Positions 1-64,000 of a DNA stretch of 64,000 nucleotides are shown here, piece after piece. Position 1 is the first letter of the stretch; the number at the start of each line of letters is the position of its first letter. Source of the stretch: Hyphomicrobiales bacterium (lineage in GTDB: Bacteria; Pseudomonadota; Alphaproteobacteria; Rhizobiales; Rhizobiaceae). The translations under genes were made by a program, and so were the position numbers. Under the pieces are notes generated by a model. The model was not told where the DNA came from, did not search any database, and saw only the letters and a list, made by a program, of their open reading frames with translations. The stretch lies in contig JAFKJU010000014.1 in the NCBI GenBank assembly GCA_017305935.1, positions 1 to 64,000 on the forward strand. The letters run 5' to 3'.

Positions 1-465
1 GCCGCCGTATCGCCCGCCTATTCACTCGACAAACCGACCGGCGACGTCATCCTGACCGTCCGCGGTCCTGATCTGAAAAATGCGAATGTCGCGGGAACGG
101 CGCAGTTCGATCGCGACATGCTGCGCGCGCTCGAACAACGCACCGGGACCATGGAGACGCCATGGACGTCCGGAAAGGTCGAGTTTTCCGGCCCTCTCCT
201 TCGCGCCGTGCTGAAGGCCGCGGGAGCGCACGGACAATCGCTTAAGATCGTCGCGCTCAACGACTATTCCGCCGACGTGCCATTCGAAGACGCCGACAAG
301 CTCGATACGATGCTCGCCCTGACCATGAACGGAAAGGACATGTCCGTCCGCGAAAAGGGGCCGCTGTTCCTCATCTATCCGTTCGATCTGGATCCGAGCC
401 TCTACAACGAGAAATACTTCTCCCGCTCGGTCTGGCAGATCAAGGATATCGAGGTCTCCGAGTGA
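1..465 (+). CDS. Molybdopterin-binding-domain protein, 3' part only
   Basis: The reading frame is open from base 1, so the start lies outside the window; about 154 residues are visible. The sequence resembles the small oxidoreductase molybdopterin-binding domain family: a segment with WTSGKVEFSGPLLRAVL, then LKIVALNDYSADVP, then a GPLFLIYPFD segment, which matches the usual W-x-G-x-x-L, ALNDYS and GP-x-x-x-IYP order of these proteins. Such proteins are often exported and often sit beside a sensor kinase. The stop overlaps the start of the next gene (GTGA), so the two are probably translationally coupled and the protein may provide sensory input to that kinase. The family call is from recognition only; cofactor binding and any redox activity are not shown. 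Confidence 0.72.
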   Translation, partial: AAVSPAYSLDKPTGDVILTVRGPDLKNANVAGTAQFDRDMLRALEQRTGTMETPWTSGKVEFSGPLLRAVLKAAGAHGQSLKIVALNDYSADVPFEDADKLDTMLALTMNGKDMSVREKGPLFLIYPFDLDPSLYNEKYFSRSVWQIKDIEVSE

Positions 466-2684
466 TCAAGAAGGCCCAGCACAATGGCGACGTGATCCGC
501 CGCGTCAGCAAGACCACCATGATCTTGCAGGTGTTTTCCGTCGCCTTGCTGTTGGGCCTCGCCTATCTCGCCGTCGACGTCTTCCGCCGCTACTCGACCC
601 TTCAGGACGGTATCCGCGAGAACGCCCTGTGGTCCGTCTACCAGCTCGACCGGGAGGCGCGCCGGCTGCACGAGCAATTGCATCTTTCCATCGTCGACGG
701 GTCCCATGCCGGCGCCGGCGCCAAGTCGCTGGCCACGCGATACGATATCCTCTATTCCCGGATGAACATCCTCGAGCAAGCCAGCTTCGAACGCCAGTTC
801 GCCCCCGCGATCGGCGAGCGGATTGCCGCGATCAAAGGCACGGTTTACGGGATTGTCGCTCCCTTCGACGCCATGGCTTCGGGCGAGGCCGTGCCGCTGG
901 AGCAGTTGCGCGACGTCGATGGAAAGCTGGAAAGCCTTCTCGAGTCCACCGAGAACCTGTTGATCTTCACCAACAATTGGGTCAGCACCAACAGGGCCGA
1001 GAACCGCAGCAGCCTCATGGCGCTGCAGCTTCAGACGGTCGCGCTTGTCGGGCTGCTCGTCGCCAGCGTCTGTTTCCTCATCTTCAACCTTCGACGCCAG
1101 TTACGCTCCGTCCGGCGCGCCGGCCTCGACCTCGAGGCGATGGCCACGGAGCTGAACGACTCCTATCTGGCCGCCGAAGCCGGAAACCGCGCCAAATCGC
1201 AATTCATGGCCACGATGGGGCATGAAGTCCGCACGCCGCTGAATGCGATCCTGGGGACGGCCGAGCTTCTGGAACTGCAGCCGCTGCCGCGCAACATGCT
1301 CCTCGGCGTGCAAACGATCCGCCGGTCGGGAAATGCCCTTCTGGAGCTCATCAACGAGATCCTCGACTTCGCCAAGATCGAGCATGGCAACGTGGACGTC
1401 GAGACCCGGCCCGTCGCGCTCAAGCCCCTGGCGGAAAGCACGATCGAGATGGTCCGTGACCGGGCATCGGAAAACGGCAATCTGCTCGAACTCGTCCTGC
1501 CGGACACTTTCGTCATGCCGGTCATTCTGTCGGATCCCACCCGCCTGCGGCAAGTGATGCTCAACCTTCTCAGCAATGCCGTCAAATTCACGCGGGACGG
1601 GGTGGTTACCTTGCGCATCAGGGAGGTGCCGACAAGCAGATCGCCGCGCCTTCGCATCGAGGTGTCGGATACCGGCATCGGCATTGACGAGGCAAGCCTC
1701 GACAAGCTGTTCCAGCCCTTCTCGCAGGTCGACTCCTCCATCAGCCGCAAGTATGGCGGAACCGGGCTGGGACTGACGATCTGCAAACAGATCGTGGAAG
1801 CAATCGGCGGACGCATAGGGGTCGACAGCGTTCGAGGCAAGGGCAGCACATTCTGGTTCGACTTTCCGACAAGACCGGCCAAGCTTGACGAAACCGCCGA
1901 TTCCGAAGGCGCTGAGAACAACGTGGCCAAAGCGGCGCTCCACCGGCTGAACATCCTGCTTGTCGAGGACAACGCCGTCAACCAGCAGGTCGCCGCGGGC
2001 TTCCTTCGCCACCTCGGCCAGACCGTCACCGTCGCCAATGACGGTCTCGAAGCGATCACGGCTTTCGGCAAGGGCGATTTCGATCTGATCCTGATGGATA
2101 TGCAGATGCCCAACCTGGACGGTATCGAAGCGACGCGCCGTATCCGGGCCTTGCCGGAGGGCAAGACTGTGGCGATCGTCGCGATGACGGCGAACGCATC
2201 GGCCGACGACGAGCGCCTGTGCCACGAAGCGGGGATGACAGGCTTCGAAACCAAGCCGGTCACCATGTCGAAACTGCGCGACATCATCGCCCGGACGAAA
2301 AAAACGACCGGGGCTTTGGATACCATGGAGGCCGCGCCGGTTCCGGCGGCTTTCCGGCCGATGCAAAACGATTTCGATACTCTTTTTGAACAACGCCGAA
2401 CCGACGTCATCGAGGCGATTGGCGAGGAGGGCTTCAATGAATTGCTGCAAAGCTTCTTCGAGGACGCCCGTGCCATATTGTCAAATCTGCGGGCGATCAT
2501 GCCGGCCAGCGATGCCAAGGCGATCGACCACCTTCTGCACGCCATGAAAGGCGCCGCCGCAAGTGTCGGCTTCGGCGAGATCGCGGCGGCCGCCCAGGCA
2601 TTGCGCTCCGGAGATATTTCCTTCGAAAAGATCGGCGAACTGGAGCATCTGCTGAAAGGCCAGGAGCATCGTTTGGCCGCCTAA
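462..2684 (+). CDS. Hybrid sensor histidine kinase with receiver and Hpt domains
   Basis: A 740-residue membrane sensor kinase. A GTG start overlaps the stop of the preceding gene. One membrane segment lies near residues 20-40 and a second near 190-211, leaving a roughly 150-residue periplasmic sensor region. The HisKA domain follows with the phospho-acceptor His254 in the motif MGHEVRTPLNAILG. The ATPase domain shows the N box (LLSNAVKFT), G1 (SDTGIGID) and G2 (GGTGLGLTI). A receiver domain has the phospho-acceptor Asp546 in LILMDMQMP, and the C-terminal Hpt-like domain has His693 in LLHAMKGAAA. This is a full phosphorelay in one chain. The likely output is the receiver/HD-GYP protein encoded about 215 bases downstream. 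The signal is unknown; the coupled molybdopterin-domain gene suggests an envelope or redox cue, which is inference. Confidence 0.93.
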   Translation: MIKKAQHNGDVIRRVSKTTMILQVFSVALLLGLAYLAVDVFRRYSTLQDGIRENALWSVYQLDREARRLHEQLHLSIVDGSHAGAGAKSLATRYDILYSRMNILEQASFERQFAPAIGERIAAIKGTVYGIVAPFDAMASGEAVPLEQLRDVDGKLESLLESTENLLIFTNNWVSTNRAENRSSLMALQLQTVALVGLLVASVCFLIFNLRRQLRSVRRAGLDLEAMATELNDSYLAAEAGNRAKSQFMATMGHEVRTPLNAILGTAELLELQPLPRNMLLGVQTIRRSGNALLELINEILDFAKIEHGNVDVETRPVALKPLAESTIEMVRDRASENGNLLELVLPDTFVMPVILSDPTRLRQVMLNLLSNAVKFTRDGVVTLRIREVPTSRSPRLRIEVSDTGIGIDEASLDKLFQPFSQVDSSISRKYGGTGLGLTICKQIVEAIGGRIGVDSVRGKGSTFWFDFPTRPAKLDETADSEGAENNVAKAALHRLNILLVEDNAVNQQVAAGFLRHLGQTVTVANDGLEAITAFGKGDFDLILMDMQMPNLDGIEATRRIRALPEGKTVAIVAMTANASADDERLCHEAGMTGFETKPVTMSKLRDIIARTKKTTGALDTMEAAPVPAAFRPMQNDFDTLFEQRRTDVIEAIGEEGFNELLQSFFEDARAILSNLRAIMPASDAKAIDHLLHAMKGAAASVGFGEIAAAAQALRSGDISFEKIGELEHLLKGQEHRLAA

Positions 2685-2786
2685 GCATGTCGTGCAAAAG
2701 TGTGCAGCGGTTTTGCGGCAACGACATGCGAAAAAACAACGACCTGAAGCGCGGGAGCGAATCTGAAAGATCGCGGCGCGCTTGAG
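2685..2786 (+). repeat. Rhizobial intergenic palindromic repeat, first modules
   Basis: Directly after the kinase stop, arms GCATGTCGT (2685-2693) and ACGACATGC (2721-2729) form an inverted repeat with further pairing inside (GCAAAA against TTTTGC). A second imperfect inverted repeat follows, with CTGAAGCGCG (2744-2753) against CGCGCTTGAG (2777-2786). This arrangement resembles the short mosaic elements scattered through Rhizobiaceae genomes (RIME-like). It can fold into stable RNA hairpins and might separate expression of the kinase from the downstream HD-GYP gene. Family assignment is from memory of such elements; no genome-wide copy count could be made. Confidence 0.7.
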
Positions 2787-2885
2787 AGCATTTCCAGCCG
2801 AAGCGTGAGCGCTCCGGCGTTGGACAATGCGGCAGAACGAAGGAATAAAGATTTCCGGCGACTCCGCGAGTGTCGGAAATGCTCT
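2785..2885 (+). repeat. Long inverted repeat before the HD-GYP gene
   Basis: An 11-base perfect inverted repeat, AGAGCATTTCC (2785-2795) and GGAAATGCTCT (2875-2885), encloses about 80 bases. It abuts the previous repeat module and ends just before the Shine-Dalgarno of the HD-GYP gene. It is probably another module of the rhizobial mosaic repeat. If the arms pair in the mRNA they would lie next to the ribosome-binding site at about 2886-2892. Confidence 0.6.
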
Positions 2886-2899
2886 GGAAAGGACATGGT

Positions 2900-3991
2900 A
2901 TGAAAATTCTCCTCGTCGATGATAACAAGACCAATCTTACCTTCCTGACCAGGCTCGTTGCGAAGCTGGAGGGATGCACCGCCCTGCCCTTCGACAATCC
3001 GGTCGACGTGCTTGCCGCCATGCCTGGGCTGAATTTCGACATCGCGATCATCGACTTCCAGATGCCCGGCTACAACGGAGTCGAACTGATGTCCGAGATC
3101 CTTCGTTTCGATGGTTACCGGAACAAGCCGGTCGTCTTCGTGACCGCCGACGGCGACAGCGCGGTCAGAATGGCGGCCTTGAATGCGGGGGCGATCGACT
3201 TTCTGACCAAGCCTGTCAATCCGCTGGAGTTTCAGGCGCGCATGCGCAATCTCGTCGCTCTCGTCACCGCGCAGAACAAGCTGGCGGACAAGGCCGAGTG
3301 GCTTCGCACGGAGGTCGAGAAAGCCGTGCTGGAATTGCGTGCCCGCGAAGAGGAGATCATCGAGCGTCTGAGCATCGCCGCAAGCTACAAGGATGCGGAA
3401 ACTGCCAAGCACACCAAGCGCGTCGGCTGCTATTCGGAGGCGATCGCCAGCGCCTACGGCCTCGACCACCAGACCTGCTCCGATATTCGCCTCGCCTCGC
3501 CCATGCATGACATCGGCAAGGTTGCAATTCCAGACGCGGTGCTGCTGAAGAAGGGAAAACTGACGGAGCGCGAATTCGCCTCCATGCAGACCCACACGCT
3601 GGCCGGCTTCGACATCTTGCGGGAGTCGAAATCCGGCCTCCTGCGCATGGCGGCGGAAATTGCGGCCAGCCACCATGAGCGGTGGGACGGGCAAGGCTAT
3701 CCCTCACGCCTTTCGGGTGAAAAAATACCGCTCTCCGGCCGGATCGTCGCCATCGCGGACAATTTCGATGCGTTGACCACGGCGCGCCCCTATAAGGAAG
3801 CGTGGAGCGTGGAACGGACGATCGACCATATTCGCGAGCGGGCCGGGAGCCAGTTCGATCCGAAATGCGTCGACGCTTTTCTGAAGGCGTTGCCCTCGAT
3901 CATGCACATCATGGCGGAAAACCGGGAAGAGCCCTCACGCGAACCCGCACGCCCGACCGACGAGGCGGACGCTTTCTGCACGGCGATCTGA
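2900..3991 (+). CDS. Response regulator with HD-GYP c-di-GMP phosphodiesterase domain
   Basis: A cytoplasmic RpfG-like protein of 363 residues. The receiver domain (residues 1-120) has Asp52 as phospho-acceptor in AIIDFQMPGYNG and the conserved FLTKPV lysine. A short coiled linker (about 125-155) leads to the HD-GYP domain. The HD pair is at residues 203-204 (MHDIGKV) and the GYP signature is in HHERWDGQGYP (258-268), so all the metal ligands visible to me are intact and cyclic-di-GMP hydrolysis is expected. The ATG at 2900 was chosen because it starts exactly at MKILLVDDNK and has GGAAAGG upstream; an in-frame start 30 bases earlier would add residues not typical of receivers. It is probably the output partner of the upstream hybrid kinase. 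Confidence 0.92.
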   Translation: MKILLVDDNKTNLTFLTRLVAKLEGCTALPFDNPVDVLAAMPGLNFDIAIIDFQMPGYNGVELMSEILRFDGYRNKPVVFVTADGDSAVRMAALNAGAIDFLTKPVNPLEFQARMRNLVALVTAQNKLADKAEWLRTEVEKAVLELRAREEEIIERLSIAASYKDAETAKHTKRVGCYSEAIASAYGLDHQTCSDIRLASPMHDIGKVAIPDAVLLKKGKLTEREFASMQTHTLAGFDILRESKSGLLRMAAEIAASHHERWDGQGYPSRLSGEKIPLSGRIVAIADNFDALTTARPYKEAWSVERTIDHIRERAGSQFDPKCVDAFLKALPSIMHIMAENREEPSREPARPTDEADAFCTAI

Positions 3992-4021
3992 CGCTCCGCG
4001 GAAAGCCGCCGGTTTCAACCC

Positions 4022-4609
4022 CTATTCATTCACGCGCATGCGTGCTTGAAAGCTCGCAGGCATGAACCAGTTCGGCTCGTGGCCCAAAAGCTTCTGGAAA
4101 AATCCGGCGGCAAAATTCTGGTCCTCGGATGCATTTTCCCGAAACGAATACCAGCTGCGCACATCGTCGACCATCCGGTCGATCTCGCTGCGAACGTTGA
4201 ATTCCTGTTGCGTCGCCGCGCCGTGGACGGCAAGGCAGAACTGGGTGCAGACATAGCCCTCCGGCCAGAAAGCCGCCGCGGAACCCGGCTCGGCAAGGCT
4301 CGGCCCCGATATCGTCTTCAGCGGCATATCGGCGATCAGTTCACACAAAACGAGCGAGGGAACGAAATCAAAGAAATCACGCCGCTCACGCAGGTTTCGC
4401 GGCTTCTGGGCATCGATCGCCCGCAACCACCGCAGGAAAATTCGGGCAAGTTTGGCATCGTCCACCGCGAAGCGACATCCCATGCGCTCGCCGCACAGGC
4501 GCGCACAGGCTTCGAAGGCGGCGCGAAACCAATGCAACTGGCGCACCGAAATCCGCAGCGGCTTGTTGCTTGGCGGAAGCGCCGCGATCAGGTCCTGGAG
4601 ATCATACAT
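4022..4609 (-). CDS. Protein of unknown function, downstream partner of the 4602-5264 gene
   Basis: A 195-residue protein I do not recognise. It has no obvious signal peptide or membrane segment. The sequence is mixed alpha-helical in appearance with many Trp, Phe and Cys residues (for example LHWFRAAFEACARLCGERMGC and FFDFVPSLVLCEL), suggesting a folded cytoplasmic domain. The ATG at 4609 overlaps the last 8 bases of the upstream gene, a strong sign of translational coupling; a longer frame beginning at 4657 would overlap that gene by 56 bases and is less likely. The two genes are on the strand opposite the HD-GYP gene and end close to its stop (convergent). No function is proposed. Confidence 0.7.
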   Translation of the reverse strand: MYDLQDLIAALPPSNKPLRISVRQLHWFRAAFEACARLCGERMGCRFAVDDAKLARIFLRWLRAIDAQKPRNLRERRDFFDFVPSLVLCELIADMPLKTISGPSLAEPGSAAAFWPEGYVCTQFCLAVHGAATQQEFNVRSEIDRMVDDVRSWYSFRENASEDQNFAAGFFQKLLGHEPNWFMPASFQARMRVNE

Positions 4610-5264
4610 GAGCGCGATACTTCCGATAAAGGTCGGCCAGCGCCGCTCCGTCGTCACTCTTGCAGGCGCCTAGAATATCGTCGCTCAACGCCGCGCTGAG
4701 GTCTACGGCGGATCGCAGGATCGAAGCGGAGGTTTCGCCGTCGCACGATGCCAGCAGCGACAGGGCCGCACCGAAAATGACCACTGCCCTGCCGCGATCG
4801 GCGGCGTCGCCTCCCTCGCCGCCGGCCAGCAGCGTAAGTGTGAGGGATGCCGCGCCATCGGGTTCGAACGGCCCGTCCGGCCCGCAGGCCACGGCAAAGG
4901 CGGTGCGGACGACGGCTTCGTCCGGCATGGCCGCATCGGGAAGCGCCCTTTGCCGCCGCGCGGCGGCAAGCGCTCCCATGAACGCGTCCGCAAGCGGATG
5001 GGCTCGCGGACGACCCGCATCGTCTTTCGTCGGCGACGTGGACCTGAGGCCATGCGAGATGTTTACAGCCAGCCGATCGATATCATGCGCCATTTGATCG
5101 ACGCCGTGCAACAGCGCGCGTGCGGCAACCGATGCCGGCGTCGGCAGCCGATCCGGTATCTCGCGGGCGAACCGGTCGCGACCTTCCTTCAGCACACCGC
5201 GCAACCCGCGCAGCATATGCCGGACGGGTTCGACGTCAGGCGTCTGCGGCCGCTTGAAATCCAT
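4602..5264 (-). CDS. Protein of unknown function, upstream partner
   Basis: A 220-residue protein with no recognised family. The N-terminal half is charged and helical (residues 10-75, rich in Arg, Asp and Glu); the C-terminal half is Ala/Leu-rich, with SLTLTLLAGGEGG followed by VVIFGAALSLLASC, and looks like a helical bundle rather than a membrane protein. It overlaps the next gene by 8 bases, so the products probably act together. The upstream gap (5265-5444) holds a perfect palindrome at 5386-5407 that could control it. It lies between a signalling set and a dehydrogenase-complex operon with no obvious functional link to either. Confidence 0.7.
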   Translation of the reverse strand: MDFKRPQTPDVEPVRHMLRGLRGVLKEGRDRFAREIPDRLPTPASVAARALLHGVDQMAHDIDRLAVNISHGLRSTSPTKDDAGRPRAHPLADAFMGALAAARRQRALPDAAMPDEAVVRTAFAVACGPDGPFEPDGAASLTLTLLAGGEGGDAADRGRAVVIFGAALSLLASCDGETSASILRSAVDLSAALSDDILGACKSDDGAALADLYRKYRAHV

Positions 5265-5385
5265 CGCTTCCTCCAGTTCTCATCCAGCTGGCACCGAACA
5301 TCTGAACCTTACGACATCAATGTGTATAGGGAACACAGCCCTGTCAATCGCTCAAATCGCCGCATAGCGCTTTTCCAGTCGATCA

Positions 5386-5407
5386 TTCTTCCGATTTACC
5401 GGAAGAA
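5386..5407. promoter_or_regulatory. Perfect 8-bp inverted repeat, operator or terminator candidate
   Basis: TTCTTCCG (5386-5393) and CGGAAGAA (5400-5407) form a perfect inverted repeat with a 6-base spacer. It lies 38 bases beyond the stop of the dihydrolipoyl dehydrogenase gene and 122 bases before the start of the two-gene unknown operon, both on the minus strand. It could be a weak terminator for the former or an operator for the latter. There is no clear U-tract on the minus strand, which favours an operator. Confidence 0.4.
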
Positions 5408-5444
5408 AGTTCAGATACATCGCGCTGGAACCCGCTGATGGTTT

Positions 5445-6890
5445 TCATGCATTGATCGCCTGGCCGTAAGCATCCAGGACGCTTTCCTTCATCGCTTCGG
5501 ACAATGTCGGATGCGGGAAGACGGTGTGCATCAGTTCCTGCTCCGTCGTTTCGAGATTCATGGCGACGACGAAGCCTTGGAGGAGTTCCGTCACCTCGGC
5601 GCCGACCATATGGGCGCCGATCAGAGCGCCGGTTCGATTATCGAACACGGTCTTGACCAGGCCATTGTCTTCGCCGAGCGCAATGGCCTTGCCATTGGCG
5701 GCGAAAGAGAAACGGCCGATACGAACGTCACGCCCCTGCTCCCTCGCCTTCGCTTCGGTCAGCCCGACAGAGGCAACCTGCGGATCGCAATAGGTGCAGC
5801 CGGGTATCCGGTCCTTGTCGAGTGCATGGACGTTTTCCAGGCCGGCGATCTTCTCGACGCAGATGACGCCTTCATGCTCGGCCTTGTGGGCGAGCATGGG
5901 CGGCCCGGCGACATCGCCGATCGCATAAAGGCCGGCGACGTTGGTGCGCCCGTAGCCATCCGCGACGATGCAGCCGCGTTCGGTCGCGATGCCAAGAGCC
6001 TCAAGCCCGAGCCCCTCAATATTGCCCTGGACCCCGATAGCGGAGATCATCCGGTCGGCGGTTATCGTACGGCCCTTGCCGTCCGCGGTCTCGATCGTCG
6101 CGGTGATGGAATCGGCGCCCTTCTCGACCTTCGTGACCCGGGCCGAGGTCAGGATCGTCAGGCCGCGTTTTTCCAGCGCCTTGCGGGCAAGGGTGGAAAT
6201 CTCGGCGTCCTCGACGGGCATGATGCGTTCCATGACCTCGACAACGGTGACCTCGACACCCATGGAGCGATAAAAGGATGCGAATTCGATGCCGATCGCC
6301 CCGGAGCCCATGACCAGCAGGCTCTTCGGCAGCGCTTTCGGCACCATCGCCTCGAAATAGGTCCAGATCAACCGGCCGTCCGGCTCGATGCCGGGCAGGG
6401 CGCGCGGTCTTGCACCGGTCGCCAGCACGATATGCCGTGCGGTGTAGGTGCCCGCCCCCAGGGTCGATTTCGGCACGGGGTTTTGCGGCTGCATCGGCGG
6501 CTTCGCGGGAGCCGAGACGACGATTTCGCCCGGCTTCGCCAGCCTGGCCTCGCCCCAGATGACATCGATCCCGTTCTTCTTCATCAGGAAGCCGACGCCG
6601 CCGTTCAGACGCTGCGAAACGCCACGCGAACGGGCGACGACTTCGGAGATCTCCGCCGTAACCGTGCCGTCGATACGCAGGCCGTAGCGCCGTGCATGGT
6701 TGGCGTGATCGAGGATTTCGGCCGAGCGCAGCAGCGCTTTTGTCGGGATGCAACCCCAGTTGAGGCAGACGCCGCCCAGGTGCTCGCGCTCGACGATGGC
6801 GGTCCTGAGGCCCAGTTGCGCCGCGCGGATGGCGGCGACATAGCCGCCCGGGCCGGAACCGACGATGATGAGGTCGTAGGCGGAGGACAT
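5445..6890 (-). CDS. lpdA: Dihydrolipoyl dehydrogenase (E3)
   Basis: An FAD- and NAD-dependent flavoprotein of 481 residues that reoxidises the lipoyl groups of the E2 subunit. The FAD-binding GSGPGG motif is at residues 11-16, the redox disulfide is Cys42/Cys47 in CLNWGCIPTK, the NAD-binding site is GSGAIG, and the C-terminal catalytic dyad is His460/Glu465 in FPHPTLSEA. The start at 6890 (MSSAYDLII) was chosen because it places the FAD motif normally and has AAGGATCG upstream; a longer frame to 6953 adds a non-homologous tail. It is the last gene of the E1 alpha, E1 beta, E2, E3 series, 76 bases after E2, so it is probably dedicated to this complex rather than a housekeeping copy. Confidence 0.95.
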   Translation of the reverse strand: MSSAYDLIIVGSGPGGYVAAIRAAQLGLRTAIVEREHLGGVCLNWGCIPTKALLRSAEILDHANHARRYGLRIDGTVTAEISEVVARSRGVSQRLNGGVGFLMKKNGIDVIWGEARLAKPGEIVVSAPAKPPMQPQNPVPKSTLGAGTYTARHIVLATGARPRALPGIEPDGRLIWTYFEAMVPKALPKSLLVMGSGAIGIEFASFYRSMGVEVTVVEVMERIMPVEDAEISTLARKALEKRGLTILTSARVTKVEKGADSITATIETADGKGRTITADRMISAIGVQGNIEGLGLEALGIATERGCIVADGYGRTNVAGLYAIGDVAGPPMLAHKAEHEGVICVEKIAGLENVHALDKDRIPGCTYCDPQVASVGLTEAKAREQGRDVRIGRFSFAANGKAIALGEDNGLVKTVFDNRTGALIGAHMVGAEVTELLQGFVVAMNLETTEQELMHTVFPHPTLSEAMKESVLDAYGQAINA

Positions 6891-6966
6891 GGATCGATCC
6901 TTGAAAGAAAAAGGGAAGGGGCGCGGGCGCGCCGCACCCGCTTGCCCGGCCACGAATGATGAACCG

Positions 6967-8256
6967 TCACACCAGCATCGACATCGGATTTTCGATGAAG
7001 GCGCGCAGCTTGCCGACCAGCTCGGCGCCGAGCGCGCCGTCGACGGCCCTGTGGTCGGTCGACAAGGTGACGCTCATCACCGTCGCCACCGCCAGTTCGC
7101 CGGTGTCGTCGACCACCGGCCGGCGCTCGCCGGCGCCGACGGCCAGAATGGTGGCATGGGGCGGGTTGATGATCGCCGCGAACTGCCTTACCCCGAACAT
7201 GCCGAGATTGGACACCGCAGCCGTGCCGCCCTGATATTCCTCCGGCTTCAACCGGCCGGCCTTGGCGCGCGCCGCCAGATCTTTCATCTCGTTGGAGATC
7301 GCCGACAGGCTCTTGGCCTGCGCCTGGCGCACAATGGGCGTGATCAGCCCGCCGGGCACCGAGACGGCAACGCCGATATCGACGAAACGGTGGCGCACCA
7401 GTTGCTCCTCGGTCCAGGAGACGTTGGCCTCGGGCGTGGCGGCGAGCGCCAGCGCGTAAGCCTTGATCACCATGTCGTTGACCGACAGCTTGTAGGACGC
7501 GATACCATCCGCAATCGGGGCCGAAGCGTTGAGCTCGGCGCGCAGTTTCATCAGCGCATCGAGACGGCAGTCGACGGTCAGATAGAAATGCGGAACCGTG
7601 CTCTTGGCCTCCACGAGGCGGCGCGCGATCGTGCGGCGCATCGAGGAATGCGGCTGCAACTCGTAGGAACCCTCGGCGAAATGCTTCAGCGCATCGTTTG
7701 GCGCCCTGACCGCATCCGGGATTGCCGCGGCGGCCGGACCCGTCGAGGCCACTGCGACAGGCACAGGCGCTGTCGTCATCGCGGACGTCACGTCGATGGC
7801 GACGACACGGCCATGCGGCCCGCTGCCGGCGAGGCCGGAGAGGTCGATGCCGTTGTCGCGCGCAAGACGCCTTGCCAGCGGTGTCGCCCGCACCGCGCCA
7901 TCTTGCGCCCCGGGTGCGGAAACCGTTGCACTGGGCGCCTTCGGGCTGGCTGCGGCAGGCGCAGGCGCCGCCTCCAGCGCGGCCGGGGCTGGCGATGCGG
8001 CACCGGTATAGGCCTCGCCTTCTCCATAGATCCAGGCGACGGCCGCACCGACGGGAATGTCGACGCCTTCGCCGCCCTTCACATCGCGCAGGATGCCGTC
8101 AGCCGGCGCATCGATTTCCATCGCGGCCTTGTCGGTCTCGATCTCGAACAGCACATCGCCTTTCCTGACGGTGTCGCCTTCGGAAAAGAACCATTTGGAG
8201 ATCTTGCCGGTCGCCATGTCCATGTCGACCTTGGGCAGAATGACTTCGCTCGCCAT
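6967..8256 (-). CDS. Dihydrolipoamide acyltransferase (E2)
   Basis: The acyltransferase core of a 2-oxoacid or acetoin dehydrogenase complex, 429 residues. One N-terminal lipoyl domain (residues 1-78) carries the lipoyl-lysine Lys43 in ETDKAAMEI. An Ala/Pro-rich linker follows, then a peripheral-subunit binding domain (about 118-152, ATPLARRLARDNGIDLSGL), a second linker, and the catalytic domain with His402 and Asp406 in STDHRAVDGA. The start at 8256 (MASEVILPK) lies 2 bases after the E1 beta stop. The frame stays open far upstream, but that part is only a shadow of the E1 beta gene. The single lipoyl domain suits both acetoin- and pyruvate-type complexes, so the acyl substrate cannot be fixed. 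Confidence 0.95.
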   Translation of the reverse strand: MASEVILPKVDMDMATGKISKWFFSEGDTVRKGDVLFEIETDKAAMEIDAPADGILRDVKGGEGVDIPVGAAVAWIYGEGEAYTGAASPAPAALEAAPAPAAASPKAPSATVSAPGAQDGAVRATPLARRLARDNGIDLSGLAGSGPHGRVVAIDVTSAMTTAPVPVAVASTGPAAAAIPDAVRAPNDALKHFAEGSYELQPHSSMRRTIARRLVEAKSTVPHFYLTVDCRLDALMKLRAELNASAPIADGIASYKLSVNDMVIKAYALALAATPEANVSWTEEQLVRHRFVDIGVAVSVPGGLITPIVRQAQAKSLSAISNEMKDLAARAKAGRLKPEEYQGGTAAVSNLGMFGVRQFAAIINPPHATILAVGAGERRPVVDDTGELAVATVMSVTLSTDHRAVDGALGAELVGKLRAFIENPMSMLV

Positions 8257-8258
8257 AC

Positions 8259-9257
8259 CTATCGCGCTCCCCTGACCAGATCGCGCGACGCCGCAAGAAT
8301 ATCCGGCACCTGCGGCACGGCGGCCTTTTCCAGTTCGGGATTGTAGGGAATCGGCGTCTCGGAACCGCCGAGCCGGACAATCGGAGCGTCGAGATAGTCG
8401 AACGCTTCGCTTTCGGCGATCAGGGCGCTGATTTCGGCGCCGACACCCAGGGTCTTCACACCCTCGTAGACACAGATGAGGCGCGTCGTCTTCTTGACGC
8501 TGGCAATGATCGTCTCGCCGTCGATCGGGCGGATCGAGCGCAGGTCGACCACCTCGGCCTCGATGCCCTCGGCGGCCAGCTGCCCGGCGGCCTCCAGCGC
8601 CTTGTGCACCATGATCGAGGTCGCGACGATGGTCACGTCCCTGCCCTGCCGGCGCACGTCCGCCTTGTCGAGCGGCACGGTGTAATGCCCCTCCGGAACC
8701 GGGCCTTTCATCTTGTAGAGCAGCTTGTGTTCGAAGATCATCACCGGATCGGGATCGGCCACGGCGGCAAGCAGCATGCCCTTGACGTCGTGCGGGGTCG
8801 CCGGCTGGATGACCTTCAGCCCCGGCACATGCCCGAGCCAGGCTTCCAGGCTCTGGCTGTGCTGGGCGGCAGCCCCCGTGCCCGAACCGGCGGGAAAACG
8901 CATGACCAGCGGCACCGAGACCGCGCCGCCGAGCATGTAGCGCATCTTGGCCGCCTGGTTGACGATCTGCTCCATGGCAAGCGCGGCGAAATCGGAAAAC
9001 TGGAACTCGAAGATCGGCCTCAGGCCGGTCACCGCAGCGCCGACGGCGACGCCGGCGCCGCCGAGTTCGGAAATCGGCGTGTCCATCACCCGGTCGGTGC
9101 CGAAGCGCTCGACCAGATCGCCGGTGACCTGGAAGGCGCCGCCATAGACGCCGATATCCTCGCCCATCAGCACGACGCGCTCGTCGTTTTCCATGGCGAT
9201 CGCCATCGCTTCCTTGATGGCCTGGGAATAGCTGAGTTCTCGAACAGGCGCGTTCAT
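8259..9257 (-). CDS. Dehydrogenase complex E1 component, beta subunit
   Basis: A 332-residue thiamine-diphosphate enzyme subunit that pairs with the E1 alpha product. The start region, [18 protein letters not shown] followed by [13 protein letters not shown], is typical of pyruvate, acetoin and branched-chain E1 beta chains, including the Glu of MGEDIG that activates the cofactor. The ATG overlaps the E1 alpha stop (ATGA). Family members act on pyruvate, acetoin or branched 2-oxoacids. The neighbouring SAF oxidoreductase, BKACE and sugar importer point to a specialised catabolic substrate rather than housekeeping pyruvate oxidation; this is inference. Confidence 0.95.
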
Positions 9258-10309
9258 CGGGAAACCTCCGCCGTGTAGACGTTGTCGGCGAGACCGGAGA
9301 GTTCCGGCATCGGGCTTTCCTTGGCAAACTCGATTCCGGCGGCGATTTCCTGGCGCACGGCCTCCTGCACGGCGTCGAGCTCCCCACGCGTCGCGATGCC
9401 GAATTCCTGCAGCTGCGCCTCGTAGCGCACGATCGGATCGCGATTGTTCATCCAGTCCTCGATCTCGTCCTTGGTTCGATAGCGGTTACGGTCACTTTTG
9501 GAATGGCCGCGATAGCGATAGGTCTTGCATTCAATCAGCGTCGGACCTTCGCCGCGCCTGGCGCGCTCCACGGCGTCATGCGAAGCCTCCGCGACATCCG
9601 ACAGAACGTTGCCGTCGACGATGACGCCCGGCATGCCATAGGCGGCCGCACGATCGGCGATATTGGCGACCGCCGTCGACCGCGCGGTCGAGGTCGACAT
9701 GCCGTAGCCGTTGTTTTCGCAGACGAAGACGACCGGCAGCTTCCAGACGGCCGCCATGTTCAGCGCCTCGTGGAAGGCGCCCTCGTTGTTGGCGCCGTCG
9801 CCGAAGAAACAGACGACGACCTTTCCGGTTTTAAGCCGCTTGGCGGTCAGGGCCGCGCCGACGGCGATCGGCAGGCCGCCGCCGACGATCCCGTTGGCGC
9901 CGAGGTTGCCGGTCGTCACGTCGGCGATATGCATCGAGCCGCCGCGCCCGGCGCAATAACCGGTGGTCTTGCCGAAAAACTCGGCGAACATGCGCGACAC
10001 CTCGGCGCCCTTGGCGATGCAGTGGCCGTGGCCACGATGGGTCGAGGTGATCTGATCCTCCTTCGACAACGGCATGCAGATGCCCATGGCGCTGGCTTCC
10101 TGGCCGATGGACAGGTGCATCGTGCCGTGGATCAGGCCGCGCATGTAGCTTTCCTCGGCGCCCTCCTCGAACTGGCGGATGAGGTGCATCCTGTGCAAAG
10201 CCGCGAGCAGTTGCTCGCGCGAATAGGTGCGATAGATGAAGGGCAGATTGCTGGCGTCGCCGTCCTGCGGGACGGCGTCTGCCTGTGCTGCGCGTGCTTG
10301 TGCGGCCAT
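9254..10309 (-). CDS. Dehydrogenase complex E1 component, alpha subunit
   Basis: The 351-residue thiamine-diphosphate-binding alpha subunit. The cofactor motif runs from GDG (residues 170-172) to NN (199-200) in the usual GDG-x(about 26)-NN layout. Conserved HRGHGH (91-96) and the GRGGSMHI stretch (121-128) of the E1 alpha family are present. The start at 10309 has an AAGGAGG Shine-Dalgarno placed inside the end of the upstream SAF-oxidoreductase gene, only one base separates the two genes, and E1 beta overlaps at the other end. The five genes from 11636 down to 5445 therefore look like one operon. AcoA-like and PdhA-like enzymes cannot be told apart by eye. Confidence 0.94.
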
Positions 10310-10310
10310 A

Positions 10311-11636
10311 TCAAGCCTCCTTGCCATAGACCAGCGCATCCTGACGGGCGCGCAGGGCCGCGATGCGCGAACCCGGTGCGACGGATGCATTCGAATGGGT
10401 GATGAGATCGCCCTTGCGGATCGCCTGCGTGACCTTGCCGTCCTGCAGGAGGCCGCAGGGAATGGCCCTTGCGGCGCGCGCCTCCGGCGTGGTCATGATC
10501 CAGGCGCGATAGCAGTATTCGCCAATGGCATCGAGCGTCTCGCCCGGCTGCATATCCTTCTTGGCGACGGCGCAGACCTCCGCGACCGGGGTCGCCAGCG
10601 GCACCATGTCCGCCTTGCCGTAAAGCACCACGCGGGCGCAGGTCAGCGGCACTTCCAGCGATGTCAGGTGATAGGGCCGATGGAAGGTGAAATAGGGGCC
10701 CTTGCCCATTTTCAGGTCTTCCATGCGCTCGGAAATGCGCGGATGCGACATGTCGGCGACGACGAAGACGCCGGGCGCCACACCCTTGCCGATCGAGTAA
10801 TCGACGACGCCGGTCTTCGACAGCACGCCGCCATGCTCCCGGGGCACAAGCGTCGATGACAACTGGTCCAGCGTCGCGGCGGGACCATGCATGCCCCGCT
10901 TGTCCGGAACGAGACCGGTGGCATTGGCGATCGCCGCCATCTCGACCATCGTCTTGGAACCGTCGACGAATTCCACCAGCATGCGAACGTTCATGTTGCG
11001 GCGCGCCGCCTCTTCGGCATAGTCGTCCGGCACGGCATCGATGTTGAGCGGATTGTTCTTGCCCTTGCCGGCCGCGACGATCGGATGGCCCATGGCGGTG
11101 ACGAACTCGATCAGTTCGATGCAGGAGGACGGCTCGTCGCCGGCGCCCAGCGAATAGGTGACGCCGAGACGGTCCGCCTCGCTCTTGAGATAGGCGCCGA
11201 TGGTGACGTCGGCCTCGACGTTCATCATCACCAGATGCTTGCCGTGCTCCATGGCGGCGAGGCCGATTTCCGCGCCGACCGCGGGAACCCCGGTGGCGTC
11301 GATCACGACGTCGATCAGCCCACTTTCCAGAATGTCGCCGGAGTTGGAGGTGATCGCCACCTTCCCCTGCTCCATCGCCGCGTTGAGCTGATCGGCGCCG
11401 GCGGCGTCGCGGTGAAAGCCGTCCGAACGATAGGCGATATCGACCGCCTTGCGGGCGCGGGCGGCATTCAGGTCGCAGATGGCGCCGACCTCGATTCCCG
11501 GCATATGGGCGACGCGCGTAACGATATCCGTCCCCATTTCGCCGCTGCCGATCAGACCAATCCGGATCGGCCGGCCGGATTCGGCCCGGTTCGCCAGATC
11601 CCGCGCAAGCCCGGTGGGGGCGACATTAATGGGCAT
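10311..11636 (-). CDS. NAD(P)-binding oxidoreductase with C-terminal SAF domain
   Basis: A 441-residue protein. The N-terminal Rossmann fold has GLIGSGEMG (residues 27-35) followed by an acidic IC-D position, as in homoserine-dehydrogenase-like and MocA-like enzymes. The C-terminal 80 or so residues ([13 protein letters not shown] and around) fit the SAF domain found in altronate dehydratase-type and sialic-acid-synthase proteins. Such Rossmann-SAF proteins are often annotated as FlgA or homoserine dehydrogenase, but their reactions are poorly known. Here the gene heads the E1-E2-E3 operon with one base between it and E1 alpha, so it probably makes or uses the substrate or product of that complex. 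An AAGGAGGAG ribosome site precedes the ATG. Confidence 0.82.
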
Positions 11637-11640
11637 TTCT

Positions 11641-11820
11641 CTCCTCCTTCGATTGTATGTCCATATCGTATTGTACTTTTGTAATTTTGTAAAACATTTT
11701 ATTCAGAATCGTATCTCGGCTATGCGCTTAAATTGAAAGTTTTTTGCTTGAAAGCCGTCGATAAAGGGGTCTTGGCTCAAGTAGCCTTCGAACAAAGTTT
11801 ATATAAAGGATCATATGTTC
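11641..11820 (-). promoter_or_regulatory. AT-rich promoter region with spaced inverted half-sites (SorC operator candidate)
   Basis: The 388-base gap between the SAF-oxidoreductase start and the BKACE stop is AT-rich from 11641 to 11820. It contains GAACAAAG (11790-11797) and ATATGTTC (11813-11820), whose starts are 23 bases apart. The same pair with the same spacing occurs before the zinc alcohol dehydrogenase gene (21566-21596), and a closely related pair precedes the hydrolase gene. SorC-family repressors are tetramers that bind such spaced inverted sites. The remainder, 11821-11958, shows only a weak hairpin (11831-11852) and nothing else I recognise. Confidence 0.5.
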
Positions 11821-11958
11821 AAGGCACTAGGCCGGCTTTTGTAAAAAGCGGCATGCCGTACTCCCGTCAGGCAGATGAAGAAGAGGCACGTCTGTGGCAA
11901 ACTGGATTGTTGGGGGGATAGGCGGGATGGCGCGGGCTCGGTCGGCTCGTGCGTGAAA

Positions 11959-12010
11959 CCGGCCGGTCATCACCCGGCCGGAACGTGCCCGCGCCGGAGG
12001 ACGCGGGCAC
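11959..12010 (-). terminator. Tandem strong hairpins after the BKACE gene
   Basis: Two perfect stem-loops lie 15 bases beyond the BKACE stop: GTGCCCGCG (11985-11993) with CGCGGGCAC (12002-12010), and CCGGCCGG (11959-11966) with CCGGCCGG (11974-11981). They are well placed to end the transporter-BKACE transcript or protect its 3' end. There is no U-tract, so intrinsic termination is not certain. Confidence 0.6.
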
Positions 12011-12024
12011 ATCGCTTGAGTGCA

Positions 12025-12975
12025 TCAGGCGATGCCGTAGATTTCCCTGGCTTGCTGCTGGGTGGCGAGGGGACGCCCGACTTCGCGGGCGATTTCCTGC
12101 ACTTCCTGGAGCAGTTCCAGATTGGTCGGATTGCGCGCCGGATCGTAGAACAGCTCGAGGCCAGTCTTGACATGGCCGCCAAGCTCGATGGTGCGCTTGA
12201 TAACCTCGCGGGTGTCGCGTCCGCCCTCGCCCCAGATCGAGATGCACCAGTTGAGCTTGTGCTTGCTGTACTGCTCCATCATGTCGAGGTAGAAATAGAG
12301 GCTTTCCAGCGTCGGCATCATGCCCGACGTGCCGATCGGCTTGGTCGAGGTCAGCGCATATTCGCCGATCAGGTAGAAGTCGATGAAGGAGCCGGGCGTG
12401 TACATGCCCTGGTTGATGTAGTGCTGCGCCAGCTTGAGCTGTCCAGGTTCGTAGATGCCCCAGATGATCGCCATCTTGCGGGCCAGCGCGAGGTCGACCT
12501 GGCCCGCCACCTGTCGGTAGTTCCAGCCGTATTCGCGACCGATGATGTGGCCCTTTTCGTCGGTGTCGAAGGCGAACAGGTTCACGCCCGTATCGATGCA
12601 GGCGATCTTGACGTTGTGGGTGCGGTTCAGGATCTCGGAATGCTCCAGGCCGTGCTCGTTTTCAGTGCAGAGTTCACGGTTGCAGGTCGTCGGATACCAG
12701 GTCATGTCGGGTCGGGCTGCGAGGATGCGATCCCATGCCGGCGCGTAATCGTCGACCGCGGCCTGGCCCTTGAGGTTGAAGTTGGTATTGTGCGTGTGGA
12801 TCGCGCAGGCGCCGGCGTCCCAGCAGCGGATCGCATCCTCGACCACCTCGTCATAGGTGCGCGGCGTATTGGGGTTCATCTCCTTGGTGCGCTCGCCGTT
12901 GAGATGCGATTCGACGATGAGCGGGGTATCCCAACCCGGCTTGCGATCCACGAATTTGTCGAGTGCTGTAGCCAT
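12025..12975 (-). CDS. BKACE family (DUF849) beta-keto acid cleavage enzyme
   Basis: A 316-residue zinc-dependent TIM-barrel enzyme of the family whose type member is 3-keto-5-aminohexanoate cleavage enzyme. Family members condense a beta-keto acid with acetyl-CoA, releasing acetoacetate and a new CoA ester. The metal-binding H-x-H is His60/His62 in AIHTHNTNF, and the WGEGGRD segment near residue 270 sits where the family has its C-terminal catalytic and metal residues. It is slightly longer than many family members. The start has GGAAGGAGA upstream. It lies at the end of a sugar-type ABC operon and beside the SAF-oxidoreductase/dehydrogenase operon, so the keto acid is probably sugar- or polyol-derived, unlike the lysine, carnitine or glycine-betaine keto acids known for this family. 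The specific substrate is unknown. Confidence 0.85.
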   Translation of the reverse strand: MATALDKFVDRKPGWDTPLIVESHLNGERTKEMNPNTPRTYDEVVEDAIRCWDAGACAIHTHNTNFNLKGQAAVDDYAPAWDRILAARPDMTWYPTTCNRELCTENEHGLEHSEILNRTHNVKIACIDTGVNLFAFDTDEKGHIIGREYGWNYRQVAGQVDLALARKMAIIWGIYEPGQLKLAQHYINQGMYTPGSFIDFYLIGEYALTSTKPIGTSGMMPTLESLYFYLDMMEQYSKHKLNWCISIWGEGGRDTREVIKRTIELGGHVKTGLELFYDPARNPTNLELLQEVQEIAREVGRPLATQQQAREIYGIA

Positions 12976-13066
12976 ATTGCATGTCTCCTTCCATGACAGT
13001 TTTTCGATAGGGCTCTGGCGTTTTGCGTGCAGCCCGTCCATTCCTCCGGGACGGGCGCGCGTAAAA

Positions 13067-14059
13067 TCAGTGGGACGGCTTTCGCGCGAAGGCGACGGCC
13101 AGAATGATGATGGCGCCGGCGACGATCATCTGTTCGCTGACGTCGAGGCCCATGATGATCAGGCCGTTGTTGATGGTGCCGATCATCAGGGCGCCGGCGA
13201 AGGTACCGATGATGCTCGCCTTGCCGCCGAACAGGCTGGTGCCGCCGAGGATGACGGCTGCGATGGCCGACAGTTCGAGACCTTCACCGTAATTGAAGCG
13301 CGCCGTCTGCATCATGCCCGAGTAGAGCAGGCCGGCAAGAGCGGCGGCGACACCGGAGATCATGAAGACGCAGAACTTGACGTTCGAGGTCCGCACGCCC
13401 GAATATTCCGCAGCGACGCGATTGCCACCGGTTGCCAGCACCTGCCGACCGAAGGTTGTGTATTTCAGGACGACATGGCCGATCAGGGCAAAGACCACCG
13501 ACCAGATGATCAGCGAGGGAATGCCGTAGAGCTTGCCCGAACCGAACAGGCTGTTGAAGGTCTTGTCGGCGATGGCGACGGGATTGGTATAGGTGACGCG
13601 CATGTCGACGCCGCGGATGAGCTGCAACATGCCGAGCGTGACCAGGAACGAGGGTATGCGGATGCGGGTGACGAAGAACCCGTTGACCGCGCCGATGACG
13701 AGCCCCGACAGCAGAGCGAGGATGACGGCGACGAACCAGCCGGTCCCCGCTTCGATCGCCATGCCGCAGGTCAGGGCCGAGAGGGCGCAGACCGAGCCGA
13801 CAGACAGGTCCAGTTCGCCCGAAGCGATGACGAAGGTCATGGCGAAGGCCACGATCGAGATCATCGCCGTCGTGCGCGCGATGTTGAAGAAATTGGTGAC
13901 GCTGAGGAAGCCGTTGTCGCCGATCGTCACGGCAAAGAAGGCAATGACCGCGGCGAAGAAGAAATAGACGCTGTGATCCTGAACGAAACCCAGGACCTGG
14001 CCGATGTCAAACCGCCGTTGCATGTCGCGTTCTGTCAATGAGATGGCCTTGGACTGCAT
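13067..14059 (-). CDS. Ribose-type ABC transporter permease
   Basis: A 330-residue inner-membrane permease of the RbsC/XylH family with about 8-10 hydrophobic segments and the family motif GGTSLFGGKASIIGT near the C terminus. The ATG at 14059 has a strong GAGGAGG site; it overlaps the end of the ATPase gene by 53 bases, more than usual, and a later Met (14023) has no good ribosome site. It forms one importer with the ATPase and binding protein that precede it, and BKACE follows 91 bases downstream. Its substrate is probably a sugar, polyol or sugar acid of the SorC-regulated pathway. Confidence 0.93.
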   Translation of the reverse strand: MQSKAISLTERDMQRRFDIGQVLGFVQDHSVYFFFAAVIAFFAVTIGDNGFLSVTNFFNIARTTAMISIVAFAMTFVIASGELDLSVGSVCALSALTCGMAIEAGTGWFVAVILALLSGLVIGAVNGFFVTRIRIPSFLVTLGMLQLIRGVDMRVTYTNPVAIADKTFNSLFGSGKLYGIPSLIIWSVVFALIGHVVLKYTTFGRQVLATGGNRVAAEYSGVRTSNVKFCVFMISGVAAALAGLLYSGMMQTARFNYGEGLELSAIAAVILGGTSLFGGKASIIGTFAGALMIGTINNGLIIMGLDVSEQMIVAGAIIILAVAFARKPSH

Positions 14060-15539
14060 GATGTAGTTCCTCCTCGGACTGAACGTCCCGTCTTTGAATA
14101 TCCTGAACGATGCGCCCGTCATGCAGGATCAGCAGGCGATCGCTGACGGCGAGCAACTCCTCCAGTTCGGATGAAATGATGAGAATGGCGGTTCCGGCCT
14201 TCGCCAGTTCGCGGATCTGGGTGGTGATCTCGCCCTTGGCGCCGATGTCGACGCCGATGGTCGGCTCGTCGAGGATGAGCAGCCTGGGCTTGCGCGCCAG
14301 CCACTTGCTGATGACGATCTTCTGCTGGTTGCCGCCCGAAAGCAGCCGCGAAACCTTGGCGGGACTGTCCGTCTTGATCTGGAAACGATCGATCATCTTG
14401 CGGACGACATCGGCGGCATTGCCGTCGGAAACGAAGGCTCCGCGCCGGAAGAGGTCCAGATTGGGGAGCATGATGTTGCTCTGGACGGAATGATCCAGAA
14501 CCAGCCCCATGCGGCGGCGATCCTCCGGCACCAGCGCGACACCCGCGGCGATCGCATCGCGCTGGCGGGCGATCGGCTTGCCGTCGATGGCGATGGCGCC
14601 GGATGTGGGCGCGCGCCGGCCGAAAATCGCTTCGGCGATTTCGGTTCTGCCGCTGCCCATCAGGCCGGCAAGGCCGACGATCTCGCCGGGATGGACGTCG
14701 AAGCTGACGTCGCGGACGCGCGGCGGCAGACAGACATTGCTCACCTTCAGCACCGGCGCGTCGGAAAACACGATCTGCCGGTCTTGCCAGGCAAATGCGG
14801 ATGCGGACGAGGAGCCGAGCATATGGTCGACCAGCTCGGGAATGGTGAGGTTCTTGCAGTCCTGCGTGATCTTGATCTCGCCATCGCGCAGCACCGTGAC
14901 CCGGTCGCACAATTCGAAGATTTCGGCCATGCGATGGGAAATATAGACGATCGATATGCCTGCCGCCTTCAGGCGGCGCACGATCTTGAACAGGGTCCGG
15001 GTCTCGTGTTCGGACAGCGAGGCGGTCGGCTCGTCCATGATCAGGATCTTGGCGTTCTGCGACAGCGCCTTGGCGATCTCGACCATCTGCATCATGCCGG
15101 CGCTGAGTTCGGACACCGGTGTATCCGGATCGAGATCCTCGCCGAGATCCTGCAGCACGGCGCGCGCCATCTTTCGGGCGGCCCGATCGTTCAGGAAGAA
15201 CGAACCCTTGCGCGGCTCGCGGTTGAGAAAGATGTTCTGCGCCACGGTAAGCGTCGGCACCAGGCTGAATTCCTGAAAGATCATGGCGATGCCAGCGCGC
15301 TTGGCATCGTTGGGGCTGGCGATGGCCACCGGCCTGGATTCGATGGAAATCGAGCCGGAATCCTTCAGGTAAACGCCGGTCAGGATCTTCATCAGCGTCG
15401 ATTTGCCAGCGCCGTTGCCGCCCATCAACGCATGCACCTCGCCACGCCGCAGGGTGAAATTGACTTTTCTGAGGACCGGAATGGCGCCGAAGGACTTCTC
15501 GACATTGCGCATTTCAAGGATAGGGTCGCGATCAACCAC
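14007..15539 (-). CDS. Ribose-type ABC transporter ATP-binding protein (two NBDs)
   Basis: A 510-residue RbsA/XylG-type ATPase with two nucleotide-binding halves. The first has Walker A GGNGAGKST, signature LSAGMMQ and Walker B LIMDEPTASL. The second has the degenerate Walker A GLMGSGRTE usual in this family, signature LLSGGNQQK and Walker B LLILDEPTIGVD. The frame is open to a GTG at 15554, but that GTG is followed by GGAGGC, which makes an ideal ribosome site 7 bases before a second GTG at 15539; I therefore prefer 15539. It energises the importer formed with the adjacent permease and binding protein. Confidence 0.93.
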   Translation of the reverse strand: MVDRDPILEMRNVEKSFGAIPVLRKVNFTLRRGEVHALMGGNGAGKSTLMKILTGVYLKDSGSISIESRPVAIASPNDAKRAGIAMIFQEFSLVPTLTVAQNIFLNREPRKGSFFLNDRAARKMARAVLQDLGEDLDPDTPVSELSAGMMQMVEIAKALSQNAKILIMDEPTASLSEHETRTLFKIVRRLKAAGISIVYISHRMAEIFELCDRVTVLRDGEIKITQDCKNLTIPELVDHMLGSSSASAFAWQDRQIVFSDAPVLKVSNVCLPPRVRDVSFDVHPGEIVGLAGLMGSGRTEIAEAIFGRRAPTSGAIAIDGKPIARQRDAIAAGVALVPEDRRRMGLVLDHSVQSNIMLPNLDLFRRGAFVSDGNAADVVRKMIDRFQIKTDSPAKVSRLLSGGNQQKIVISKWLARKPRLLILDEPTIGVDIGAKGEITTQIRELAKAGTAILIISSELEELLAVSDRLLILHDGRIVQDIQRRDVQSEEELHHAVQGHLIDRTRHATAV

Positions 15540-15580
15540 GGCTTTGCCTCCCACAAGATTGATGCCGTCTGCGATGGGAA

Positions 15581-15601
15581 GGCCCCTCGTTACAAGGGGC
15601 C
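15581..15601 (-). other. Intercistronic hairpin between binding-protein and ATPase genes
   Basis: GGCCCCT (15581-15587) and AGGGGCC (15595-15601) form a perfect 7-bp stem in the gap between the binding-protein stop and the ATPase start. Hairpins at this place in ABC operons often allow partial read-through or protect the upstream mRNA, giving more binding protein than ATPase. That role is inferred from position. Confidence 0.55.
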
Positions 15602-15618
15602 GTCCGTCAGACCTGTCC

Positions 15619-16794
15619 TCACTGCGAGGCGTCGAGAGCGGTCTTGATCTCGGCCGGCAGTTCGGCGCGGTAGATTTTCTGGTAGGATTCGGCCAGGTTG
15701 TTGCGCGTCACCTTCAGCGGCGGGATGACCACGAAGGAAGGCACTTTCTCGCCGATCAGCGCCAGCGCGCCGAGCTTGGCTTCCGTGATGCCGTTGAAAT
15801 ACGGGATCTGGGCGGAGATGCCGGCGATGTAGCCGTTCTCGGCCATGTTGGCGGCGACGATATGGTCGAAGTTCTCGTTGACGATCCGGAAGTCTTCCGG
15901 CGCGCGACCGGCGACCGAGGCGGCCGTGACCGCGCCCATGGCCGGGATGCTCCAGCTACCGTAAAGGCCCTTCAGGTCGGGATAGCGGGCGAGAAGGCCT
16001 TGGGTGACTTCCTGGCCCTTGTTCGGACCGTTATGACCGGAGGCGACGACGAGACGGACGTCGGGATGCTTGGCGCGCAGGCGGGCGATGAAGCCTTCGT
16101 AACGCACATTGGTGACGTAGAAGTCCGGCGCATAATACAATGCGCCGACATCGCCCTTGCCGCCGATCGCATCGGAGAGCATGTCGGCAATGTTCATGCC
16201 GAGCGCATGGTTATCCGACGAAACCATCGAGACATAGTCCTTGCCCGGCTCCATGCCTTCGGCGATCTGGTCCATGAAGACGATCTTGGTGCCGGCATCG
16301 GCCAGTTCCTTGTAGGCGCTTGCGGTCGTCTGGGCATTCAGCGGAAAGCTGACGACGAGGTTCGGCTTCAGGACGCTGACGGTGGCCAGATCCGAAATCT
16401 GCCGGGAATCGTCCCAGTTGGCGTTGGTTTCGGCGATCACCTTGATGCCGAGCTTGCCGAATTGTTCCTTGAGGCCGATCAGCTGCTGCTGCGCCCAGTC
16501 GTCGCCGAGCCAGCCAAGCGCGATGGCGACGGTGAAATTGCCCGCCTTGATCTTGGCGGCCTGCTCGTCGGTGATCTTGATGTCGGAATAGAGGACACCC
16601 TCTTCCCCCTTCGGCCCCTCGCCGACGACGATGTTCGAGAGATCGTCGAGCCTGGCCTTTTCCTGGAGATAGGCCGAGGGCTCCTTGAACCACAGCGGCT
16701 GCTTGACCTCGGACGTGTTGTCCGCATGCGCCAGCCCGGATGCGGCCAGAAATGCCGTCGACGCCAAGGCCCAAAACAACTTCTTCGCGCTCAC
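15619..16794 (-). CDS. Sugar-type ABC transporter periplasmic binding protein
   Basis: A 391-residue PBP1-like (RbsB/XylF type) binding protein with a signal peptide of about 24 residues ending AHA. The motifs LVVSFPLNAQTT, KIVFMDQI and GLYGSWSIPAMG fit the two-lobe sugar-binding fold. The frame opens at an ATG at 16809, but GGGAGG just inside it is ideally placed before a GTG at 16794 that begins directly with the signal peptide, so I use that start. It is the first gene of the importer operon, which ends with BKACE. The SorC-family regulator gene lies directly upstream on the same strand, ending about 300 bases away. Confidence 0.92.
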   Translation of the reverse strand: MSAKKLFWALASTAFLAASGLAHADNTSEVKQPLWFKEPSAYLQEKARLDDLSNIVVGEGPKGEEGVLYSDIKITDEQAAKIKAGNFTVAIALGWLGDDWAQQQLIGLKEQFGKLGIKVIAETNANWDDSRQISDLATVSVLKPNLVVSFPLNAQTTASAYKELADAGTKIVFMDQIAEGMEPGKDYVSMVSSDNHALGMNIADMLSDAIGGKGDVGALYYAPDFYVTNVRYEGFIARLRAKHPDVRLVVASGHNGPNKGQEVTQGLLARYPDLKGLYGSWSIPAMGAVTAASVAGRAPEDFRIVNENFDHIVAANMAENGYIAGISAQIPYFNGITEAKLGALALIGEKVPSFVVIPPLKVTRNNLAESYQKIYRAELPAEIKTALDASQ

Positions 16795-17089
16795 TACTTC
16801 GCCTCCCATGTTCGAAGAAAATCATCCAGGAAAGTGTCGCGGTCCTGGACCCGCTCCTCCAATGCGCCGGGGGATCACGTGATCGACCCGTCACGCCATA
16901 TGTACAAAATGTTTTTCTTTTAGTCAATTGTGCAGTGATTATTTTATGGAAGAGACGCAAAATATCAAAATTTAAACGATATTCGGCCTAAATGCCTCAT
17001 TTCTGATGGAATCGTTTTGTATTTTCTAGTTTCTAAATTCTTATTTGTTCATATGGCAATTGCCTGACCGACTGCCGCTTCGACGCCGG
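16795..17089 (-). promoter_or_regulatory. AT-rich promoter region of the importer-BKACE operon
   Basis: A 295-base gap, strikingly AT-rich from 16895 to 17060, between the regulator stop and the binding-protein start. It contains ATATGTAC-like (16898-16905) and TTTGTTCATATG (17044-17055) half-sites resembling those before the other SorC-controlled genes, but not as a clean pair with the same 23-base spacing. Assignment as a SorC-regulated promoter is inference. Confidence 0.4.
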
Positions 17090-18061
17090 TCAATCTGCGG
17101 CCTCCTCCAGCAGAGCGATCGCGGTCTGCTCGTCGGTGATCAGGATGGTCGGCGCAATCGTCCGCAAGGCGGCGCGCAGGGCCGTGCGCTTTTCGCGCCC
17201 GCCCGACACCAGAACCCGCTCGGGCGTGCGTTTCAGCCGGGCGAGGTTGACGGAAATCACCCGCCGGTTGACGTCGTGATCCAATGTGTTGCCGTCCCGG
17301 TCGATGAAGTTGTACAGCACGTCGCCGACCGCGCCGCCGTCGATCAGCGACCGGCGGTCGGCCTCGCTCAGATAGCCGGTCCTGTAGCTGGTGGTCAGGT
17401 TGGAAATGCCGCCCACCGACAGCAAGGCGAGATCCAGTTTCTCGGCCATCTCGAAGGTTGCGGCCAGACCGCATCGCTCCAGCAGGGCATGTTTGGTCTC
17501 GGGGCTGTCGACGACGGCGGGCGCAGGCACGAGATATCCCTCGCCGCTGAACAGTTCGGCGAACTGCCAGGCGAATTCGGCGGGATTGTAGCGCTTGGCG
17601 GCGGCGATGCCGCCGAGCAGCGACACGACGCGAAAATCCTCCAACGAGGCACCGGCGATATAGCGCAGCGTGTTGTAGAGCGTGGTGCCCCAGCCGACGC
17701 CGACCGTCATGCCGGACCGCATCAACCCGGAGATGCAACTGCCGGCGGCGGCGGCGATCACCATGGTGGGATCGCCGTCAGGATCGGCAAACGGCGCCAG
17801 AAGCACGCGCCGCACCGCGAATTTCTGCTCGACACGGCATTCCAGCCCGATCAATTCCGAAAGCGGCGCGGCCATGGACACGCGCACCTCGTTGCGCCGG
17901 CGCGCCTCGGCCAGAAGGCGCACGACCATCACGCGATTGAGGTTCATCCGTGTGGCGATCTCGTTCTGGGTGTGACCCTCGACGTGATAAAGCCAGGACA
18001 CGCGCGCCCGCAGCCGGTCCGGCTCACTGGGCACGAAGGTCGATGGTGAAAGATCGTTCAT
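17090..18061 (-). CDS. SorC-family transcriptional regulator (first)
   Basis: A 323-residue sugar-responsive regulator. The N-terminal helix-turn-helix is around residues 18-60 (HTQNEIATRMNLNRVMVVRLL). The rest is the SorC/DeoR-type sugar-binding effector domain with VGVGWGTTL, VVSLLGG, GAVGDVLYNFIDRDG and VLVSGGREK. The family includes EryD (erythritol), SorC and B. subtilis DeoR, which bind phosphorylated sugars. AGGGGAAC lies before the ATG. It is flanked by the importer operon and the PfkB kinase gene, so it probably controls the import and phosphorylation steps. A homolog with the same layout lies at 20404-21339. Confidence 0.93.
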   Translation of the reverse strand: MNDLSPSTFVPSEPDRLRARVSWLYHVEGHTQNEIATRMNLNRVMVVRLLAEARRRNEVRVSMAAPLSELIGLECRVEQKFAVRRVLLAPFADPDGDPTMVIAAAAGSCISGLMRSGMTVGVGWGTTLYNTLRYIAGASLEDFRVVSLLGGIAAAKRYNPAEFAWQFAELFSGEGYLVPAPAVVDSPETKHALLERCGLAATFEMAEKLDLALLSVGGISNLTTSYRTGYLSEADRRSLIDGGAVGDVLYNFIDRDGNTLDHDVNRRVISVNLARLKRTPERVLVSGGREKRTALRAALRTIAPTILITDEQTAIALLEEAAD

Positions 18062-18144
18062 CCTGTTCCCCTGTCGCCGCCGGCAAGGCCATGCCGGCGC
18101 GATTCCGTCTGATCAGCCGATGCGCGGGCTGGTTGTCCCGCCGG

Positions 18145-19116
18145 TCAAACCGCCCGCGCGATCGACGGCGCGGCGATCTTCGGCTGCGTGCGGGCGATGA
18201 AATCGAGGGCTGCCGGAAAATCCGTCACGCCTGCCTGGCTGCCGAGACCTGTGGCGTTCAGGGCCGAGGACGCCTGCCCCAGACGAACGCAATCCTCCGG
18301 GTTCATGCCCTTGACGAGGCCGGTGGCGAAACCGGCGTTGAAGGCATCGCCACAGCCGCAGGTACACACCACATCGATGCCGAAAGCCGGCATCTGGAAG
18401 CAGCTGCCGTCGCGATGATGATAATACGCCCCGTCCGCCCCCATGGTCATGACGATGCATCCCACGCCGAGGTCGACGAAGAACTTGCCGATATCAGCCT
18501 TGTCGGACAGGCCTGACAAGGCCTGCGCCTCCTCGATGGAGGGAATGAAATAGTCCGTGTTCGGCAGCAGGCCTGCGACATTGGCCATGTCTTTCCTGTC
18601 GGCGGCGAATACGTCGAGCGTGGTGATGCATCCCCGGCGCTTGGCCTCGGCCATCAGGGCGAAGCTCGGCGCACCGTCCATACGGTTCATGAGGCCCGTG
18701 CCGCCGATATGGACGATCCTGGCATCAAGCACCTTGTCGATATCCGCGGCGGCAATTTCGAAGGCGCCGGTGGCGCCGCGCATGTGCAGGGCCGGGCGCT
18801 GCCCGTCCGGCCTGGTCGTCACGATCGACGACGAGGTGCCTGCACCGGGGCACAGTTGCATCATCGACGTGTCGATCCCGAAATGGCCGAGGCGCTCGAT
18901 CACCCATTTGCCCATCAGGTCGTCGCCGATGCCGCCGACGGCGAGCACGCTGAGACCGTATTTCGCCGCCACCACGGCCGCCGCCCCGGCCGCGCCGGAC
19001 ACCGCCATGGTGATGTCGTCGACGAAATAGGTATGGCCGCCGGGCGGTATCGCCGTCACCGGCCGCGCAAGGCAATCGAACGTGTAAAATCCGATCGAAC
19101 TGTAATCGTATGTCAT
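18145..19116 (-). CDS. PfkB-family carbohydrate kinase
   Basis: A ribokinase-like sugar kinase of 323 residues. The N-terminal family signature is seen in AVSGAAGAAAVVAAKYGLSVLAVGGIGDD, and the catalytic loop is CTCGCGDAFNAGF, where the catalytic Asp is intact but the usual GAGD reads GCGD. The substrate could be the imported sugar or a catabolic intermediate. The ATG at 19116 was chosen, but a GTG nine bases earlier is also possible because the GGAG site lies close. It is upstream of the SorC regulator gene on the same strand, 83 bases apart, so co-transcription is likely. Confidence 0.9.
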   Translation of the reverse strand: MTYDYSSIGFYTFDCLARPVTAIPPGGHTYFVDDITMAVSGAAGAAAVVAAKYGLSVLAVGGIGDDLMGKWVIERLGHFGIDTSMMQLCPGAGTSSSIVTTRPDGQRPALHMRGATGAFEIAAADIDKVLDARIVHIGGTGLMNRMDGAPSFALMAEAKRRGCITTLDVFAADRKDMANVAGLLPNTDYFIPSIEEAQALSGLSDKADIGKFFVDLGVGCIVMTMGADGAYYHHRDGSCFQMPAFGIDVVCTCGCGDAFNAGFATGLVKGMNPEDCVRLGQASSALNATGLGSQAGVTDFPAALDFIARTQPKIAAPSIARAV

Positions 19117-19251
19117 CTTCTCCACCCGGCACCACGCTTCTGTGGCGCTCCCTCCAAATGATATTGCGGACTGCAGGTCGGGAGCGCGGGCGCCATCGAC
19201 GATGGAGCCTTCTCCCCTGTCCGGCGGCCGCCGAACTGCCCTTCCGGCGCC

Positions 19252-20166
19252 CTATCCGTGCGTGCGGATGAAATCCAGAAGTGCGGCGCTCAGCCGCTCC
19301 GGCGCTTCCAGCGCCAGGCTGTGGCCGCATTCCTGGAAGACGTCAGACCTGACGACGTTTTCAGCCGCGCGCTGCATCTGGTCGCGCACCAGATCGCCGA
19401 AGAACTCGGGCGCGCCGATGGTCATCACCGGCATCTTCAGCTTCGTGCGGATCAGTTCGTCGTTGATCCGGGCATTCTTCAGGCCGGCGCGATAGGTCTC
19501 CAGGCAACCGCGCAGACCGCCGGGAGCCGAAAGCTTCGCCACCCATTCGCGGATCGCCTCGTCGGCGATGGCGTTCGGATTCCAGGTCTCCGCCTTGATC
19601 CAGAATTCCCAGAACTCACGCTCGCGGCCGGCGATCAGCATTTCCGGCAGATGCGGGATCCAGAAGAACGGAATATGCCATAGCCACACGCCGCTCATGC
19701 GAAACTGCGCCGACACCTTGTCAGGCGTGAAATTCGACCATTCCTCCAGCCCCTGTCCGGAAAGCAGCATTTCCGCAAAGGACAGGGTCTTGACGCGGTC
19801 GGGCTCGCTGGCGGCAAGAACATAGGCGAATTCCGCGCCGCGATCCTCACCATGGAGATGAAATCTGTCGTGACCAAGCTGGGTCATCAACTCCGCCATG
19901 TCGCGCGCGTTGGTGCGCGAATCGTAACCTTCCTCGGCCGGAGGTTTGTCCGTATCGCCAAATCCACGCAGATCCGGCGCGACAACGCGGAAATGCGGCG
20001 TCAACAGCGCAATGAGGCGATACCAGTAGAAATGCGTCTTCGGCGTGCCATGCAGCAACAGCAGCGGCTCCCCCTCGCCGGCCGTCACATAATGCATGCG
20101 AATGCCGTTCACGCGCGCCCGACCATGGCGAACCGCCACGCCCTCATGATCGTAGATCTCGACCAT
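19252..20166 (-). CDS. Alpha/beta hydrolase, Asp-nucleophile type (dehalogenase/epoxide-hydrolase-like)
   Basis: A 304-residue cytoplasmic alpha/beta hydrolase. The oxyanion motif HGTPKTHFYW is at 39-48, the nucleophile elbow HGEDRG (105-110) places Asp108 as nucleophile, and His282 in ECGHSLALE is the catalytic base. Asp rather than Ser marks the haloacetate-dehalogenase, haloalkane-dehalogenase and epoxide-hydrolase branch; in fluoroacetate dehalogenases the motif is GHDRG, here GEDRG. The start at 20166 has GGGAGG at the right distance and leaves the operator-like palindrome upstream of it. It is grouped with the SorC regulators and kinase, so it may hydrolyse an ester, lactone or epoxide in the same pathway; that role is inference. 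Confidence 0.86.
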   Translation of the reverse strand: MVEIYDHEGVAVRHGRARVNGIRMHYVTAGEGEPLLLLHGTPKTHFYWYRLIALLTPHFRVVAPDLRGFGDTDKPPAEEGYDSRTNARDMAELMTQLGHDRFHLHGEDRGAEFAYVLAASEPDRVKTLSFAEMLLSGQGLEEWSNFTPDKVSAQFRMSGVWLWHIPFFWIPHLPEMLIAGREREFWEFWIKAETWNPNAIADEAIREWVAKLSAPGGLRGCLETYRAGLKNARINDELIRTKLKMPVMTIGAPEFFGDLVRDQMQRAAENVVRSDVFQECGHSLALEAPERLSAALLDFIRTHG

Positions 20167-20177
20167 GCCATCCTCCC

Positions 20178-20253
20178 AAATGAACATTAATGCTCATAAG
20201 GTCACATATGTTCATTTCCGTGTCAAACAAATTTCACGAATTACAAATGTTCA
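20178..20253. promoter_or_regulatory. Inverted repeat before the hydrolase gene, SorC operator candidate
   Basis: AAATGAACAT (20178-20187) and ATGTTCATTT (20208-20217) form a perfect 10-bp inverted repeat with 20 bases between, so the arm centres are 30 bases or about three helical turns apart. A third half-site, AATGTTCA, lies at 20246-20253. The repeat is directly upstream of the hydrolase ribosome site and so would overlap transcription initiation. The pattern matches those at 11790-11820 and 21566-21596. Confidence 0.6.
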
Positions 20254-20403
20254 ACCTGGAGGCGTCGCGGCGAGGCTGGCAACAAGCAAGGATGGACGGC
20301 CGCGAAGCACACGTCGACGACCACCAGCCGCACGTTTTCGCCATTTCGAAACCTCTGCGCAAAAGCCGCCGCAGAAGCGGCGACATCGGCATCGCGTGGT
20401 GAC

Positions 20404-21339
20404 CTATTCGCCCAGCAATTGTTGCGCGACTTCGAGATCGGTCACCACGACCTGGGGCGAAAGCAGTTTCATCGCGCCCTTGATGGCGGCATATTTATGC
20501 CAGCCGCCTGAAGCCAGCACCACCTTGCGCGCGGTTCGCAGCGACCGCGGATCGACGGCCACCACGCGGCGGTTGACCTCGTGATCCACAACCTCCCCGT
20601 CGGCATCGATGAACCGGCACAGAATGTCGCCGACGGCACCCGCCTTCTGCAACGAGATGATTTCGTCGCGCTCCAGCAGGCCATAGCGATTGAACGTCGA
20701 CCCCGGCGACAGATCGCCGACACTGACGATGGCGGTGTCGAGATTCTCTGAGCGCCGAAAGACCTCGCGGATACCCGGATGGGTCAACAGGGCATCCCGC
20801 GTACGCTCGTCCGGCGCAAACACCGGCGCGGCGATCAGATAGGCCTCGGCGGCCAGCCTGTCGCCAAGACGCCAGGCAAATTCCGAGGGATTGAAGGTGT
20901 TGACCCGCGTCAATCCGCCCAGCAGCGACACCACGGACATATGCGTATCCACCTGCTGGGGAATGGCGGGCAGGCAGGCGCTCAGCGTCTTGCCCCAGCC
21001 GAGGCCGATCGTCATGTTTTCCTTGAGGATATCGGTCATGTACTCGCCGAGCACGCCGCCGATGATTTCCGGTAGCTGCTCCGCCTGTTTCGGCACGGGA
21101 ACGACAATGGCCCGCTCGAGCTTGAACCGCTTTTCCAGCTCCCGCTCCAGCGCCACGCAATTGCTCTGGTGGGAAAGAACCCTGATCTGCACCGTGCCGT
21201 CCATGCGCGCCGCAGCCAGCATGCGCAGAACTTTCGCGCGATTGAGTCCCAGCTCCTGCGCCACCTGGTCCTGTGTCATCCCTTCCTTATAGTAAAGCCA
21301 TGCAGCCCTGGTTCGCAGATCGTCAGATAAATCGGACAC
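20404..21339 (-). CDS. SorC-family transcriptional regulator (second)
   Basis: A 311-residue paralogue of the first regulator, starting with GTG preceded by AAGAGGAAT. The helix-turn-helix is at about residues 8-50 (GMTQDQVAQELGLNRAKVLRML). The effector domain repeats the key motifs of its paralogue: GLGWGKTL, VVSLLGGL, NPSEFAWRLGD, GAVGDILCRFIDADGE and DHEVNRRVVAVD. It lies between the hydrolase gene (same strand, downstream) and the zinc dehydrogenase gene (divergent), and probably controls both through the flanking AT-rich inverted half-sites. Two SorC regulators in one island suggest that two effectors or two pathway stages are sensed. Confidence 0.92.
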   Translation of the reverse strand: MSDLSDDLRTRAAWLYYKEGMTQDQVAQELGLNRAKVLRMLAAARMDGTVQIRVLSHQSNCVALERELEKRFKLERAIVVPVPKQAEQLPEIIGGVLGEYMTDILKENMTIGLGWGKTLSACLPAIPQQVDTHMSVVSLLGGLTRVNTFNPSEFAWRLGDRLAAEAYLIAAPVFAPDERTRDALLTHPGIREVFRRSENLDTAIVSVGDLSPGSTFNRYGLLERDEIISLQKAGAVGDILCRFIDADGEVVDHEVNRRVVAVDPRSLRTARKVVLASGGWHKYAAIKGAMKLLSPQVVVTDLEVAQQLLGE

Positions 21340-21565
21340 GCCTATTCCTCTTTCCCAAACAGTATCGCAACCTATAGAGTAGATACACGCCTTTATCCAT
21401 TCCCATGCGGTTCACGATGACCGCTATCGCGTCCGCGGGTGGCGCGGCTCCGACGGGGCCGGGAACGTCGGCAGCCATCGACGCGCGTCGAAGGCGTGCC
21501 CCGAACATTTCATCGCCTCATCATCGAGAACCTGCGCCGCGAGCGCATGCATAGATTTTGACGCC

Positions 21566-21620
21566 GAACAAAGTGCCAGCGATTTTTAATATGTACATTT
21601 GAAAATTCTTTGTTACATTT
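21566..21620. promoter_or_regulatory. SorC operator candidate in the divergent promoter region
   Basis: The 307-base gap between the divergent regulator and zinc dehydrogenase genes is GC-rich at first and AT-rich from about 21550. It contains GAACAAAG (21566-21573) and ATATGTAC (21589-21596), starts 23 bases apart, exactly as at 11790-11820, plus a further TTTGTTAC at 21609-21616. The sites lie 30-80 bases before the dehydrogenase start. The rest of the gap (21340-21560) shows nothing else that I recognise. Confidence 0.55.
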
Positions 21621-21646
21621 GATCAGACGACAGAAGGAGATATTTC

Positions 21647-22684
21647 ATGAAGGCTGGCTTGCTCAAGGCGCCCAATCATCTTGACTACGAAAGCGTCAAC
21701 GATCCCGCGCTCGCGCCGGGCGATCTCCTGATACGGGTCCGCGCCGCGACCGTCTGCGGGACCGACATCCGCATCTTCCGGGGAAAGAAGACGGTGGGCG
21801 TTCGCTATCCGTCCATCCTCGGCCACGAATTTTCCGGCGAAATCGTCGACAATGGTGGGCACGGCCAGTTTTCTTGCGGCGACGCGGTGGCAGTCTGCCC
21901 GGCCATTCCCTGTGGTCATTGCGCCCATTGCAAGCGCGGTTACGAAAATATCTGCATGAACCAGACGGCGATCGGCTACGAGATCGATGGCGCCTTTGCG
22001 GAATTTATCCGCATTCCCGCAAAAGCCGTGCTCTCCGGCAACGTCTTCAAACTGCCTCAAGGTCTTGGCTGGGAAAAGGCTTCGCTGATCGAGCCGCTGG
22101 CCTGCGTCCTGAACGGGCAGCAGCGCATCGATATCGGGATCGGCGACAGGGTCGTGATCCTGGGCTGCGGTCCCATCGGCCTCCTGCATGTGAAGCTGGC
22201 GCGGCTTTCAGGCGCTGCCCGGGTCATTGTCAGCGAGCCGAGTTCCTCCCGGCGCGCCGCCGCGCTGGAAGCCGGCGCCGACATGGTGGTCGATCCAACC
22301 TGCGAGGATCTGAAGGCCATCGTCAAACGCGAAACGGACGGGCTTGGCGCCGACAAGGTCATCGTCGCGATCGGTGTCCCACGCCTGGCCAATGATGCCA
22401 TATCCCTGGTGCGCCACCGCGGCGCCGTCAGCCTGTTCGCCGGGTTCAGCGCCGGAGAGCAGGCCATGCTCGACGTCAACGCGATCCATTACAACGAGAT
22501 CGTCGTCACCGGCTCCTTCGGTCTCGACCGCCTGCAATTCGAGATGGCGCTGGGAATGATTGCCTCCGGACGTCTGGAGGTGGAAAGCATGCTCACCCAT
22601 CGTTTCGAGCTGTCCGATATCCTCGCGGCGCTGGAAACGGCGGAGCGCGGCGATGCGATCAAGGTGGCGATCGTCAATGCCTGA
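21647..22684 (+). CDS. Zinc-dependent alcohol (polyol/threonine-type) dehydrogenase
   Basis: A 345-residue medium-chain dehydrogenase. The catalytic zinc ligands are Cys37 in TVCGTDIR and His60/Glu61 in GHEF. The structural zinc site is Cys89, Cys92, Cys95 and Cys103, in the stretch CGHCAHCKRGYENIC. The NAD(P)-binding motif is VVILGCGPIGLLHV. The sequence best suits the sorbitol/threonine dehydrogenase branch, which oxidises secondary alcohols of polyols. GAAGGAGA precedes the ATG. The GlpD-like gene starts within its last codons, so the two are translationally coupled. Confidence 0.93.
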   Translation: MKAGLLKAPNHLDYESVNDPALAPGDLLIRVRAATVCGTDIRIFRGKKTVGVRYPSILGHEFSGEIVDNGGHGQFSCGDAVAVCPAIPCGHCAHCKRGYENICMNQTAIGYEIDGAFAEFIRIPAKAVLSGNVFKLPQGLGWEKASLIEPLACVLNGQQRIDIGIGDRVVILGCGPIGLLHVKLARLSGAARVIVSEPSSSRRAAALEAGADMVVDPTCEDLKAIVKRETDGLGADKVIVAIGVPRLANDAISLVRHRGAVSLFAGFSAGEQAMLDVNAIHYNEIVVTGSFGLDRLQFEMALGMIASGRLEVESMLTHRFELSDILAALETAERGDAIKVAIVNA

Positions 22685-24368
22685 CGGTTCGGCACGCGGC
22701 GCCGCAATGCCCGGCCGGCTCGGCGCATTGCGGGAAAACTATCCCGTGGTGATCGTCGGCGGCGGCATCAACGGATGCGGTCTTTTCCGCGATCTTTGCG
22801 AGCAGGGAGTCGACGTTCTGCTGATCGAACGAACGGATTTTTGCTCGGGCGCCAGCGCCGCGCCCTCGCGCCTCATCCATGGCGGCATCAAATATCTGGA
22901 GACCGGCGAATTTCGGCTGGTCGGGCAGTCCGCGCGAGAGCGGAATCTGCTGTTGAAAAACGCACCGCATTATGTGACGGCGCTGGAGACGGTGCTTCCG
23001 GTGGCGTCGCATTTCGGCGGCATCGTGCCATCCATCAAGCGATTTCTTGGCTTTAAGGCCAGGATGAGCGACCGTGGATCGATCATCACCCGTCTTGGAT
23101 TGCTTGTTTACGATCTTTACGGCCGGCATTTCCGAACCATGCCGAAACACCGCATGCTGTCGGCGCGGCGCGCGCGGGCCGAGATGCCGTCCCTCAATGC
23201 GGCCTTTGTCGGCGTCGGTCTCTATTACGAAGCCCGCATCAGCCATGCCGAGCGGCTCGGCCTCGAACTTGTTCTTGACGGCGAAGCGGCCAACCCCGCT
23301 TCGCGCGGGCTCAATCATGCCGAAATTCGTTTGGAGGCAGGGCGTCTCGAGATCATAGATCGCCTGACCGGGGAGCGCCGAGCCATCGAGGCCAGGGTCG
23401 TCGTCAATGCCGGCGGCGCCTGGATCGACAGCGTCAATGCAGGGCTGGGGATCGATTCCCGCCATATGGGCGGCACCAAGGGCTCGCACATCATCGTTCG
23501 CAACCGCGCGCTTCACGATGCGCTTGCCGGACGGATGATCTACTTCGGTTCGTCCGACGGGCGCGTCAACCTGATGTATCCGTTCATGGGCAACGTGCTG
23601 ATCGGCGCGACCGATCTTCCGATATCCGACCCGGACGGCGCGCATTGCAGCGCCGAAGAAATCGACTACATGACCAAAGTCATTCGCGAGGTCTTCCCCG
23701 AAATCGCCGTCGGGCGCGACGAGATCGTGATGACCTATTGCGGTGTGCGGCCCCTGCCGCGCAGCGAGGGGCTCGATCCCGGCGAAATCAGCCGCGATCA
23801 CGCCATCGTCGAAGACACGATCGCCGGCTTGAACATTCCGGTCCTGGCGCTGATCGGCGGCAAGTGGACGACGTTTCGCGGCTTTGCCGAGGAGGCTGCC
23901 GATCGCGTGCTGCACCGGATCGGCGCACGACGGCGCCGGTCGACGCAACATCTGGCCATCGGCGGCGGTCGCGACTTTGCGACTGCCGAGGCCGCTTTCG
24001 AAACGCGGGCAAGCGATCTTTGTGCCAAGCACGGCCTCGACCGCGAAACCGCCCTGCGCCTGTTGCGCCGCTATGGCAGCCGCGCCAGGCAAGCACTTGA
24101 TGCAAGCACGGGATGGACACCCCTGATATCGCTGCCGGGCTACGCAAGACAGGAAATCGCCTGGCTATGCCGCGCGGAAAAAGTCGGCACGCTCGACGAT
24201 CTTGTTTTTCGGCGTACGGACATCGCATTGTCGGGTTGCTTGACGAAAAAAGTGGCGGCCGAGCTGGCAGACATCGCAGCGGAGACGCTGGAATGGTCAC
24301 CGCATGGGGCAGCGCAAAATCTCAGGCATGCGCTCGAGACAGCCGAAAAACACAATATAAGTATCTGA
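22677..24368 (+). CDS. GlpD-like FAD-dependent polyol-phosphate dehydrogenase
   Basis: A 563-residue flavoprotein of the glycerol-3-phosphate dehydrogenase family, a membrane-associated enzyme class that passes electrons to ubiquinone. The FAD motif VVIVGGGINGCG is near residues 24-35, and family blocks SRLIHGGIKYLE, GGAWIDSV, GTKGSHI, GATDLP, YCGVRPL and GGKWTTFR are all present, as is the C-terminal helical domain. It may be a genuine GlpD, or a relative such as EryB (erythritol phosphate dehydrogenase), which also sits in SorC-regulated loci. No glycerol kinase or GlpR is nearby, which favours a pathway-specific role. The ATG at 22677 overlaps the upstream stop; another Met at 22707 is possible. 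Confidence 0.9.
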   Translation: MPDGSARGAAMPGRLGALRENYPVVIVGGGINGCGLFRDLCEQGVDVLLIERTDFCSGASAAPSRLIHGGIKYLETGEFRLVGQSARERNLLLKNAPHYVTALETVLPVASHFGGIVPSIKRFLGFKARMSDRGSIITRLGLLVYDLYGRHFRTMPKHRMLSARRARAEMPSLNAAFVGVGLYYEARISHAERLGLELVLDGEAANPASRGLNHAEIRLEAGRLEIIDRLTGERRAIEARVVVNAGGAWIDSVNAGLGIDSRHMGGTKGSHIIVRNRALHDALAGRMIYFGSSDGRVNLMYPFMGNVLIGATDLPISDPDGAHCSAEEIDYMTKVIREVFPEIAVGRDEIVMTYCGVRPLPRSEGLDPGEISRDHAIVEDTIAGLNIPVLALIGGKWTTFRGFAEEAADRVLHRIGARRRRSTQHLAIGGGRDFATAEAAFETRASDLCAKHGLDRETALRLLRRYGSRARQALDASTGWTPLISLPGYARQEIAWLCRAEKVGTLDDLVFRRTDIALSGCLTKKVAAELADIAAETLEWSPHGAAQNLRHALETAEKHNISI

Positions 24369-24565
24369 AGCCTGGAAAGCCCCAATTCATTTCGGTGGCA
24401 GGCCAGACCGACAGACATGTTCCCGATCGATGCCTGCCGGCCGAAGCGCCTGGGCGGCCGCATCGCCATCCTGTTGATCGAGCTTTACCGTCAGGGCGTT
24501 TCGCAATCCCGATCGTCTGAAGGCGATGGCTCACGCCGTGCGCGGCTTGGACCTGCGGCGCGCGC

Positions 24566-25621
24566 TCACTCGGCGGTTTCGAAGCGAAACGGCTCCACGG
24601 AGGTGAACTTGTCCGAGACTTCCCCGGCGAGCACACGATTCATGTCCACGCCAAGATCCAGCTTGCTGACATGCGCGCCTTCGGAGAAGTCGAGCTTCGT
24701 CATGTCCACCCAGAAAATATTGGGCGACGTCGCCGACTCGCCATAGAAAAGCAGGCTCTTCTGATCGGCAACCACCCGCCAGCGGGTGGTGGACAGGTTC
24801 GGCGCTTCGGGAAGGCTCACGCCATAGGGAACCGACGCGTTGCGAATGACGCTGAACACCGCGGCCGCGGCAATCCGTGGGTCTTCATTTTGCGTGACGG
24901 CGTTGACGTAAAAACCGGCGCGCACGAAACGGTCTTCGGAGCGCCCGCTTCCCGGCACGAAGTTGAGGGCGTTGACGGCGCTCCAGTACTTCTGGTTTGC
25001 AAGTTGCATGTCGTAGGGTGGATCGTTCGTTACCACCTGGTATGAGCGGTCGTGATGGATCTTCAGCGCGCCATCGATCCATTCAAGGACGGCGCTGTCG
25101 CCGCTCGCATCGGAGAGCGTCAGATGCAGGGGGGCAAGACTGCCGGGACGGCCGGGCACCTCGCCGCTGACGACCTGGATGGGGTGATTGCGCGTATAAT
25201 CGACCGCTTCCGAAACCGTGGCGAACTGATCGAGATAGAACTGCGCCCAGATGGCGAGCGACATGCGAGGCGTCGTCTTGTCATCCTGCGGAAACTTCGT
25301 CGCGTTGAGCCATAGCAGGCTGGCGTTGAGGCCGGCTTCGTTCATGCCGTCGACCGTCGAGATATCATAACCCGAGACGGCCAGACTGCCATATTTCGAC
25401 GTCCACTGCATCGAACGCGGACCGGCAACCCCATCTCGTTTCATCCCGCGCGGAAAGACCCAGAAATTGCTGACCATCGGATCCTTGAAATCCATGTTGC
25501 GGCCCGTTAGAGCCCGCCCTTCAGGTCCGTGATAGACGATCCGCGTGCAGGCTTGCGCCTCCGCCGTCAACAAGGCCGTAGCGGCAATCAGCGTGGTGAA
25601 TATGCGCGTGAAGCAAGTCAT
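24566..25621 (-). CDS. Exported choloylglycine-hydrolase/penicillin-V-acylase family amidase
   Basis: A 351-residue Ntn hydrolase. A signal peptide of 24 residues ends AQA, so export leaves Cys25 (CTRIVYHG) as the N-terminal nucleophile, as the family needs. Further motifs are GRNMDF (substrate-binding Asp), the MNEAGLNASLLWL block, VVTNDPPYD and a NxxxW region. Gram-negative members of this cluster include periplasmic penicillin V acylases that also cleave acyl-homoserine lactones, so quorum-signal acylase activity is a reasonable guess. A TTG 12 bases upstream is an alternative start. It is followed at the 5' side by the outer-membrane protein gene, 41 bases away on the same strand. Confidence 0.88.
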   Translation of the reverse strand: MTCFTRIFTTLIAATALLTAEAQACTRIVYHGPEGRALTGRNMDFKDPMVSNFWVFPRGMKRDGVAGPRSMQWTSKYGSLAVSGYDISTVDGMNEAGLNASLLWLNATKFPQDDKTTPRMSLAIWAQFYLDQFATVSEAVDYTRNHPIQVVSGEVPGRPGSLAPLHLTLSDASGDSAVLEWIDGALKIHHDRSYQVVTNDPPYDMQLANQKYWSAVNALNFVPGSGRSEDRFVRAGFYVNAVTQNEDPRIAAAAVFSVIRNASVPYGVSLPEAPNLSTTRWRVVADQKSLLFYGESATSPNIFWVDMTKLDFSEGAHVSKLDLGVDMNRVLAGEVSDKFTSVEPFRFETAE

Positions 25622-25662
25622 AGCGGAAACCAATCCATGAAAACTGCGTGAAAGCTTGTCCG

Positions 25663-26628
25663 TCAGAACCGGTAGGTCACGCCGAAGACCGGGCCGCTCA
25701 GGCGCGTGTCGTAGACATGACCCTTGTGATCGTAGTCGACATCGAGCACCTTATAGCCCATGGAGGCGGAGAGGTGATCGGAGAAGACGTAATTGACCGT
25801 CGCCAGCGCCGACCATGTCAGGTCGGACCCCACGCCGAAGCCGCCGATATCGGCCTGCGCCTGCACCGAAAGCTTGTCCGTGAGTGAGAAGAATGCGCGC
25901 ATGCTCACCACCGGATCCATCCAGCCGAAGTCTTCGTTGTGGGTGGCTGTCCGGGTTCCGATCCCCGAGTGGCTGGCCGTGACCGTCACGTCGTTGGAGA
26001 CATACCAGAAACGCGCGCCCACCAGCGCATCGAGCGTGACCTGCGAGGTATCGATGACACGATAGCCGCCCTGCAAGGTGGTCGTGAACTGGGTCGTATC
26101 GACCTTAGCGTCGACGATGGCGCCCGGCGGTATCGTGACGCCGAGACCCGGTATCTGCAGCGCCGGCAAGGGACCGCTGCCCTGGCTGTCCGTGGTGTCG
26201 ACATACATCAGATCGCCCGAGAAAACGAAGCTGTCGTAGCGCCCCATTACATTGACGAAGCCACCGAAATTGAGGTCGTCCAGCACGTCGGAGAACGACT
26301 TCTCGACGTCCAGCGTCGGGCCGCGCCGAAAGGGCGAGATACGCCCGTCAAGCCCCGCCGCCCACATATAGGGTGTGATCTGCAGCGCCCAGCTCGAAGC
26401 CTCCGATGCGGCCGGGCTCGGATCGTTCGGTGCCGCCGCCCCAACATCCGCACCATGTGCCGCATGCGCGCCACAGAGGGAAACCGCAACCAGGACGCCC
26501 CGCCAAGGCGACAATACCCTGACGATGCAGGCGAGGACTGGCTGCGGTCGGCTGCGGTCAACGCAATCCTGATCCTGGATCAAGGATTGATGTTCTCTGC
26601 CAAATCGAAATAGCACGATGTTCCCCAC
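25663..26628 (-). CDS. Outer-membrane beta-barrel protein of unknown role
   Basis: A frame of up to 321 residues ending in Tyr-Arg-Phe, the C-terminal aromatic signature of BAM-assembled barrels. Alternating beta strands such as FVNVMGRYDSFVFSGDLMYV and TLQGGYRVIDTSQVTLDALVGARFWYV support a barrel of about 8-12 strands. A signal-peptide-like stretch, GVLVAVSLCGAHAAHGA, is at residues 44-60 of the longest frame, so translation probably starts later than the GTG at 26628, perhaps at a TTG near 26523; the true start is uncertain. Its gene precedes the exported amidase on the same strand with 41 bases between, suggesting that the two act together in the envelope. Confidence 0.8.
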   Translation of the reverse strand: MGNIVLFRFGREHQSLIQDQDCVDRSRPQPVLACIVRVLSPWRGVLVAVSLCGAHAAHGADVGAAAPNDPSPAASEASSWALQITPYMWAAGLDGRISPFRRGPTLDVEKSFSDVLDDLNFGGFVNVMGRYDSFVFSGDLMYVDTTDSQGSGPLPALQIPGLGVTIPPGAIVDAKVDTTQFTTTLQGGYRVIDTSQVTLDALVGARFWYVSNDVTVTASHSGIGTRTATHNEDFGWMDPVVSMRAFFSLTDKLSVQAQADIGGFGVGSDLTWSALATVNYVFSDHLSASMGYKVLDVDYDHKGHVYDTRLSGPVFGVTYRF

Positions 26629-26913
26629 ACACGTGTGCCCCTGTCATCCAGGCCGGTAATATTCAACAATAAATCAACCATGTCGAGTGCCGCACACTCA
26701 AAGATTGTTCAAAACTGCCCGTTACGTTAAAACTTTGCAGCAGACCTGCCTGCCAAAAAGACGGCTAGACCGGCTGCCTGAAAACGTCACCGGAATGCCT
26801 GGGCAGACCGGCGCGCGCAGTGCAGTGCCGCAGGCAGGACGCAGGCGAGGGATGCGTTCAATTTTTTCGCCACGTCTCTTGAAATCAAAACCCTCAAAAC
26901 CAAATCGATATGC

Positions 26914-26999
26914 GCCAGTCGCTGATAACAGGACTGGACTTGCTGGAAGCGCTGTCTTTCGGCGCTCCATACCCATGTTGCTTCAAGGAGGATATGGCT
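26914..26999 (+). promoter_or_regulatory. ROSE-type RNA thermometer in the hsp20 leader
   Basis: The 5' leader folds as successive hairpins: CCAGTC (26915-26920) with GACTGG (26932-26937); AGCGC (26948-26952) with GCGCT (26962-26966); and CCATA (26967-26971) with TATGG (26993-26997). The last hairpin places TTGCT (26978-26982) opposite the Shine-Dalgarno AAGGAGG (26985-26991), with a G opposite G in the stem. This U-U-G-C-U against the SD plus weak, non-canonical pairs is the hallmark of ROSE elements of rhizobial small heat-shock genes, which melt on heating. The rest of the 371-base gap (26629-26913) shows no gene; it should hold the promoter. Confidence 0.88.
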
Positions 27000-27476
27000 A
27001 TGACGACATCTTACGATTACGCACCCCTGTTCCGCTCGAGCGTGGGTTTCGACCGGATATTCACTCTTCTGGAGAATGCCCAGCGCAGCCGCCCGGTCAG
27101 CGACTGGCCGCCTTACGACATCGTCAAGACCGACGACGACCACTACACGATCACGATCGACGTCGCCGGCTTTACGCGGGATGATCTGGACATCACCTTC
27201 CAATCCAACCTTCTGTCCGTGACCGGCAGGAAGCAGGAGGCGCCGCCCCAGACCTACCTGCATCGCGGCATTGCCGCCCGCCCGTTCGAACATCGCTTCG
27301 AGCTTGCTGACCATGTGCGAGTGATCGGAGCCGACCTGAGCAACGGCCTTCTCACCATCGATCTCGTTCGCGAGATCCCCGAGGACATGAAGCCGCGCAA
27401 GATCGCCATCCAGAGCACATCGGCCCTCGAACAGCCAGCAACCGTCGCGCAGATCGATACGCACAAGGCTGCTTGA
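27000..27476 (+). CDS. Small heat-shock protein (Hsp20/IbpA family)
   Basis: A 158-residue cytoplasmic holdase chaperone. The alpha-crystallin domain spans about residues 35-130 (YDIVKTDDDHYTITIDVAGF to GLLTIDLVREIP), and the C-terminal I-x-I anchor motif is present as IAI in RKIAIQST. The N-terminal MTTSYDYAPLFRSSVGFDR is typical of rhizobial class A proteins. The ATG at 27000 was chosen because AAGGAGG lies 8 bases before it; an ATG at 26994 would be only 2 bases from that site. The ROSE-like leader indicates heat control at the translation step. A DUF982 gene follows. Confidence 0.94.
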   Translation: MTTSYDYAPLFRSSVGFDRIFTLLENAQRSRPVSDWPPYDIVKTDDDHYTITIDVAGFTRDDLDITFQSNLLSVTGRKQEAPPQTYLHRGIAARPFEHRFELADHVRVIGADLSNGLLTIDLVREIPEDMKPRKIAIQSTSALEQPATVAQIDTHKAA

Positions 27477-27491
27477 TGCAAGTCGTGTCCA

Positions 27492-27519
27492 GGAGGGCGC
27501 CGCTGCGGCAGCGCCCTCC
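27492..27519 (+). other. Strong hairpin between hsp20 and the DUF982 gene
   Basis: GGAGGGCGC (27492-27500) and GCGCCCTCC (27511-27519) form a perfect 9-bp stem 16 bases after the hsp20 stop. There is no U-tract, so it may be a processing or stabilising element, or a leaky terminator that lowers expression of the downstream gene. Confidence 0.5.
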
Positions 27520-27547
27520 GGCATTGAGGTTCGGAAAGGAGAATGCG

Positions 27548-27847
27548 ATGAAACCCGATATATTCAACCAACCCGTTTCCATTCTCGTGGGCCTCGGTTT
27601 TCCGGCGGAGGTCCGATCGGTGATGGACGCCTATCGGCATCTTGTCGAATGGCCCGTCTCCGCAAGAGATGGCGCGCATTCGGTTGCGCTGAATGCCTGC
27701 GCCGCCGCCCTGCGGGGTGAAATCGAAGCGGAAACCGCTCGCAGCCTGTTTGTCGCCTTCGCCGAAAAGCATGATTTGCTCGCGCCCGGCGATGAGGTCA
27801 TTGCAGCCCGGCATCTGCAACGCGACCGCGATCCGCATGTGCGATGA
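27548..27847 (+). CDS. DUF982 family small protein
   Basis: A 99-residue protein matching the DUF982 pattern: an initial VSILVGLG, then a helix with a central WPVS, then a ALNACAAAL helix and an SLFVAFAEKH helix. The family is abundant in Rhizobiales and has no known biochemical role. AAAGGAG precedes the ATG at 27548. Being 71 bases after the heat-shock gene on the same strand, it may be heat-induced, depending on whether the intervening hairpin stops transcription. Confidence 0.8.
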   Translation: MKPDIFNQPVSILVGLGFPAEVRSVMDAYRHLVEWPVSARDGAHSVALNACAAALRGEIEAETARSLFVAFAEKHDLLAPGDEVIAARHLQRDRDPHVR

Positions 27848-27860
27848 GATGCGGCGACCC

Positions 27861-29141
27861 TCACCGCATGAGGAACCTTAGGGGCACGAGGACCAGATCC
27901 GGGAAGAGCACCAGCAGGAACATGACCGCGATCTCCGCCATCAGGAACGGGAACACCCCCTTGAAGGCGTCGTCCACCGAAATCCGCGAGACGCTGGCTG
28001 CCACGTTCAGCACGGTTCCGACAGGCGGCGTCACCATGCCGAGGGCATTGTTCATGACGAACAGGATGCCGAAATAGACCGGGTGAATGCCCGCCTCGCG
28101 GATCACCGGCATCAGCACCGGCGTCAGGATCAGGATGGTCGGCGCCATGTCGAGCGCGGTGCCGACGATGATGACCAGCACCATGAGGATGAACATCAAC
28201 AGGATGGGCGTATCGATGAAGGGTTCGAGCATGTCGCGGACATAGCTCGGGATATCGGCCGCGGCGATCAGCCATGCGGACACCATGGCGGCGGCGACGA
28301 GGAAGATGACCGACGCCGTGATCTTGGCGGCGCGCACCACGATGCCGTAGAGATCCGGGATCTTGATCTCGCGATAGACGAACAGGCCGACCACCAGCGC
28401 ATAGACGGCGGCGATCACCGCGGCTTCCGTCGGCGTGAAGATGCCGGCGCGGATGCCGCCGATGATGACGACCGGCAGGAGAAGGCCGATACTGGCATCG
28501 AGCGTGATCCGGAGCCGCTCCTGCATGGTCTTCTTCGGCAACGGCTCGATCCTGTCGCGGCGGCAGACGAAGGCCCAGGTCAGGACGAGCGACACCGCCA
28601 TCAGCAAGCCGGGGAAGATACCGGCCAGGAACAGCTGAGTGATCGAGACGCCGCCCGCCACGCCGAACAGAACGAGGGCGATGGCCGGTGGCAGGACCGG
28701 AGCGATGACGCCGCCGGCTGCGAGAAGACCCGTCGAACGCCGCACCGAATAGCCGGAATCGCGCATGGCGGGCACCAGCAGCGCGGCAACGGCTGCGGTA
28801 TCGGCGATCGCCGAGCCGGACAGCGCCGCAAGGATGACGGCCGCCGCGATGCCGGCATAGCCGAGACCGCCGCGGAAATGTCCGATCCAGGCAAGAGCGG
28901 CGTTGACGATGCGACGCGAGATGCCGCCGGCATTCATCAACTCGCCTGCCAGCAGGAAGAAGGGCACGGCGAGAAGCGTGAAACTGTCCGCGCCGCTCAG
29001 CATGTTCTGCGCGACGATTTGCGGGCTCAGCATGTCGATGTGCCACATCATCGCCAGGCCGGAGACAATGAGCGCGAAGGCGACGGGCATGCCGAGCGCC
29101 ATGGCGCCGAGCAATGCCGCAATGAAAACGAATACGATCAT
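27861..29141 (-). CDS. TRAP transporter large permease (DctM type)
   Basis: A 426-residue inner-membrane protein with about 12-13 hydrophobic segments and typical DctM blocks: GMPVAFALIVSGL near the N terminus, AGELMNAGGI, GSAIADTAAVAALLVPAM and GMVTPPVGTVLNVAA. It carries the translocation pathway of a sodium-driven TRAP importer together with the small permease, whose gene overlaps by 4 bases (ATGA), and the DctP binding protein. It is the last gene of the aldolase-FAH-TRAP operon. Confidence 0.96.
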   Translation of the reverse strand: MIVFVFIAALLGAMALGMPVAFALIVSGLAMMWHIDMLSPQIVAQNMLSGADSFTLLAVPFFLLAGELMNAGGISRRIVNAALAWIGHFRGGLGYAGIAAAVILAALSGSAIADTAAVAALLVPAMRDSGYSVRRSTGLLAAGGVIAPVLPPAIALVLFGVAGGVSITQLFLAGIFPGLLMAVSLVLTWAFVCRRDRIEPLPKKTMQERLRITLDASIGLLLPVVIIGGIRAGIFTPTEAAVIAAVYALVVGLFVYREIKIPDLYGIVVRAAKITASVIFLVAAAMVSAWLIAAADIPSYVRDMLEPFIDTPILLMFILMVLVIIVGTALDMAPTILILTPVLMPVIREAGIHPVYFGILFVMNNALGMVTPPVGTVLNVAASVSRISVDDAFKGVFPFLMAEIAVMFLLVLFPDLVLVPLRFLMR

Positions 29142-29707
29142 CGATCGGGCTTTTCTGTAACGGAGTCGATGCTTCTCAATGCGGCTTCTTCTTCCGCATC
29201 CACGAAGACGGACTGGCGGGGGTCACGCGCGCCGGGCAGGAAGGTCGAGACGAGGCTGACGACGGTGATCGCGATCATCGAGAGGCCGGAGATATAGGCA
29301 ACGACATAGACATACTCCATCGGCACCATGAGCACCGGCGAGAGATTGCCGATGTTGACCTCGTGCTGCTGCCATGTGCCGGAAACGAGGTAGATGCAGC
29401 AGACGATGACCAGGAGATCGCTGATCGCCTTGGCGAGTTTGGCGCCTGCGAGAGGCAGCATCTTCACCACGGTATCCATGCCGAGATGACCGTGCTCGCG
29501 CAGCACGACCACCGCGCCGATGAAGGTCATCCAGACGAACAGGAAACGTGACAGTTCCTCGGAGATCAGGATGCCGGAATTGAAGCCGTAGCGGAGCACG
29601 ACATTCCCGAACACCATGACGACCATGCCCGCCATGCAGAGGAAGAGGATGAACTCGAGAAATTTGAAATAGGCATCGACGATGCGGCCAAGCATAGAAA
29701 ACTGCAC
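29138..29707 (-). CDS. TRAP transporter small permease (DctQ type)
   Basis: A 189-residue protein with four membrane segments (about residues 15-35, 45-65, 90-110 and 135-155) and the DctQ motif SEELSRFLFVWMTFIGA. It starts with GTG at 29707 preceded by GGGAGGG and overlaps the DctM gene by 4 bases. The C-terminal tail is longer and more charged than average. It forms the membrane complex with DctM. Confidence 0.94.
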   Translation of the reverse strand: MQFSMLGRIVDAYFKFLEFILFLCMAGMVVMVFGNVVLRYGFNSGILISEELSRFLFVWMTFIGAVVVLREHGHLGMDTVVKMLPLAGAKLAKAISDLLVIVCCIYLVSGTWQQHEVNIGNLSPVLMVPMEYVYVVAYISGLSMIAITVVSLVSTFLPGARDPRQSVFVDAEEEAALRSIDSVTEKPDR

Positions 29708-29768
29708 GGATGACCCTCCCGGACGAAGGAATTGGCCGGCAGGCGTGACCGCATGCCGGCGCTTGTTG

Positions 29769-30812
29769 TCAGTTGGCGCCGGACTGAATCTTCTTCAGCT
29801 CCGAGAAGTACATGTCGGAGAAATCCTTGCCGACCTGCGCGGAGAATTTCTCCACCACCGGCTTGACCTTTTCGGCGAAGCGCTCGCGCTCGGCCGGCGA
29901 GATCTCATTGACGGTGACGCCGGCCTTCTTGACCGATTCCAGCCATTCGCCGGTCTTGGACTTGACCAGATCGCGCTTGTAGAGGGTGACCTCGCGCGCC
30001 GCCTCGGAGATGATCTTCTTCTCGTCGTCGTTCAGCTTTTCCCAGGTCGGCTTGCCGACCAGCATGACCACGGAGTTGAGACTGTGGTTGGTGAGCGAGA
30101 GATATTTCTGGACCTCGAACAGGCGCATGAAGACGATCTGCGGCAGCGGGTTTTCCTGGGCCTCGACGGTGCCCGTTTCGAGCGCCGTGTAGATTTCGCT
30201 CACCGGCAGCGGCGTCGGGTTGGCGCCGAGCGTGGAGAACAGTTCGAGATACATCGGATTCTGGATCGCGCGGATCTTCAGGCCCTGAAAGTCTTCCCAC
30301 TTGGTGATCGGCTTCGTCTTGGTCGTGGTTTCGCGGAAGCCGTTATTGGTGAAGCCGAGCCCGATCCATCCCTTCTGCGCCATCAGTTCATTGAACCGGG
30401 CGCCGACGACGCCGTCCATCAACTTGTCGTATTCTTCCGTGGAACGGAAGACATAGGGCAGGTCGAGCACCGACACTTCCGGGATCTGGCCCGCCATGGT
30501 GACCGGCGAACCACTCATGAAATCCTGGGTGCCGGCCTGAAGGTTGGCCTGCATCTGCACGTCGGTGCCGAGCGTTGCGCCCGGCGCAACGCTGATCTTG
30601 ATCTTGCCGCCGCTCTTTTCGCTGACGAGTTCGGCGAATTTCTTGAAGCCGAGATAGTCGGGATGCTGGTCGCTCTGGCTGGTGCCGGCCCGCAGGCGCA
30701 TCTCGCGGACTTCCGCCCGGGATGCCGCCGGCAGCGCGGCCAGCGCCAGGGCGATGGCGGATGCGAGCAAGGCACCGCGCTTGAGGCTGCTGAACTTGCG
30801 ATCTGGAAACAT
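29769..30812 (-). CDS. TRAP transporter periplasmic binding protein (DctP type)
   Basis: A 347-residue binding protein with a signal peptide of about 32 residues ending SRA. Family features include the WEDFQGLKIRAIQNPMYLELFSTLGANPTPLP block, whose Arg normally grips the carboxylate of the ligand, and YTALETGTVEAQENP. A carboxylate such as a sugar acid is therefore the likely substrate. GGAGGAGG precedes the ATG at 30812. The gene sits between the FAH-family hydrolase and the TRAP permeases, as expected for a pathway-specific sugar-acid importer. Confidence 0.95.
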   Translation of the reverse strand: MFPDRKFSSLKRGALLASAIALALAALPAASRAEVREMRLRAGTSQSDQHPDYLGFKKFAELVSEKSGGKIKISVAPGATLGTDVQMQANLQAGTQDFMSGSPVTMAGQIPEVSVLDLPYVFRSTEEYDKLMDGVVGARFNELMAQKGWIGLGFTNNGFRETTTKTKPITKWEDFQGLKIRAIQNPMYLELFSTLGANPTPLPVSEIYTALETGTVEAQENPLPQIVFMRLFEVQKYLSLTNHSLNSVVMLVGKPTWEKLNDDEKKIISEAAREVTLYKRDLVKSKTGEWLESVKKAGVTVNEISPAERERFAEKVKPVVEKFSAQVGKDFSDMYFSELKKIQSGAN

Positions 30813-30855
30813 GGTGTCCTCCTCCGTTTCCATCTGTGTCAAACTTGCTTGCGGG

Positions 30856-31704
30856 TCAGACGGCCCGATGGGCGACGATCTGCTGCCGCTGTTCTCCGAG
30901 CCCGCTCACGCCGAGGCTGACGACGTCACCCGCCCGCAGGAAGCGCGGTGGCGTCATCGCCATGCCAACCCCCGCCGGCGTGCCCGTGGTGATCACGTCA
31001 CCGGGCATGAGCTTCATGAATTGCGAGAGATAGGAGACGATGGCGGCGAAGCCGAAAATCATCTTGGCGGTGGTTCCGGTCTGCATCCGCGTACCGTTGA
31101 CGTCCAGCCACAGGTCGAGGTTCTGGATGTCCAGTTCGTCGGGCGTGACCAGCCATGGGCCAAGCGGACCATAGGTCGGTCCGCTCTTGCCCTTCATCCA
31201 CTGGCCGCCGCGCTCCAGCTGGAATTCGCGCTCGGAAATATCGTGGCAGATGCAGAGCCCGGCGATCGAGGCAAGCGCCTGCGCCTCGTCGACCAGATAG
31301 GTGGGTGCGCCGATCACCATCGCCACTTCGACTTCCCAATCGGTCTTTTGGGAGCCCTTCAGGAGCACGACCGGATCGTTTGGGCCGGAGATGCACGAGG
31401 TCAGTTTATTGAAGACCACCGGCTCCGCGGGGATCGGAGCATTGCTCTCGATGGCGTGGTCCACATAGTTGAGGCCGATCGAGATCAAATTGCGGACATC
31501 GGCGAGGCAAGGGCCGATACGCACGTCGCTATCGACGGGCGGCAGGCTTTGTGGATCGGTGGCCGCGAGCCTGCGCATGACGTCCTTCGTCAGGTGTCGC
31601 ATGGACACGTCTTCGACGATCGCGCTCAGATCGCGGATCGTTCCGCCGGCATCGACCAGTCCCGGGCGTTCCTGTCCCGGTTCGCCAAAGCGAATGAACT
31701 TCAT
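30856..31704 (-). CDS. Fumarylacetoacetate hydrolase family protein
   Basis: A 282-residue metal-dependent hydrolase. The metal-binding pattern is visible in DWEVEVAMVIG (Glu-x-Glu) and HDISERE, and the family block MTPGDVITTGTPAGVG appears here as LMPGDVITTGTPAGVG. Members of this branch cleave carbon-carbon bonds of 2,4-diketo acids, for example 2,4-diketo-3-deoxy-fuconate or -rhamnonate to pyruvate plus a hydroxyacid. Lactate or glycolate released in that way would suit the FAD-linked dehydrogenase in this region. GGGGAGG precedes the ATG. The exact substrate is not deducible. Confidence 0.92.
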   Translation of the reverse strand: MKFIRFGEPGQERPGLVDAGGTIRDLSAIVEDVSMRHLTKDVMRRLAATDPQSLPPVDSDVRIGPCLADVRNLISIGLNYVDHAIESNAPIPAEPVVFNKLTSCISGPNDPVVLLKGSQKTDWEVEVAMVIGAPTYLVDEAQALASIAGLCICHDISEREFQLERGGQWMKGKSGPTYGPLGPWLVTPDELDIQNLDLWLDVNGTRMQTGTTAKMIFGFAAIVSYLSQFMKLMPGDVITTGTPAGVGMAMTPPRFLRAGDVVSLGVSGLGEQRQQIVAHRAV

Positions 31705-31756
31705 GTCTTCCTCCCCATCGCGATTGCGCGCAGACCTCCCGGCGCAATGTCGGCGC

Positions 31757-31775
31757 ATCCCGGAAAATCCGGGAC
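31757..31775 (-). other. Inverted repeat between aldolase and FAH genes
   Basis: TCCCGGA and TCCGGGA arms (31758-31774) form a short stem with an A/T-rich loop in the 84-base gap. It resembles the TCCCG/CGGGA boxes of the proposed IclR regulon but has two more bases between the half-sites, so it may be just an intercistronic hairpin. Confidence 0.4.
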
Positions 31776-31788
31776 GCGCCACGGTCGA

Positions 31789-32694
31789 TCAGATGCCAAA
31801 CGCCTTGAGTGCGCCGTCGATGACCCTCTTCTGCTCGTCGGAGACGGGCTCCATCGGGGCGCGCGGGAGGAAGTAGTCGACGCCTTGCCGTGACTGGATG
31901 TACTTGGTGCATGCCGGAAGATTGTCGTGGCGAACGACGTTCCAGAGGCCGTTGAGCTTCCAGTGCAATTCCAGCGCCCTGGCGTGATCGCCCTTTTTGA
32001 CGGCGTTGTAGAGTTCGACGGTCTGCTTCGGCACTGCCGATGTCAGGGCCGAGATGGCGCCGTCGGCACCGAGCGAGAAGCCCGGATAGAGCAGCGCGTC
32101 GATGCCGGTGAGGACGATATTGTCCTTCCTGGCGTTCTGCAGAAGGTCGGACAGCGACTTCAGATCGCCCGAGCTCTGCTTCATGCCGACGACGCCGGGC
32201 ACTTCTTCCATGATCTTGAGCATCAGGTCCGCGGACAGGTAGTTCCACGGGATGACGTTGTAGATCAGGATCGGAACGCCTGTTTCGTCGTAGATTTCGC
32301 GGAAATGGCGGATCGTGGCCTCGGCGCCGGGCTTGAACAGATAGTGGACCGGGGTGACCTGCAGGGCGGCAGGCTTCAGATGCGCGATCTTCTTGGTGCG
32401 CTCGATCGCCTCGATCGTCGAGTTGACGATCAGGCCGACGACGAAGGGCACGCGGCCGGCGACCGCCTCATGCGTTGCTTCCATCGACTCGACGAATTCC
32501 TCCGTCGAAAGCGTATGGCCTTCGCCGGTGCTGCCGCCTGCCACGATGGCATGCACGCCCGAATCGATCATGAAGTCGATCTGCTTCTTGATGCCGGACG
32601 CGACGAGCTTGCCGCTTTTGTCGAAGGGCATCGTAACGGGTGGCAGAATGCCCTGCAATTGGCTCTTCAGAGCGAGCTTGCTTTCCTGGTTCAT
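31789..32694 (-). CDS. DHDPS/NAL-family aldolase or dehydratase
   Basis: A 301-residue TIM-barrel enzyme of the dihydrodipicolinate synthase/N-acetylneuraminate lyase family. The Schiff-base lysine is in GVVGMKQSSGD, the catalytic Tyr in ILIYNVIPWN, and the G-S-T-G-E motif in AGGSTGEGHTLS. Family members cleave or dehydrate 2-keto-3-deoxy sugar acids with pyruvate chemistry. It is not housekeeping DapA, judging from its place as the first gene of a TRAP importer operon under an IclR-family regulator. AAGGAGGAG precedes the ATG. The next gene, an FAH-family hydrolase, could take its product. Confidence 0.94.
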   Translation of the reverse strand: MNQESKLALKSQLQGILPPVTMPFDKSGKLVASGIKKQIDFMIDSGVHAIVAGGSTGEGHTLSTEEFVESMEATHEAVAGRVPFVVGLIVNSTIEAIERTKKIAHLKPAALQVTPVHYLFKPGAEATIRHFREIYDETGVPILIYNVIPWNYLSADLMLKIMEEVPGVVGMKQSSGDLKSLSDLLQNARKDNIVLTGIDALLYPGFSLGADGAISALTSAVPKQTVELYNAVKKGDHARALELHWKLNGLWNVVRHDNLPACTKYIQSRQGVDYFLPRAPMEPVSDEQKRVIDGALKAFGI

Positions 32695-32743
32695 GATCCT
32701 CTCCTCCTTGATCGCCTGAAACGCCTCATCAAGGTAGCATTCG

Positions 32744-32764
32744 ATTAATTCCGGAATACGGGAT
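32744..32764. promoter_or_regulatory. IclR-type box before the aldolase operon
   Basis: In the 211-base divergent gap between the aldolase and IclR genes, this box read on the minus strand begins ATCCCGTATTCCGGAATT. It matches boxes at 35411-35435, 41639-41660 and 41764-41787 with consensus near WTCCCG-x-ATT-x-CGG-x-AT. It is 50-70 bases before the aldolase start. Binding by the adjacent IclR protein is inferred. Confidence 0.6.
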
Positions 32765-32905
32765 GACGTTTCGGATTTGGACCATAGGAAGGCGGCGGAG
32801 CCGAGTCAATAACCGCTGTGGCAAAACTGCCTTTCGGGATCGATATTTTTGTCGGAAACCTGGAACGTCTGTACCGCATGCCGGGATTGGTGCTATAAAG
32901 TCTCC

Positions 32906-33712
32906 ATGGACGCCTCAATCGAACATCCCAAGACCAAGTCACCTGCCCGCGGCTCGGACGAGAACCTGAAGTCGCTGGTGAAGATCATGCGCGTTCTCGA
33001 ATGTTTCTCGGTCAACGAGAGGGCGCTCTCGCTGTCCGAGATTTGCGACAAGACGGGCTTTCCGCGCAGCACCACGCACCGGCTGATGGCGTCGCTCAAG
33101 GAAGTCGGCTTCCTCGACCAGGACCGGGAGCGCGACAAATACCGGCTCGGCCTGAAACTTTTCGAGCTCGGCAATATCGTGCTGATGAACCTCGATCTCC
33201 ACCGGGAAGCGCGCCCCATCGTCGACTCACTCAAGCGCATGAGCGGGCAGATGGTCCATCTGGCGATTTTCGACGGGCAGAGCGCCGTCGTCATCCACCG
33301 TGCCGACCCCTCGCCCGATCACGCGCCGACCTCGACCTCCATCGAGAACGCGCCGGTACACTGTACGAGTGTCGGCAAGGCGATCCTGGCATGGCAGTCG
33401 GAAACCGTCATCCAGAAGGTGATCAATGCCGGCCTGCGGGCCTATACCGACCAGACGATCGTGACAGGCCCCGCCCTTCTGGAAGAACTGGAGAAAACCC
33501 GGCGGCGGGGATATGCGATCGACGACGGCGAACACCAGCCCGGCCTGCGTTGCGTCGGTGCGCCCATTCGCGGGCAGACGGGCCAGGTCATTGCCGGCAT
33601 CAGCGTCAGCGGTCCGAGCTGGCAGATCAACATGACGGATATCGAAGAGCTGTCCAAGGTCGTCATCCATCACGCCAACATGATCGGTCAGCGCATCGGC
33701 CACCATCCCTGA
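32906..33712 (+). CDS. IclR-family transcriptional regulator
   Basis: A 268-residue regulator. The winged helix-turn-helix is about residues 25-85 (LSLSEICDKTGFPRSTTHRLMASLKEVGFL) and the IclR effector domain fills the rest, with CTSVGKAILA, RRRGYAIDDGEHQPGLRCVGAPI and VIAGISVSGP. The ATG at 32906 (MDASIEHP) was preferred over an upstream frame because it avoids a Cys- and Trp-rich non-homologous leader, although its ribosome site is weak. It is divergent from the aldolase-TRAP operon and convergent with dhaL. Shared boxes suggest it controls the operons at 32694, 35400 and 41551. Confidence 0.94.
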   Translation: MDASIEHPKTKSPARGSDENLKSLVKIMRVLECFSVNERALSLSEICDKTGFPRSTTHRLMASLKEVGFLDQDRERDKYRLGLKLFELGNIVLMNLDLHREARPIVDSLKRMSGQMVHLAIFDGQSAVVIHRADPSPDHAPTSTSIENAPVHCTSVGKAILAWQSETVIQKVINAGLRAYTDQTIVTGPALLEELEKTRRRGYAIDDGEHQPGLRCVGAPIRGQTGQVIAGISVSGPSWQINMTDIEELSKVVIHHANMIGQRIGHHP

Positions 33713-33721
33713 AGCCGAAAG

Positions 33722-33745
33722 GCCGCACCGGACGAACCGGGCGGC
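33722..33745. terminator. Hairpin between convergent iclR and dhaL genes
   Basis: GCCGCACCGG and CCGGGCGGC (33722-33745) pair over nine bases with one bulged A, between the converging stops at 33712 and 33791. No U-tract follows on either strand, so it would be a weak or Rho-assisted bidirectional terminator. Confidence 0.35.
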
Positions 33746-33790
33746 GCATGGGCAAGCAGCACATGACGCCGGCGATGGCGTCGTCTTTGT

Positions 33791-34405
33791 TCAATCCCGG
33801 TCGGCCAGCGCGTCCACGAGCCGGACGAAGCCGAGCATGCCGGGATCATCGATTCCCACGCTCTTTTCCGCGAACATGCGGGCTCGTCCGATTTTACAGG
33901 GCTTGTCGAGAAAGGCCGCGAGCGCGGCATTCCCAGCCTTTGAAGCCTCAGCCGCGATCTCCCCGGCATCGGCAAGGCCAGCGGTCGCCTTGACAACGGC
34001 GTCGAGCGCATCGAGCACCGTCTTGTCGCCCAGCGACGCCCCGCCGCGCCGGATCATCGCGTCGAGCGCGGCTTCCAGCAAGCCGGAAAGCTCGCTCCAC
34101 CGCGCCGTTTCCCTGCCCTTGGTCGCCTTGCCGATGGTCAGCAGCGCGGTGGCGAACAGCGTGCCCAGGCTGGAGCCGGTGGCTGCGGCCGCCGCGCGCG
34201 CCAGCGCCTGGAAGGCCGCGCCGAGGTCGGTGCCGGCGCCGATATCCGTTTCGCCGAATTTGCCCAGCACGCGGGCCAGCATGACGCCGGTGTCACCGTC
34301 GCCGAGTTTCGAATCCGCCGCGTTCAGCTCCGCTTCCAGCGCCGCCATGCGGGAATTCGCGATCCTTATCGCGTTTTCAAGGGTTTCGATGCGGATGTCT
34401 GCCAT
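33791..34405 (-). CDS. dhaL: Dihydroxyacetone kinase nucleotide-binding subunit (DhaL type)
   Basis: A 204-residue all-helical protein. The magnesium/ADP-binding aspartates are Asp31, Asp36 and Asp38 in DSKLGDGDTG. Other conserved parts are GSSLGTLFATAL, GDKTVLDALD and GRARMFAEKSVGIDDPG. The ATG overlaps the dhaK stop by one base (TAATG). In many bacteria DhaL is rephosphorylated by the PTS protein DhaM, but no dhaM gene is present here, so the pair may use ATP directly or work on another trioses- or tetrulose-like ketose. That interpretation is inference. Confidence 0.92.
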   Translation of the reverse strand: MADIRIETLENAIRIANSRMAALEAELNAADSKLGDGDTGVMLARVLGKFGETDIGAGTDLGAAFQALARAAAAATGSSLGTLFATALLTIGKATKGRETARWSELSGLLEAALDAMIRRGGASLGDKTVLDALDAVVKATAGLADAGEIAAEASKAGNAALAAFLDKPCKIGRARMFAEKSVGIDDPGMLGFVRLVDALADRD

Positions 34406-35400
34406 TATTTCACCTCCCAGAACGGACTGCCCGAGGGAGCGGCGAGCAGCCGCTCAAGCGCGCCGTCGAGGAAGCAGATGCTGATCGAGGCGCCGGCCAT
34501 TTCCATCGACGTCGCATAGGGGCCGACAAGCGGATGCACGATCTCAAGCCCGGCTTCCCCGAGTTTGGCGCAGGCGCGGCGATAGAGGATGAGCAGTTCC
34601 TCGAGCGGCGTCGCGCCGAGGCTGTTGACCAGCACGGAGACGCGGCCCCGATGCCCCGCCGGGCGCTCCGCCAGGAGACGGCCGATCATCTCGTCGACGA
34701 TCTCGTCGGCTGGCTTCATCTTGCTGCGCCAAAGCCCTGGCTCACCGTGAATGCCCATGCCCAGCTCGAACTCGTCGGCCGCGATCTCGAAAGTCGGTTT
34801 TGCCGAACCGGGAACCTGGCAGGGCGAAAGCGCCAGGCCGATCGTCTTGGTCGCGGCGACCGCCTGGCGCGCCGTCTCGGTCACGGCCGCCAGATCGGCC
34901 CCCTCCTCGGCATGCGCGCCGGCCATCTTGTAGGCATAGATGATGCCGGCGACCCCCCGGCGCTTGGCGCTTTCCTCGGGCGCGGCGCTGGCGATATCGT
35001 CGGTTCCCAGCACAGTGGTCGTCTCGATCTCGCCTTCGAGGAATTCGCCAGCCATGTCGAAATTCATCCGGTCGCCGCCGTAATTGCCATAGAGACGGAG
35101 GACGCCGGCGCCGCCATCAGCCAGCTTGATCGCCTCGATGCAACTGTCGATGTTGGGCCCTTCGAACACATTGCCGATCGAGCAGGCATCCAGCATGCCG
35201 CTGCCGACATAACCGGTGAAGAGCGGCAGGTGGCCCGAGCCACCGCCGGAAACGATACCGACCTTGCCCCTGCGCATCCCTTCCGCGCGATGCACGACGC
35301 GCCTTGCCGAGCCGCCGAGGCTCAGACGTGGATGCGCCAGGACCAGGCCTTCAAGGACCTCATCGACATAGTCCGAGGCCGAATTCATCAATTTCTTCAT
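34405..35400 (-). CDS. dhaK: Dihydroxyacetone kinase substrate-binding subunit (DhaK type)
   Basis: A 331-residue protein with the SGGGSGHLPLF motif (51-61), the acid in NYGGDRMNF near residue 110, and the substrate-binding His218 in GMGIHGEPG, which forms the covalent hemiaminal with the ketone. All active-site residues expected of DhaK are present. AAAGGAAG precedes the ATG. A TCCCG/CGGGA box lies 11-35 bases upstream, inside the 42-base gap after the FAD dehydrogenase gene, so dhaKL can be regulated on its own by IclR although it follows the Liv operon. The expected product is dihydroxyacetone phosphate or a related ketose phosphate. Confidence 0.94.
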   Translation of the reverse strand: MKKLMNSASDYVDEVLEGLVLAHPRLSLGGSARRVVHRAEGMRRGKVGIVSGGGSGHLPLFTGYVGSGMLDACSIGNVFEGPNIDSCIEAIKLADGGAGVLRLYGNYGGDRMNFDMAGEFLEGEIETTTVLGTDDIASAAPEESAKRRGVAGIIYAYKMAGAHAEEGADLAAVTETARQAVAATKTIGLALSPCQVPGSAKPTFEIAADEFELGMGIHGEPGLWRSKMKPADEIVDEMIGRLLAERPAGHRGRVSVLVNSLGATPLEELLILYRRACAKLGEAGLEIVHPLVGPYATSMEMAGASISICFLDGALERLLAAPSGSPFWEVK

Positions 35401-35410
35401 AGCACTTCCT

Positions 35411-35435
35411 TTCCCGTATTTCGGGATGATATTCC
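35411..35435 (-). promoter_or_regulatory. IclR-type box before dhaK
   Basis: TTCCCGTATTTCGGGATGAT and following bases form the imperfect palindrome TCCCG-N5-CGGGA (35412-35426). It lies in the short gap between the FAD dehydrogenase stop and the dhaK start and matches the boxes before the aldolase and livH-like genes. Confidence 0.6.
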
Positions 35436-35442
35436 ATGAAAA

Positions 35443-36834
35443 TCACGGCAGCATCTTGCCGGGGTTCATGATGTTCAACGGATCGAGCGCCTGCTTGATG
35501 GCGCGCATGACATCCAATGCGGCGCCGTGTTCGGCGGCCATGTATTGGCGTTTGTGCAGACCGATCCCGTGTTCGCCGGAGCATGTGCCGCCGTAGCGGA
35601 TCGCCCTTTCGCTGACGCGCGCGGCGAGCGCATCCGCTCGCGCTGTCTCGTCCGCGTCGTTCGGATCATGCATGATGCCGAGGTGGAAATTGCCATCGCC
35701 GACATGCCCGACCAGCGGAGCGATCAAGCCGCTGCGGCGTACGTCTTCCTTGGTCTCGGTGATGCAGGCGGCGAATTCCGACAGGGGGACGCAGGCATCG
35801 GTGCCCATGTTGTCCTTGCCCGGTGCGAGCCATTTGCTGGCGTGATAGCAATTGTGCCGCGCCTTCCAGAGCCGCGTGCGCTCTTCCGGCCGCTCCGCAT
35901 GCCGGAAGTGACTGGCCCCGAAAGCGAGGGCGAGTTCCTCCATCGCGCTGGCGTCCTCCCGCACGCCCGACTGGCTGCCGTGGAATTCGAAGAACAGGGT
36001 CGGCTTTTCGTCGAAGCCTTCGATTTTCGAATAACCGATGCAGCCGCGGATCTGGACTTCGTCCAGCAGTTCGATACGCGCGATGCGCAGTCCGGATTGA
36101 AGCGCGGTCGTCACCGTGCCGACGGCGTCTTCGAACCGGTCGAACTGGCAGGTGGCGACGACCATCGCCTCCGGCAGTCCCTGCAGGCGCAACTGGACTT
36201 CTGTGATAACGCCGAGGGTGCCTTCGCTGCCCACATAAAGCCGGGTGAGGTCGAGGCCCGCGGACGATTTGCGCGCGCGGCCGCCGGTCCGGATGATCTC
36301 GCCGGCGGGCGTAACCACCGTCAGGCCCAGCACGTTTTCCCGCATCGTACCGTAGCGCATGGCATTGGTGCCGGATGCCCGCGTCGCCGCCATTCCGCCG
36401 ATCGTCGCATCGGCGCCCGGATCGACGCTGAAGAACAGGCCCTCGGCGCGAAGGTCGCTGTTGAGCCTTTCCCGGGTCACGCCGGCCTCGACGCGGCAAT
36501 CCAGCGCTTCTGCCGAGACCTGCAGAATCCGGTTCATCCGCGTGAGATCGAGGCTGACCCCGCCGTGCACCGCCGCGACATGGCCTTCGAGCGACGAGCC
36601 CGCGCCGAACGGCACGACCGGGACGCGCGCGGCGCTGCAGAGCTTGAGCAGCGCCGAGACCTCATCGGTGGTTTCGGCAAAGACCACGGCATCCGGCATG
36701 CCGACGGCCGCATAACCTTCGCCATGACTATGCTGCTCGCGCAGCGCCGCCGAAAAGGACGCCCTTTCACCGAACAGAGCCAGAAGTGCATCTTTGAATG
36801 TCTCGTTCACCGCTTCACCCGCCGCCGTGGTCAT
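35443..36834 (-). CDS. FAD-linked 2-hydroxyacid dehydrogenase (GlcD / D-lactate dehydrogenase type)
   Basis: A 463-residue flavoprotein of the VAO/PCMH family. The FAD-binding domain shows VPFGAGSSLEGH, DPGADATIGGMAATRASGTNA and LYVGSEGTLGVITE; the C-terminal substrate domain ends with GHVGDGNFH, CSGEHGIGLHK and DPLNIMNPGKMLP. The family oxidises D-lactate, glycolate or other D-2-hydroxyacids and passes electrons to quinone or cytochrome. Its ATG overlaps the LivF-like stop (ATGA), so it belongs to the Liv-type importer operon. It could oxidise the hydroxyacid released by the FAH-family enzyme of the same regulon. Confidence 0.92.
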   Translation of the reverse strand: MTTAAGEAVNETFKDALLALFGERASFSAALREQHSHGEGYAAVGMPDAVVFAETTDEVSALLKLCSAARVPVVPFGAGSSLEGHVAAVHGGVSLDLTRMNRILQVSAEALDCRVEAGVTRERLNSDLRAEGLFFSVDPGADATIGGMAATRASGTNAMRYGTMRENVLGLTVVTPAGEIIRTGGRARKSSAGLDLTRLYVGSEGTLGVITEVQLRLQGLPEAMVVATCQFDRFEDAVGTVTTALQSGLRIARIELLDEVQIRGCIGYSKIEGFDEKPTLFFEFHGSQSGVREDASAMEELALAFGASHFRHAERPEERTRLWKARHNCYHASKWLAPGKDNMGTDACVPLSEFAACITETKEDVRRSGLIAPLVGHVGDGNFHLGIMHDPNDADETARADALAARVSERAIRYGGTCSGEHGIGLHKRQYMAAEHGAALDVMRAIKQALDPLNIMNPGKMLP

Positions 36835-37583
36835 GCGCCGAGATAGGTCTGGCGCACATAGTCGTTTTCAATCAAATCGTCGGCCTCGCCGGACAGCGCG
36901 ACGCGACCGTTTTCCAGCACGTAACCGTGGTCTGCGACCGAAAGCGCGGCATAGGCATTCTGCTCGACGATCAGCACCGTCCGACCCGTATCGGCGATGC
37001 GGCGGATGTCCTCGAACATTTCCGTCGTCAGCTTCGGCGACAGACCCATGGAAGGCTCGTCCAGGAGCAGGACGCGCGGCTGCGCCATCAATCCGCGCCC
37101 GATCGCCAGCATCTGTTGCTCGCCGCCGGACAGCACGCCGCCGAGCGAGCCCGCCTTTCGCGCCAGCACCGGGAACAGATCGAGCACTTCCTCCATTACC
37201 CGGCGGGTTCCCGCCCTGTCGTGCCGGCGGATATACGAGCCGACTTCGAGATTTTCCTTCACCGTCATCGTGGGGAAAATCCGGCGGCGCTGCGGCACGC
37301 AGGTAATGCCCCTTTTGACGATCGCCTGGACGCTGTCTCCGGCGATCGACTGCCCTTCCAGCGTGACGCTGCCGGATGCAGGCTTGACCCGGCCGATGAT
37401 GACATTGAGCGTCGTCGACTTGCCGGCGCCGTTGGCGCCGATCACGGCGACGACCTGCCGTTCCCGCACCTCCAGCGACAGATCGAAGAGGATCTGCGCC
37501 TTGCCGTAATAGGAATCGACGTTCGAGAGCTTGAGCATGACCTCGCCGACGTCCGCCGGCGAGTTTTCCATTACAGCCAGCAT
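36831..37583 (-). CDS. Branched-chain-type ABC transporter ATP-binding protein (LivF-like)
   Basis: A 250-residue ATPase with Walker A GANGAGKST, Q loop QRRRIFPTMTV, signature LSGGEQQML and Walker B VLLLDEPSMGLSP. The start at 37583 has AAGGAG upstream. It is one of the two ATPases of the importer; the other is fused to the LivM-like permease at 38767-40665. HAAT-family importers with this composition carry amino acids, amides, urea or other carboxylates, so the ligand is not necessarily an amino acid. Confidence 0.93.
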   Translation of the reverse strand: MLAVMENSPADVGEVMLKLSNVDSYYGKAQILFDLSLEVRERQVVAVIGANGAGKSTTLNVIIGRVKPASGSVTLEGQSIAGDSVQAIVKRGITCVPQRRRIFPTMTVKENLEVGSYIRRHDRAGTRRVMEEVLDLFPVLARKAGSLGGVLSGGEQQMLAIGRGLMAQPRVLLLDEPSMGLSPKLTTEMFEDIRRIADTGRTVLIVEQNAYAALSVADHGYVLENGRVALSGEADDLIENDYVRQTYLGA

Positions 37584-37592
37584 GACCGCTCC

Positions 37593-38720
37593 TTAGAACT
37601 TGACGACAGTCAACAGGTTGGGCTGGCCGTTCTTGATCTCGATGATGTTGGTCTGGTGATTGCAGTCGCCGTTCTGCTCGCATTTGTAATGCGCAAGAAC
37701 GCCCTGCCGGTCGATCTTGCCGAAGGCTTCCCGCACCTTCTTGGCATCGGTGCTGCCGGCCATGTTGATCGCTTCGGCGGCCAGTTTGGCGCTGTCGTAA
37801 TAGGTCGCGGCATAGAGTTCCGGCAGTTCGCCATACTTCTTCTGGAACTTCTCGACGAAAGCCTTGACGTTCGGATCGGGGTTTGCCGGCAGGAAGTCGG
37901 TGGCGCTGATGACGCCTTCGCCGGTCGGACCCGCCAGGTTGATGAAGGCCGGCTGGCTGAGCGAGGTGCTGCCGGCGAACTTGAAGTTGAGGCCGAACTG
38001 ACGGGCTTGGCGAACGATCAGCGCGGACTCGTTGTCATGCGTCCACATGATGACGAGTTCCGCGCCGGCCGAACTCAGGCGCGAAAGCTGAGCGGAAAAG
38101 TCCGTGTCGCCGGCATTGTGGCTTTCATTGGCGACCGGTGTGATGCCCTTGTCCTTCAAGGCGGCGACGACACGCTCGGCTCCGCCCTTGCCGAAGTCGT
38201 CGTGGATGGAGATGACGCCGATCTTGGTGGTCTTGAGATGTTCCAGCGCATAGGCCACCAGCGCCTGCGCCTGGAGATTGTCGTTGCCACGGATACGGAT
38301 GACGAAATCGCAGCCCTGCTGCGTTACCGGCACGCCGCTGGCGCCGGTGATCGAGATCATCGAGCCATCGCAATAGGTCTTCATCGTGGCGAGTTGAGCG
38401 ACCGAGAAATGGGGGCCGAGAACGACGGGCACCTTGCCGACTTCCTTCAGCTTGCTCATCGCGTTGATGGCCGCATTCGGATTGTCCGCCTGGTCGTCCT
38501 CGAAGCTGACCGACAACGGCTGACCGAGAACGCCGCCTTCGGCGTTGATTTCCTCGACTGCCATGTCCACGCCCTGTTTGAAATACTTGCCGAGCAATGC
38601 CCGCGGGCCGGTCATCGGGGCCGAGGCGCCGATGGTCACGTCAGCGGCGACGGCCGCCGTCGCCATGCTGCCGAGGGCGATCAATCCGGCCAGAAGCGTC
38701 GGTGCGAAATTCTTCCTCAT
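37593..38720 (-). CDS. ABC transporter binding protein (LivK-like)
   Basis: A 375-residue type I periplasmic binding protein with a 26-residue signal peptide ending AVA. It has the family openings VTIGASAPMTGP and VEEINAEGGVLGQPL, and a hinge around VVLGPHFSVAQLAT. Several Cys residues (CDG, GCDF, CEQNGDC) suggest a disulfide in the C-terminal lobe. AGAGGAGA precedes the ATG at 38720. It lies between the fused permease-ATPase gene and the LivF-like gene in the same operon. Confidence 0.93.
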   Translation of the reverse strand: MRKNFAPTLLAGLIALGSMATAAVAADVTIGASAPMTGPRALLGKYFKQGVDMAVEEINAEGGVLGQPLSVSFEDDQADNPNAAINAMSKLKEVGKVPVVLGPHFSVAQLATMKTYCDGSMISITGASGVPVTQQGCDFVIRIRGNDNLQAQALVAYALEHLKTTKIGVISIHDDFGKGGAERVVAALKDKGITPVANESHNAGDTDFSAQLSRLSSAGAELVIMWTHDNESALIVRQARQFGLNFKFAGSTSLSQPAFINLAGPTGEGVISATDFLPANPDPNVKAFVEKFQKKYGELPELYAATYYDSAKLAAEAINMAGSTDAKKVREAFGKIDRQGVLAHYKCEQNGDCNHQTNIIEIKNGQPNLLTVVKF

Positions 38721-38766
38721 GCTTGTCTTCTCCTCTTGTTGCGCCTGCAATCTTCCCCACCGGGCG

Positions 38767-40665
38767 TCAGGTCGCACTCTCCACGATCTTAGGCCTGCGC
38801 TTGCGCTCGACCTTTCCTCCCAGATAGGCGTCGATCACAACCGGATCGCGTGCCACGCTTTGGGCAGAGCCCTCGGCGATCTTGTCTCCCAGGTTGAGCA
38901 CCACGATGCGGTCGCACATGCTGACGACAAGCTTGACGCGGTGCTCCACCACCAAGATCGTCATCCCCTGGTTCCTGAGCTGTTTCAGGATTTCGGCCAG
39001 TTCCATGATCAGGCCGCCGCGCAGGCCGGCGCCCGGCTCGTCGAGAAGCAGCAGCTTCGGCCTGCTGACGATGGCGCGGGCCAGCTCGACGAGACGGCTC
39101 TGTCCGAAGGAAAGATCGCTGGCGCGCCGCGCCGCGAGATGGCGGATGCCCATCAGGTCCAGCGCCTTGAGCGCCTCCTCGCGCGCCAGTTCCTCGTCCG
39201 AGCGGGCCAGCGCCGTGCCGATCGCGCCCGTCAGGATGCGGGCACGCCGCGTCGCCGGATGGCAGATCATCACGTTTTCCAGGACCGTCATCGTGTTCCA
39301 GACGCGGACGTTCTGGAAGATGCGCGCCACGCCGGCGGCATGAACGTCCCAGGCCGGCAATCCGGAGATCGCCTGGCCATCGAGGGAGATGCGGCCGGAC
39401 GAAACCCCGACAATGCCTGAGCACGCGTTGATCATCGTCGACTTGCCGGACCCGTTCGGCCCGATGAGGCCAAGGATCTCGCCCCGATTGACGGTGAAGG
39501 ACACATCCTTCAGCGCAACGAGTCCGCCAAAGGACTTCGAAACGTTGTCGACCACCAGCAGGGGGCCGGCGGCAGGATGGATCCGAGCCGCCTCGGATTG
39601 CTCCCGCTCGGCCTGCAGCCGCGCCGCCACGGCGATCGCACGCTTCTCTTCCTGTTCGACGCTTTCCGCGCTGGAGCTGCCCTCGGCCCTTGCATCGGCG
39701 ATCGCATCGCCTTCCTCGCCGGGAAGCCAGGGCGCCAGCAACCAGTCGGCGATGATGCCGAGCCCGCGTGGCACGGTCAGAAGAATGACCACGACGCCGA
39801 GGCCGAAGATCGCCAGATAATAGGTCTGAAGATCGCGCAGCGCTTCGGGCAATCCGACCACGACGAGCGCGCCGAGGAAGGTGCCGCCGATCGAACCCAG
39901 GCCGCCGATGACGACCATCAGCAGCATCTTGATGCTTTCGAAAACCAGGAAGTTGTTGGGCGAAATGAAGCCGAAGACCAGCACGAAGGCTGCGCCGGCG
40001 ATGGCGCCATAGAGACTGCACAGCGAGAAGGACAGAACCCGCACCCACCGCGAATTGACGCCCATGGATTCGGCGGCGAGATCGTCGTCACGGATCGATC
40101 GCATCTGGCGGCCGAATGCGGTGCGGTAGATGCGCAGCGCAACCGCATAGGCCAGCACCGTCAGCAGGAAAACCGGAATGTAGAGCTGCTGCGAGAGACC
40201 GCCGCCCATGAACGGAAGGCTGAGCGTCGGGATGTCGCGCAGACCAAACGGTCCGCCGGTCAGCCAGGATTCGTTCAAGACGACCAGGCGGAATATCTCG
40301 TTGAGGCCAAGCGTGGTGATGGCCAGATAGTGCCCCTTGATGCGGGTGCTGACCAGGCCGAGGGCCGCGCCGAGAAAGCCGGTTGCAACCACCGCGACCG
40401 GCAGCGCGATCCACCAGGGGAGCGCGAGCCCGGTCATGATCAGGCCGGCCGTATAGGCGCCGAAGCCCATGAAGGCCGCCTGCCCCAGAACCACCATGCC
40501 GGTGATGCCGGTGGCAATCGTCACGCCTAGCGCGGCAATGGAATAGATGAAAGCGAGGTTGAGAACCTGCAATGCATAGCCGTTGACACCGATGAAGGGC
40601 GGCAGCAACAGGCCAATGAGGATGACGGCCAGAATGACCTTGCGCACGCGCATGGATACGTTCAT
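38767..40665 (-). CDS. Fused LivM-like permease and LivG-like ATPase
   Basis: A 632-residue fusion. Residues 1-310 form a LivM-type permease with eight or so membrane segments and the blocks GHYLAITTLGLNEIFRL and GGLGSIGGTFLGA. A charged Ala/Glu-rich linker (about 315-365) leads to a LivG-type ATPase with Walker A GPNGSGKST, signature LSFGQSRLVELA and Walker B LLLLDEPGAGLRGG. Separate LivM and LivG chains are more common; the fusion fixes one permease to one ATPase. GAGGAGA precedes the ATG. It is the second gene of the importer operon. Confidence 0.94.
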   Translation of the reverse strand: MNVSMRVRKVILAVILIGLLLPPFIGVNGYALQVLNLAFIYSIAALGVTIATGITGMVVLGQAAFMGFGAYTAGLIMTGLALPWWIALPVAVVATGFLGAALGLVSTRIKGHYLAITTLGLNEIFRLVVLNESWLTGGPFGLRDIPTLSLPFMGGGLSQQLYIPVFLLTVLAYAVALRIYRTAFGRQMRSIRDDDLAAESMGVNSRWVRVLSFSLCSLYGAIAGAAFVLVFGFISPNNFLVFESIKMLLMVVIGGLGSIGGTFLGALVVVGLPEALRDLQTYYLAIFGLGVVVILLTVPRGLGIIADWLLAPWLPGEEGDAIADARAEGSSSAESVEQEEKRAIAVAARLQAEREQSEAARIHPAAGPLLVVDNVSKSFGGLVALKDVSFTVNRGEILGLIGPNGSGKSTMINACSGIVGVSSGRISLDGQAISGLPAWDVHAAGVARIFQNVRVWNTMTVLENVMICHPATRRARILTGAIGTALARSDEELAREEALKALDLMGIRHLAARRASDLSFGQSRLVELARAIVSRPKLLLLDEPGAGLRGGLIMELAEILKQLRNQGMTILVVEHRVKLVVSMCDRIVVLNLGDKIAEGSAQSVARDPVVIDAYLGGKVERKRRPKIVESAT

Positions 40666-40678
40666 CGCAGGCTTCTCC

Positions 40679-41551
40679 TCAGGCGCGATCGGCGTTTGCT
40701 TCGGGGATCAGGCCTTCCGGACGGACCAGAAGGAAGGCGAGAAGTACGATGAAGGCAATGGCGTCCTTGTAGGTGGACGAGATCAGGAACGCGGCGACGT
40801 TCTCGCCCAGCCCGAGGATCAATCCGCCGATGATCGCGCCGGGAACGCTGCCGAAACCGCCGATGATCATGGCGACGAAGCCCTTGAGGCCGACAAGCGT
40901 GCCCAGTTCGGTGGTCACGAAGAACATCGGCGCGAGAAGAATGCCGCCGAGCGCCGACAGAACGCTCGCATAGGCGAAGGTGCCGGCCAGAACCCAATTG
41001 ACGGAGATGCCCATGAGCGCTGCCGTTTCGCGGTCCTGCGCAACCGCACGCATGACCTTGCCGATCATCGTATAACGCAACACGAGATACTGGAGCGCCA
41101 TGATGACGAGAACGACCGCGAAGACCAGGATCTGCTGCTTGGAAATGCTGATCGCGCCGAAATTCAGCGTGTCGAAACCGAACGGGCCGGGATAGAGCAG
41201 CGGCTCGGGACCGTAAATGATGCGGGCGGTTTCCTTGAGGAAAAGTCCGAAGCCGACGGTGGCGATGATGGCAACGATGGTACGCTGCTTCTGAAGACGC
41301 GAAAACACGATGCGCGAAAAGGCGGCACCGAGGCAGGCCATCGCGAGCATGGCCAGTGGGGCCGCAATATAGAAAGGAAGACCCATTCGGGTGACGAAGG
41401 TGGCGACGAAAACGAACGCGCCGAAGGTCAGGAACTCGCCGGCCGCAAAGTTCACGATGTTCATCGTTTTCCAGACGAAGGCGTAACCAAGAGCCACAAG
41501 CGCATAAATGGCGCCCATCGCCAGCCCGCTCACCACGACCTGCCCTAGCAT
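40679..41551 (-). CDS. Branched-chain-type ABC transporter permease (LivH-like)
   Basis: A 290-residue permease with eight or so hydrophobic segments and typical LivH motifs: SGLAMGAIYALVALGYAFVW, NFAAGEFLTFGAF, RAVAQDRETAALMGI and GGFGSVPGAIIGG. The ATG at 41551 has GAGAGGAGA upstream. It starts the operon LivH, LivM-LivG fusion, LivK, LivF, FAD dehydrogenase. Two TCCCG/CGGGA boxes lie in the region before it. Confidence 0.95.
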   Translation of the reverse strand: MLGQVVVSGLAMGAIYALVALGYAFVWKTMNIVNFAAGEFLTFGAFVFVATFVTRMGLPFYIAAPLAMLAMACLGAAFSRIVFSRLQKQRTIVAIIATVGFGLFLKETARIIYGPEPLLYPGPFGFDTLNFGAISISKQQILVFAVVLVIMALQYLVLRYTMIGKVMRAVAQDRETAALMGISVNWVLAGTFAYASVLSALGGILLAPMFFVTTELGTLVGLKGFVAMIIGGFGSVPGAIIGGLILGLGENVAAFLISSTYKDAIAFIVLLAFLLVRPEGLIPEANADRA

Positions 41552-41638
41552 GAATTCTCCTCTCCAGTATGCTGCGAATTCCGATAGCGCGCGCCAGCCG
41601 CGCACCTACAGGCGCCAAAACTGACAAATCGATTACAA

Positions 41639-41660
41639 ATCCCGCTATTCGGAATTTAAT
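41639..41660 (-). promoter_or_regulatory. IclR-type box 1 before the Liv-type operon
   Basis: ATCCCGCTATTCGGAATTTA begins this box, about 90-110 bases before the livH-like start. It matches the box before the aldolase operon in 15 or more positions when that box is read on the opposite strand. The 515-base gap (41552-42066) holds this box, box 2 and the terminator at 41940-41966; the rest shows no gene. Confidence 0.55.
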
Positions 41661-41763
41661 CTCCCATAATTGGAATTCATAAAGGGAGATCGGAAAGCTG
41701 TCAACGAACTCGGCTGTTTTGCCAAGTCTGATTTTCTCTTCGAAACCATTTTTTTGGCAAAAT

Positions 41764-41787
41764 ATCCCGCATAGCGGGATTATATCC
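41764..41787 (-). promoter_or_regulatory. IclR-type box 2 before the Liv-type operon
   Basis: ATCCCGCATAGCGGGAT (41764-41780) is a near-perfect palindrome, followed by TATATCC as in the dhaK box (GATATTCC). It is about 215 bases before the livH-like start, so it could be an upstream cooperative site. Confidence 0.55.
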
Positions 41788-41939
41788 GTCGTTATGGCGC
41801 GTTGTCGGGGATGCTTCCCGAGACTTTCAACAGTGCGCAGGTGCAAGTAGCGAAAGGCAAGCTCAGCCTGCTTACGGCTGTCTCACGCAATCGCCTTGCC
41901 CTCACGTCGATCCGGCAAATGTGCGGAACTGGCATGCTG

Positions 41940-41966
41940 AAAACCGCCGAAACGGAGTTTCGGCGG
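41940..41966 (-). terminator. Rho-independent terminator of the second ribose-type importer operon
   Basis: A perfect 10-bp stem, CCGCCGAAAC (41944-41953) with GTTTCGGCGG (41957-41966) and a 3-base loop, is followed on the minus strand by a run of four U (complement of 41940-41943). It lies about 100 bases beyond the stop of the permease gene at 42067, and insulates the Liv-type promoter region from it. Confidence 0.8.
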
Positions 41967-42066
41967 CTTATAAACCATCTTGCTTTTGCGGAGTTGTCCG
42001 GCGCCGGAGCGATCCCGCTTCGGGCGGAAAGGCTTCGGTCTGCGTGGCCCGTTGGCGGGCCGGCGC

Positions 42067-43089
42067 TTACTTGATCACGGCATCACGGGTCCGGGCTGTC
42101 GTCAGCGCCACCACAAGAATGATGAAAATGCCGTACACCAGGCTTTGGGCTTCTGCCCCGGCACCGATGGCCTGGATGGCGATCGGCACGAATGCCACGG
42201 TCAGCGCCCCGAAGACGACGTTGATCGGATTGGTCAGGCCGCCGGAAATCGAGGTTCCGCCGACCAGCGCCGCGGCGATACCCGGCAGGAGCAGATTGCT
42301 TCCCAGGCCGCTCGTCGACGCGGACCCTGCCTGCGCCACGATGCTCAGCCCTGCCAGACCGCCGGTGAAACCCGAAATGGCGAAGGTCACGATCTTCACC
42401 AACCGATTGGGCACCGCCGAGAAGATGGCGCCGGTTTCGTTCTTCCCGACCGCCGTCATGTTTTGTCCCAACACGGTGAATCGCAGCACGAACCAGTAGA
42501 GAACGGCGACCGCAACCCCGATCCAGAAGGTCAGCGGCGCATTGGCGAGTTTGTAGGTGTAGAACATCGTCACCAGTTCGCGGTTCTCGCTCACATAGAT
42601 CGTCTCGGCGCCGCTCGCGACCAGGGCAGCCGTTTGCAGGATGCCGAGGGTTCCGAGCGTCAGGGCGAAGGAGGGCACCTGTGTGTAGGCCACGATGGCG
42701 CCGTTGATCGCGCCGATCAGCGTGAGTAGCAGAAGAATGGCAAGAAGCGAACCTATCCCGAGCGACGGCAGGGCAAGCGCCAGCAGGATGGAGCCGAGAA
42801 GGCTGATCGCCGCGTTCGACAGATCGATCGATCCGATGTTCAAGACCATTGCCTGCCCCAGCGCCACCAGCAAAATCGGAGCGGCCGACGCTGTCACGAT
42901 GGAAATGCCGAGCGGGCCGAGATAGGCGGAATTCAGAACGGAGACCGTCAGCAGCATCGCCAGAAAAACCAGAAGCGGCGACATGGTGTGCCAGGATGCC
43001 ATCTCTCGAAGCTTTGCAGGCAGGTTCATCGTCCCCTCCGCGCGGAATGCGTTTGCTGCCTGCGTGGGATAATCGGTTCTGTCGGTCAT
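42067..43089 (-). CDS. Ribose-type ABC transporter permease (second importer, permease 2)
   Basis: A permease of up to 340 residues of the RbsC family, with GSIDLSNAAISLLGS and GGTSISGGLTNPINVVFGA as family landmarks. The ATG at 43089 overlaps the ATPase stop (ATGA), but a Met at 43029 has a better GGAGGGG site and would give 320 residues, so the start is open. It is the last gene of an importer with two different permeases, probably forming a heterodimer. Confidence 0.91.
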   Translation of the reverse strand: MTDRTDYPTQAANAFRAEGTMNLPAKLREMASWHTMSPLLVFLAMLLTVSVLNSAYLGPLGISIVTASAAPILLVALGQAMVLNIGSIDLSNAAISLLGSILLALALPSLGIGSLLAILLLLTLIGAINGAIVAYTQVPSFALTLGTLGILQTAALVASGAETIYVSENRELVTMFYTYKLANAPLTFWIGVAVAVLYWFVLRFTVLGQNMTAVGKNETGAIFSAVPNRLVKIVTFAISGFTGGLAGLSIVAQAGSASTSGLGSNLLLPGIAAALVGGTSISGGLTNPINVVFGALTVAFVPIAIQAIGAGAEAQSLVYGIFIILVVALTTARTRDAVIK

Positions 43090-44612
43090 ACCATTTCCGC
43101 CATGATGTCTTGGATTGCCGGAGTGCCCTGAACCGTGAGGTCATGGCGCGCGGAGAGTTCCCCATCCCGCATCACGAGAATTTCGTCAGCCATCTCGAGG
43201 GCCTCCTCGATCGTGTCGGGTATCATGATCACTGCCGCGCCCTCGTCGCAGGCACGCCGGATCTGATGATTGACCGCTTGGGAGGCGCCGACGTCGAGGC
43301 CGCGAAGCGGATGATCCAGAATGAGCACCTTCAGGTCGGGCGATGTCAGCCACTTGGCCAGGACGACCTTCTGCTGGTTTCCGCCTGAGAACTGCGACAA
43401 GGGAAGGTCGATATTGTTGGGTTTCACATCCAGACGGTCGAACCAGGTCTGCGCGAGGCGCGCCAGTCTGCCCGGGCTGAGAAAATGCCCGGTTTTCAAC
43501 GCATCATGATGCACCAGCGCCACGTTGCGCGCCGCCGAAAAGCCGCCGATCATACCCTCCGTTTTCCTTTCGGCAGGCACGTAAGCCAAGCCGGCCGCGA
43601 CCGCGCGCCCGATGGACCAGCCGGAAACCGGCTTGCCGTTCACCTCGATGGTTCCCCTGTCATGGGCCTCGGCGCCGAAGAGCGACCTGGCAAGGGCGCC
43701 GCGGCCGGAACCGTTGGTCCCCACCAGCGCGACGATGCGCCCGCGATGAGCCGAGAACGAGATATCCTTGAACCGACCCTTCCGGCTCAGCCCCCGCACG
43801 GAGATGGCCGGATTGCCGGATGCCCGCGGGCGAGACCGGCTTCGATGCGGCGCAATCGCGACATCGTCGACCATCGAGATGAAAAGATCGTCCTTGGTGA
43901 TGTCCCGGGTCAGCCGGTCGCTGACCAGCTTGCCGCTGCGCATCACCACGACCCGATCGCAGATCCGCAGGATCTCATCCAGCCGATGAGAGACGAAGAT
44001 CACGCTGGCGAACCGGCGCAGGTTGCGAATTTCGCGCTCCAGCACCTCGGTTTCCGCCTGTTCCAGCACGGCCGTCGGCTCGTCCAGGATGACAAGCGGC
44101 GTCACGCCGGCGCCGGGATCGACGCAGACGGCCCGGGCGATCTCGACCATCTGACGGTCGACGAACGACAAATCGCCGACGATTGCCTTGGGACTGAGCT
44201 TGACGCCGATCTTGTCGAGAACGGCTGCGGCTTCCCTGTTGAGGCGCGACCAGTGCTGGATGCCGAAGCGGCTGAGACCGCGACGATTGGAGTTCTGCTT
44301 GTCGATGTTTTCCGCGACGGTCAGGTTCGTGAACAGGGATTGCTCCTGATGCACCACGCCGACGCCGGCCTTGAACGCATCGTTGGGGCCGCGGAAATTC
44401 ACTCGCTTTCCGTTGATCTCGATCTGGCCGCTGTCCGGCCGCTCGATTCCGGCGAGGATTTTCAACAGTGTCGATTTGCCCGCGCCGTTTTCGCCGACGA
44501 GGCCGACAACCTCGCCACGCCTGATCTCCAGGGAAACCGAATTGACCGCCTTGATCGTGCCGAAGGATCGGCTGATGTCGGTGAGCTTCAGAACTGCATG
44601 ATGATCGGTCAT
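43086..44612 (-). CDS. Ribose-type ABC transporter ATP-binding protein (second importer)
   Basis: A 508-residue two-domain RbsA-like ATPase. The first half has Walker A GENGAGKST and Walker B VILDEPTAVLE but a poor signature (LSFVDRQMVE). The second half has the degenerate Walker A GTNGSGRGA, a good signature FSGGNQQKV and a Walker B reading LILDHPLRGLD, where His stands in place of the catalytic Glu. With one composite site changed in each half, ATP hydrolysis is probably asymmetric. It overlaps both neighbouring permease genes by 4 bases. Confidence 0.93.
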   Translation of the reverse strand: MTDHHAVLKLTDISRSFGTIKAVNSVSLEIRRGEVVGLVGENGAGKSTLLKILAGIERPDSGQIEINGKRVNFRGPNDAFKAGVGVVHQEQSLFTNLTVAENIDKQNSNRRGLSRFGIQHWSRLNREAAAVLDKIGVKLSPKAIVGDLSFVDRQMVEIARAVCVDPGAGVTPLVILDEPTAVLEQAETEVLEREIRNLRRFASVIFVSHRLDEILRICDRVVVMRSGKLVSDRLTRDITKDDLFISMVDDVAIAPHRSRSRPRASGNPAISVRGLSRKGRFKDISFSAHRGRIVALVGTNGSGRGALARSLFGAEAHDRGTIEVNGKPVSGWSIGRAVAAGLAYVPAERKTEGMIGGFSAARNVALVHHDALKTGHFLSPGRLARLAQTWFDRLDVKPNNIDLPLSQFSGGNQQKVVLAKWLTSPDLKVLILDHPLRGLDVGASQAVNHQIRRACDEGAAVIMIPDTIEEALEMADEILVMRDGELSARHDLTVQGTPAIQDIMAEMV

Positions 44613-45580
44613 TTCGCCACCTTCAGACGGCTGCGCTCCGGCCAGGCGACCGCGACGATCGCGACGATCAGGATGGCACCGAAGACGCCCGATTGATAAT
44701 CCGGGTTGATGCCTGCCAGCACCAGACCGTTGTTGAGGATGATGAGCAGGAAGACGCCGAGCGTCGACCGCATCATGCCGCCTTCGCCGCCGCTGAGCGC
44801 CGTGCCGCCGATGACAGCCGCCGGAATGACCGTGAAAAGCTGGCCATTGCCGATGTCGGGCGATCCGGAACCCAACTGCATCGTGGCGAGGATGCCGGCG
44901 AGCGCGCTGAGCAGTCCCGCGAGGCCAAAGACGGAGACCTTCATCAGCGACACCGGCAGGCCGCTGCTGCGGGCGATCAGTTCGTTGTTTCCGATGGCCA
45001 GTATGCCTCGGCCCAGATGGGTGAACTGCATGACCAGCGCCCCCGCGACCGCCACGAAGGCCGCCAGCCAGAAGGAATTGGGAAGTCCCAGGGTCAAGCG
45101 CGTCGGCCAGCGCGCCAGCGCTTCGTCCGTGAGGCTGGGCAGCATGCCGTTGCCATAGAGAATGATGCCGATGCCGAGCCCGACATACCAGGTTCCCAGC
45201 GTCACCACGAAAGACGGCACGCGCAGCTTTGCATAAATTACGCCCGTTGCCAGACCGAGCAGAAGCCCCAGCCCCAGGGCGGCGACCCAGGCCCAGATGC
45301 CGAGGTCGATCTCCAGCCGCGTATTCGGCGACAGCAGGATCCAGGTCATGCCCGCCGCGCCCATGACGCCCTGGGCGGAAAGATCGATGGACCCCATGAG
45401 AATGACCATGCTGGTCCCGACCAGGATGATCAGCGGCACCGAGACCTGAAACAGAACATTCTGCAGGTTTTCAACGCTCGCGAACCTCGGATTGAGAACC
45501 GAGAAGAGAAGAATGAGGACGGCGATGGACGCGATCAATCCGATCGGGCCCTTCCAGATTTTCGATAGATGATCCTGCAT
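44609..45580 (-). CDS. Ribose-type ABC transporter permease (second importer, permease 1)
   Basis: A 323-residue permease with eight or more hydrophobic segments, VILMGSIDLSAQGVMGAAGM, and GGTALSGGEGGMMRSTLGVFLL. The start at 45580 begins at MQDHLSKIW; the longer open frame to 45673 adds a Pro/Asp-rich leader without homology. It follows the binding-protein gene after 138 bases, a gap that is GC-rich and without a clear promoter. Confidence 0.92.
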   Translation of the reverse strand: MQDHLSKIWKGPIGLIASIAVLILLFSVLNPRFASVENLQNVLFQVSVPLIILVGTSMVILMGSIDLSAQGVMGAAGMTWILLSPNTRLEIDLGIWAWVAALGLGLLLGLATGVIYAKLRVPSFVVTLGTWYVGLGIGIILYGNGMLPSLTDEALARWPTRLTLGLPNSFWLAAFVAVAGALVMQFTHLGRGILAIGNNELIARSSGLPVSLMKVSVFGLAGLLSALAGILATMQLGSGSPDIGNGQLFTVIPAAVIGGTALSGGEGGMMRSTLGVFLLIILNNGLVLAGINPDYQSGVFGAILIVAIVAVAWPERSRLKVAK

Positions 45581-45718
45581 GGCGCTGGTCCCGTTGGCTG
45601 GATCGGCAGGCAGATCGCCGATCCCAAGATCTGACAGTGAGGGCCCTCGATCCGGTTTTCGGGGCCGGTCCATCGGCCGGATGCGTCTGCCCGGCCGATG
45701 TCTTGCAAGACAGGCGGA

Positions 45719-46870
45719 TCAGAACTCGCCCTGCTCGTTCGAACCGCCGCCGACAAGCGGCATCGGTTCGGTGTTCCAGGGGCCGTTCTTGACAAGGCGC
45801 TCGACAAACTGCTTGGGCGCATCGGGCTCGTCGTATTGCAGATATTGCTGGTAGTTGCTGGGCGTGACGCAACTGAGCTTGAAAAGGCTTTCGCGCTTTT
45901 CGGGCGGCAATGTGCTCGGCACCACCTCGCCGGTTGCCGCGAGATAGGCCGTATAGAGGCCGACCGCAGAGGCCATATAGCCGCGATGGAAGGTTTCGCC
46001 GACGATTGCGTTGCCGCCGCGACCCGACTTGATATCCTCCAGCGTCTTCGGATAAAGGCCGTCGGAGGCGAATTTCACCTTGTCCAGAAGGCCGGCGTTT
46101 TCGAAGGACTGCATCGCACCGATCTGCATGCCGTCGTCCGCGCTCCATACGCCGTTGATCTGGCTGCCATATTTGACGATCAGATCCTTGGCGTTGCGGG
46201 CGGCGAGCTGCGGATCCCAGTTCGACGGGCGCTCGTCGAGGATCTTGATGTTCGGATATTTCTCCTTCATCTCCGTCTTGAACCCGGCAACGCGGGTCTT
46301 GCTGGTGGTGCTGTCCTGCACGCCGGGGAACATCACGACGCTGCCCTTTCCGCCAAGGGCGTCGCCGATCGCCTTCGCACCGCAACGACCGGATTCAACT
46401 CCGGGAATCTTCTGGAAGGCCACGAAATTGTCGCCGACGCTCTGCGGCTTATAGTCCGTCGGCTTGTTCCACCAGATCGTGACGTAGCCGCCCGCCTGCT
46501 TCACGGCGTCGACGATCGTCGGCGCGTCGGAGCTGGCGACGGTGTTCACGAACATGATCACCTTCTTGCCGCTTGCCAGGATCGACAGGATGGATGAGAT
46601 CTCGGTCTGGGAGGAATTGTTGGAGTTGACCACCTCGAGCGGGATTTCCAGCTTCTCCGACAGCGCTTTCGCACCTTCAATATTCGAAATCATATAGGGA
46701 TTGGTGGTGTTGATGACGGACACGACCATCACCATGTCCTTCTTGTCGACGGTCGCCGCCGTCGCCGGAGCGATTGCGGCGATATATGCAAGGCCGCCCG
46801 TCAAGGCCGAGGCCAGCAGCATCTTCAGGCGTTTGTTGTGTTCGGGCAGAAGTCGGTCGAATATGCGCAT
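45719..46870 (-). CDS. Sugar-type ABC transporter periplasmic binding protein (second importer)
   Basis: A 383-residue PBP1-like binding protein with a long signal region (residues 1 to about 38, ending near PATAA). Its mature part begins KKDMVMVVSVINTTNPYMISNIEGAKALS, typical of RbsB-like proteins. AAGGAGAA precedes the ATG at 46870. The next gene upstream is an M20-family dipeptidase on the same strand, so the ligand may be a glycosylated or N-acylated amino compound rather than a plain sugar; this is only a contextual guess. Confidence 0.92.
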   Translation of the reverse strand: MRIFDRLLPEHNKRLKMLLASALTGGLAYIAAIAPATAATVDKKDMVMVVSVINTTNPYMISNIEGAKALSEKLEIPLEVVNSNNSSQTEISSILSILASGKKVIMFVNTVASSDAPTIVDAVKQAGGYVTIWWNKPTDYKPQSVGDNFVAFQKIPGVESGRCGAKAIGDALGGKGSVVMFPGVQDSTTSKTRVAGFKTEMKEKYPNIKILDERPSNWDPQLAARNAKDLIVKYGSQINGVWSADDGMQIGAMQSFENAGLLDKVKFASDGLYPKTLEDIKSGRGGNAIVGETFHRGYMASAVGLYTAYLAATGEVVPSTLPPEKRESLFKLSCVTPSNYQQYLQYDEPDAPKQFVERLVKNGPWNTEPMPLVGGGSNEQGEF

Positions 46871-47035
46871 GGTGTATTTCTCCTTATTGACACCAGTCGT
46901 TAACCATTCCCGTGCGTGGGTTTTCGAACAAATGTCCGGACATCGTCGCCAGAGAGGTCCGGAAGCTTGGAGCCGCACGCAATGCCCGCCGCCTTGACGG
47001 GGCCGGTGCCGCCCTCAAAATGAAGTCCTTGTGCG

Positions 47036-47076
47036 CCTGGACACGGCGGCGCCTCGATGCGCCGCCCGGCGCCAGG
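47036..47076 (-). other. Nested hairpin in the 46871-47239 gap
   Basis: GGCGGCGC (47045-47052) and GCGCCGCC (47059-47066) form an 8-bp stem flanked by CCTGG and CCAGG arms (47036-47040, 47072-47076). It lies about 165 bases beyond the dipeptidase stop and could end that transcript, but has no U-tract. Nothing else is recognisable in this 369-base gap apart from the binding-protein ribosome site. Confidence 0.4.
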
Positions 47077-47239
47077 CCCCCGGTCTTTCCGTCATGTCAT
47101 CCGGCGCCCGGCGGCAGTGTCCCGATAACCAACGGCATTTCCCCTGAATTTACGGACAAGTTCGCTCCTCCCGTGCCCGTCGGGGCATAGGCGCTGCACT
47201 CTTGTTGTCTGTGGGGCCACCGGTCGCGATGGCCGGCAT

Positions 47240-48706
47240 TCAATGATCGAGATGCTTCATCACGTCCTTGATCAGCGGCCACACGCGGGCAGCGGACGTG
47301 TGATCCATGCTCTCCTTGGGAGAGTGGAGATCGTAGAGATTCGTGCCGATGCCGATCGTGTCGAGGCCGTCGATCCGCTGGGTGAACATGCCCAGTTCCA
47401 GGCTGCACACCGACACCAGAACATCCGGAGCCCGGCCCATGACGCGCTCGTAGCTCTGCCTGGCGATTTCCAGCATCCGCGAATGGGGGTTCCAAGGGAA
47501 TTCCGGTGCATCAAGCCCGATCTGCTCGGCGCTGACCCCCTCGCCCGCAAGGTCGGCAAGCAGCACGATCTGATCGAGGACAGCATGCTTTCGCGAGGTG
47601 ACGGCGCTGGTAATCGTGCAGACGATCTCGATCGCGGCCGATTTGGTCACCATCAGGCCGATGTTGTTGGACGTCTCCCAATTGCCGGGCACTTCGAGAT
47701 TTTGCGTCTGCACGCCGTTCGGCAGCAAAGCGATGACGCGCACGAGCCTGGACGCCGCATGCGCGGAAAGAACACGGTCGATCTGCTGCTGCGTGCGTCG
47801 CGTCTCGATCCTCAGATCAGGGTCGGCAAAACGGAATTCGCTCTTCAGAACCGCGGTCAGCTTGGCGATCGCCGCCTCGACGGCGTCGATCTGGTCATGT
47901 CTCACCCAAAGGAGCAGATCCCCGTCGGCGGGAATGACGTTGTTCTGGACACCACCGGAAACCGTCGCCACCCGGACTTCGGCCACCTGCATCGCCGCCC
48001 TCAGCAGCCTGCCGACCAGAACGATGGCATTGGCGCGATCGAAATGAATGTCGAATTCGCAATGTCCGCCCTTCAGGCCCCGGATGGAAACGGCAAGCGG
48101 GGAATGCCCGGCCGCCGGCATCTCCCACTCAGGGTCGATGCGGATCCGGCAGGACACGTCCCCCGAACACCCCGCCAGCAATTGTCTTTCGTCGATCCAG
48201 TTAAAATCGATCATCCGCTTTCCGGTGAGAAGGGTCACGTCCACGCCGTCGCCGCCGACCTTGCCCATTTCCTCCATGGCGGTCATGACGCATTCCAGCG
48301 GCGGATGCGGGATGTCCGTGGAATCCAGCAGCGCCAGCATATAGGCGATGCCCAGGCCGTTGTCCGCTCCGAGCGTGGTTCCTTCGGCGCGGATGAAATT
48401 GCCGTCGAGCTTCAGCCGCACGCCGCCATTGGCGAAATCATGCGCGTAGCCTTCATCGATCTTGCACACCATGTCGAGGTGGCCGTGCAGGATCACGGCC
48501 GGCGCATTCTCGTATCCCGGCGTGCCCGGTTTCCTTACGATGATATTCTGAAGCGCGTCCCGGTGATATCGCAGGCCGCGCTGCTCGGCGAATTCCGCAA
48601 TGTAATCCGTCGCCTGTTTTTCATGCTGCGAGCATCGGTGCTTGCTACTCAGCTCCTCGAAGTAAAACATCACCTCGCGAGGCTCGACATTCTCCAGTAC
48701 CCGCAT
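47240..48706 (-). CDS. PepD-like aminoacyl-histidine dipeptidase (M20 family)
   Basis: A 488-residue di-zinc peptidase of the M20C type. Metal and catalytic residues appear in HGHLDMVCKID (first His and Asp), GADNGLGIAYMLALL (bridging Asp), AMEEMGKVGGDG (Glu pair) and the C-terminal CSLELGMF / DLHSPKESM (final ligand region). The start at 48706 was chosen because GGGAGG lies just before it and MRVLENVEPREVMFYFEEL aligns with the normal PepD N terminus; longer frames to 48850 exist. It presumably hydrolyses dipeptides or N-acyl-amino compounds in the cytosol, possibly those imported by the neighbouring ABC system. Confidence 0.9.
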   Translation of the reverse strand: MRVLENVEPREVMFYFEELSSKHRCSQHEKQATDYIAEFAEQRGLRYHRDALQNIIVRKPGTPGYENAPAVILHGHLDMVCKIDEGYAHDFANGGVRLKLDGNFIRAEGTTLGADNGLGIAYMLALLDSTDIPHPPLECVMTAMEEMGKVGGDGVDVTLLTGKRMIDFNWIDERQLLAGCSGDVSCRIRIDPEWEMPAAGHSPLAVSIRGLKGGHCEFDIHFDRANAIVLVGRLLRAAMQVAEVRVATVSGGVQNNVIPADGDLLLWVRHDQIDAVEAAIAKLTAVLKSEFRFADPDLRIETRRTQQQIDRVLSAHAASRLVRVIALLPNGVQTQNLEVPGNWETSNNIGLMVTKSAAIEIVCTITSAVTSRKHAVLDQIVLLADLAGEGVSAEQIGLDAPEFPWNPHSRMLEIARQSYERVMGRAPDVLVSVCSLELGMFTQRIDGLDTIGIGTNLYDLHSPKESMDHTSAARVWPLIKDVMKHLDH

Positions 48707-49058
48707 CCATTCCTCCCAAGATTCGTAAGGCACTGTCGGGATGAAGGGCATTCCCTCCATATGGCTGACACCATTCCCGGCCGCCGCCGGCTCTCGCACA
48801 TGCTCCCCTCCATGGAACATCCGCGACTGCCGCACCAGCTTTAGAACCAAATGTTCATTGTCATCTCATTTGTATCAAAAATAACGGAGGTTTCAATCGG
48901 AAAAGATGCCGCGTCGCAGCATAAGCCGGTCAGGCAATGAAAATTTTTCCTTGTAGAGCCTATATTTCTTGATTTTTTGTAATTGCAGCAGATTTTCAAT
49001 CAAAAAATGAAGCAAATGGTCAGGCATCCAATCTATTGCCACAAAAATCGATGCCACA
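48707..49058. other. AT-rich gap before the dipeptidase gene
   Basis: A 352-base stretch. The part from about 48840 to 49030 is AT-rich and should hold the dipeptidase promoter; AAATGTTC (48849-48856) and ATTTGTATC (48869-48877) resemble the half-sites of the SorC region but are not a clean pair. No gene, tRNA or mobile element was seen. Confidence 0.35.
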
Positions 49059-49392
49059 TCAGCCGGAGCGACGATCCAACGCCTGCACCCCCGCAGCCTG
49101 CAGACCGGCCAGCGCGACCGGCAGGCATAACAGATGGCAGGCTGCACCCAGCACCCAGACCCGCCCCGGAAAGACATCGGACGACGCGAAATAGACAGTG
49201 CTGATCGCCAGCGGACCGACGATCGACACCAGGCTCGCCATGCTGGACAGCAGTCCCTGCATGCGCCCCCGATGTTCGTCGTCGACCCCTCCCGTCACCA
49301 GCGATTGCAGTGCGGGCGCGCCTATCCCGCCAAGGCAGAAGAGCGGCATCAGCAGGAAGACCATCCAGCCCCGCGTCAGTAAGGAGATGCCG
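49059..49392 (-). pseudogene. 3' remnant of a TetA-like MFS efflux gene
   Basis: About 111 residues of the C-terminal quarter of a tetracycline-efflux-like MFS protein: TRGWMVFLLMPLFCLGGIGAPALQSLV, then VDDEHRGRMQGLLSSMASLVSIVGPLAIS, then LGAACHLLCLPVALAGL. These match the last three membrane segments of TetA. The N-terminal three quarters are missing. The frame continues to 49583, but the added residues are not MFS-like and lie on the far side of a junction near 49390, beyond which the opposite strand encodes a TetR-like tail. It is a non-functional relic. Confidence 0.78.
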
Positions 49393-49526
49393 CGGCCGCC
49401 GACTTTCCCCTGACCGGTCGTGCCCTCGCGCATTACAGGCAAGGCGGCCACGAACTGTTCTTCGAAGCCGGATTGACGATGCTGATCGACAGTGCCGCGA
49501 TGCGACTGGAAAGAACGCAGCGGTGA
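49383..49526 (+). pseudogene. 3' remnant of a TetR-family repressor gene
   Basis: The plus-strand frame ending at the TGA 49524-49526 reads DFPLTGRALAHYRQGGHELF followed by FEAGLTMLIDSAAMRL and a short tail. This is like the last helices of TetR-class repressors (family ending similar to FEFGLRALLDGLAARL). The frame is closed by a TAA at 49380-49382, so no DNA-binding domain remains. With the adjacent tetA-like tail on the opposite strand, it marks a deletion that removed both gene starts and the shared divergent promoter. Confidence 0.6.
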
Positions 49527-49691
49527 CGACGGCTCTCGGTGCTGCGCGTCCTTCGATAAGCCGTGCTCATGTCGACATGACACCTACTTATTTGCGTCGC
49601 CGCATGTCGCAACATAGGTTTTCCTCATAGCCCGCATCCAAGACGGGCAGCGCGACGGGTATGTGACATCTGTCTCCAGAGAGGAATTTCC

Positions 49692-50735
49692 ATGTTCAGA
49701 AAACGCATGTTTCTGGCAGCGACAACGCTTGCCTATGGCCTGGCGCTTGGCGCCGCTTTCGCCGCCGAGCCAATTTCCGTCATGAGTTTCGGCGGCGCCT
49801 ATCAGGAGGCGCCGCGCAAGGCCGTGTTCAGCGCCTATCCGCAGGCCGAAGGGCGGCCGGTCTCCGAGCAGGAGTATGGCGGCGAGATCGCCAAGATCAA
49901 GGCGATGATCGACAGCGGCAATACCACGATCGACGTGGTCGACGTCGATGCGCCCACCCTGTTGCAAGGCTGCGACGAGGGCATCTTCGAGCAGATCGAC
50001 TGGGACAAGATCGGCCCGAAATCGGAATGGCTGGCCGGCACCACCTCGGACTGCGGCGTCGGCACCATCGTCTATGCGACGATCCTGTCCTTCGACGAGC
50101 AGAAGCTCGCCAACAAGCCGACGAAGCTTGCCGATCTCTTCGATCTCAAGACCTTCCCCGGCAAGCGCGGCCTGTGGAAGAACCCGGCGACCAATCTCGA
50201 ATTCGCGCTGCTGGCCGATGGCGTGCCGCCGGGCGAGGTCTACAAGACGCTGGCGACGCCGGAAGGGCTCGACCGCGCTTTCGCCAAGCTCGATACGATC
50301 AAGAACGAGATCGTCTGGTGGGAAGCGGGCGCGCAGGCGCCGCAACTGCTCGCCTCCGGCGAGGTGACGATGACCACGGCCTGGAACGGCCGCATCTTCA
50401 ATGCCAACAAGGAAGGCCGCACGTTCGGCATCGTCTGGGACAACCAGATCCTCGATTCCAATTACTGGGTCATCCCCAAGGGCGCCAAGGACGTAACCGC
50501 CTCGCTCGACTTCATCCATTTCGCCGTCGAACCGAAGATCCTCGCCGGCATCGCCAAATACATCCCTTACGGCCCCGTGCGTAGTACGGCGGCCGCCGAA
50601 GTCGCGCCCGACGACGCCAAAAACCTGCCGACAAGTCCGGCGAACCTGACGACGTCTCTGACCCTCGACAACGGCTTCTGGGCCGATCACGGCGACGAGA
50701 TCCGCAAGCGTTTCACCACCTGGCTTTCCAACTGA
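49692..50735 (+). CDS. Polyamine/opine-type ABC transporter binding protein
   Basis: A 347-residue periplasmic binding protein of the PotD/PotF-like family (SBP_bac_8 type). A 25-residue signal peptide ends AFA. Landmarks are ISVMSFGGAYQEAP, DVVDVDAPTLLQGCDEGIFE, TFPGKRGLWKNP and DNQILDSNYWVIPKGAK. GAGAGGAA precedes the ATG. It starts a four-gene importer operon that converges on a LysR gene, with creatinase beyond that. A guanidino or amine compound such as creatine is the likely ligand, by context. Confidence 0.92.
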   Translation: MFRKRMFLAATTLAYGLALGAAFAAEPISVMSFGGAYQEAPRKAVFSAYPQAEGRPVSEQEYGGEIAKIKAMIDSGNTTIDVVDVDAPTLLQGCDEGIFEQIDWDKIGPKSEWLAGTTSDCGVGTIVYATILSFDEQKLANKPTKLADLFDLKTFPGKRGLWKNPATNLEFALLADGVPPGEVYKTLATPEGLDRAFAKLDTIKNEIVWWEAGAQAPQLLASGEVTMTTAWNGRIFNANKEGRTFGIVWDNQILDSNYWVIPKGAKDVTASLDFIHFAVEPKILAGIAKYIPYGPVRSTAAAEVAPDDAKNLPTSPANLTTSLTLDNGFWADHGDEIRKRFTTWLSN

Positions 50736-50746
50736 GGAGACGGGTG

Positions 50747-51877
50747 ATGAACACGATGACGCTGGAAAGGAGGCGCCTCGACGAGGCGCCGCCGCTCACT
50801 TCCGAAACCATGGTCGCCTTCGAGCGTGTGCAGAAGACCTATGACGGGCGCACGCTGGTCGTAGAGGATCTGAACCTCACCGTTCGCCGCGGCGAATTCC
50901 TGACGATGCTCGGGCCGTCCGGCTCCGGCAAGACCACGACGCTGATGATGCTCGGCGGCTTCGAGCAGCCGACGAGCGGGCGCATCCTGCTGGAGGGGCA
51001 GGCGGTGGAACGCCTGCCGCCGGAGCGGCGCGACATCGGCTTCGTCTTCCAGAACTACGCCCTCTTCCCGCATATGACGGTGGCCGAAAATGTCGGCTTT
51101 CCGCTGCGCTATCGTGGCGTCCGCGGGGCGGAAGCAGCGCGGCGCGTTGCCGAGGCGCTGGCCATGGTCAAGCTCGGCGGGCTTGGCGAACGCCGCCCGG
51201 CCCAGCTTTCCGGCGGCCAGCAGCAGCGCGTGGCGCTGGCCCGCGCCATGGTGTTCAACCCGAAGCTGATCCTGATGGACGAACCGCTCGGCGCGCTCGA
51301 CAAGCAGCTTCGCGAGCACATGCAGGTCGAGATCCGCAAGATCCAGCAGAACCTCGGCATCACCATGGTCTATGTCACGCACGACCAGTCGGAAGCGCTG
51401 ACCATGTCCGACCGCATCGCCGTCTTCCATGAAGGCCGCATCCAGCAGCTTTCCGATCCGGTGACGCTGTACGACCAGCCGGAAAACAGGTTCGTCGCGG
51501 GCTTCATCGGCGACAACAATACGCTTTCAGGTGACTTCCTCGGCGTCGAGGACGGTTTTGGCGTGGTGCGCTTGGCCGATGGCAGCCGGCTTCTGACAAC
51601 GGGGGCGGCCGGCATTCCCGGATCGAGCGTTACCGTATCGCTGCGCCCCGAACGTCTCGGCCTCGATAACGGCACGCGACAGGGCGCGGAAAACCGTTTC
51701 CCGGCCCGCGTGCTCGACCGGACCTTCCTCGGCGACCGGGTGCGCCTGACGCTGGAAGCCTTCGGCGACCCATCGCTCGTCGCCTCGCTGCCGGCTGCGG
51801 ACGGTGCGGCAGTGACGCCGGGCGGCATCGTCACGCTGACCTGCCGTGCCGCCGATTGCTTGACGCTGACGAGGTAG
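50747..51877 (+). CDS. Polyamine-type ABC transporter ATP-binding protein (PotA-like)
   Basis: A 376-residue ATPase with Walker [13 protein letters not shown] loop [12 protein letters not shown], signature LSGGQQQRV, Walker [13 protein letters not shown] and H loop VTHDQSEA. The C-terminal 120 residues form the TOBE regulatory domain. The ATG at 50747 follows GGAGACGGG; a GTG directly before it is an alternative. It lies 11 bases after the binding-protein gene. Confidence 0.95.
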
Positions 51878-51879
51878 CC

Positions 51880-53127
51880 ATGGCCGACACGATGTCACTG
51901 ACCGCACCCTATACCGACCCCGGCCTCGGCGCAGCACTTCGCCGGGCCGAACGGCCGAACCGCCTCCGGGCCCTGGCGCTGGCGTTGCCGGCGCTCGTCT
52001 TCCTGCTCGTCACCTTCGCCGCGCCGATCGGCGTCTTCCTGACGACGGCGGTGCGCAACCCGGAGGTCCACGAGATCCTGCCGCAGACCACCGTCGCGCT
52101 CGAAGGCTGGGACGGGCAGGCGACGCCCGGCGAAGAGGTCTTTGCCGCGCTCGCCGCCGATCTGGCCCGCGCCAGGCAGAACAATACCGCCGCCACGCTC
52201 GGCAAGCGGCTGAACTATGAAAGCCCTGGCATGCGCAGCCGCATCATGTCGGTGACGCGCAAGCTCGACGGCTTCGCCGCCGGCCCCCTCGCCCCGCAAT
52301 TTATCGCCATCGATGCCGCCTGGGGCCAGCCGGATCTCTGGGCGATCATCCAGCGCAATGCAGCGCCGGTCACCCCCTATTACCTGCTGACATCGGTCGA
52401 CCTCGGCCAGGATGCGGCCGGCGGCATCGTCCGCGTCGCGCAGGACCAGGCGGTGTTCCTCGACATTCTCGGCCGCACCCTCTGGATCGCCGGGCTCGTC
52501 ACGGTCGCGACGCTGCTGCTCGGTTTCCCGACCGCCTATGTCATTTCGCTGGCGCCGGCGCGTATCGCCGGCTTCCTGCTGCTCATGGTGCTGTTGCCGC
52601 TGTGGACGTCGCTGCTGGTGCGCACCACCGCCTGGGTGGTGCTTTTGCAGACGGATGGCGTCATCAACCAAGTGCTTCTGGCGCTCGGCCTGACCAGCGA
52701 GAAGCTGCAACTGATGCTGACCCGCTTCGGCACGGTGACGGCCATGACGCATATCCAGCTACCCTTCACCATCCTGCCGATCCTCAGCGTCATGAAAACC
52801 ATTCCCGCGGGCCAGTTGCGGGCGGCACGGTCGCTGGGCGCACCGGCCTTTTCCGCCTTCTGGCGGGTCTATGCGCCGCAGACGCTGCCCGGCGTCGCCG
52901 CCGGCTGCCTGATGACCTTCATCCTGTCGCTCGGTTACTACATCACCCCGGCGCTGGTCGGCGGCCCGCGCGACCAGATGATCTCGAATTTCATCGCCAC
53001 CTATATCAACCGCGACCTGAACTGGGGCATGGCGGCCGCTCTTGCCTGCCTGCTCCTTTTCATGACGCTTTCCATCTATCTCCTGTTCCTGCGCCTCGTC
53101 GGCGCGGAGCGCATCAAGCTTGGATGA
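51880..53127 (+). CDS. Polyamine-type ABC transporter permease 1 (PotB-like)
   Basis: A 415-residue permease. After the first membrane segment (about 32-52) there is a periplasmic insertion of roughly 130 residues, seen in a subgroup of these permeases, before the transport domain with its EAA-like motif AARSLGAPAFSAFWRVYAPQTLPG. The start at 51880 is two bases after the ATPase stop and has GAGG upstream. It pairs with permease 2. Confidence 0.92.
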   Translation: MADTMSLTAPYTDPGLGAALRRAERPNRLRALALALPALVFLLVTFAAPIGVFLTTAVRNPEVHEILPQTTVALEGWDGQATPGEEVFAALAADLARARQNNTAATLGKRLNYESPGMRSRIMSVTRKLDGFAAGPLAPQFIAIDAAWGQPDLWAIIQRNAAPVTPYYLLTSVDLGQDAAGGIVRVAQDQAVFLDILGRTLWIAGLVTVATLLLGFPTAYVISLAPARIAGFLLLMVLLPLWTSLLVRTTAWVVLLQTDGVINQVLLALGLTSEKLQLMLTRFGTVTAMTHIQLPFTILPILSVMKTIPAGQLRAARSLGAPAFSAFWRVYAPQTLPGVAAGCLMTFILSLGYYITPALVGGPRDQMISNFIATYINRDLNWGMAAALACLLLFMTLSIYLLFLRLVGAERIKLG

Positions 53128-53942
53128 GAACCATGTGGCTTCCCGCCTACGCAACCCGCAGCGAGCGGCTCTGCCGCCTCGCCGTCGTCACCTTCGCCTT
53201 CGCCGTGCTCGTCTTCCTGGTCGGGCCGCTCTTCGTCGTCTTTCCGCTGTCGGTGTCGAAGGATCCGTTCTTCACCTTCCCGATCGAGGCCTATTCCTGG
53301 CGCTGGTATGCGGATTTCTTCCAGAACGCACGCTGGACCCAGAGCCTGTGGAACAGCCTTGTCGCCGCGACCTTCAGCACGGCGCTCGCCACCCTGCTCG
53401 GCACGCTTGCGGCGCTCGGCATCGCCAGGCCCGGCTTTCCCGCCCGCAAGGCGGTGATGGCGCTGATGATCTCGCCGATGATCATGCCGGTCGTCATCGT
53501 CGCGGTCGGTGCCTACATGTTCTTCGGCCCGCTGGGGCTGACAAACACGCGCACCGGGCTGGTGCTCGCCCATGCGGGCCTCGCCATCCCCTTCGTCGTT
53601 ATCACGGTGCTGTCGTCGCTGTCGACCTATGACGCCAACCTGACACGCGCCGGCGCCAGCCTCGGGGCCGGTCCGGTCAGCGTCTTCTTCACTGTCACGC
53701 TGCCGCTCATCCTGCCCGGCATCGTCTCGGGCGCGCTGCTCGCCTTCGCCGTCTCCTTCGACGAGGTGATCGTCGCCCTGTTCCTGACCGGCGCCGAGCA
53801 GCGCACGCTGCCGGTGCAGATGTTTTCCGGCATCCGCGACCAGATCAACCCGACGATCATGGCGGCGGCGAGCCTGCTCACCACCGTTTCCATTGCGCTG
53901 TTCGTGGGGCTGAGCCTCATTCGCCGGCTGCGGCGCGGCTGA
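53124..53942 (+). CDS. Polyamine-type ABC transporter permease 2 (PotC-like)
   Basis: A 272-residue permease with six membrane segments and the EAA motif RAGASLGAGPVSVFFTVTLPLILPG. The ATG overlaps the stop of permease 1 (ATGA), which fixes the start. Its own stop abuts the convergent LysR stop with no base between, the joint forming TGATCA. It is the last gene of the importer operon. Confidence 0.94.
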   Translation: MRTMWLPAYATRSERLCRLAVVTFAFAVLVFLVGPLFVVFPLSVSKDPFFTFPIEAYSWRWYADFFQNARWTQSLWNSLVAATFSTALATLLGTLAALGIARPGFPARKAVMALMISPMIMPVVIVAVGAYMFFGPLGLTNTRTGLVLAHAGLAIPFVVITVLSSLSTYDANLTRAGASLGAGPVSVFFTVTLPLILPGIVSGALLAFAVSFDEVIVALFLTGAEQRTLPVQMFSGIRDQINPTIMAAASLLTTVSIALFVGLSLIRRLRRG

Positions 53943-54818
53943 TCAGGCGTCGCGGCTGCTCGCCAGGAAGGCATCGGCGAAATGCGCTGCAAAGCTTTCG
54001 GCGACGGCCGAGCGCTTGCGGTCGGAACCGAGATAGATACCGACGACGACATCGGCGAGGCGCGGCAATCCCAGCGCCTCGTCGAGCGTCGAGAGCTTGG
54101 CCGGCACGATGCGGCGGGCAAGCACCGTATTGCCGAAGCCGGAGCCGACCGCCGCTTCCAGCCCCGCAAGGCTGGGACTGGTATAGACGAGATCGTAGCC
54201 GCGCCCGTCGCGCTGCAAGGCCGTCAACATGGCACGGCGATAGAGGCATCCCTCGGGATAACAGGCGATGCGCAGATTGGCGTTGCCATCCGTCACCACG
54301 GATGTCGGACTGTCGCCGACCCAGGTCAGCGGCTCCTTCCAGGTCATGAAGGCGCCTTCGGCCGGCCCATCCGGCGTCATCGCCACGACGAGGTCGTAGA
54401 GCCCGTTGCGCAGGCCTTGCAGCAGCACATGCGAGAGATCGCAGACGACCTCGAAGCGGAAATCATGGCCGCTGCGGGCGAGGCGCGGCATCAGCTTCGG
54501 CAGGAAATGATCGGCATAGTCGTTGGGAATGCCGAGGCGGATCTTGCCATGCTGGTCGCGTTTGGAAAGCCGGAGCACCATCTCGTCGTTGAGCGCCAGC
54601 ATCTGCCGCGCATAGCTGGCGACGAGTTCGCCCGCCTCGGTCGGCTGGGCACTGGCATCCTTGGCAAAGAGGGAAACGTCGAGAAGCTCCTGCAGCTTTT
54701 TCATCTGCAGGCTGATGGCCGGCTGGGTGCGGCCCAGTTGTTCGGCGGCGCGCGTATGGCTGCGCAGGTCGATGACCGCCAGGAAGGTGCGCAGGAGATC
54801 GGTCGGAATGTTTCTCAA
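53943..54818 (-). CDS. LysR-family transcriptional regulator
   Basis: A 291-residue regulator. The N-terminal helix-turn-helix (RNIPTDLLRTFLAVIDL, then AAEQLGRTQPAISLQMKKLQ) and a periplasmic-binding-protein-like effector domain are both complete. The TTG at 54818 is preferred: the longer frame to a TTG at 54869 would translate through the strong terminator hairpin at 54836-54867. No ATG or GTG is available near this place. It lies between creatinase (upstream on the same strand) and the convergent ABC operon, and probably activates one or both. Confidence 0.88.
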   Translation of the reverse strand: MRNIPTDLLRTFLAVIDLRSHTRAAEQLGRTQPAISLQMKKLQELLDVSLFAKDASAQPTEAGELVASYARQMLALNDEMVLRLSKRDQHGKIRLGIPNDYADHFLPKLMPRLARSGHDFRFEVVCDLSHVLLQGLRNGLYDLVVAMTPDGPAEGAFMTWKEPLTWVGDSPTSVVTDGNANLRIACYPEGCLYRRAMLTALQRDGRGYDLVYTSPSLAGLEAAVGSGFGNTVLARRIVPAKLSTLDEALGLPRLADVVVGIYLGSDRKRSAVAESFAAHFADAFLASSRDA

Positions 54819-54835
54819 GGGTCGACACGCTTCCA

Positions 54836-54867
54836 AAAGGAAACGGGCCGATCGGGCGGCCCGTTCC
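54836..54867 (-). terminator. Rho-independent terminator after the creatinase gene
   Basis: On the minus strand, GGAACGGGCCG pairs with CGGCCCGTTTCC (one bulge) around a 6-base loop, followed by four U. It starts 19 bases beyond the creatinase stop. Termination there would limit expression of the LysR gene from the creatinase promoter. Confidence 0.75.
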
Positions 54868-54885
54868 AAGTTGCCCGCGGACGGG

Positions 54886-56121
54886 TCAGGCGGGGAGGAT
54901 ATTATGCTCCGGGCCGAAGGGGAAGCCCGTGATGTTTTCCGAGCCGGTTTCGGTCATGACGAGGATGTCGTGCTCGCGGTAGCCGCCGGCGCCCGGCATG
55001 CCCTCGGGAATGGTCAGCATCGGCTCCATGGAAACCACCATGCCGGGCTGCAGCACGGTGTTGATGTCCTCGCGCAGCTCCACGCCCGCCTCGCGGCCGT
55101 AATAATGCGAGAGCACGCCGAAGGAGTGGCCGTAGCCGAACGAGCGATAGCCGAGCAGGCCATGCGCGCGATAGATCTCGTTCAGTTCCGTCGCCACGTC
55201 GCCGCAGCGGGCGCCGGGCTTCAGGAGTTCGAGGCCGCGGCGATGGACGGTGCAGTTGATCTCCCAGATGCGCAGGTGTTCGTCGCTGGCATGATCGAGG
55301 AACAGCGTGCGCTCCAGCGCCGTGTAGTATCCCGCGATCATCGGAAAGCAGTTGAGCGACAGGATATCGCCCTTCTCCACCCGGCGGGAGGTCACCGGAT
55401 TGTGGGCGCCATCCGTGTTGACGCCGGACTGGAACCAGACCCAGGTGTCCATCAGCTCGGCATGGGGGAAACGGCTGGCGATATGGCGCACCATGGCTTG
55501 CGTGCCGGCCAGCGCCACCTCGTATTCCGGCACGTTTTCACGCACGGCCTTGGCGACCGCCGCGCCGCCGATATCCGCCGTCGCCGCACCCTCTTTGATG
55601 AGGACGATTTCTTCGGCCGACTTGATCGTGCGCAGCCACATGGTCGGCGAACCGATATCGACGAATTCGACACCCGGAAACGCTTCCTCCAGCAGCCGGC
55701 GCAGATCGAGGTTCACCTGATCGAACTCGATGCCGAGGCGCGTGGCCCCGGGCAGGAGCTGCTGCAGGGCATGGAAGAAATTGTCGCGCTGCCAGTCGGT
55801 ATAGGTGATGTTGTCGCCGAAGGTGCGACGCCAGGGCTGCCCGGCATCGATGCCGGCGGTCACCGACGTCGCCTTTTCCGGCGTGATGACGAAGGCATAG
55901 CGCCGCCCGAAGGAGCAATAGAGGAAGTCGGAGAAATAGCAGATATTGTGATAGGAGGTGAGGATCGCCGCATCGAGCTTCAGCTCCTCCAGGATACGGC
56001 GCATGGCGTTCTGCCGCCGCTCCATCTCGCCCGCCGAAAAGGTCGGCTGCACCTTCTCGCCATTGTGCATCTCCTGCAGCCTGAGAAGCTGGTTGGGCAT
56101 TCCTCTCGCAAACATGTTCAT
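54886..56121 (-). CDS. Creatinase (creatine amidinohydrolase)
   Basis: A 411-residue enzyme of the pita-bread (aminopeptidase P-like) fold that splits creatine into sarcosine and urea. Long stretches are nearly the same as Pseudomonas creatinase as I remember it: TSYHNICYFSDFLYCSFGR, GQPWRRT, YTDWQRDNFF, LMDTWVWFQSGVNTDGAHNP (with the catalytic His), LNCFPMIAGYYTALERTLFL, and GHSFGVLSHYYGREAGVELR. As in true creatinases, the metal ligands of the peptidase relatives are not conserved. The ATG at 56121 has GGGAG upstream. An adjacent LysR gene and a polyamine-type ABC importer complete a probable creatine module. Confidence 0.93.
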   Translation of the reverse strand: MNMFARGMPNQLLRLQEMHNGEKVQPTFSAGEMERRQNAMRRILEELKLDAAILTSYHNICYFSDFLYCSFGRRYAFVITPEKATSVTAGIDAGQPWRRTFGDNITYTDWQRDNFFHALQQLLPGATRLGIEFDQVNLDLRRLLEEAFPGVEFVDIGSPTMWLRTIKSAEEIVLIKEGAATADIGGAAVAKAVRENVPEYEVALAGTQAMVRHIASRFPHAELMDTWVWFQSGVNTDGAHNPVTSRRVEKGDILSLNCFPMIAGYYTALERTLFLDHASDEHLRIWEINCTVHRRGLELLKPGARCGDVATELNEIYRAHGLLGYRSFGYGHSFGVLSHYYGREAGVELREDINTVLQPGMVVSMEPMLTIPEGMPGAGGYREHDILVMTETGSENITGFPFGPEHNILPA

Positions 56122-56193
56122 TCGAAAACTCCCTGATCCCGCGGCAAACCGCATCCGTTCGACGAAGATCAGGGTAGAAATCTTTGCTGGCGC

Positions 56194-56212
56194 TGGAAAA
56201 TTAGAAGTTCCA
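56194..56212. promoter_or_regulatory. LysR-type operator candidate before creatinase
   Basis: TGGAA and TTCCA arms enclose nine A/T-rich bases (56194-56212), 73-91 bases before the creatinase start, a usual distance for a LysR activation site. It is the only clear dyad in the 145-base gap. Confidence 0.5.
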
Positions 56213-56266
56213 ATGCCGGCATAAGCAGCCGGGACCGCATTCCCTGCTGACATGCCCGACCCGCAA

Positions 56267-57025
56267 TCAGAGGTGATGCAGCACGAAGGGTTTGCCCGCG
56301 ATGATCTCGACACGCATGCGGAAGCCGAAGACGGTTTCCAGGGTGTCGGGCGTCAAGAGGTCGAGCGGGGCGGCGTCCGCGATGATGCGGCCGTTCTGCA
56401 TGGCGACGATCCGGTCGGCATAAGCGCTGGCCTGGTTGACGTCGTGCAGGACAATGACCATCGTTCTGGCCCTGGTGTCGGCGATGGCGCGCAGCGAACG
56501 CATCAGTTCGCGGGCGTGGTGCATGTCGAGATTGTTGAGCGGCTCGTCGAGCAGCAGGTAATCGGTATCCTGGGCGAAGGCCATGGCGACGAGGGCGCGC
56601 TGGCGCTGGCCGCCGGAGAGGGTTTCGAGGAAACGGTCGGCGAGATCGGTGAGGTCGAAGCGCGCCAGGGCCTGGTCGACGATTTCGAGATCGGCCGCCG
56701 TCAACCTGCCGCGTCCATGGGGAAAGCGGCCGAAGCCGACCAGTTCGCGCACCTTCAGCCGGCTGGCGACAGTCGAATCCTGGCGCAGGATGGCGACGAC
56801 ACGGGCAAGCTCCGGGCCGGGCGTGCGGTCGACCGGCAGTCCGTCGATATGGATCGTGCCCTGCTGCAACGGCCGCAGGCGCGCGATCAGCGACAGCAGC
56901 GAGGATTTGCCGGCGCCGTTCGGCCCGATCAGCGCCACGACGCCACCCTTCGGGATCGTCAGGTTGATGTCCCGCAGGATCGGCGTCGCGCGGATGCGCA
57001 ACGAGACGTTTTCGATGCGGATCAT
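56267..57025 (-). CDS. Siderophore ABC transporter ATP-binding protein (FatE/FepC-like)
   Basis: A 252-residue ATPase with Walker A GPNGAGKSS, Q loop RQDSTVASRL, signature LSGGQRQRA and Walker B YLLLDEPLNNLD, all typical of FecE/FepC importers. Its ATG at 57025 overlaps the permease stop. It ends an operon that begins with a TonB-dependent receptor. The likely cargo is a ferric siderophore. Confidence 0.95.
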   Translation of the reverse strand: MIRIENVSLRIRATPILRDINLTIPKGGVVALIGPNGAGKSSLLSLIARLRPLQQGTIHIDGLPVDRTPGPELARVVAILRQDSTVASRLKVRELVGFGRFPHGRGRLTAADLEIVDQALARFDLTDLADRFLETLSGGQRQRALVAMAFAQDTDYLLLDEPLNNLDMHHARELMRSLRAIADTRARTMVIVLHDVNQASAYADRIVAMQNGRIIADAAPLDLLTPDTLETVFGFRMRVEIIAGKPFVLHHL

Positions 57026-57963
57026 CGCCGGCTCCCCCAAAGCAGCATCAGCAGGAAGACGATCCCGCCGACGAATTCGATGACGACGCCGAGCGTCGCG
57101 CCCGACCCCAGCCCATGCTGAAACAACGCCTGCCCGCCGACCAGGACGATGATGCCGGTCAGCGCCGCCGCCGGCAGCAGCGTCGCATGGCGGACGGTGC
57201 CGGCTATGCGTTCGGCGAGTGCCGCGACCAGCAGGCCGAAAAACGCGACCGGCCCGACCAGCGCGGTCGACACAGCCACGAGGGCCGCCACCAGCACCAG
57301 CAGGCCGGTGACCGTCCGTTGCCAGTGGATGCCGAGTCCCGTCGCCGCATCGGCGCCGAGCGCGACGATATCCAGCACATGTCGCGCCCGCCAGACGACG
57401 ATGACGGCGGCAAGCGTGACGAGCGCGGCGAAAGCCAGAAGATCGGTCCGCACCGCATTGAAACTGGCGAAGCTCGCCGATTGCGCCACGGCGAATTCGT
57501 TGGGATCGATGAGCCGCGCCAGCAGCGCCTGCAGGCTGCGAAACAGCACGCCGCAGACGACGCCGGCCAGCAGCATCAGCCCCATGTCGAGGCGCCGGCG
57601 CAGCATCGGCAACAGCAACGCGCAGGCCAGCGCCATCAGCAGCAGGATTTCGGCGGCGAATTTGAGCTGCGGATCGAGCGTCGCATAGCCGACGCCGCCG
57701 AGCAGGAAGACCATCAGCATCTGGCCGAACAGATAGAGCGCGTCGAGCCCCATGATCGACGGCGTCAGGATACGGTTGCCCGTGACCGTCTGGAAGACGA
57801 CGGTGGAGAGCGCGATCGCCACTCCGACCTGCACCAGCGCCGCCAGCTTGACCGCGCGCAATTGCAGCACGAAGGCGATATCGCCGCGCAGGCCGATGGC
57901 GAGGAAGGCGACCATGCAGGCGACGGCGACCAGGGCGAGGCCGAGAATGCGACGACCGGCCAT
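57022..57963 (-). CDS. Siderophore ABC transporter permease 2 (FecCD family, FatC-like)
   Basis: A 313-residue FecCD-type permease with about nine membrane segments and family blocks GNRILTPSIMGLDALYLFGQ and VSTALVGPVAFFGLLVAALAER. The frame stays open upstream, but MAGRRILGLALV at 57963 is the natural start, two bases after the preceding stop. It lacks the longer N terminus of FepG, as usual for the Fat/Ceu branch. Confidence 0.94.
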   Translation of the reverse strand: MAGRRILGLALVAVACMVAFLAIGLRGDIAFVLQLRAVKLAALVQVGVAIALSTVVFQTVTGNRILTPSIMGLDALYLFGQMLMVFLLGGVGYATLDPQLKFAAEILLLMALACALLLPMLRRRLDMGLMLLAGVVCGVLFRSLQALLARLIDPNEFAVAQSASFASFNAVRTDLLAFAALVTLAAVIVVWRARHVLDIVALGADAATGLGIHWQRTVTGLLVLVAALVAVSTALVGPVAFFGLLVAALAERIAGTVRHATLLPAAALTGIIVLVGGQALFQHGLGSGATLGVVIEFVGGIVFLLMLLWGSRR

Positions 57964-57965
57964 CT

Positions 57966-58919
57966 CTAGGATCGCCGCAGAAGCAGCCAGAGGAAGAGGA
58001 TGCCGCCGACCACGCCCATCACCGTTCCCACCGGGATTTCGTAAGGGAAGCGGATCAGGCGGCCGGCGATATCGCAGCCGAGCACCAGCGTGGCGCCGCC
58101 GAAGGCCACCCAGCCGAGCGTGGCGCGCATGTTGTCGCCGATCAGCCGCGCCGCCAGATTCGGCACCACCAGCCCGACAAAGGGAATCATGCCGACCACG
58201 ACGACGGTAAGCGCCGAGACGACCGAGACGATGACAAGGCCGAGCTGCATCATTCGCGCGGGATCGATGCCGAGCCCGATGGCGGCATCGCGTCCCAGCG
58301 CCATGATCGTCAGCCGGTCGGCGGCAACCCAGGCGACCGCGACCATCGCCGCCGCAAGCCAAAGCAATTCATAGCGGCCGCGCAGCACGCCGGAAAAATC
58401 GCCGCTGGTCCAGATCGACAGGAATTGCAGCAGCCCCGCCTGCCAGGCGGCGAAGGTGGCGGCCGCGCCGATGACGCCGCCATAGACGATGCCGAACAGC
58501 GGCACGAGAAAGGGCTGGGTCGGCGGCAGACGATGCGCCGTCGCCAGGAACAGAGCCGTGCCGGCGGCGATCAACGTCTTCAAGGGCAGCGCTGCTGCCG
58601 GCCAGAGCAGCGTCACCAGGAGAATGCCGAGTTCGGCGCTCTGCGCCGTCCCTGCTGTCGCCGGCTCGACGAAACGGTTGCGCGCCAGCGTCTGCATGAT
58701 CAGTCCGGCAATCGCGAGGCCAGCGCCGGCCAGCAGCGCCGCCAGCGTGCGCGGCAGACGGCTGACGACGAGAAGCTGCAGCGCCTGCGGATCGCGCAGC
58801 AGCCGTCCCGGCGGCAGCGGGCTGACGCCGACGAACAGGCTGAGCACACCCAAGGCGGCAAGCCCGAGCGTCGCCACCACCCCACGGCGCGACGGAAAAA
58901 TGGAAAATGCCGATGTCAT
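57966..58919 (-). CDS. Siderophore ABC transporter permease 1 (FecCD family, FatD-like)
   Basis: A 317-residue permease with family motifs SRLPRTLAALLAGAGLAIAGLIMQTLARNRFVEPATAGTAQSAELGI and GMIPFVGLVVPNLAARLIG. Its ATG overlaps the binding-protein stop (ATGA). The pairing of two different FecCD permeases matches the FatD/FatC and CeuB/CeuC arrangements for catecholate- or carboxylate-type siderophores. Confidence 0.95.
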   Translation of the reverse strand: MTSAFSIFPSRRGVVATLGLAALGVLSLFVGVSPLPPGRLLRDPQALQLLVVSRLPRTLAALLAGAGLAIAGLIMQTLARNRFVEPATAGTAQSAELGILLVTLLWPAAALPLKTLIAAGTALFLATAHRLPPTQPFLVPLFGIVYGGVIGAAATFAAWQAGLLQFLSIWTSGDFSGVLRGRYELLWLAAAMVAVAWVAADRLTIMALGRDAAIGLGIDPARMMQLGLVIVSVVSALTVVVVGMIPFVGLVVPNLAARLIGDNMRATLGWVAFGGATLVLGCDIAGRLIRFPYEIPVGTVMGVVGGILFLWLLLRRS

Positions 58920-59818
58920 TGCGTGGTGGCAAAACCCCTGGTGATCGTCGCCAGCACGCGCTCGACGGCTTGCACGCCGCCGGCGGCAATGTAGAAATCG
59001 GCGGGCGGCAGATAGATCACCTGCCCCTTTTTCCAGGCGGTGGTCTCGGCGACGAGTTCGTTGTCGAGCGTCACCTTCGCGCCCTGCTCGCTGCTGCCGA
59101 CGGCGGCGGCGCGATCGAGCACCAGCAGCCAATCGGGATTGGCGTCACGGATGAATTCGAAGGAGACGGCTTCGCCATGGGTCGCGGCATCGATGGTCGG
59201 GACGGCAGGCGGCAGGCCGAGCACGCTGTGCAGCCAGCCGAAGCGGGAGCCGGGACCGTAGGTCGAGACCTTCGGACCGTTGGTCATGACGATCAGGCCC
59301 TTGCCCTTGCCGTTAATCGCCGCTTTCGCCGCCTGCACCGCCACATCCAGCCCGGCAATGGCGGTATCGGCTTCGGCCTGTTTGCCGAACAGGGCGCCGT
59401 AGGCGGCAAGCCGCGCCCGGGCCTGGCCGATCAGATCGTTGCCGTCGATGGTCATGTCGATGGTTGGCGCGACCTTGGCGGTCATCTCCGCCCGGCCAGC
59501 CGAGCGGCTGCCAACGATCACCAGATCCGGCGCCAGCGCGCTCAGCGCCTCCAGATCCGGCTCGAACAACGTGCCGACCGACACGGCATCGCGTTTCACC
59601 GCTTCCAGTTCGGGGACGTAAAGCTTGTCGGGAATGCCGGCGGGGTGGATGCCGAGCCGTTCGAGCGTATCGAGAGCGGCGATATCGTAGACGGCAATCC
59701 GCCGCGGTGTTGCCGCGATCTCGACCGGGCCGCGCGCCGTGGCGATCTCCACGGCAAAGGCGGAGAACGCGACAAAGGCGACGGCGACAAAGGCGGCGAA
59801 GGCATTGAGATATTTCAT
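58916..59818 (-). CDS. Siderophore-binding periplasmic protein (FatB/CeuE-like)
   Basis: A 300-residue class III binding protein with a signal peptide of about 22 residues (no lipobox Cys seen). Features are TPRRIAVYDIAALDTLERLGI, PDLVIVGSRSAGRAEM and the C-terminal WKKGQVIYLPPADFYIAAGGVQAVERVL. It comes 12 bases after the DUF2218 gene and leads into the two permease genes. Confidence 0.93.
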   Translation of the reverse strand: MKYLNAFAAFVAVAFVAFSAFAVEIATARGPVEIAATPRRIAVYDIAALDTLERLGIHPAGIPDKLYVPELEAVKRDAVSVGTLFEPDLEALSALAPDLVIVGSRSAGRAEMTAKVAPTIDMTIDGNDLIGQARARLAAYGALFGKQAEADTAIAGLDVAVQAAKAAINGKGKGLIVMTNGPKVSTYGPGSRFGWLHSVLGLPPAVPTIDAATHGEAVSFEFIRDANPDWLLVLDRAAAVGSSEQGAKVTLDNELVAETTAWKKGQVIYLPPADFYIAAGGVQAVERVLATITRGFATTQ

Positions 59819-59830
59819 CGGGTCATCCGT

Positions 59831-60136
59831 TCACGCTGGGGCGGCCTGATCGGCGCCATGCCATTGCAGGGCCTGCTGCGGCTCGCGGAAGGCAAAACGC
59901 ATCAGGTGCGATTCGATCACCTCCTGCGTCCGCTTGAGCTCATCCGCGCCAGCGGCCTCCGCGACCATGCGCAATCCGCTCTCGTCGGCATCGAGGATGC
60001 CGGTGCCGAACGGGAAGCGACAGACGCCATGGCCTTCCGAATGGAAGACTTCGATCTTGTGGGCGAAATGCTTGCAGAGCTGCGCCAGGTATTTAGGGCC
60101 GTTCACGGTTTCCAGATATGCGCTTGCCTGATGCAT
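59831..60136 (-). CDS. DUF2218 family small protein
   Basis: A 101-residue protein of the DUF2218 family (MHQASAYLETVNGPKYLAQLCKHFAHKI and GVCRFPFGTGILDADESGL). The family is often found among iron-uptake or iron-reduction genes, and its His/Cys-containing sequence could interact with an iron complex, but its function is unknown. AAAGGAG precedes the ATG at 60136. It lies between the esterase-like gene and the binding-protein gene. Confidence 0.85.
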   Translation of the reverse strand: MHQASAYLETVNGPKYLAQLCKHFAHKIEVFHSEGHGVCRFPFGTGILDADESGLRMVAEAAGADELKRTQEVIESHLMRFAFREPQQALQWHGADQAAPA

Positions 60137-60173
60137 GGCCTGCTCCTTTAAAATATAACCCATTTACTCATGT

Positions 60174-61775
60174 TTATCGCTGCGGGAAGAGCGCGGTCAA
60201 CCCGTCACTGATGGCGCCCTGCCAGACGAGGTAGTCATGCCCGCCGGCATAATCGCGGTAGATGACTGGCACGCCCCGCGCCTGCAGCACGTCGCGCAGA
60301 TGCCGGCTGGTATCGAGAATGCCGGCCGTGCCGCCCGAGCCGGTCTCGAAAATCCCGGCCGAGAGGAAGAAGCGCAAGGGCGGCGCGGGCGCGGCTGCGA
60401 CCAGCCCGGCCACATATTCCTTGCGATCGTCAGGCGTTCCCGGCGGACTCCACCAGAAGGAGCCGGACATCGACAGCACCGCGCCGAATGTTTCGGGATG
60501 GCGCAGCGCGACCGTCGCCGCCGCCAGCCCGCCATAGCTGGAGCCGGCCAGCACCGTGCGCTCCACCGAAGGCCTTATGCCGGTTTCGGCGAGAACGCGC
60601 GGATAAAGCTCGCCCGCCATGAAATCGGCAAAATCGGCATTGCCAGGCAGTTCCCGCGCGCGCGCGGCGCGATCCGGATTGGCAACGAACACCGCCACCA
60701 CGGGCGGCACCGCGCCCCTGGCGATCATGGTGTCGAGAATGCGCGGCAACGGCACTTTTTCGAGATATTGATCGGCATCGAACATGAACAGCAGCACGAT
60801 ATCCTTGCGCGCCGGATCGAAGCCGGGCGGGCGATAGATGGTGATGTCGCGGCTGTTGCCGAGGATGCGGCTTGCCATTTCGATATGGGAAAGCGTGCCT
60901 TGCGGAGCGCCGCTCGCGGCCACGAAGGGCTGCGGCGGTGCGCCGGGCAATTCCAGCACCGAATCCTGATTGTAGTCATCCATGGCTTCGGCCGGCCAGC
61001 GATGCGGGTTTAGCGGATCGGCCCTGGCCGTCGAGAGGATCGCGACGCGGCGCTCGCGGGCGCTGCCGGGCAGGTCCGGCACATCGAAGGCGAGCTGGTA
61101 GGACAGGCGTGTGCCGGCCGGAACCGCAAAGCTGCGGAACCAGATGTCCGAGCCATCGAGCCGCTGCAATTCCTCGTGATCGCCGCTCGGCGCGCCGAAC
61201 AGGCGGATGTTGCGTTTCGCGCCCCGGCCAAGAAAGGTGACGATAACCGTGCCATCCGGCCCGTCCTCGACCAGCGGTGTGCCGCGCTCCTCGATGCGTT
61301 TCCAGAAAGCGTCGGTCGTCTCGCCCTTGGCAAGCGAAGCGGCCATGCGGGCGATTTCCGGGCTGAGATAGGCGGGCGGCGGCGCCTGCTGCTCGGCGAC
61401 GGTGATGCGGCGATCGATCAGCAGCCGATAGAGTCCCGCCGCCTGGCCGGCCGTCACCGCCAGCCGCTCCCCGGCGCTGCCGGCGACGAACTGGAATTCG
61501 GCAACGCCCGTCGCATCTTCGGCAAGGCGGCGAACGTGCCGCCCCTCGCCGTCGACCAGATCGAGATCGAAGCGGCCTTCGCCGACATTGATCCGCCCTT
61601 TGATGTAGTCGCCCGGCATCGCCTGCGGATCGAACAGCCGGCGCGCCTCGGCGCGGCCGGCAATCTCCTGTCCGGGGACCAGCGGCGACGGCGCTTCGGC
61701 GCGCACGGCGCCCGCCATCGCCAGCATCATGATCGCGGTCGCGATACCGGTTCGGCTCAATGCCGTCCTCACCAT
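60174..61775 (-). CDS. Exported Fes-like esterase (siderophore hydrolase candidate)
   Basis: A 533-residue protein with a signal peptide of about 26 residues (ending VRA), an N-terminal beta-rich domain as in enterochelin esterases (about 130-300) and a C-terminal alpha/beta hydrolase of the esterase D/Fes type. The nucleophile is in AGSSYGGLAAA and the catalytic His in YAGGHDYLVWQ. Known Fes acts in the cytosol, but IroE-type enzymes are periplasmic; this one would be exported and could trim a siderophore on uptake. Its start overlaps the receptor stop by seven bases. Confidence 0.9.
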   Translation of the reverse strand: MVRTALSRTGIATAIMMLAMAGAVRAEAPSPLVPGQEIAGRAEARRLFDPQAMPGDYIKGRINVGEGRFDLDLVDGEGRHVRRLAEDATGVAEFQFVAGSAGERLAVTAGQAAGLYRLLIDRRITVAEQQAPPPAYLSPEIARMAASLAKGETTDAFWKRIEERGTPLVEDGPDGTVIVTFLGRGAKRNIRLFGAPSGDHEELQRLDGSDIWFRSFAVPAGTRLSYQLAFDVPDLPGSARERRVAILSTARADPLNPHRWPAEAMDDYNQDSVLELPGAPPQPFVAASGAPQGTLSHIEMASRILGNSRDITIYRPPGFDPARKDIVLLFMFDADQYLEKVPLPRILDTMIARGAVPPVVAVFVANPDRAARARELPGNADFADFMAGELYPRVLAETGIRPSVERTVLAGSSYGGLAAATVALRHPETFGAVLSMSGSFWWSPPGTPDDRKEYVAGLVAAAPAPPLRFFLSAGIFETGSGGTAGILDTSRHLRDVLQARGVPVIYRDYAGGHDYLVWQGAISDGLTALFPQR

Positions 61776-63973
61776 GTCTTCTTCAGGGTCGCGACGACGC
61801 TGCGGCCTTCGCCGTAGAAGCAGGCATAGGCATTGGCGCAGGAGGCGACATAGCGCTCGTCGCCGATATTCTTGACGTTGACCTGCAGTGAAAGCCCCTT
61901 CCAGTCCGGCTGCTTCGCGCCGAAATCATAGGAGACCATCGCATCGAACAACGTCACCGGATCGACCTTGAAGGTGTTGGTGTTGTTGCCCCAACTGCTG
62001 CCGAGATAGCGCAGGCCGCCGCCCAGCGTCAGGCCTTCCAGCGGGCCCTGATCGATGGCGTAGGTCAACCACAACGAGGCCTGATGCTGGGGAATGCGCG
62101 CCGGCATCTTGCCGACTTCGCCGCTGGTGACCGAGGATTCGATTTCGGAGTCGATATAGCTGTAGGCCGAGATCAGCGACAGCGAATCGGTGATTTCCGC
62201 GCGTGCCGAGAGTTCCAGCCCGCGATTGTGGATCTTCCCGATCTGCGAATATTCCGTCCGGGCAAGCGTCGGGTTCCAGGCGCCCGCGACCACGTCGTTC
62301 TGCGTCAGGTCGTAGAAGGCGGCGGTCAGCAACATGCCCGAACCCTCGGGCGCATATTTGACGCCGACTTCGAACTGGCCTGCCGTCGTCGGCGAGAATG
62401 CGTCCTGGCCCGCCGGCGGCATGTAGAGCGAGGGCTCGAAGGAGGTGGCATAGCTGACATAGGGGGCGATGCCGTTGTCGAAGGTGTAGAGCGCGCCGGC
62501 GCGCCAGGTAAAGGCGCCGTCCTTGTAGTTCTGGTCGTTGTTGCTGGCCAGCCGGTCGTCGATGTCGGTCTTGGCCCAGTCATAGCGCAGGCCCGCCATC
62601 AGGTCGAGCTTGCCGATTTCCACCTGGTCCTGAAGATAGACGCCGGCCTGCCGGGCGGTCAGTTCCTGCAGGTCGGAGGTCGCCAGAACCAGCGATTCGT
62701 AGTCGAAGCCGCCATAGCTCGGCGCGGCGATGCTGAGGCTCGGCACCTTGGCGCGGCCCCATTCGTAGTCGCGCGTGCGATACTGGTAATCGACGCCGCC
62801 GAGAAGGGTATGCTCGGCCGCGCCGGTCGAGAACTTGCCTTCGAGCTGGTTGTCGATAGTGAACTGGTTCCAGGCATCCGTGCCGCCGCTTGCCGAACGG
62901 CTGATCAGCGTGTTGGCCCCAGAGGCCGGGTCGGCGCCGGCGCTGCCATAGACCAGCGTGTGATGCAGCCAGTCGACATGGTGGTAACGGGCATTCTGGC
63001 GGAACGTCAGGCTGTCGTTGAATTCATGCTTGAATTCATAACCGATCCAGGCCTGCTTGCGTTGCGAGCGCTCGTAATCCGGATCGGACACGAAGAAGTC
63101 ACGCGGCACATAACCGAAGCCGGGGATCGGATCGACCGTTCCGGCCGCATCGAGAAAGTTGCGATAACCGGCATGCGGCTCGTTCTGATAGCCACCGAGC
63201 ACCGTCAGCGAAGTGCCCTCATCCGGCGACCAGGCAATCGACGGGGCGATGGCGAAGGATTGCTGCCTGGCGAAATCCTCCTGAAGATCGCGGCGCGACC
63301 CGGTGATCGCCACGCGATAACCGACGGTGTCGTTGACGCGGTCGCTGATGTCGAAGCCGGCCGAGACGGAGCGGTCGCTGCCGACCGACAGCTCCGCCTC
63401 GCGCAGCGGCGCATCGGTCGGCCGCTTGCTGACCATGTTGACGATACCGCCGGGATTGGCCTGTCCGTAAAGCACCGAAGCCGGCCCCGACAGCAGTTCG
63501 ACGCGCTCCAGCAGATAGGGATCGATCTTCGCATAGGAGAGATCGCCGCCGAGGAAGAGGCCGTCGAGATATTTCGGCACGTAATAGAAACCGCGCACGA
63601 ACAGCTCGTCGCGCAGGTTCGATGTGCCGCGATATTCGGTGAAGACGCCTGGCGTGTAGCGCAGCGCCTCGGCGACCGATTGCGCGTGCTGGTCCTCGAT
63701 CTGCTGCCTGGAGACCACCGATACGCTTTGCGGCGTGCGCGCCACCGGCGTATCGGTTTTCGTGCCGGCCATGCTTTGTCTGGCGACATAACCGTCGACC
63801 GGGCCGTTGCCTTTCTCGGTGCCGCCGTTCTTGACGACGATGGCTTCCAGTTCGGTGCTGTCGCCAGCCCCGTTGCGCTGCTGCGCCTCCGCCGCATTCA
63901 GCGCGACAAGGCTCGCCGCCGCCAGCAATACGATACGGCGCCGTCCGATCGACGGCGAAAAGATGCCCCACAT
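61769..63973 (-). CDS. TonB-dependent siderophore receptor
   Basis: An outer-membrane receptor of about 734 residues. After a signal peptide of some 30 residues ending near NAAEA there is a TonB-box-like LEAIVVK, the plug domain (TPQSVSVVSRQQIED to GQANPGGIVNMVSKRP) and a 22-strand barrel ending VVATLKKTW with the C-terminal aromatic. It is of the FhuA/FpvA/FoxA type. The ATG at 63973 is used; a GTG at 63985 is possible. The promoter and any Fur/RirA/Irr site lie outside the window. It is the first gene of the iron operon. Confidence 0.95.
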   Translation of the reverse strand: MWGIFSPSIGRRRIVLLAAASLVALNAAEAQQRNGAGDSTELEAIVVKNGGTEKGNGPVDGYVARQSMAGTKTDTPVARTPQSVSVVSRQQIEDQHAQSVAEALRYTPGVFTEYRGTSNLRDELFVRGFYYVPKYLDGLFLGGDLSYAKIDPYLLERVELLSGPASVLYGQANPGGIVNMVSKRPTDAPLREAELSVGSDRSVSAGFDISDRVNDTVGYRVAITGSRRDLQEDFARQQSFAIAPSIAWSPDEGTSLTVLGGYQNEPHAGYRNFLDAAGTVDPIPGFGYVPRDFFVSDPDYERSQRKQAWIGYEFKHEFNDSLTFRQNARYHHVDWLHHTLVYGSAGADPASGANTLISRSASGGTDAWNQFTIDNQLEGKFSTGAAEHTLLGGVDYQYRTRDYEWGRAKVPSLSIAAPSYGGFDYESLVLATSDLQELTARQAGVYLQDQVEIGKLDLMAGLRYDWAKTDIDDRLASNNDQNYKDGAFTWRAGALYTFDNGIAPYVSYATSFEPSLYMPPAGQDAFSPTTAGQFEVGVKYAPEGSGMLLTAAFYDLTQNDVVAGAWNPTLARTEYSQIGKIHNRGLELSARAEITDSLSLISAYSYIDSEIESSVTSGEVGKMPARIPQHQASLWLTYAIDQGPLEGLTLGGGLRYLGSSWGNNTNTFKVDPVTLFDAMVSYDFGAKQPDWKGLSLQVNVKNIGDERYVASCANAYACFYGEGRSVVATLKKTW

Positions 63974-64000
63974 TTTCCAACCCACATGCCAGAAAGGCCG

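Follow-up and report, generated by a model that had tools for sequence, protein, structure and literature searches.

A type II DXR gene coupled to a ThDP-dependent complex suggests a catabolic route for branched polyols

Introduction

We analyzed a 64,000-nucleotide stretch of DNA from a Hyphomicrobiales bacterium (the window), in which a gene for DXR type II (DXR-II, or DRL) directly precedes the genes of a ThDP-dependent E1/E2/E3 complex. At a probability of roughly two in three, we propose that this DXR-II works catabolically on a branched polyol, most likely 2-C-methyl-D-erythritol, and supplies a DXP-cleaving complex. A wider claim, which we favor with less assurance, is that methylerythritol is degraded in a new pathway by running the steps between MEP, DXP, and acetyl-CoA in reverse, biosynthetic DXR-II (Brucella, Mesorhizobium) being a repeatedly recruited, NADP-adapted offshoot.

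2-C-methyl-erythritol is an isoprenoid by-product of plants and bacteria; it also belongs to the 2-methyltetrols to which isoprene gives rise in air and on leaves. Among open-access papers on methylerythritol catabolism, DXR-II, acetoin complexes, and 2-methyltetrol degradation by bacteria, we found no earlier proposal of such a pathway. DXR-II is known for converting DXP to MEP in the isoprenoid pathway of bacteria without the ordinary DXR (DXR-I) (PMC3847144). The same source describes a puzzle, namely that functional DXR-II is kept where it is seemingly redundant or where the MEP pathway is absent. If correct, our proposal would answer why bacteria with the ordinary DXR, or without the MEP pathway, retain functional DXR-II. 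It would also predict a new activity of a ThDP complex, the acetyl-CoA-forming cleavage of DXP, and offer soil and plant bacteria a route to consume methylerythritol or isoprene-derived 2-methyltetrols. A DXR-II gene would then not always be an isoprenoid gene, a caution that bears on drug-target and pathway annotation.

Results

Identity of the protein and its gene junction

The gene at 10311..11636 (minus strand, ATG start, 441 residues) is identified by sequence as DXR type II, an oxidoreductase-isomerase predicted to interconvert DXP and MEP. Along its entire sequence, the protein shares 72% identity with the Brucella abortus enzyme (PDB 3UPL/3UPY; phmmer E = 2e-207), its AF2 model retrieves the same enzyme (Foldseek E = 5e-59, 72% identity), and the two proteins group in one clade of our tree. 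The Pfam DRL_cat model (PF21135) matches residues 166–329 over its whole length and scores 230.7 bits, far above its cut-off of 27, whereas TIGR00243, the model of canonical DXR-I, gave no match to the protein. E168 is conserved, and so is every substrate- or dimer-contact residue checked from PMC3847144 (K191, K193, T229, E174, R320, and Y322). The first-pass annotation had held the chemistry of such proteins to be largely unknown and had suggested a 2-oxo acid or sugar acid as the substrate; neither view is supported, since the protein matches a family in which a structure has been solved and relatives have been tested, and it keeps the substrate residues. It had also regarded strong similarity to a characterized enzyme outside sugar catabolism as evidence against itself. 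Formally, we found such a similarity, yet the comparative evidence below still points to sugar or polyol catabolism.

Of the Rossmann-SAF architecture suggested earlier, the Rossmann fold is supported by a Pfam NAD_binding_3 match and by the AF2 model, whereas the Pfam SAF model stayed below threshold on this protein (E ≤ 1e-3 not reached). An InterPro SAF domain is reported for most DXR-II proteins (PMC3847144). Apionate oxidoisomerase, considered as a possible model, was dropped because it offered no testable point.

Read on the minus strand, the junction with the E1-alpha gene is ...GGC AAG GAG GCT TGA T ATG GCC..., with the DXR-II stop codon at 10313-10311, a single base at 10310, and the E1-alpha start at 10309. 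The one-base gap noted in the first-pass annotation is thus real, and so is the ribosome site of E1-alpha inside the upstream gene: from the sequence, the putative Shine-Dalgarno motif AAGGAGG (10322-10316, minus strand) lies within the final codons of DXR-II, with 6 nt between it and the E1-alpha ATG.

The E1/E2/E3 complex

The downstream genes, all on the minus strand, encode the ThDP-dependent E1-alpha (9254..10309) and E1-beta (8259..9257), an E2 with lipoyl, E3-binding, and 2-oxoacid_dh acyltransferase domains (6967..8256), and the E3 dihydrolipoyl dehydrogenase (5445..6890, start codon chosen by similarity). In a tree of concatenated E1-alpha and E1-beta sequences, the DXR-II-linked E1s, those of the window and Priestia among them, group with one C. 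difficile E1 in a single clade (UFBoot 100) separate from PDH, BCKDH, and acetoin E1s, the reference acetoin E1s being those that neighbor butanediol dehydrogenase or acetoin reductase. The E1-alpha of the window scores 376.7 bits against the PDH equivalog, below its cut-off of 393.85, and falls outside the PDH clade; E2 alone passes a PDH-type model (TIGR01349, 454 vs. 445). Further E1 genes, PDH and BCKDH types among them, reside elsewhere in the same genome. Because the genome has its own PDH-type E1 genes and the E1 of the window belongs to a separate clade, we rejected the complex as the housekeeping PDH. His61, Tyr118, Asn135, and Lys271 of the alpha subunit are particular to the DXR-II-linked clade, and our reading gives them no weight.

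The closest known counterpart is the acetoin dehydrogenase complex (AcoABCL), which likewise combines ThDP-dependent E1-alpha and E1-beta, a lipoyl E2, and E3, and which likewise converts a CH3-CO-CHOH-R ketone to acetyl-CoA, as we predict here. About half of the relatives, in a count that includes some duplicate sequences, carry an E2 of the AcoC type, which has an alpha/beta-hydrolase domain as in acetoin complexes, and about half a 2-oxoacid_dh E2; some also have lipA. The E2 of the window is of the 2-oxoacid_dh kind, not the AcoC type. Apart from their separate clade, the DXR-II-linked E1s differ in lacking neighboring 2,3-butanediol or acetoin reductase genes, and the predicted product is glyceraldehyde 3-phosphate instead of acetaldehyde. 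DXP shares the CH3-CO-CHOH head with acetoin, and a mutant PDH E1 of E. coli is reported to form DXP (PMC3424233), which makes a DXP-cleaving E1 chemically reasonable. DXP synthase (DXS) acts on the same bond, joining a two-carbon ThDP adduct to glyceraldehyde 3-phosphate; however, DXS is a single-chain, biosynthetic, pyruvate-using enzyme, whereas cleavage with transfer to CoA is proposed here.

In C. difficile (loci L121, 7016-12936, and L128, 1163-8830), an E1-alpha-E1-beta-E2-E3 set of the DXR-II-linked clade is accompanied by a SorC regulator, a galactitol-type PTS, a class II aldolase, and a lipoate ligase. No DXR-II gene was found in the neighborhood of this set, which counts against our proposal; the set possibly serves a direct 1-deoxy-ketose route.

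Linkage across genomes

Of 199 genomes drawn evenly from the order, 15 encode this type of E1-beta, and 14 of the 15 also encode DXR-II (Fisher p = 1e-11, a descriptive value that overstates independence because the sequences are related). In 13 of those 14, the two genes lie about 1–1.3 kb apart, that is, with one gene between them. The arrangement is far from chance, and the suggestion in the first-pass annotation that the gene is tied functionally to the dehydrogenase complex is supported by this co-occurrence and spacing. The order DXR-II, E1-alpha, E1-beta, E2 recurs in rhizobia, Aminobacter, Pseudoroseomonas, Terrarubrum, and Bosea, and Agrobacterium CFBP7129 has an ABC importer, PfkB kinase, DXR-II, E1-alpha, E1-beta, E2, E3, and lipA in one gene run. 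Among Firmicutes, DXR-II adjoins a sorbitol-type PTS in Listeria and Ligilactobacillus, and Priestia combines DXR-II with a PTS, E1-alpha, E1-beta, E2, and E3.

Upstream of DXR-II, the window encodes an RbsABC-type importer on the minus strand (permease, 13067..14059; ATPase, 14007..15554; substrate-binding protein, 15619..16809), whose permease is co-conserved with Rhodobacteraceae DXR-II loci. Further upstream on the same strand are a SorC/DeoR-type regulator with a sugar-binding domain (17090..18061), a PfkB-family sugar kinase that is a candidate for phosphorylating the imported polyol (18145..19125), and, beyond the hydrolase gene described below, a second SorC/DeoR-type regulator (20404..21339). 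Most operonic clusters have one of two uptake systems, either a sorbitol-type PTS or an importer together with a sugar kinase. Importers and kinases were counted over 64 operonic loci with at least 18 kb of sequence, the window among them. A sorbitol-type PTS alone was found at 22, a sugar kinase alone at 21, both at 5, and neither at 16; the exclusivity of PTS and kinase has a Fisher p of 0.002, which again overstates the independence of these related sequences. The 16 loci with neither within reach count against the pathway.

The sorbitol (glucitol) PTS imports 2-C-methyl-D-erythritol in Salmonella (Testa et al., 2004, through the references of PMC3994034). A PTS of the same type occurs in many DXR-II-E1 clusters, whereas the window has the ABC importer and PfkB kinase in its place. 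Methylerythritol imported by Salmonella feeds isoprenoid synthesis, whereas we propose its catabolism here.

A second PTS, of the galactitol type, often adjoins the DXR-II-E1 cluster (loci L006, L016, L017, L019, L021, L024, L026, L027, L103, L109, and L113). In L113, a DXR-II-E1-E2 cluster is immediately followed, on its downstream side, by the thiamine synthesis genes thiC-thiO-thiS-thiG-thiE-thiD (16817-21314); thiamine, too, has DXP among its precursors. The record named Bacillus subtilis SK6B4 (L064) contains an alphaproteobacterial-type DXR-II (78% identity) and may be mislabeled or contaminated.

Two contexts of DXR-II

We classed 115 DXR-II copies from 77 genomes by context into 69 operonic copies, located beside the distinct E1 clade, and 46 orphans. 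Asp or Glu occupies position 55 in all 69 operonic copies and in 16 of the 46 orphans. The other 30 orphans have lost the acidic residue, often with Arg at 56/57, the replacement being Ala-Arg-Arg in Brucella, Thr-Arg-Arg in Mesorhizobium, and similar in most others; Arg56/57 also appears in 15 operonic copies. In the AF2 model of the window protein, Asp55 directly follows strand beta-2 (residues 48–54), at the position well established as governing the choice between NAD and NADP in Rossmann enzymes, and this single position predicts a preference for NAD. The window protein and the Brucella enzyme (3UPL, 3UPY; Sangari et al., 2010; Carretero-Paulet et al., 2013) thus share the catalytic domain, its residues, and the fold but differ at the beta-2 end. 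They also differ in context, the gene of the window being coupled to the E1/E2/E3, transporter, and kinase genes in a genome that retains DXR-I.

This DXR-I, found on another contig (C81), scores 422 bits with TIGR00243, above the cut-off, so the DXR-II gene is redundant for isoprenoids. Among the genomes compared, 22 of the 23 with DXR-I have operonic copies only, whereas 44 of the 54 without it have an orphan copy. The remaining 10 have operonic copies only, and those copies must therefore serve biosynthesis as well. In the tree, orphans arose several times from within operonic lineages. The simplest reading of these sequence comparisons is that operonic DXR-II would be a catabolic NAD enzyme and that orphans would have taken the place of DXR-I where it had been lost, shifting towards NADP.

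Both DXR-II paralogs of M. loti and of O. anthropi are counted as functional in making MEP (PMC3847144). In sister species of these bacteria, one paralog is operonic and one is an orphan; by this analogy, the operonic type likely accepts DXP and MEP, as we predict for the window protein.

Discussion

The operon context, from which the first-pass annotation expected the chemistry to be deducible, indeed suggests a complete route. A branched polyol, most likely 2-C-methyl-D-erythritol, would enter through the RbsABC-type transporter and be phosphorylated to MEP by the PfkB kinase, while in relatives the sorbitol-type PTS would perform both import and phosphorylation. DXR-II would then oxidize and rearrange MEP to DXP with NAD+, the direction that we infer for the operonic enzymes. 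The DXR reaction favors MEP formation, and the pathway would therefore need a downstream pull. The translationally coupled ThDP complex would attack the ketone of DXP, in the acetoin-like CH3-CO-CHOH- head, and free glyceraldehyde 3-phosphate; the two-carbon unit would pass to lipoamide and on to CoA, yielding acetyl-CoA and NADH, effectively DXP synthase in reverse. Orphan NADP-type DXR-II, e.g., in Brucella, would represent later recruits to isoprenoid synthesis once DXR-I had been lost.

The same catabolic chemistry might act on another substrate, a branched polyol or deoxy-sugar phosphate such as a 2-methylthreitol isomer or a branched hexitol. The Zn-dependent dehydrogenase, GlpD-like enzyme, and hydrolase of the window, together with the galactitol-type PTS of relatives, suggest a wider or different range, and in Ligilactobacillus the partners of DXR-II and the PTS are a fructose-6-phosphate aldolase and a transketolase instead of the E1. 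However, the MEP-forming M. loti and O. anthropi paralogs, with an operonic counterpart in their sister species, and the sorbitol PTS as a known methylerythritol importer point to methylerythritol itself, and we consider a different substrate unlikely, though credible. A biosynthetic back-up, in which the gene raises MEP formation for isoprenoids beside DXR-I, seems improbable. It would agree with the conversion of DXP to MEP by the closest characterized relative, from Brucella, and with the complementation of dxr mutants by family members (PMC3847144), but not with the DXR-I of the same genome or with a cluster that joins a transporter, a kinase, and a SorC regulator to a thiolytic complex. 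Neither does it agree with the acidic NAD-type residue, which is kept in all operonic copies and lost or replaced by Arg in most copies that substitute for DXR-I. Activity in complementation is reported even for the DXR-II of Finegoldia, which has neither MEP nor MVA genes, and for that of Chloroflexus, where the MVA pathway stands alone (PMC3847144); functional enzymes in organisms that lack the other MEP steps are hard to account for by biosynthesis.

Hardly tenable is the view of the first-pass annotation, a sugar acid or 2-oxo acid dehydrogenase feeding a pyruvate- or branched-chain-type complex. The E1/E2/E3 proteins are indeed members of the 2-oxo acid dehydrogenase superfamily, and a beta-keto acid cleavage enzyme (BKACE, PF05853; 12025-12975, minus strand) is encoded between the ABC permease and DXR-II. 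Against it stand the DXR-II active site, which is conserved, and the E1 clade and E1-alpha score, which set the complex apart from PDH and BCKDH. As BKACE is missing from all other DXR-II loci examined, we rejected it as part of the pathway core.

Returning to methylerythritol catabolism, isoprene epoxydiols are thought to hydrolyze to 2-methyltetrols in leaf wetness (PMC11082906), and we speculate that such a pathway would therefore be useful on plants. The Zn-dependent polyol dehydrogenase (21647..22684, plus strand), the GlpD-like FAD dehydrogenase (22677..24368, plus strand), and an epoxide-hydrolase-like alpha/beta hydrolase (19252..20187, minus strand; Asp nucleophile motif HGEDRG, from the sequence) are co-conserved at Rhodobacteraceae DXR-II loci. 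They could open the pathway to further 2-methyltetrols or supply it from epoxides; that the alpha/beta hydrolase acts on isoprene epoxides is no more than a lead. The hydrolase gene is kept together with the ABC importer in the Rhodobacteraceae loci. Elsewhere in the window, a second catabolic cluster (27861-36834) contains genes for a TRAP-like transporter, a DapA/HpaI-type aldolase, DhaK/DhaL kinase subunits, and a GlcD-like FAD enzyme.
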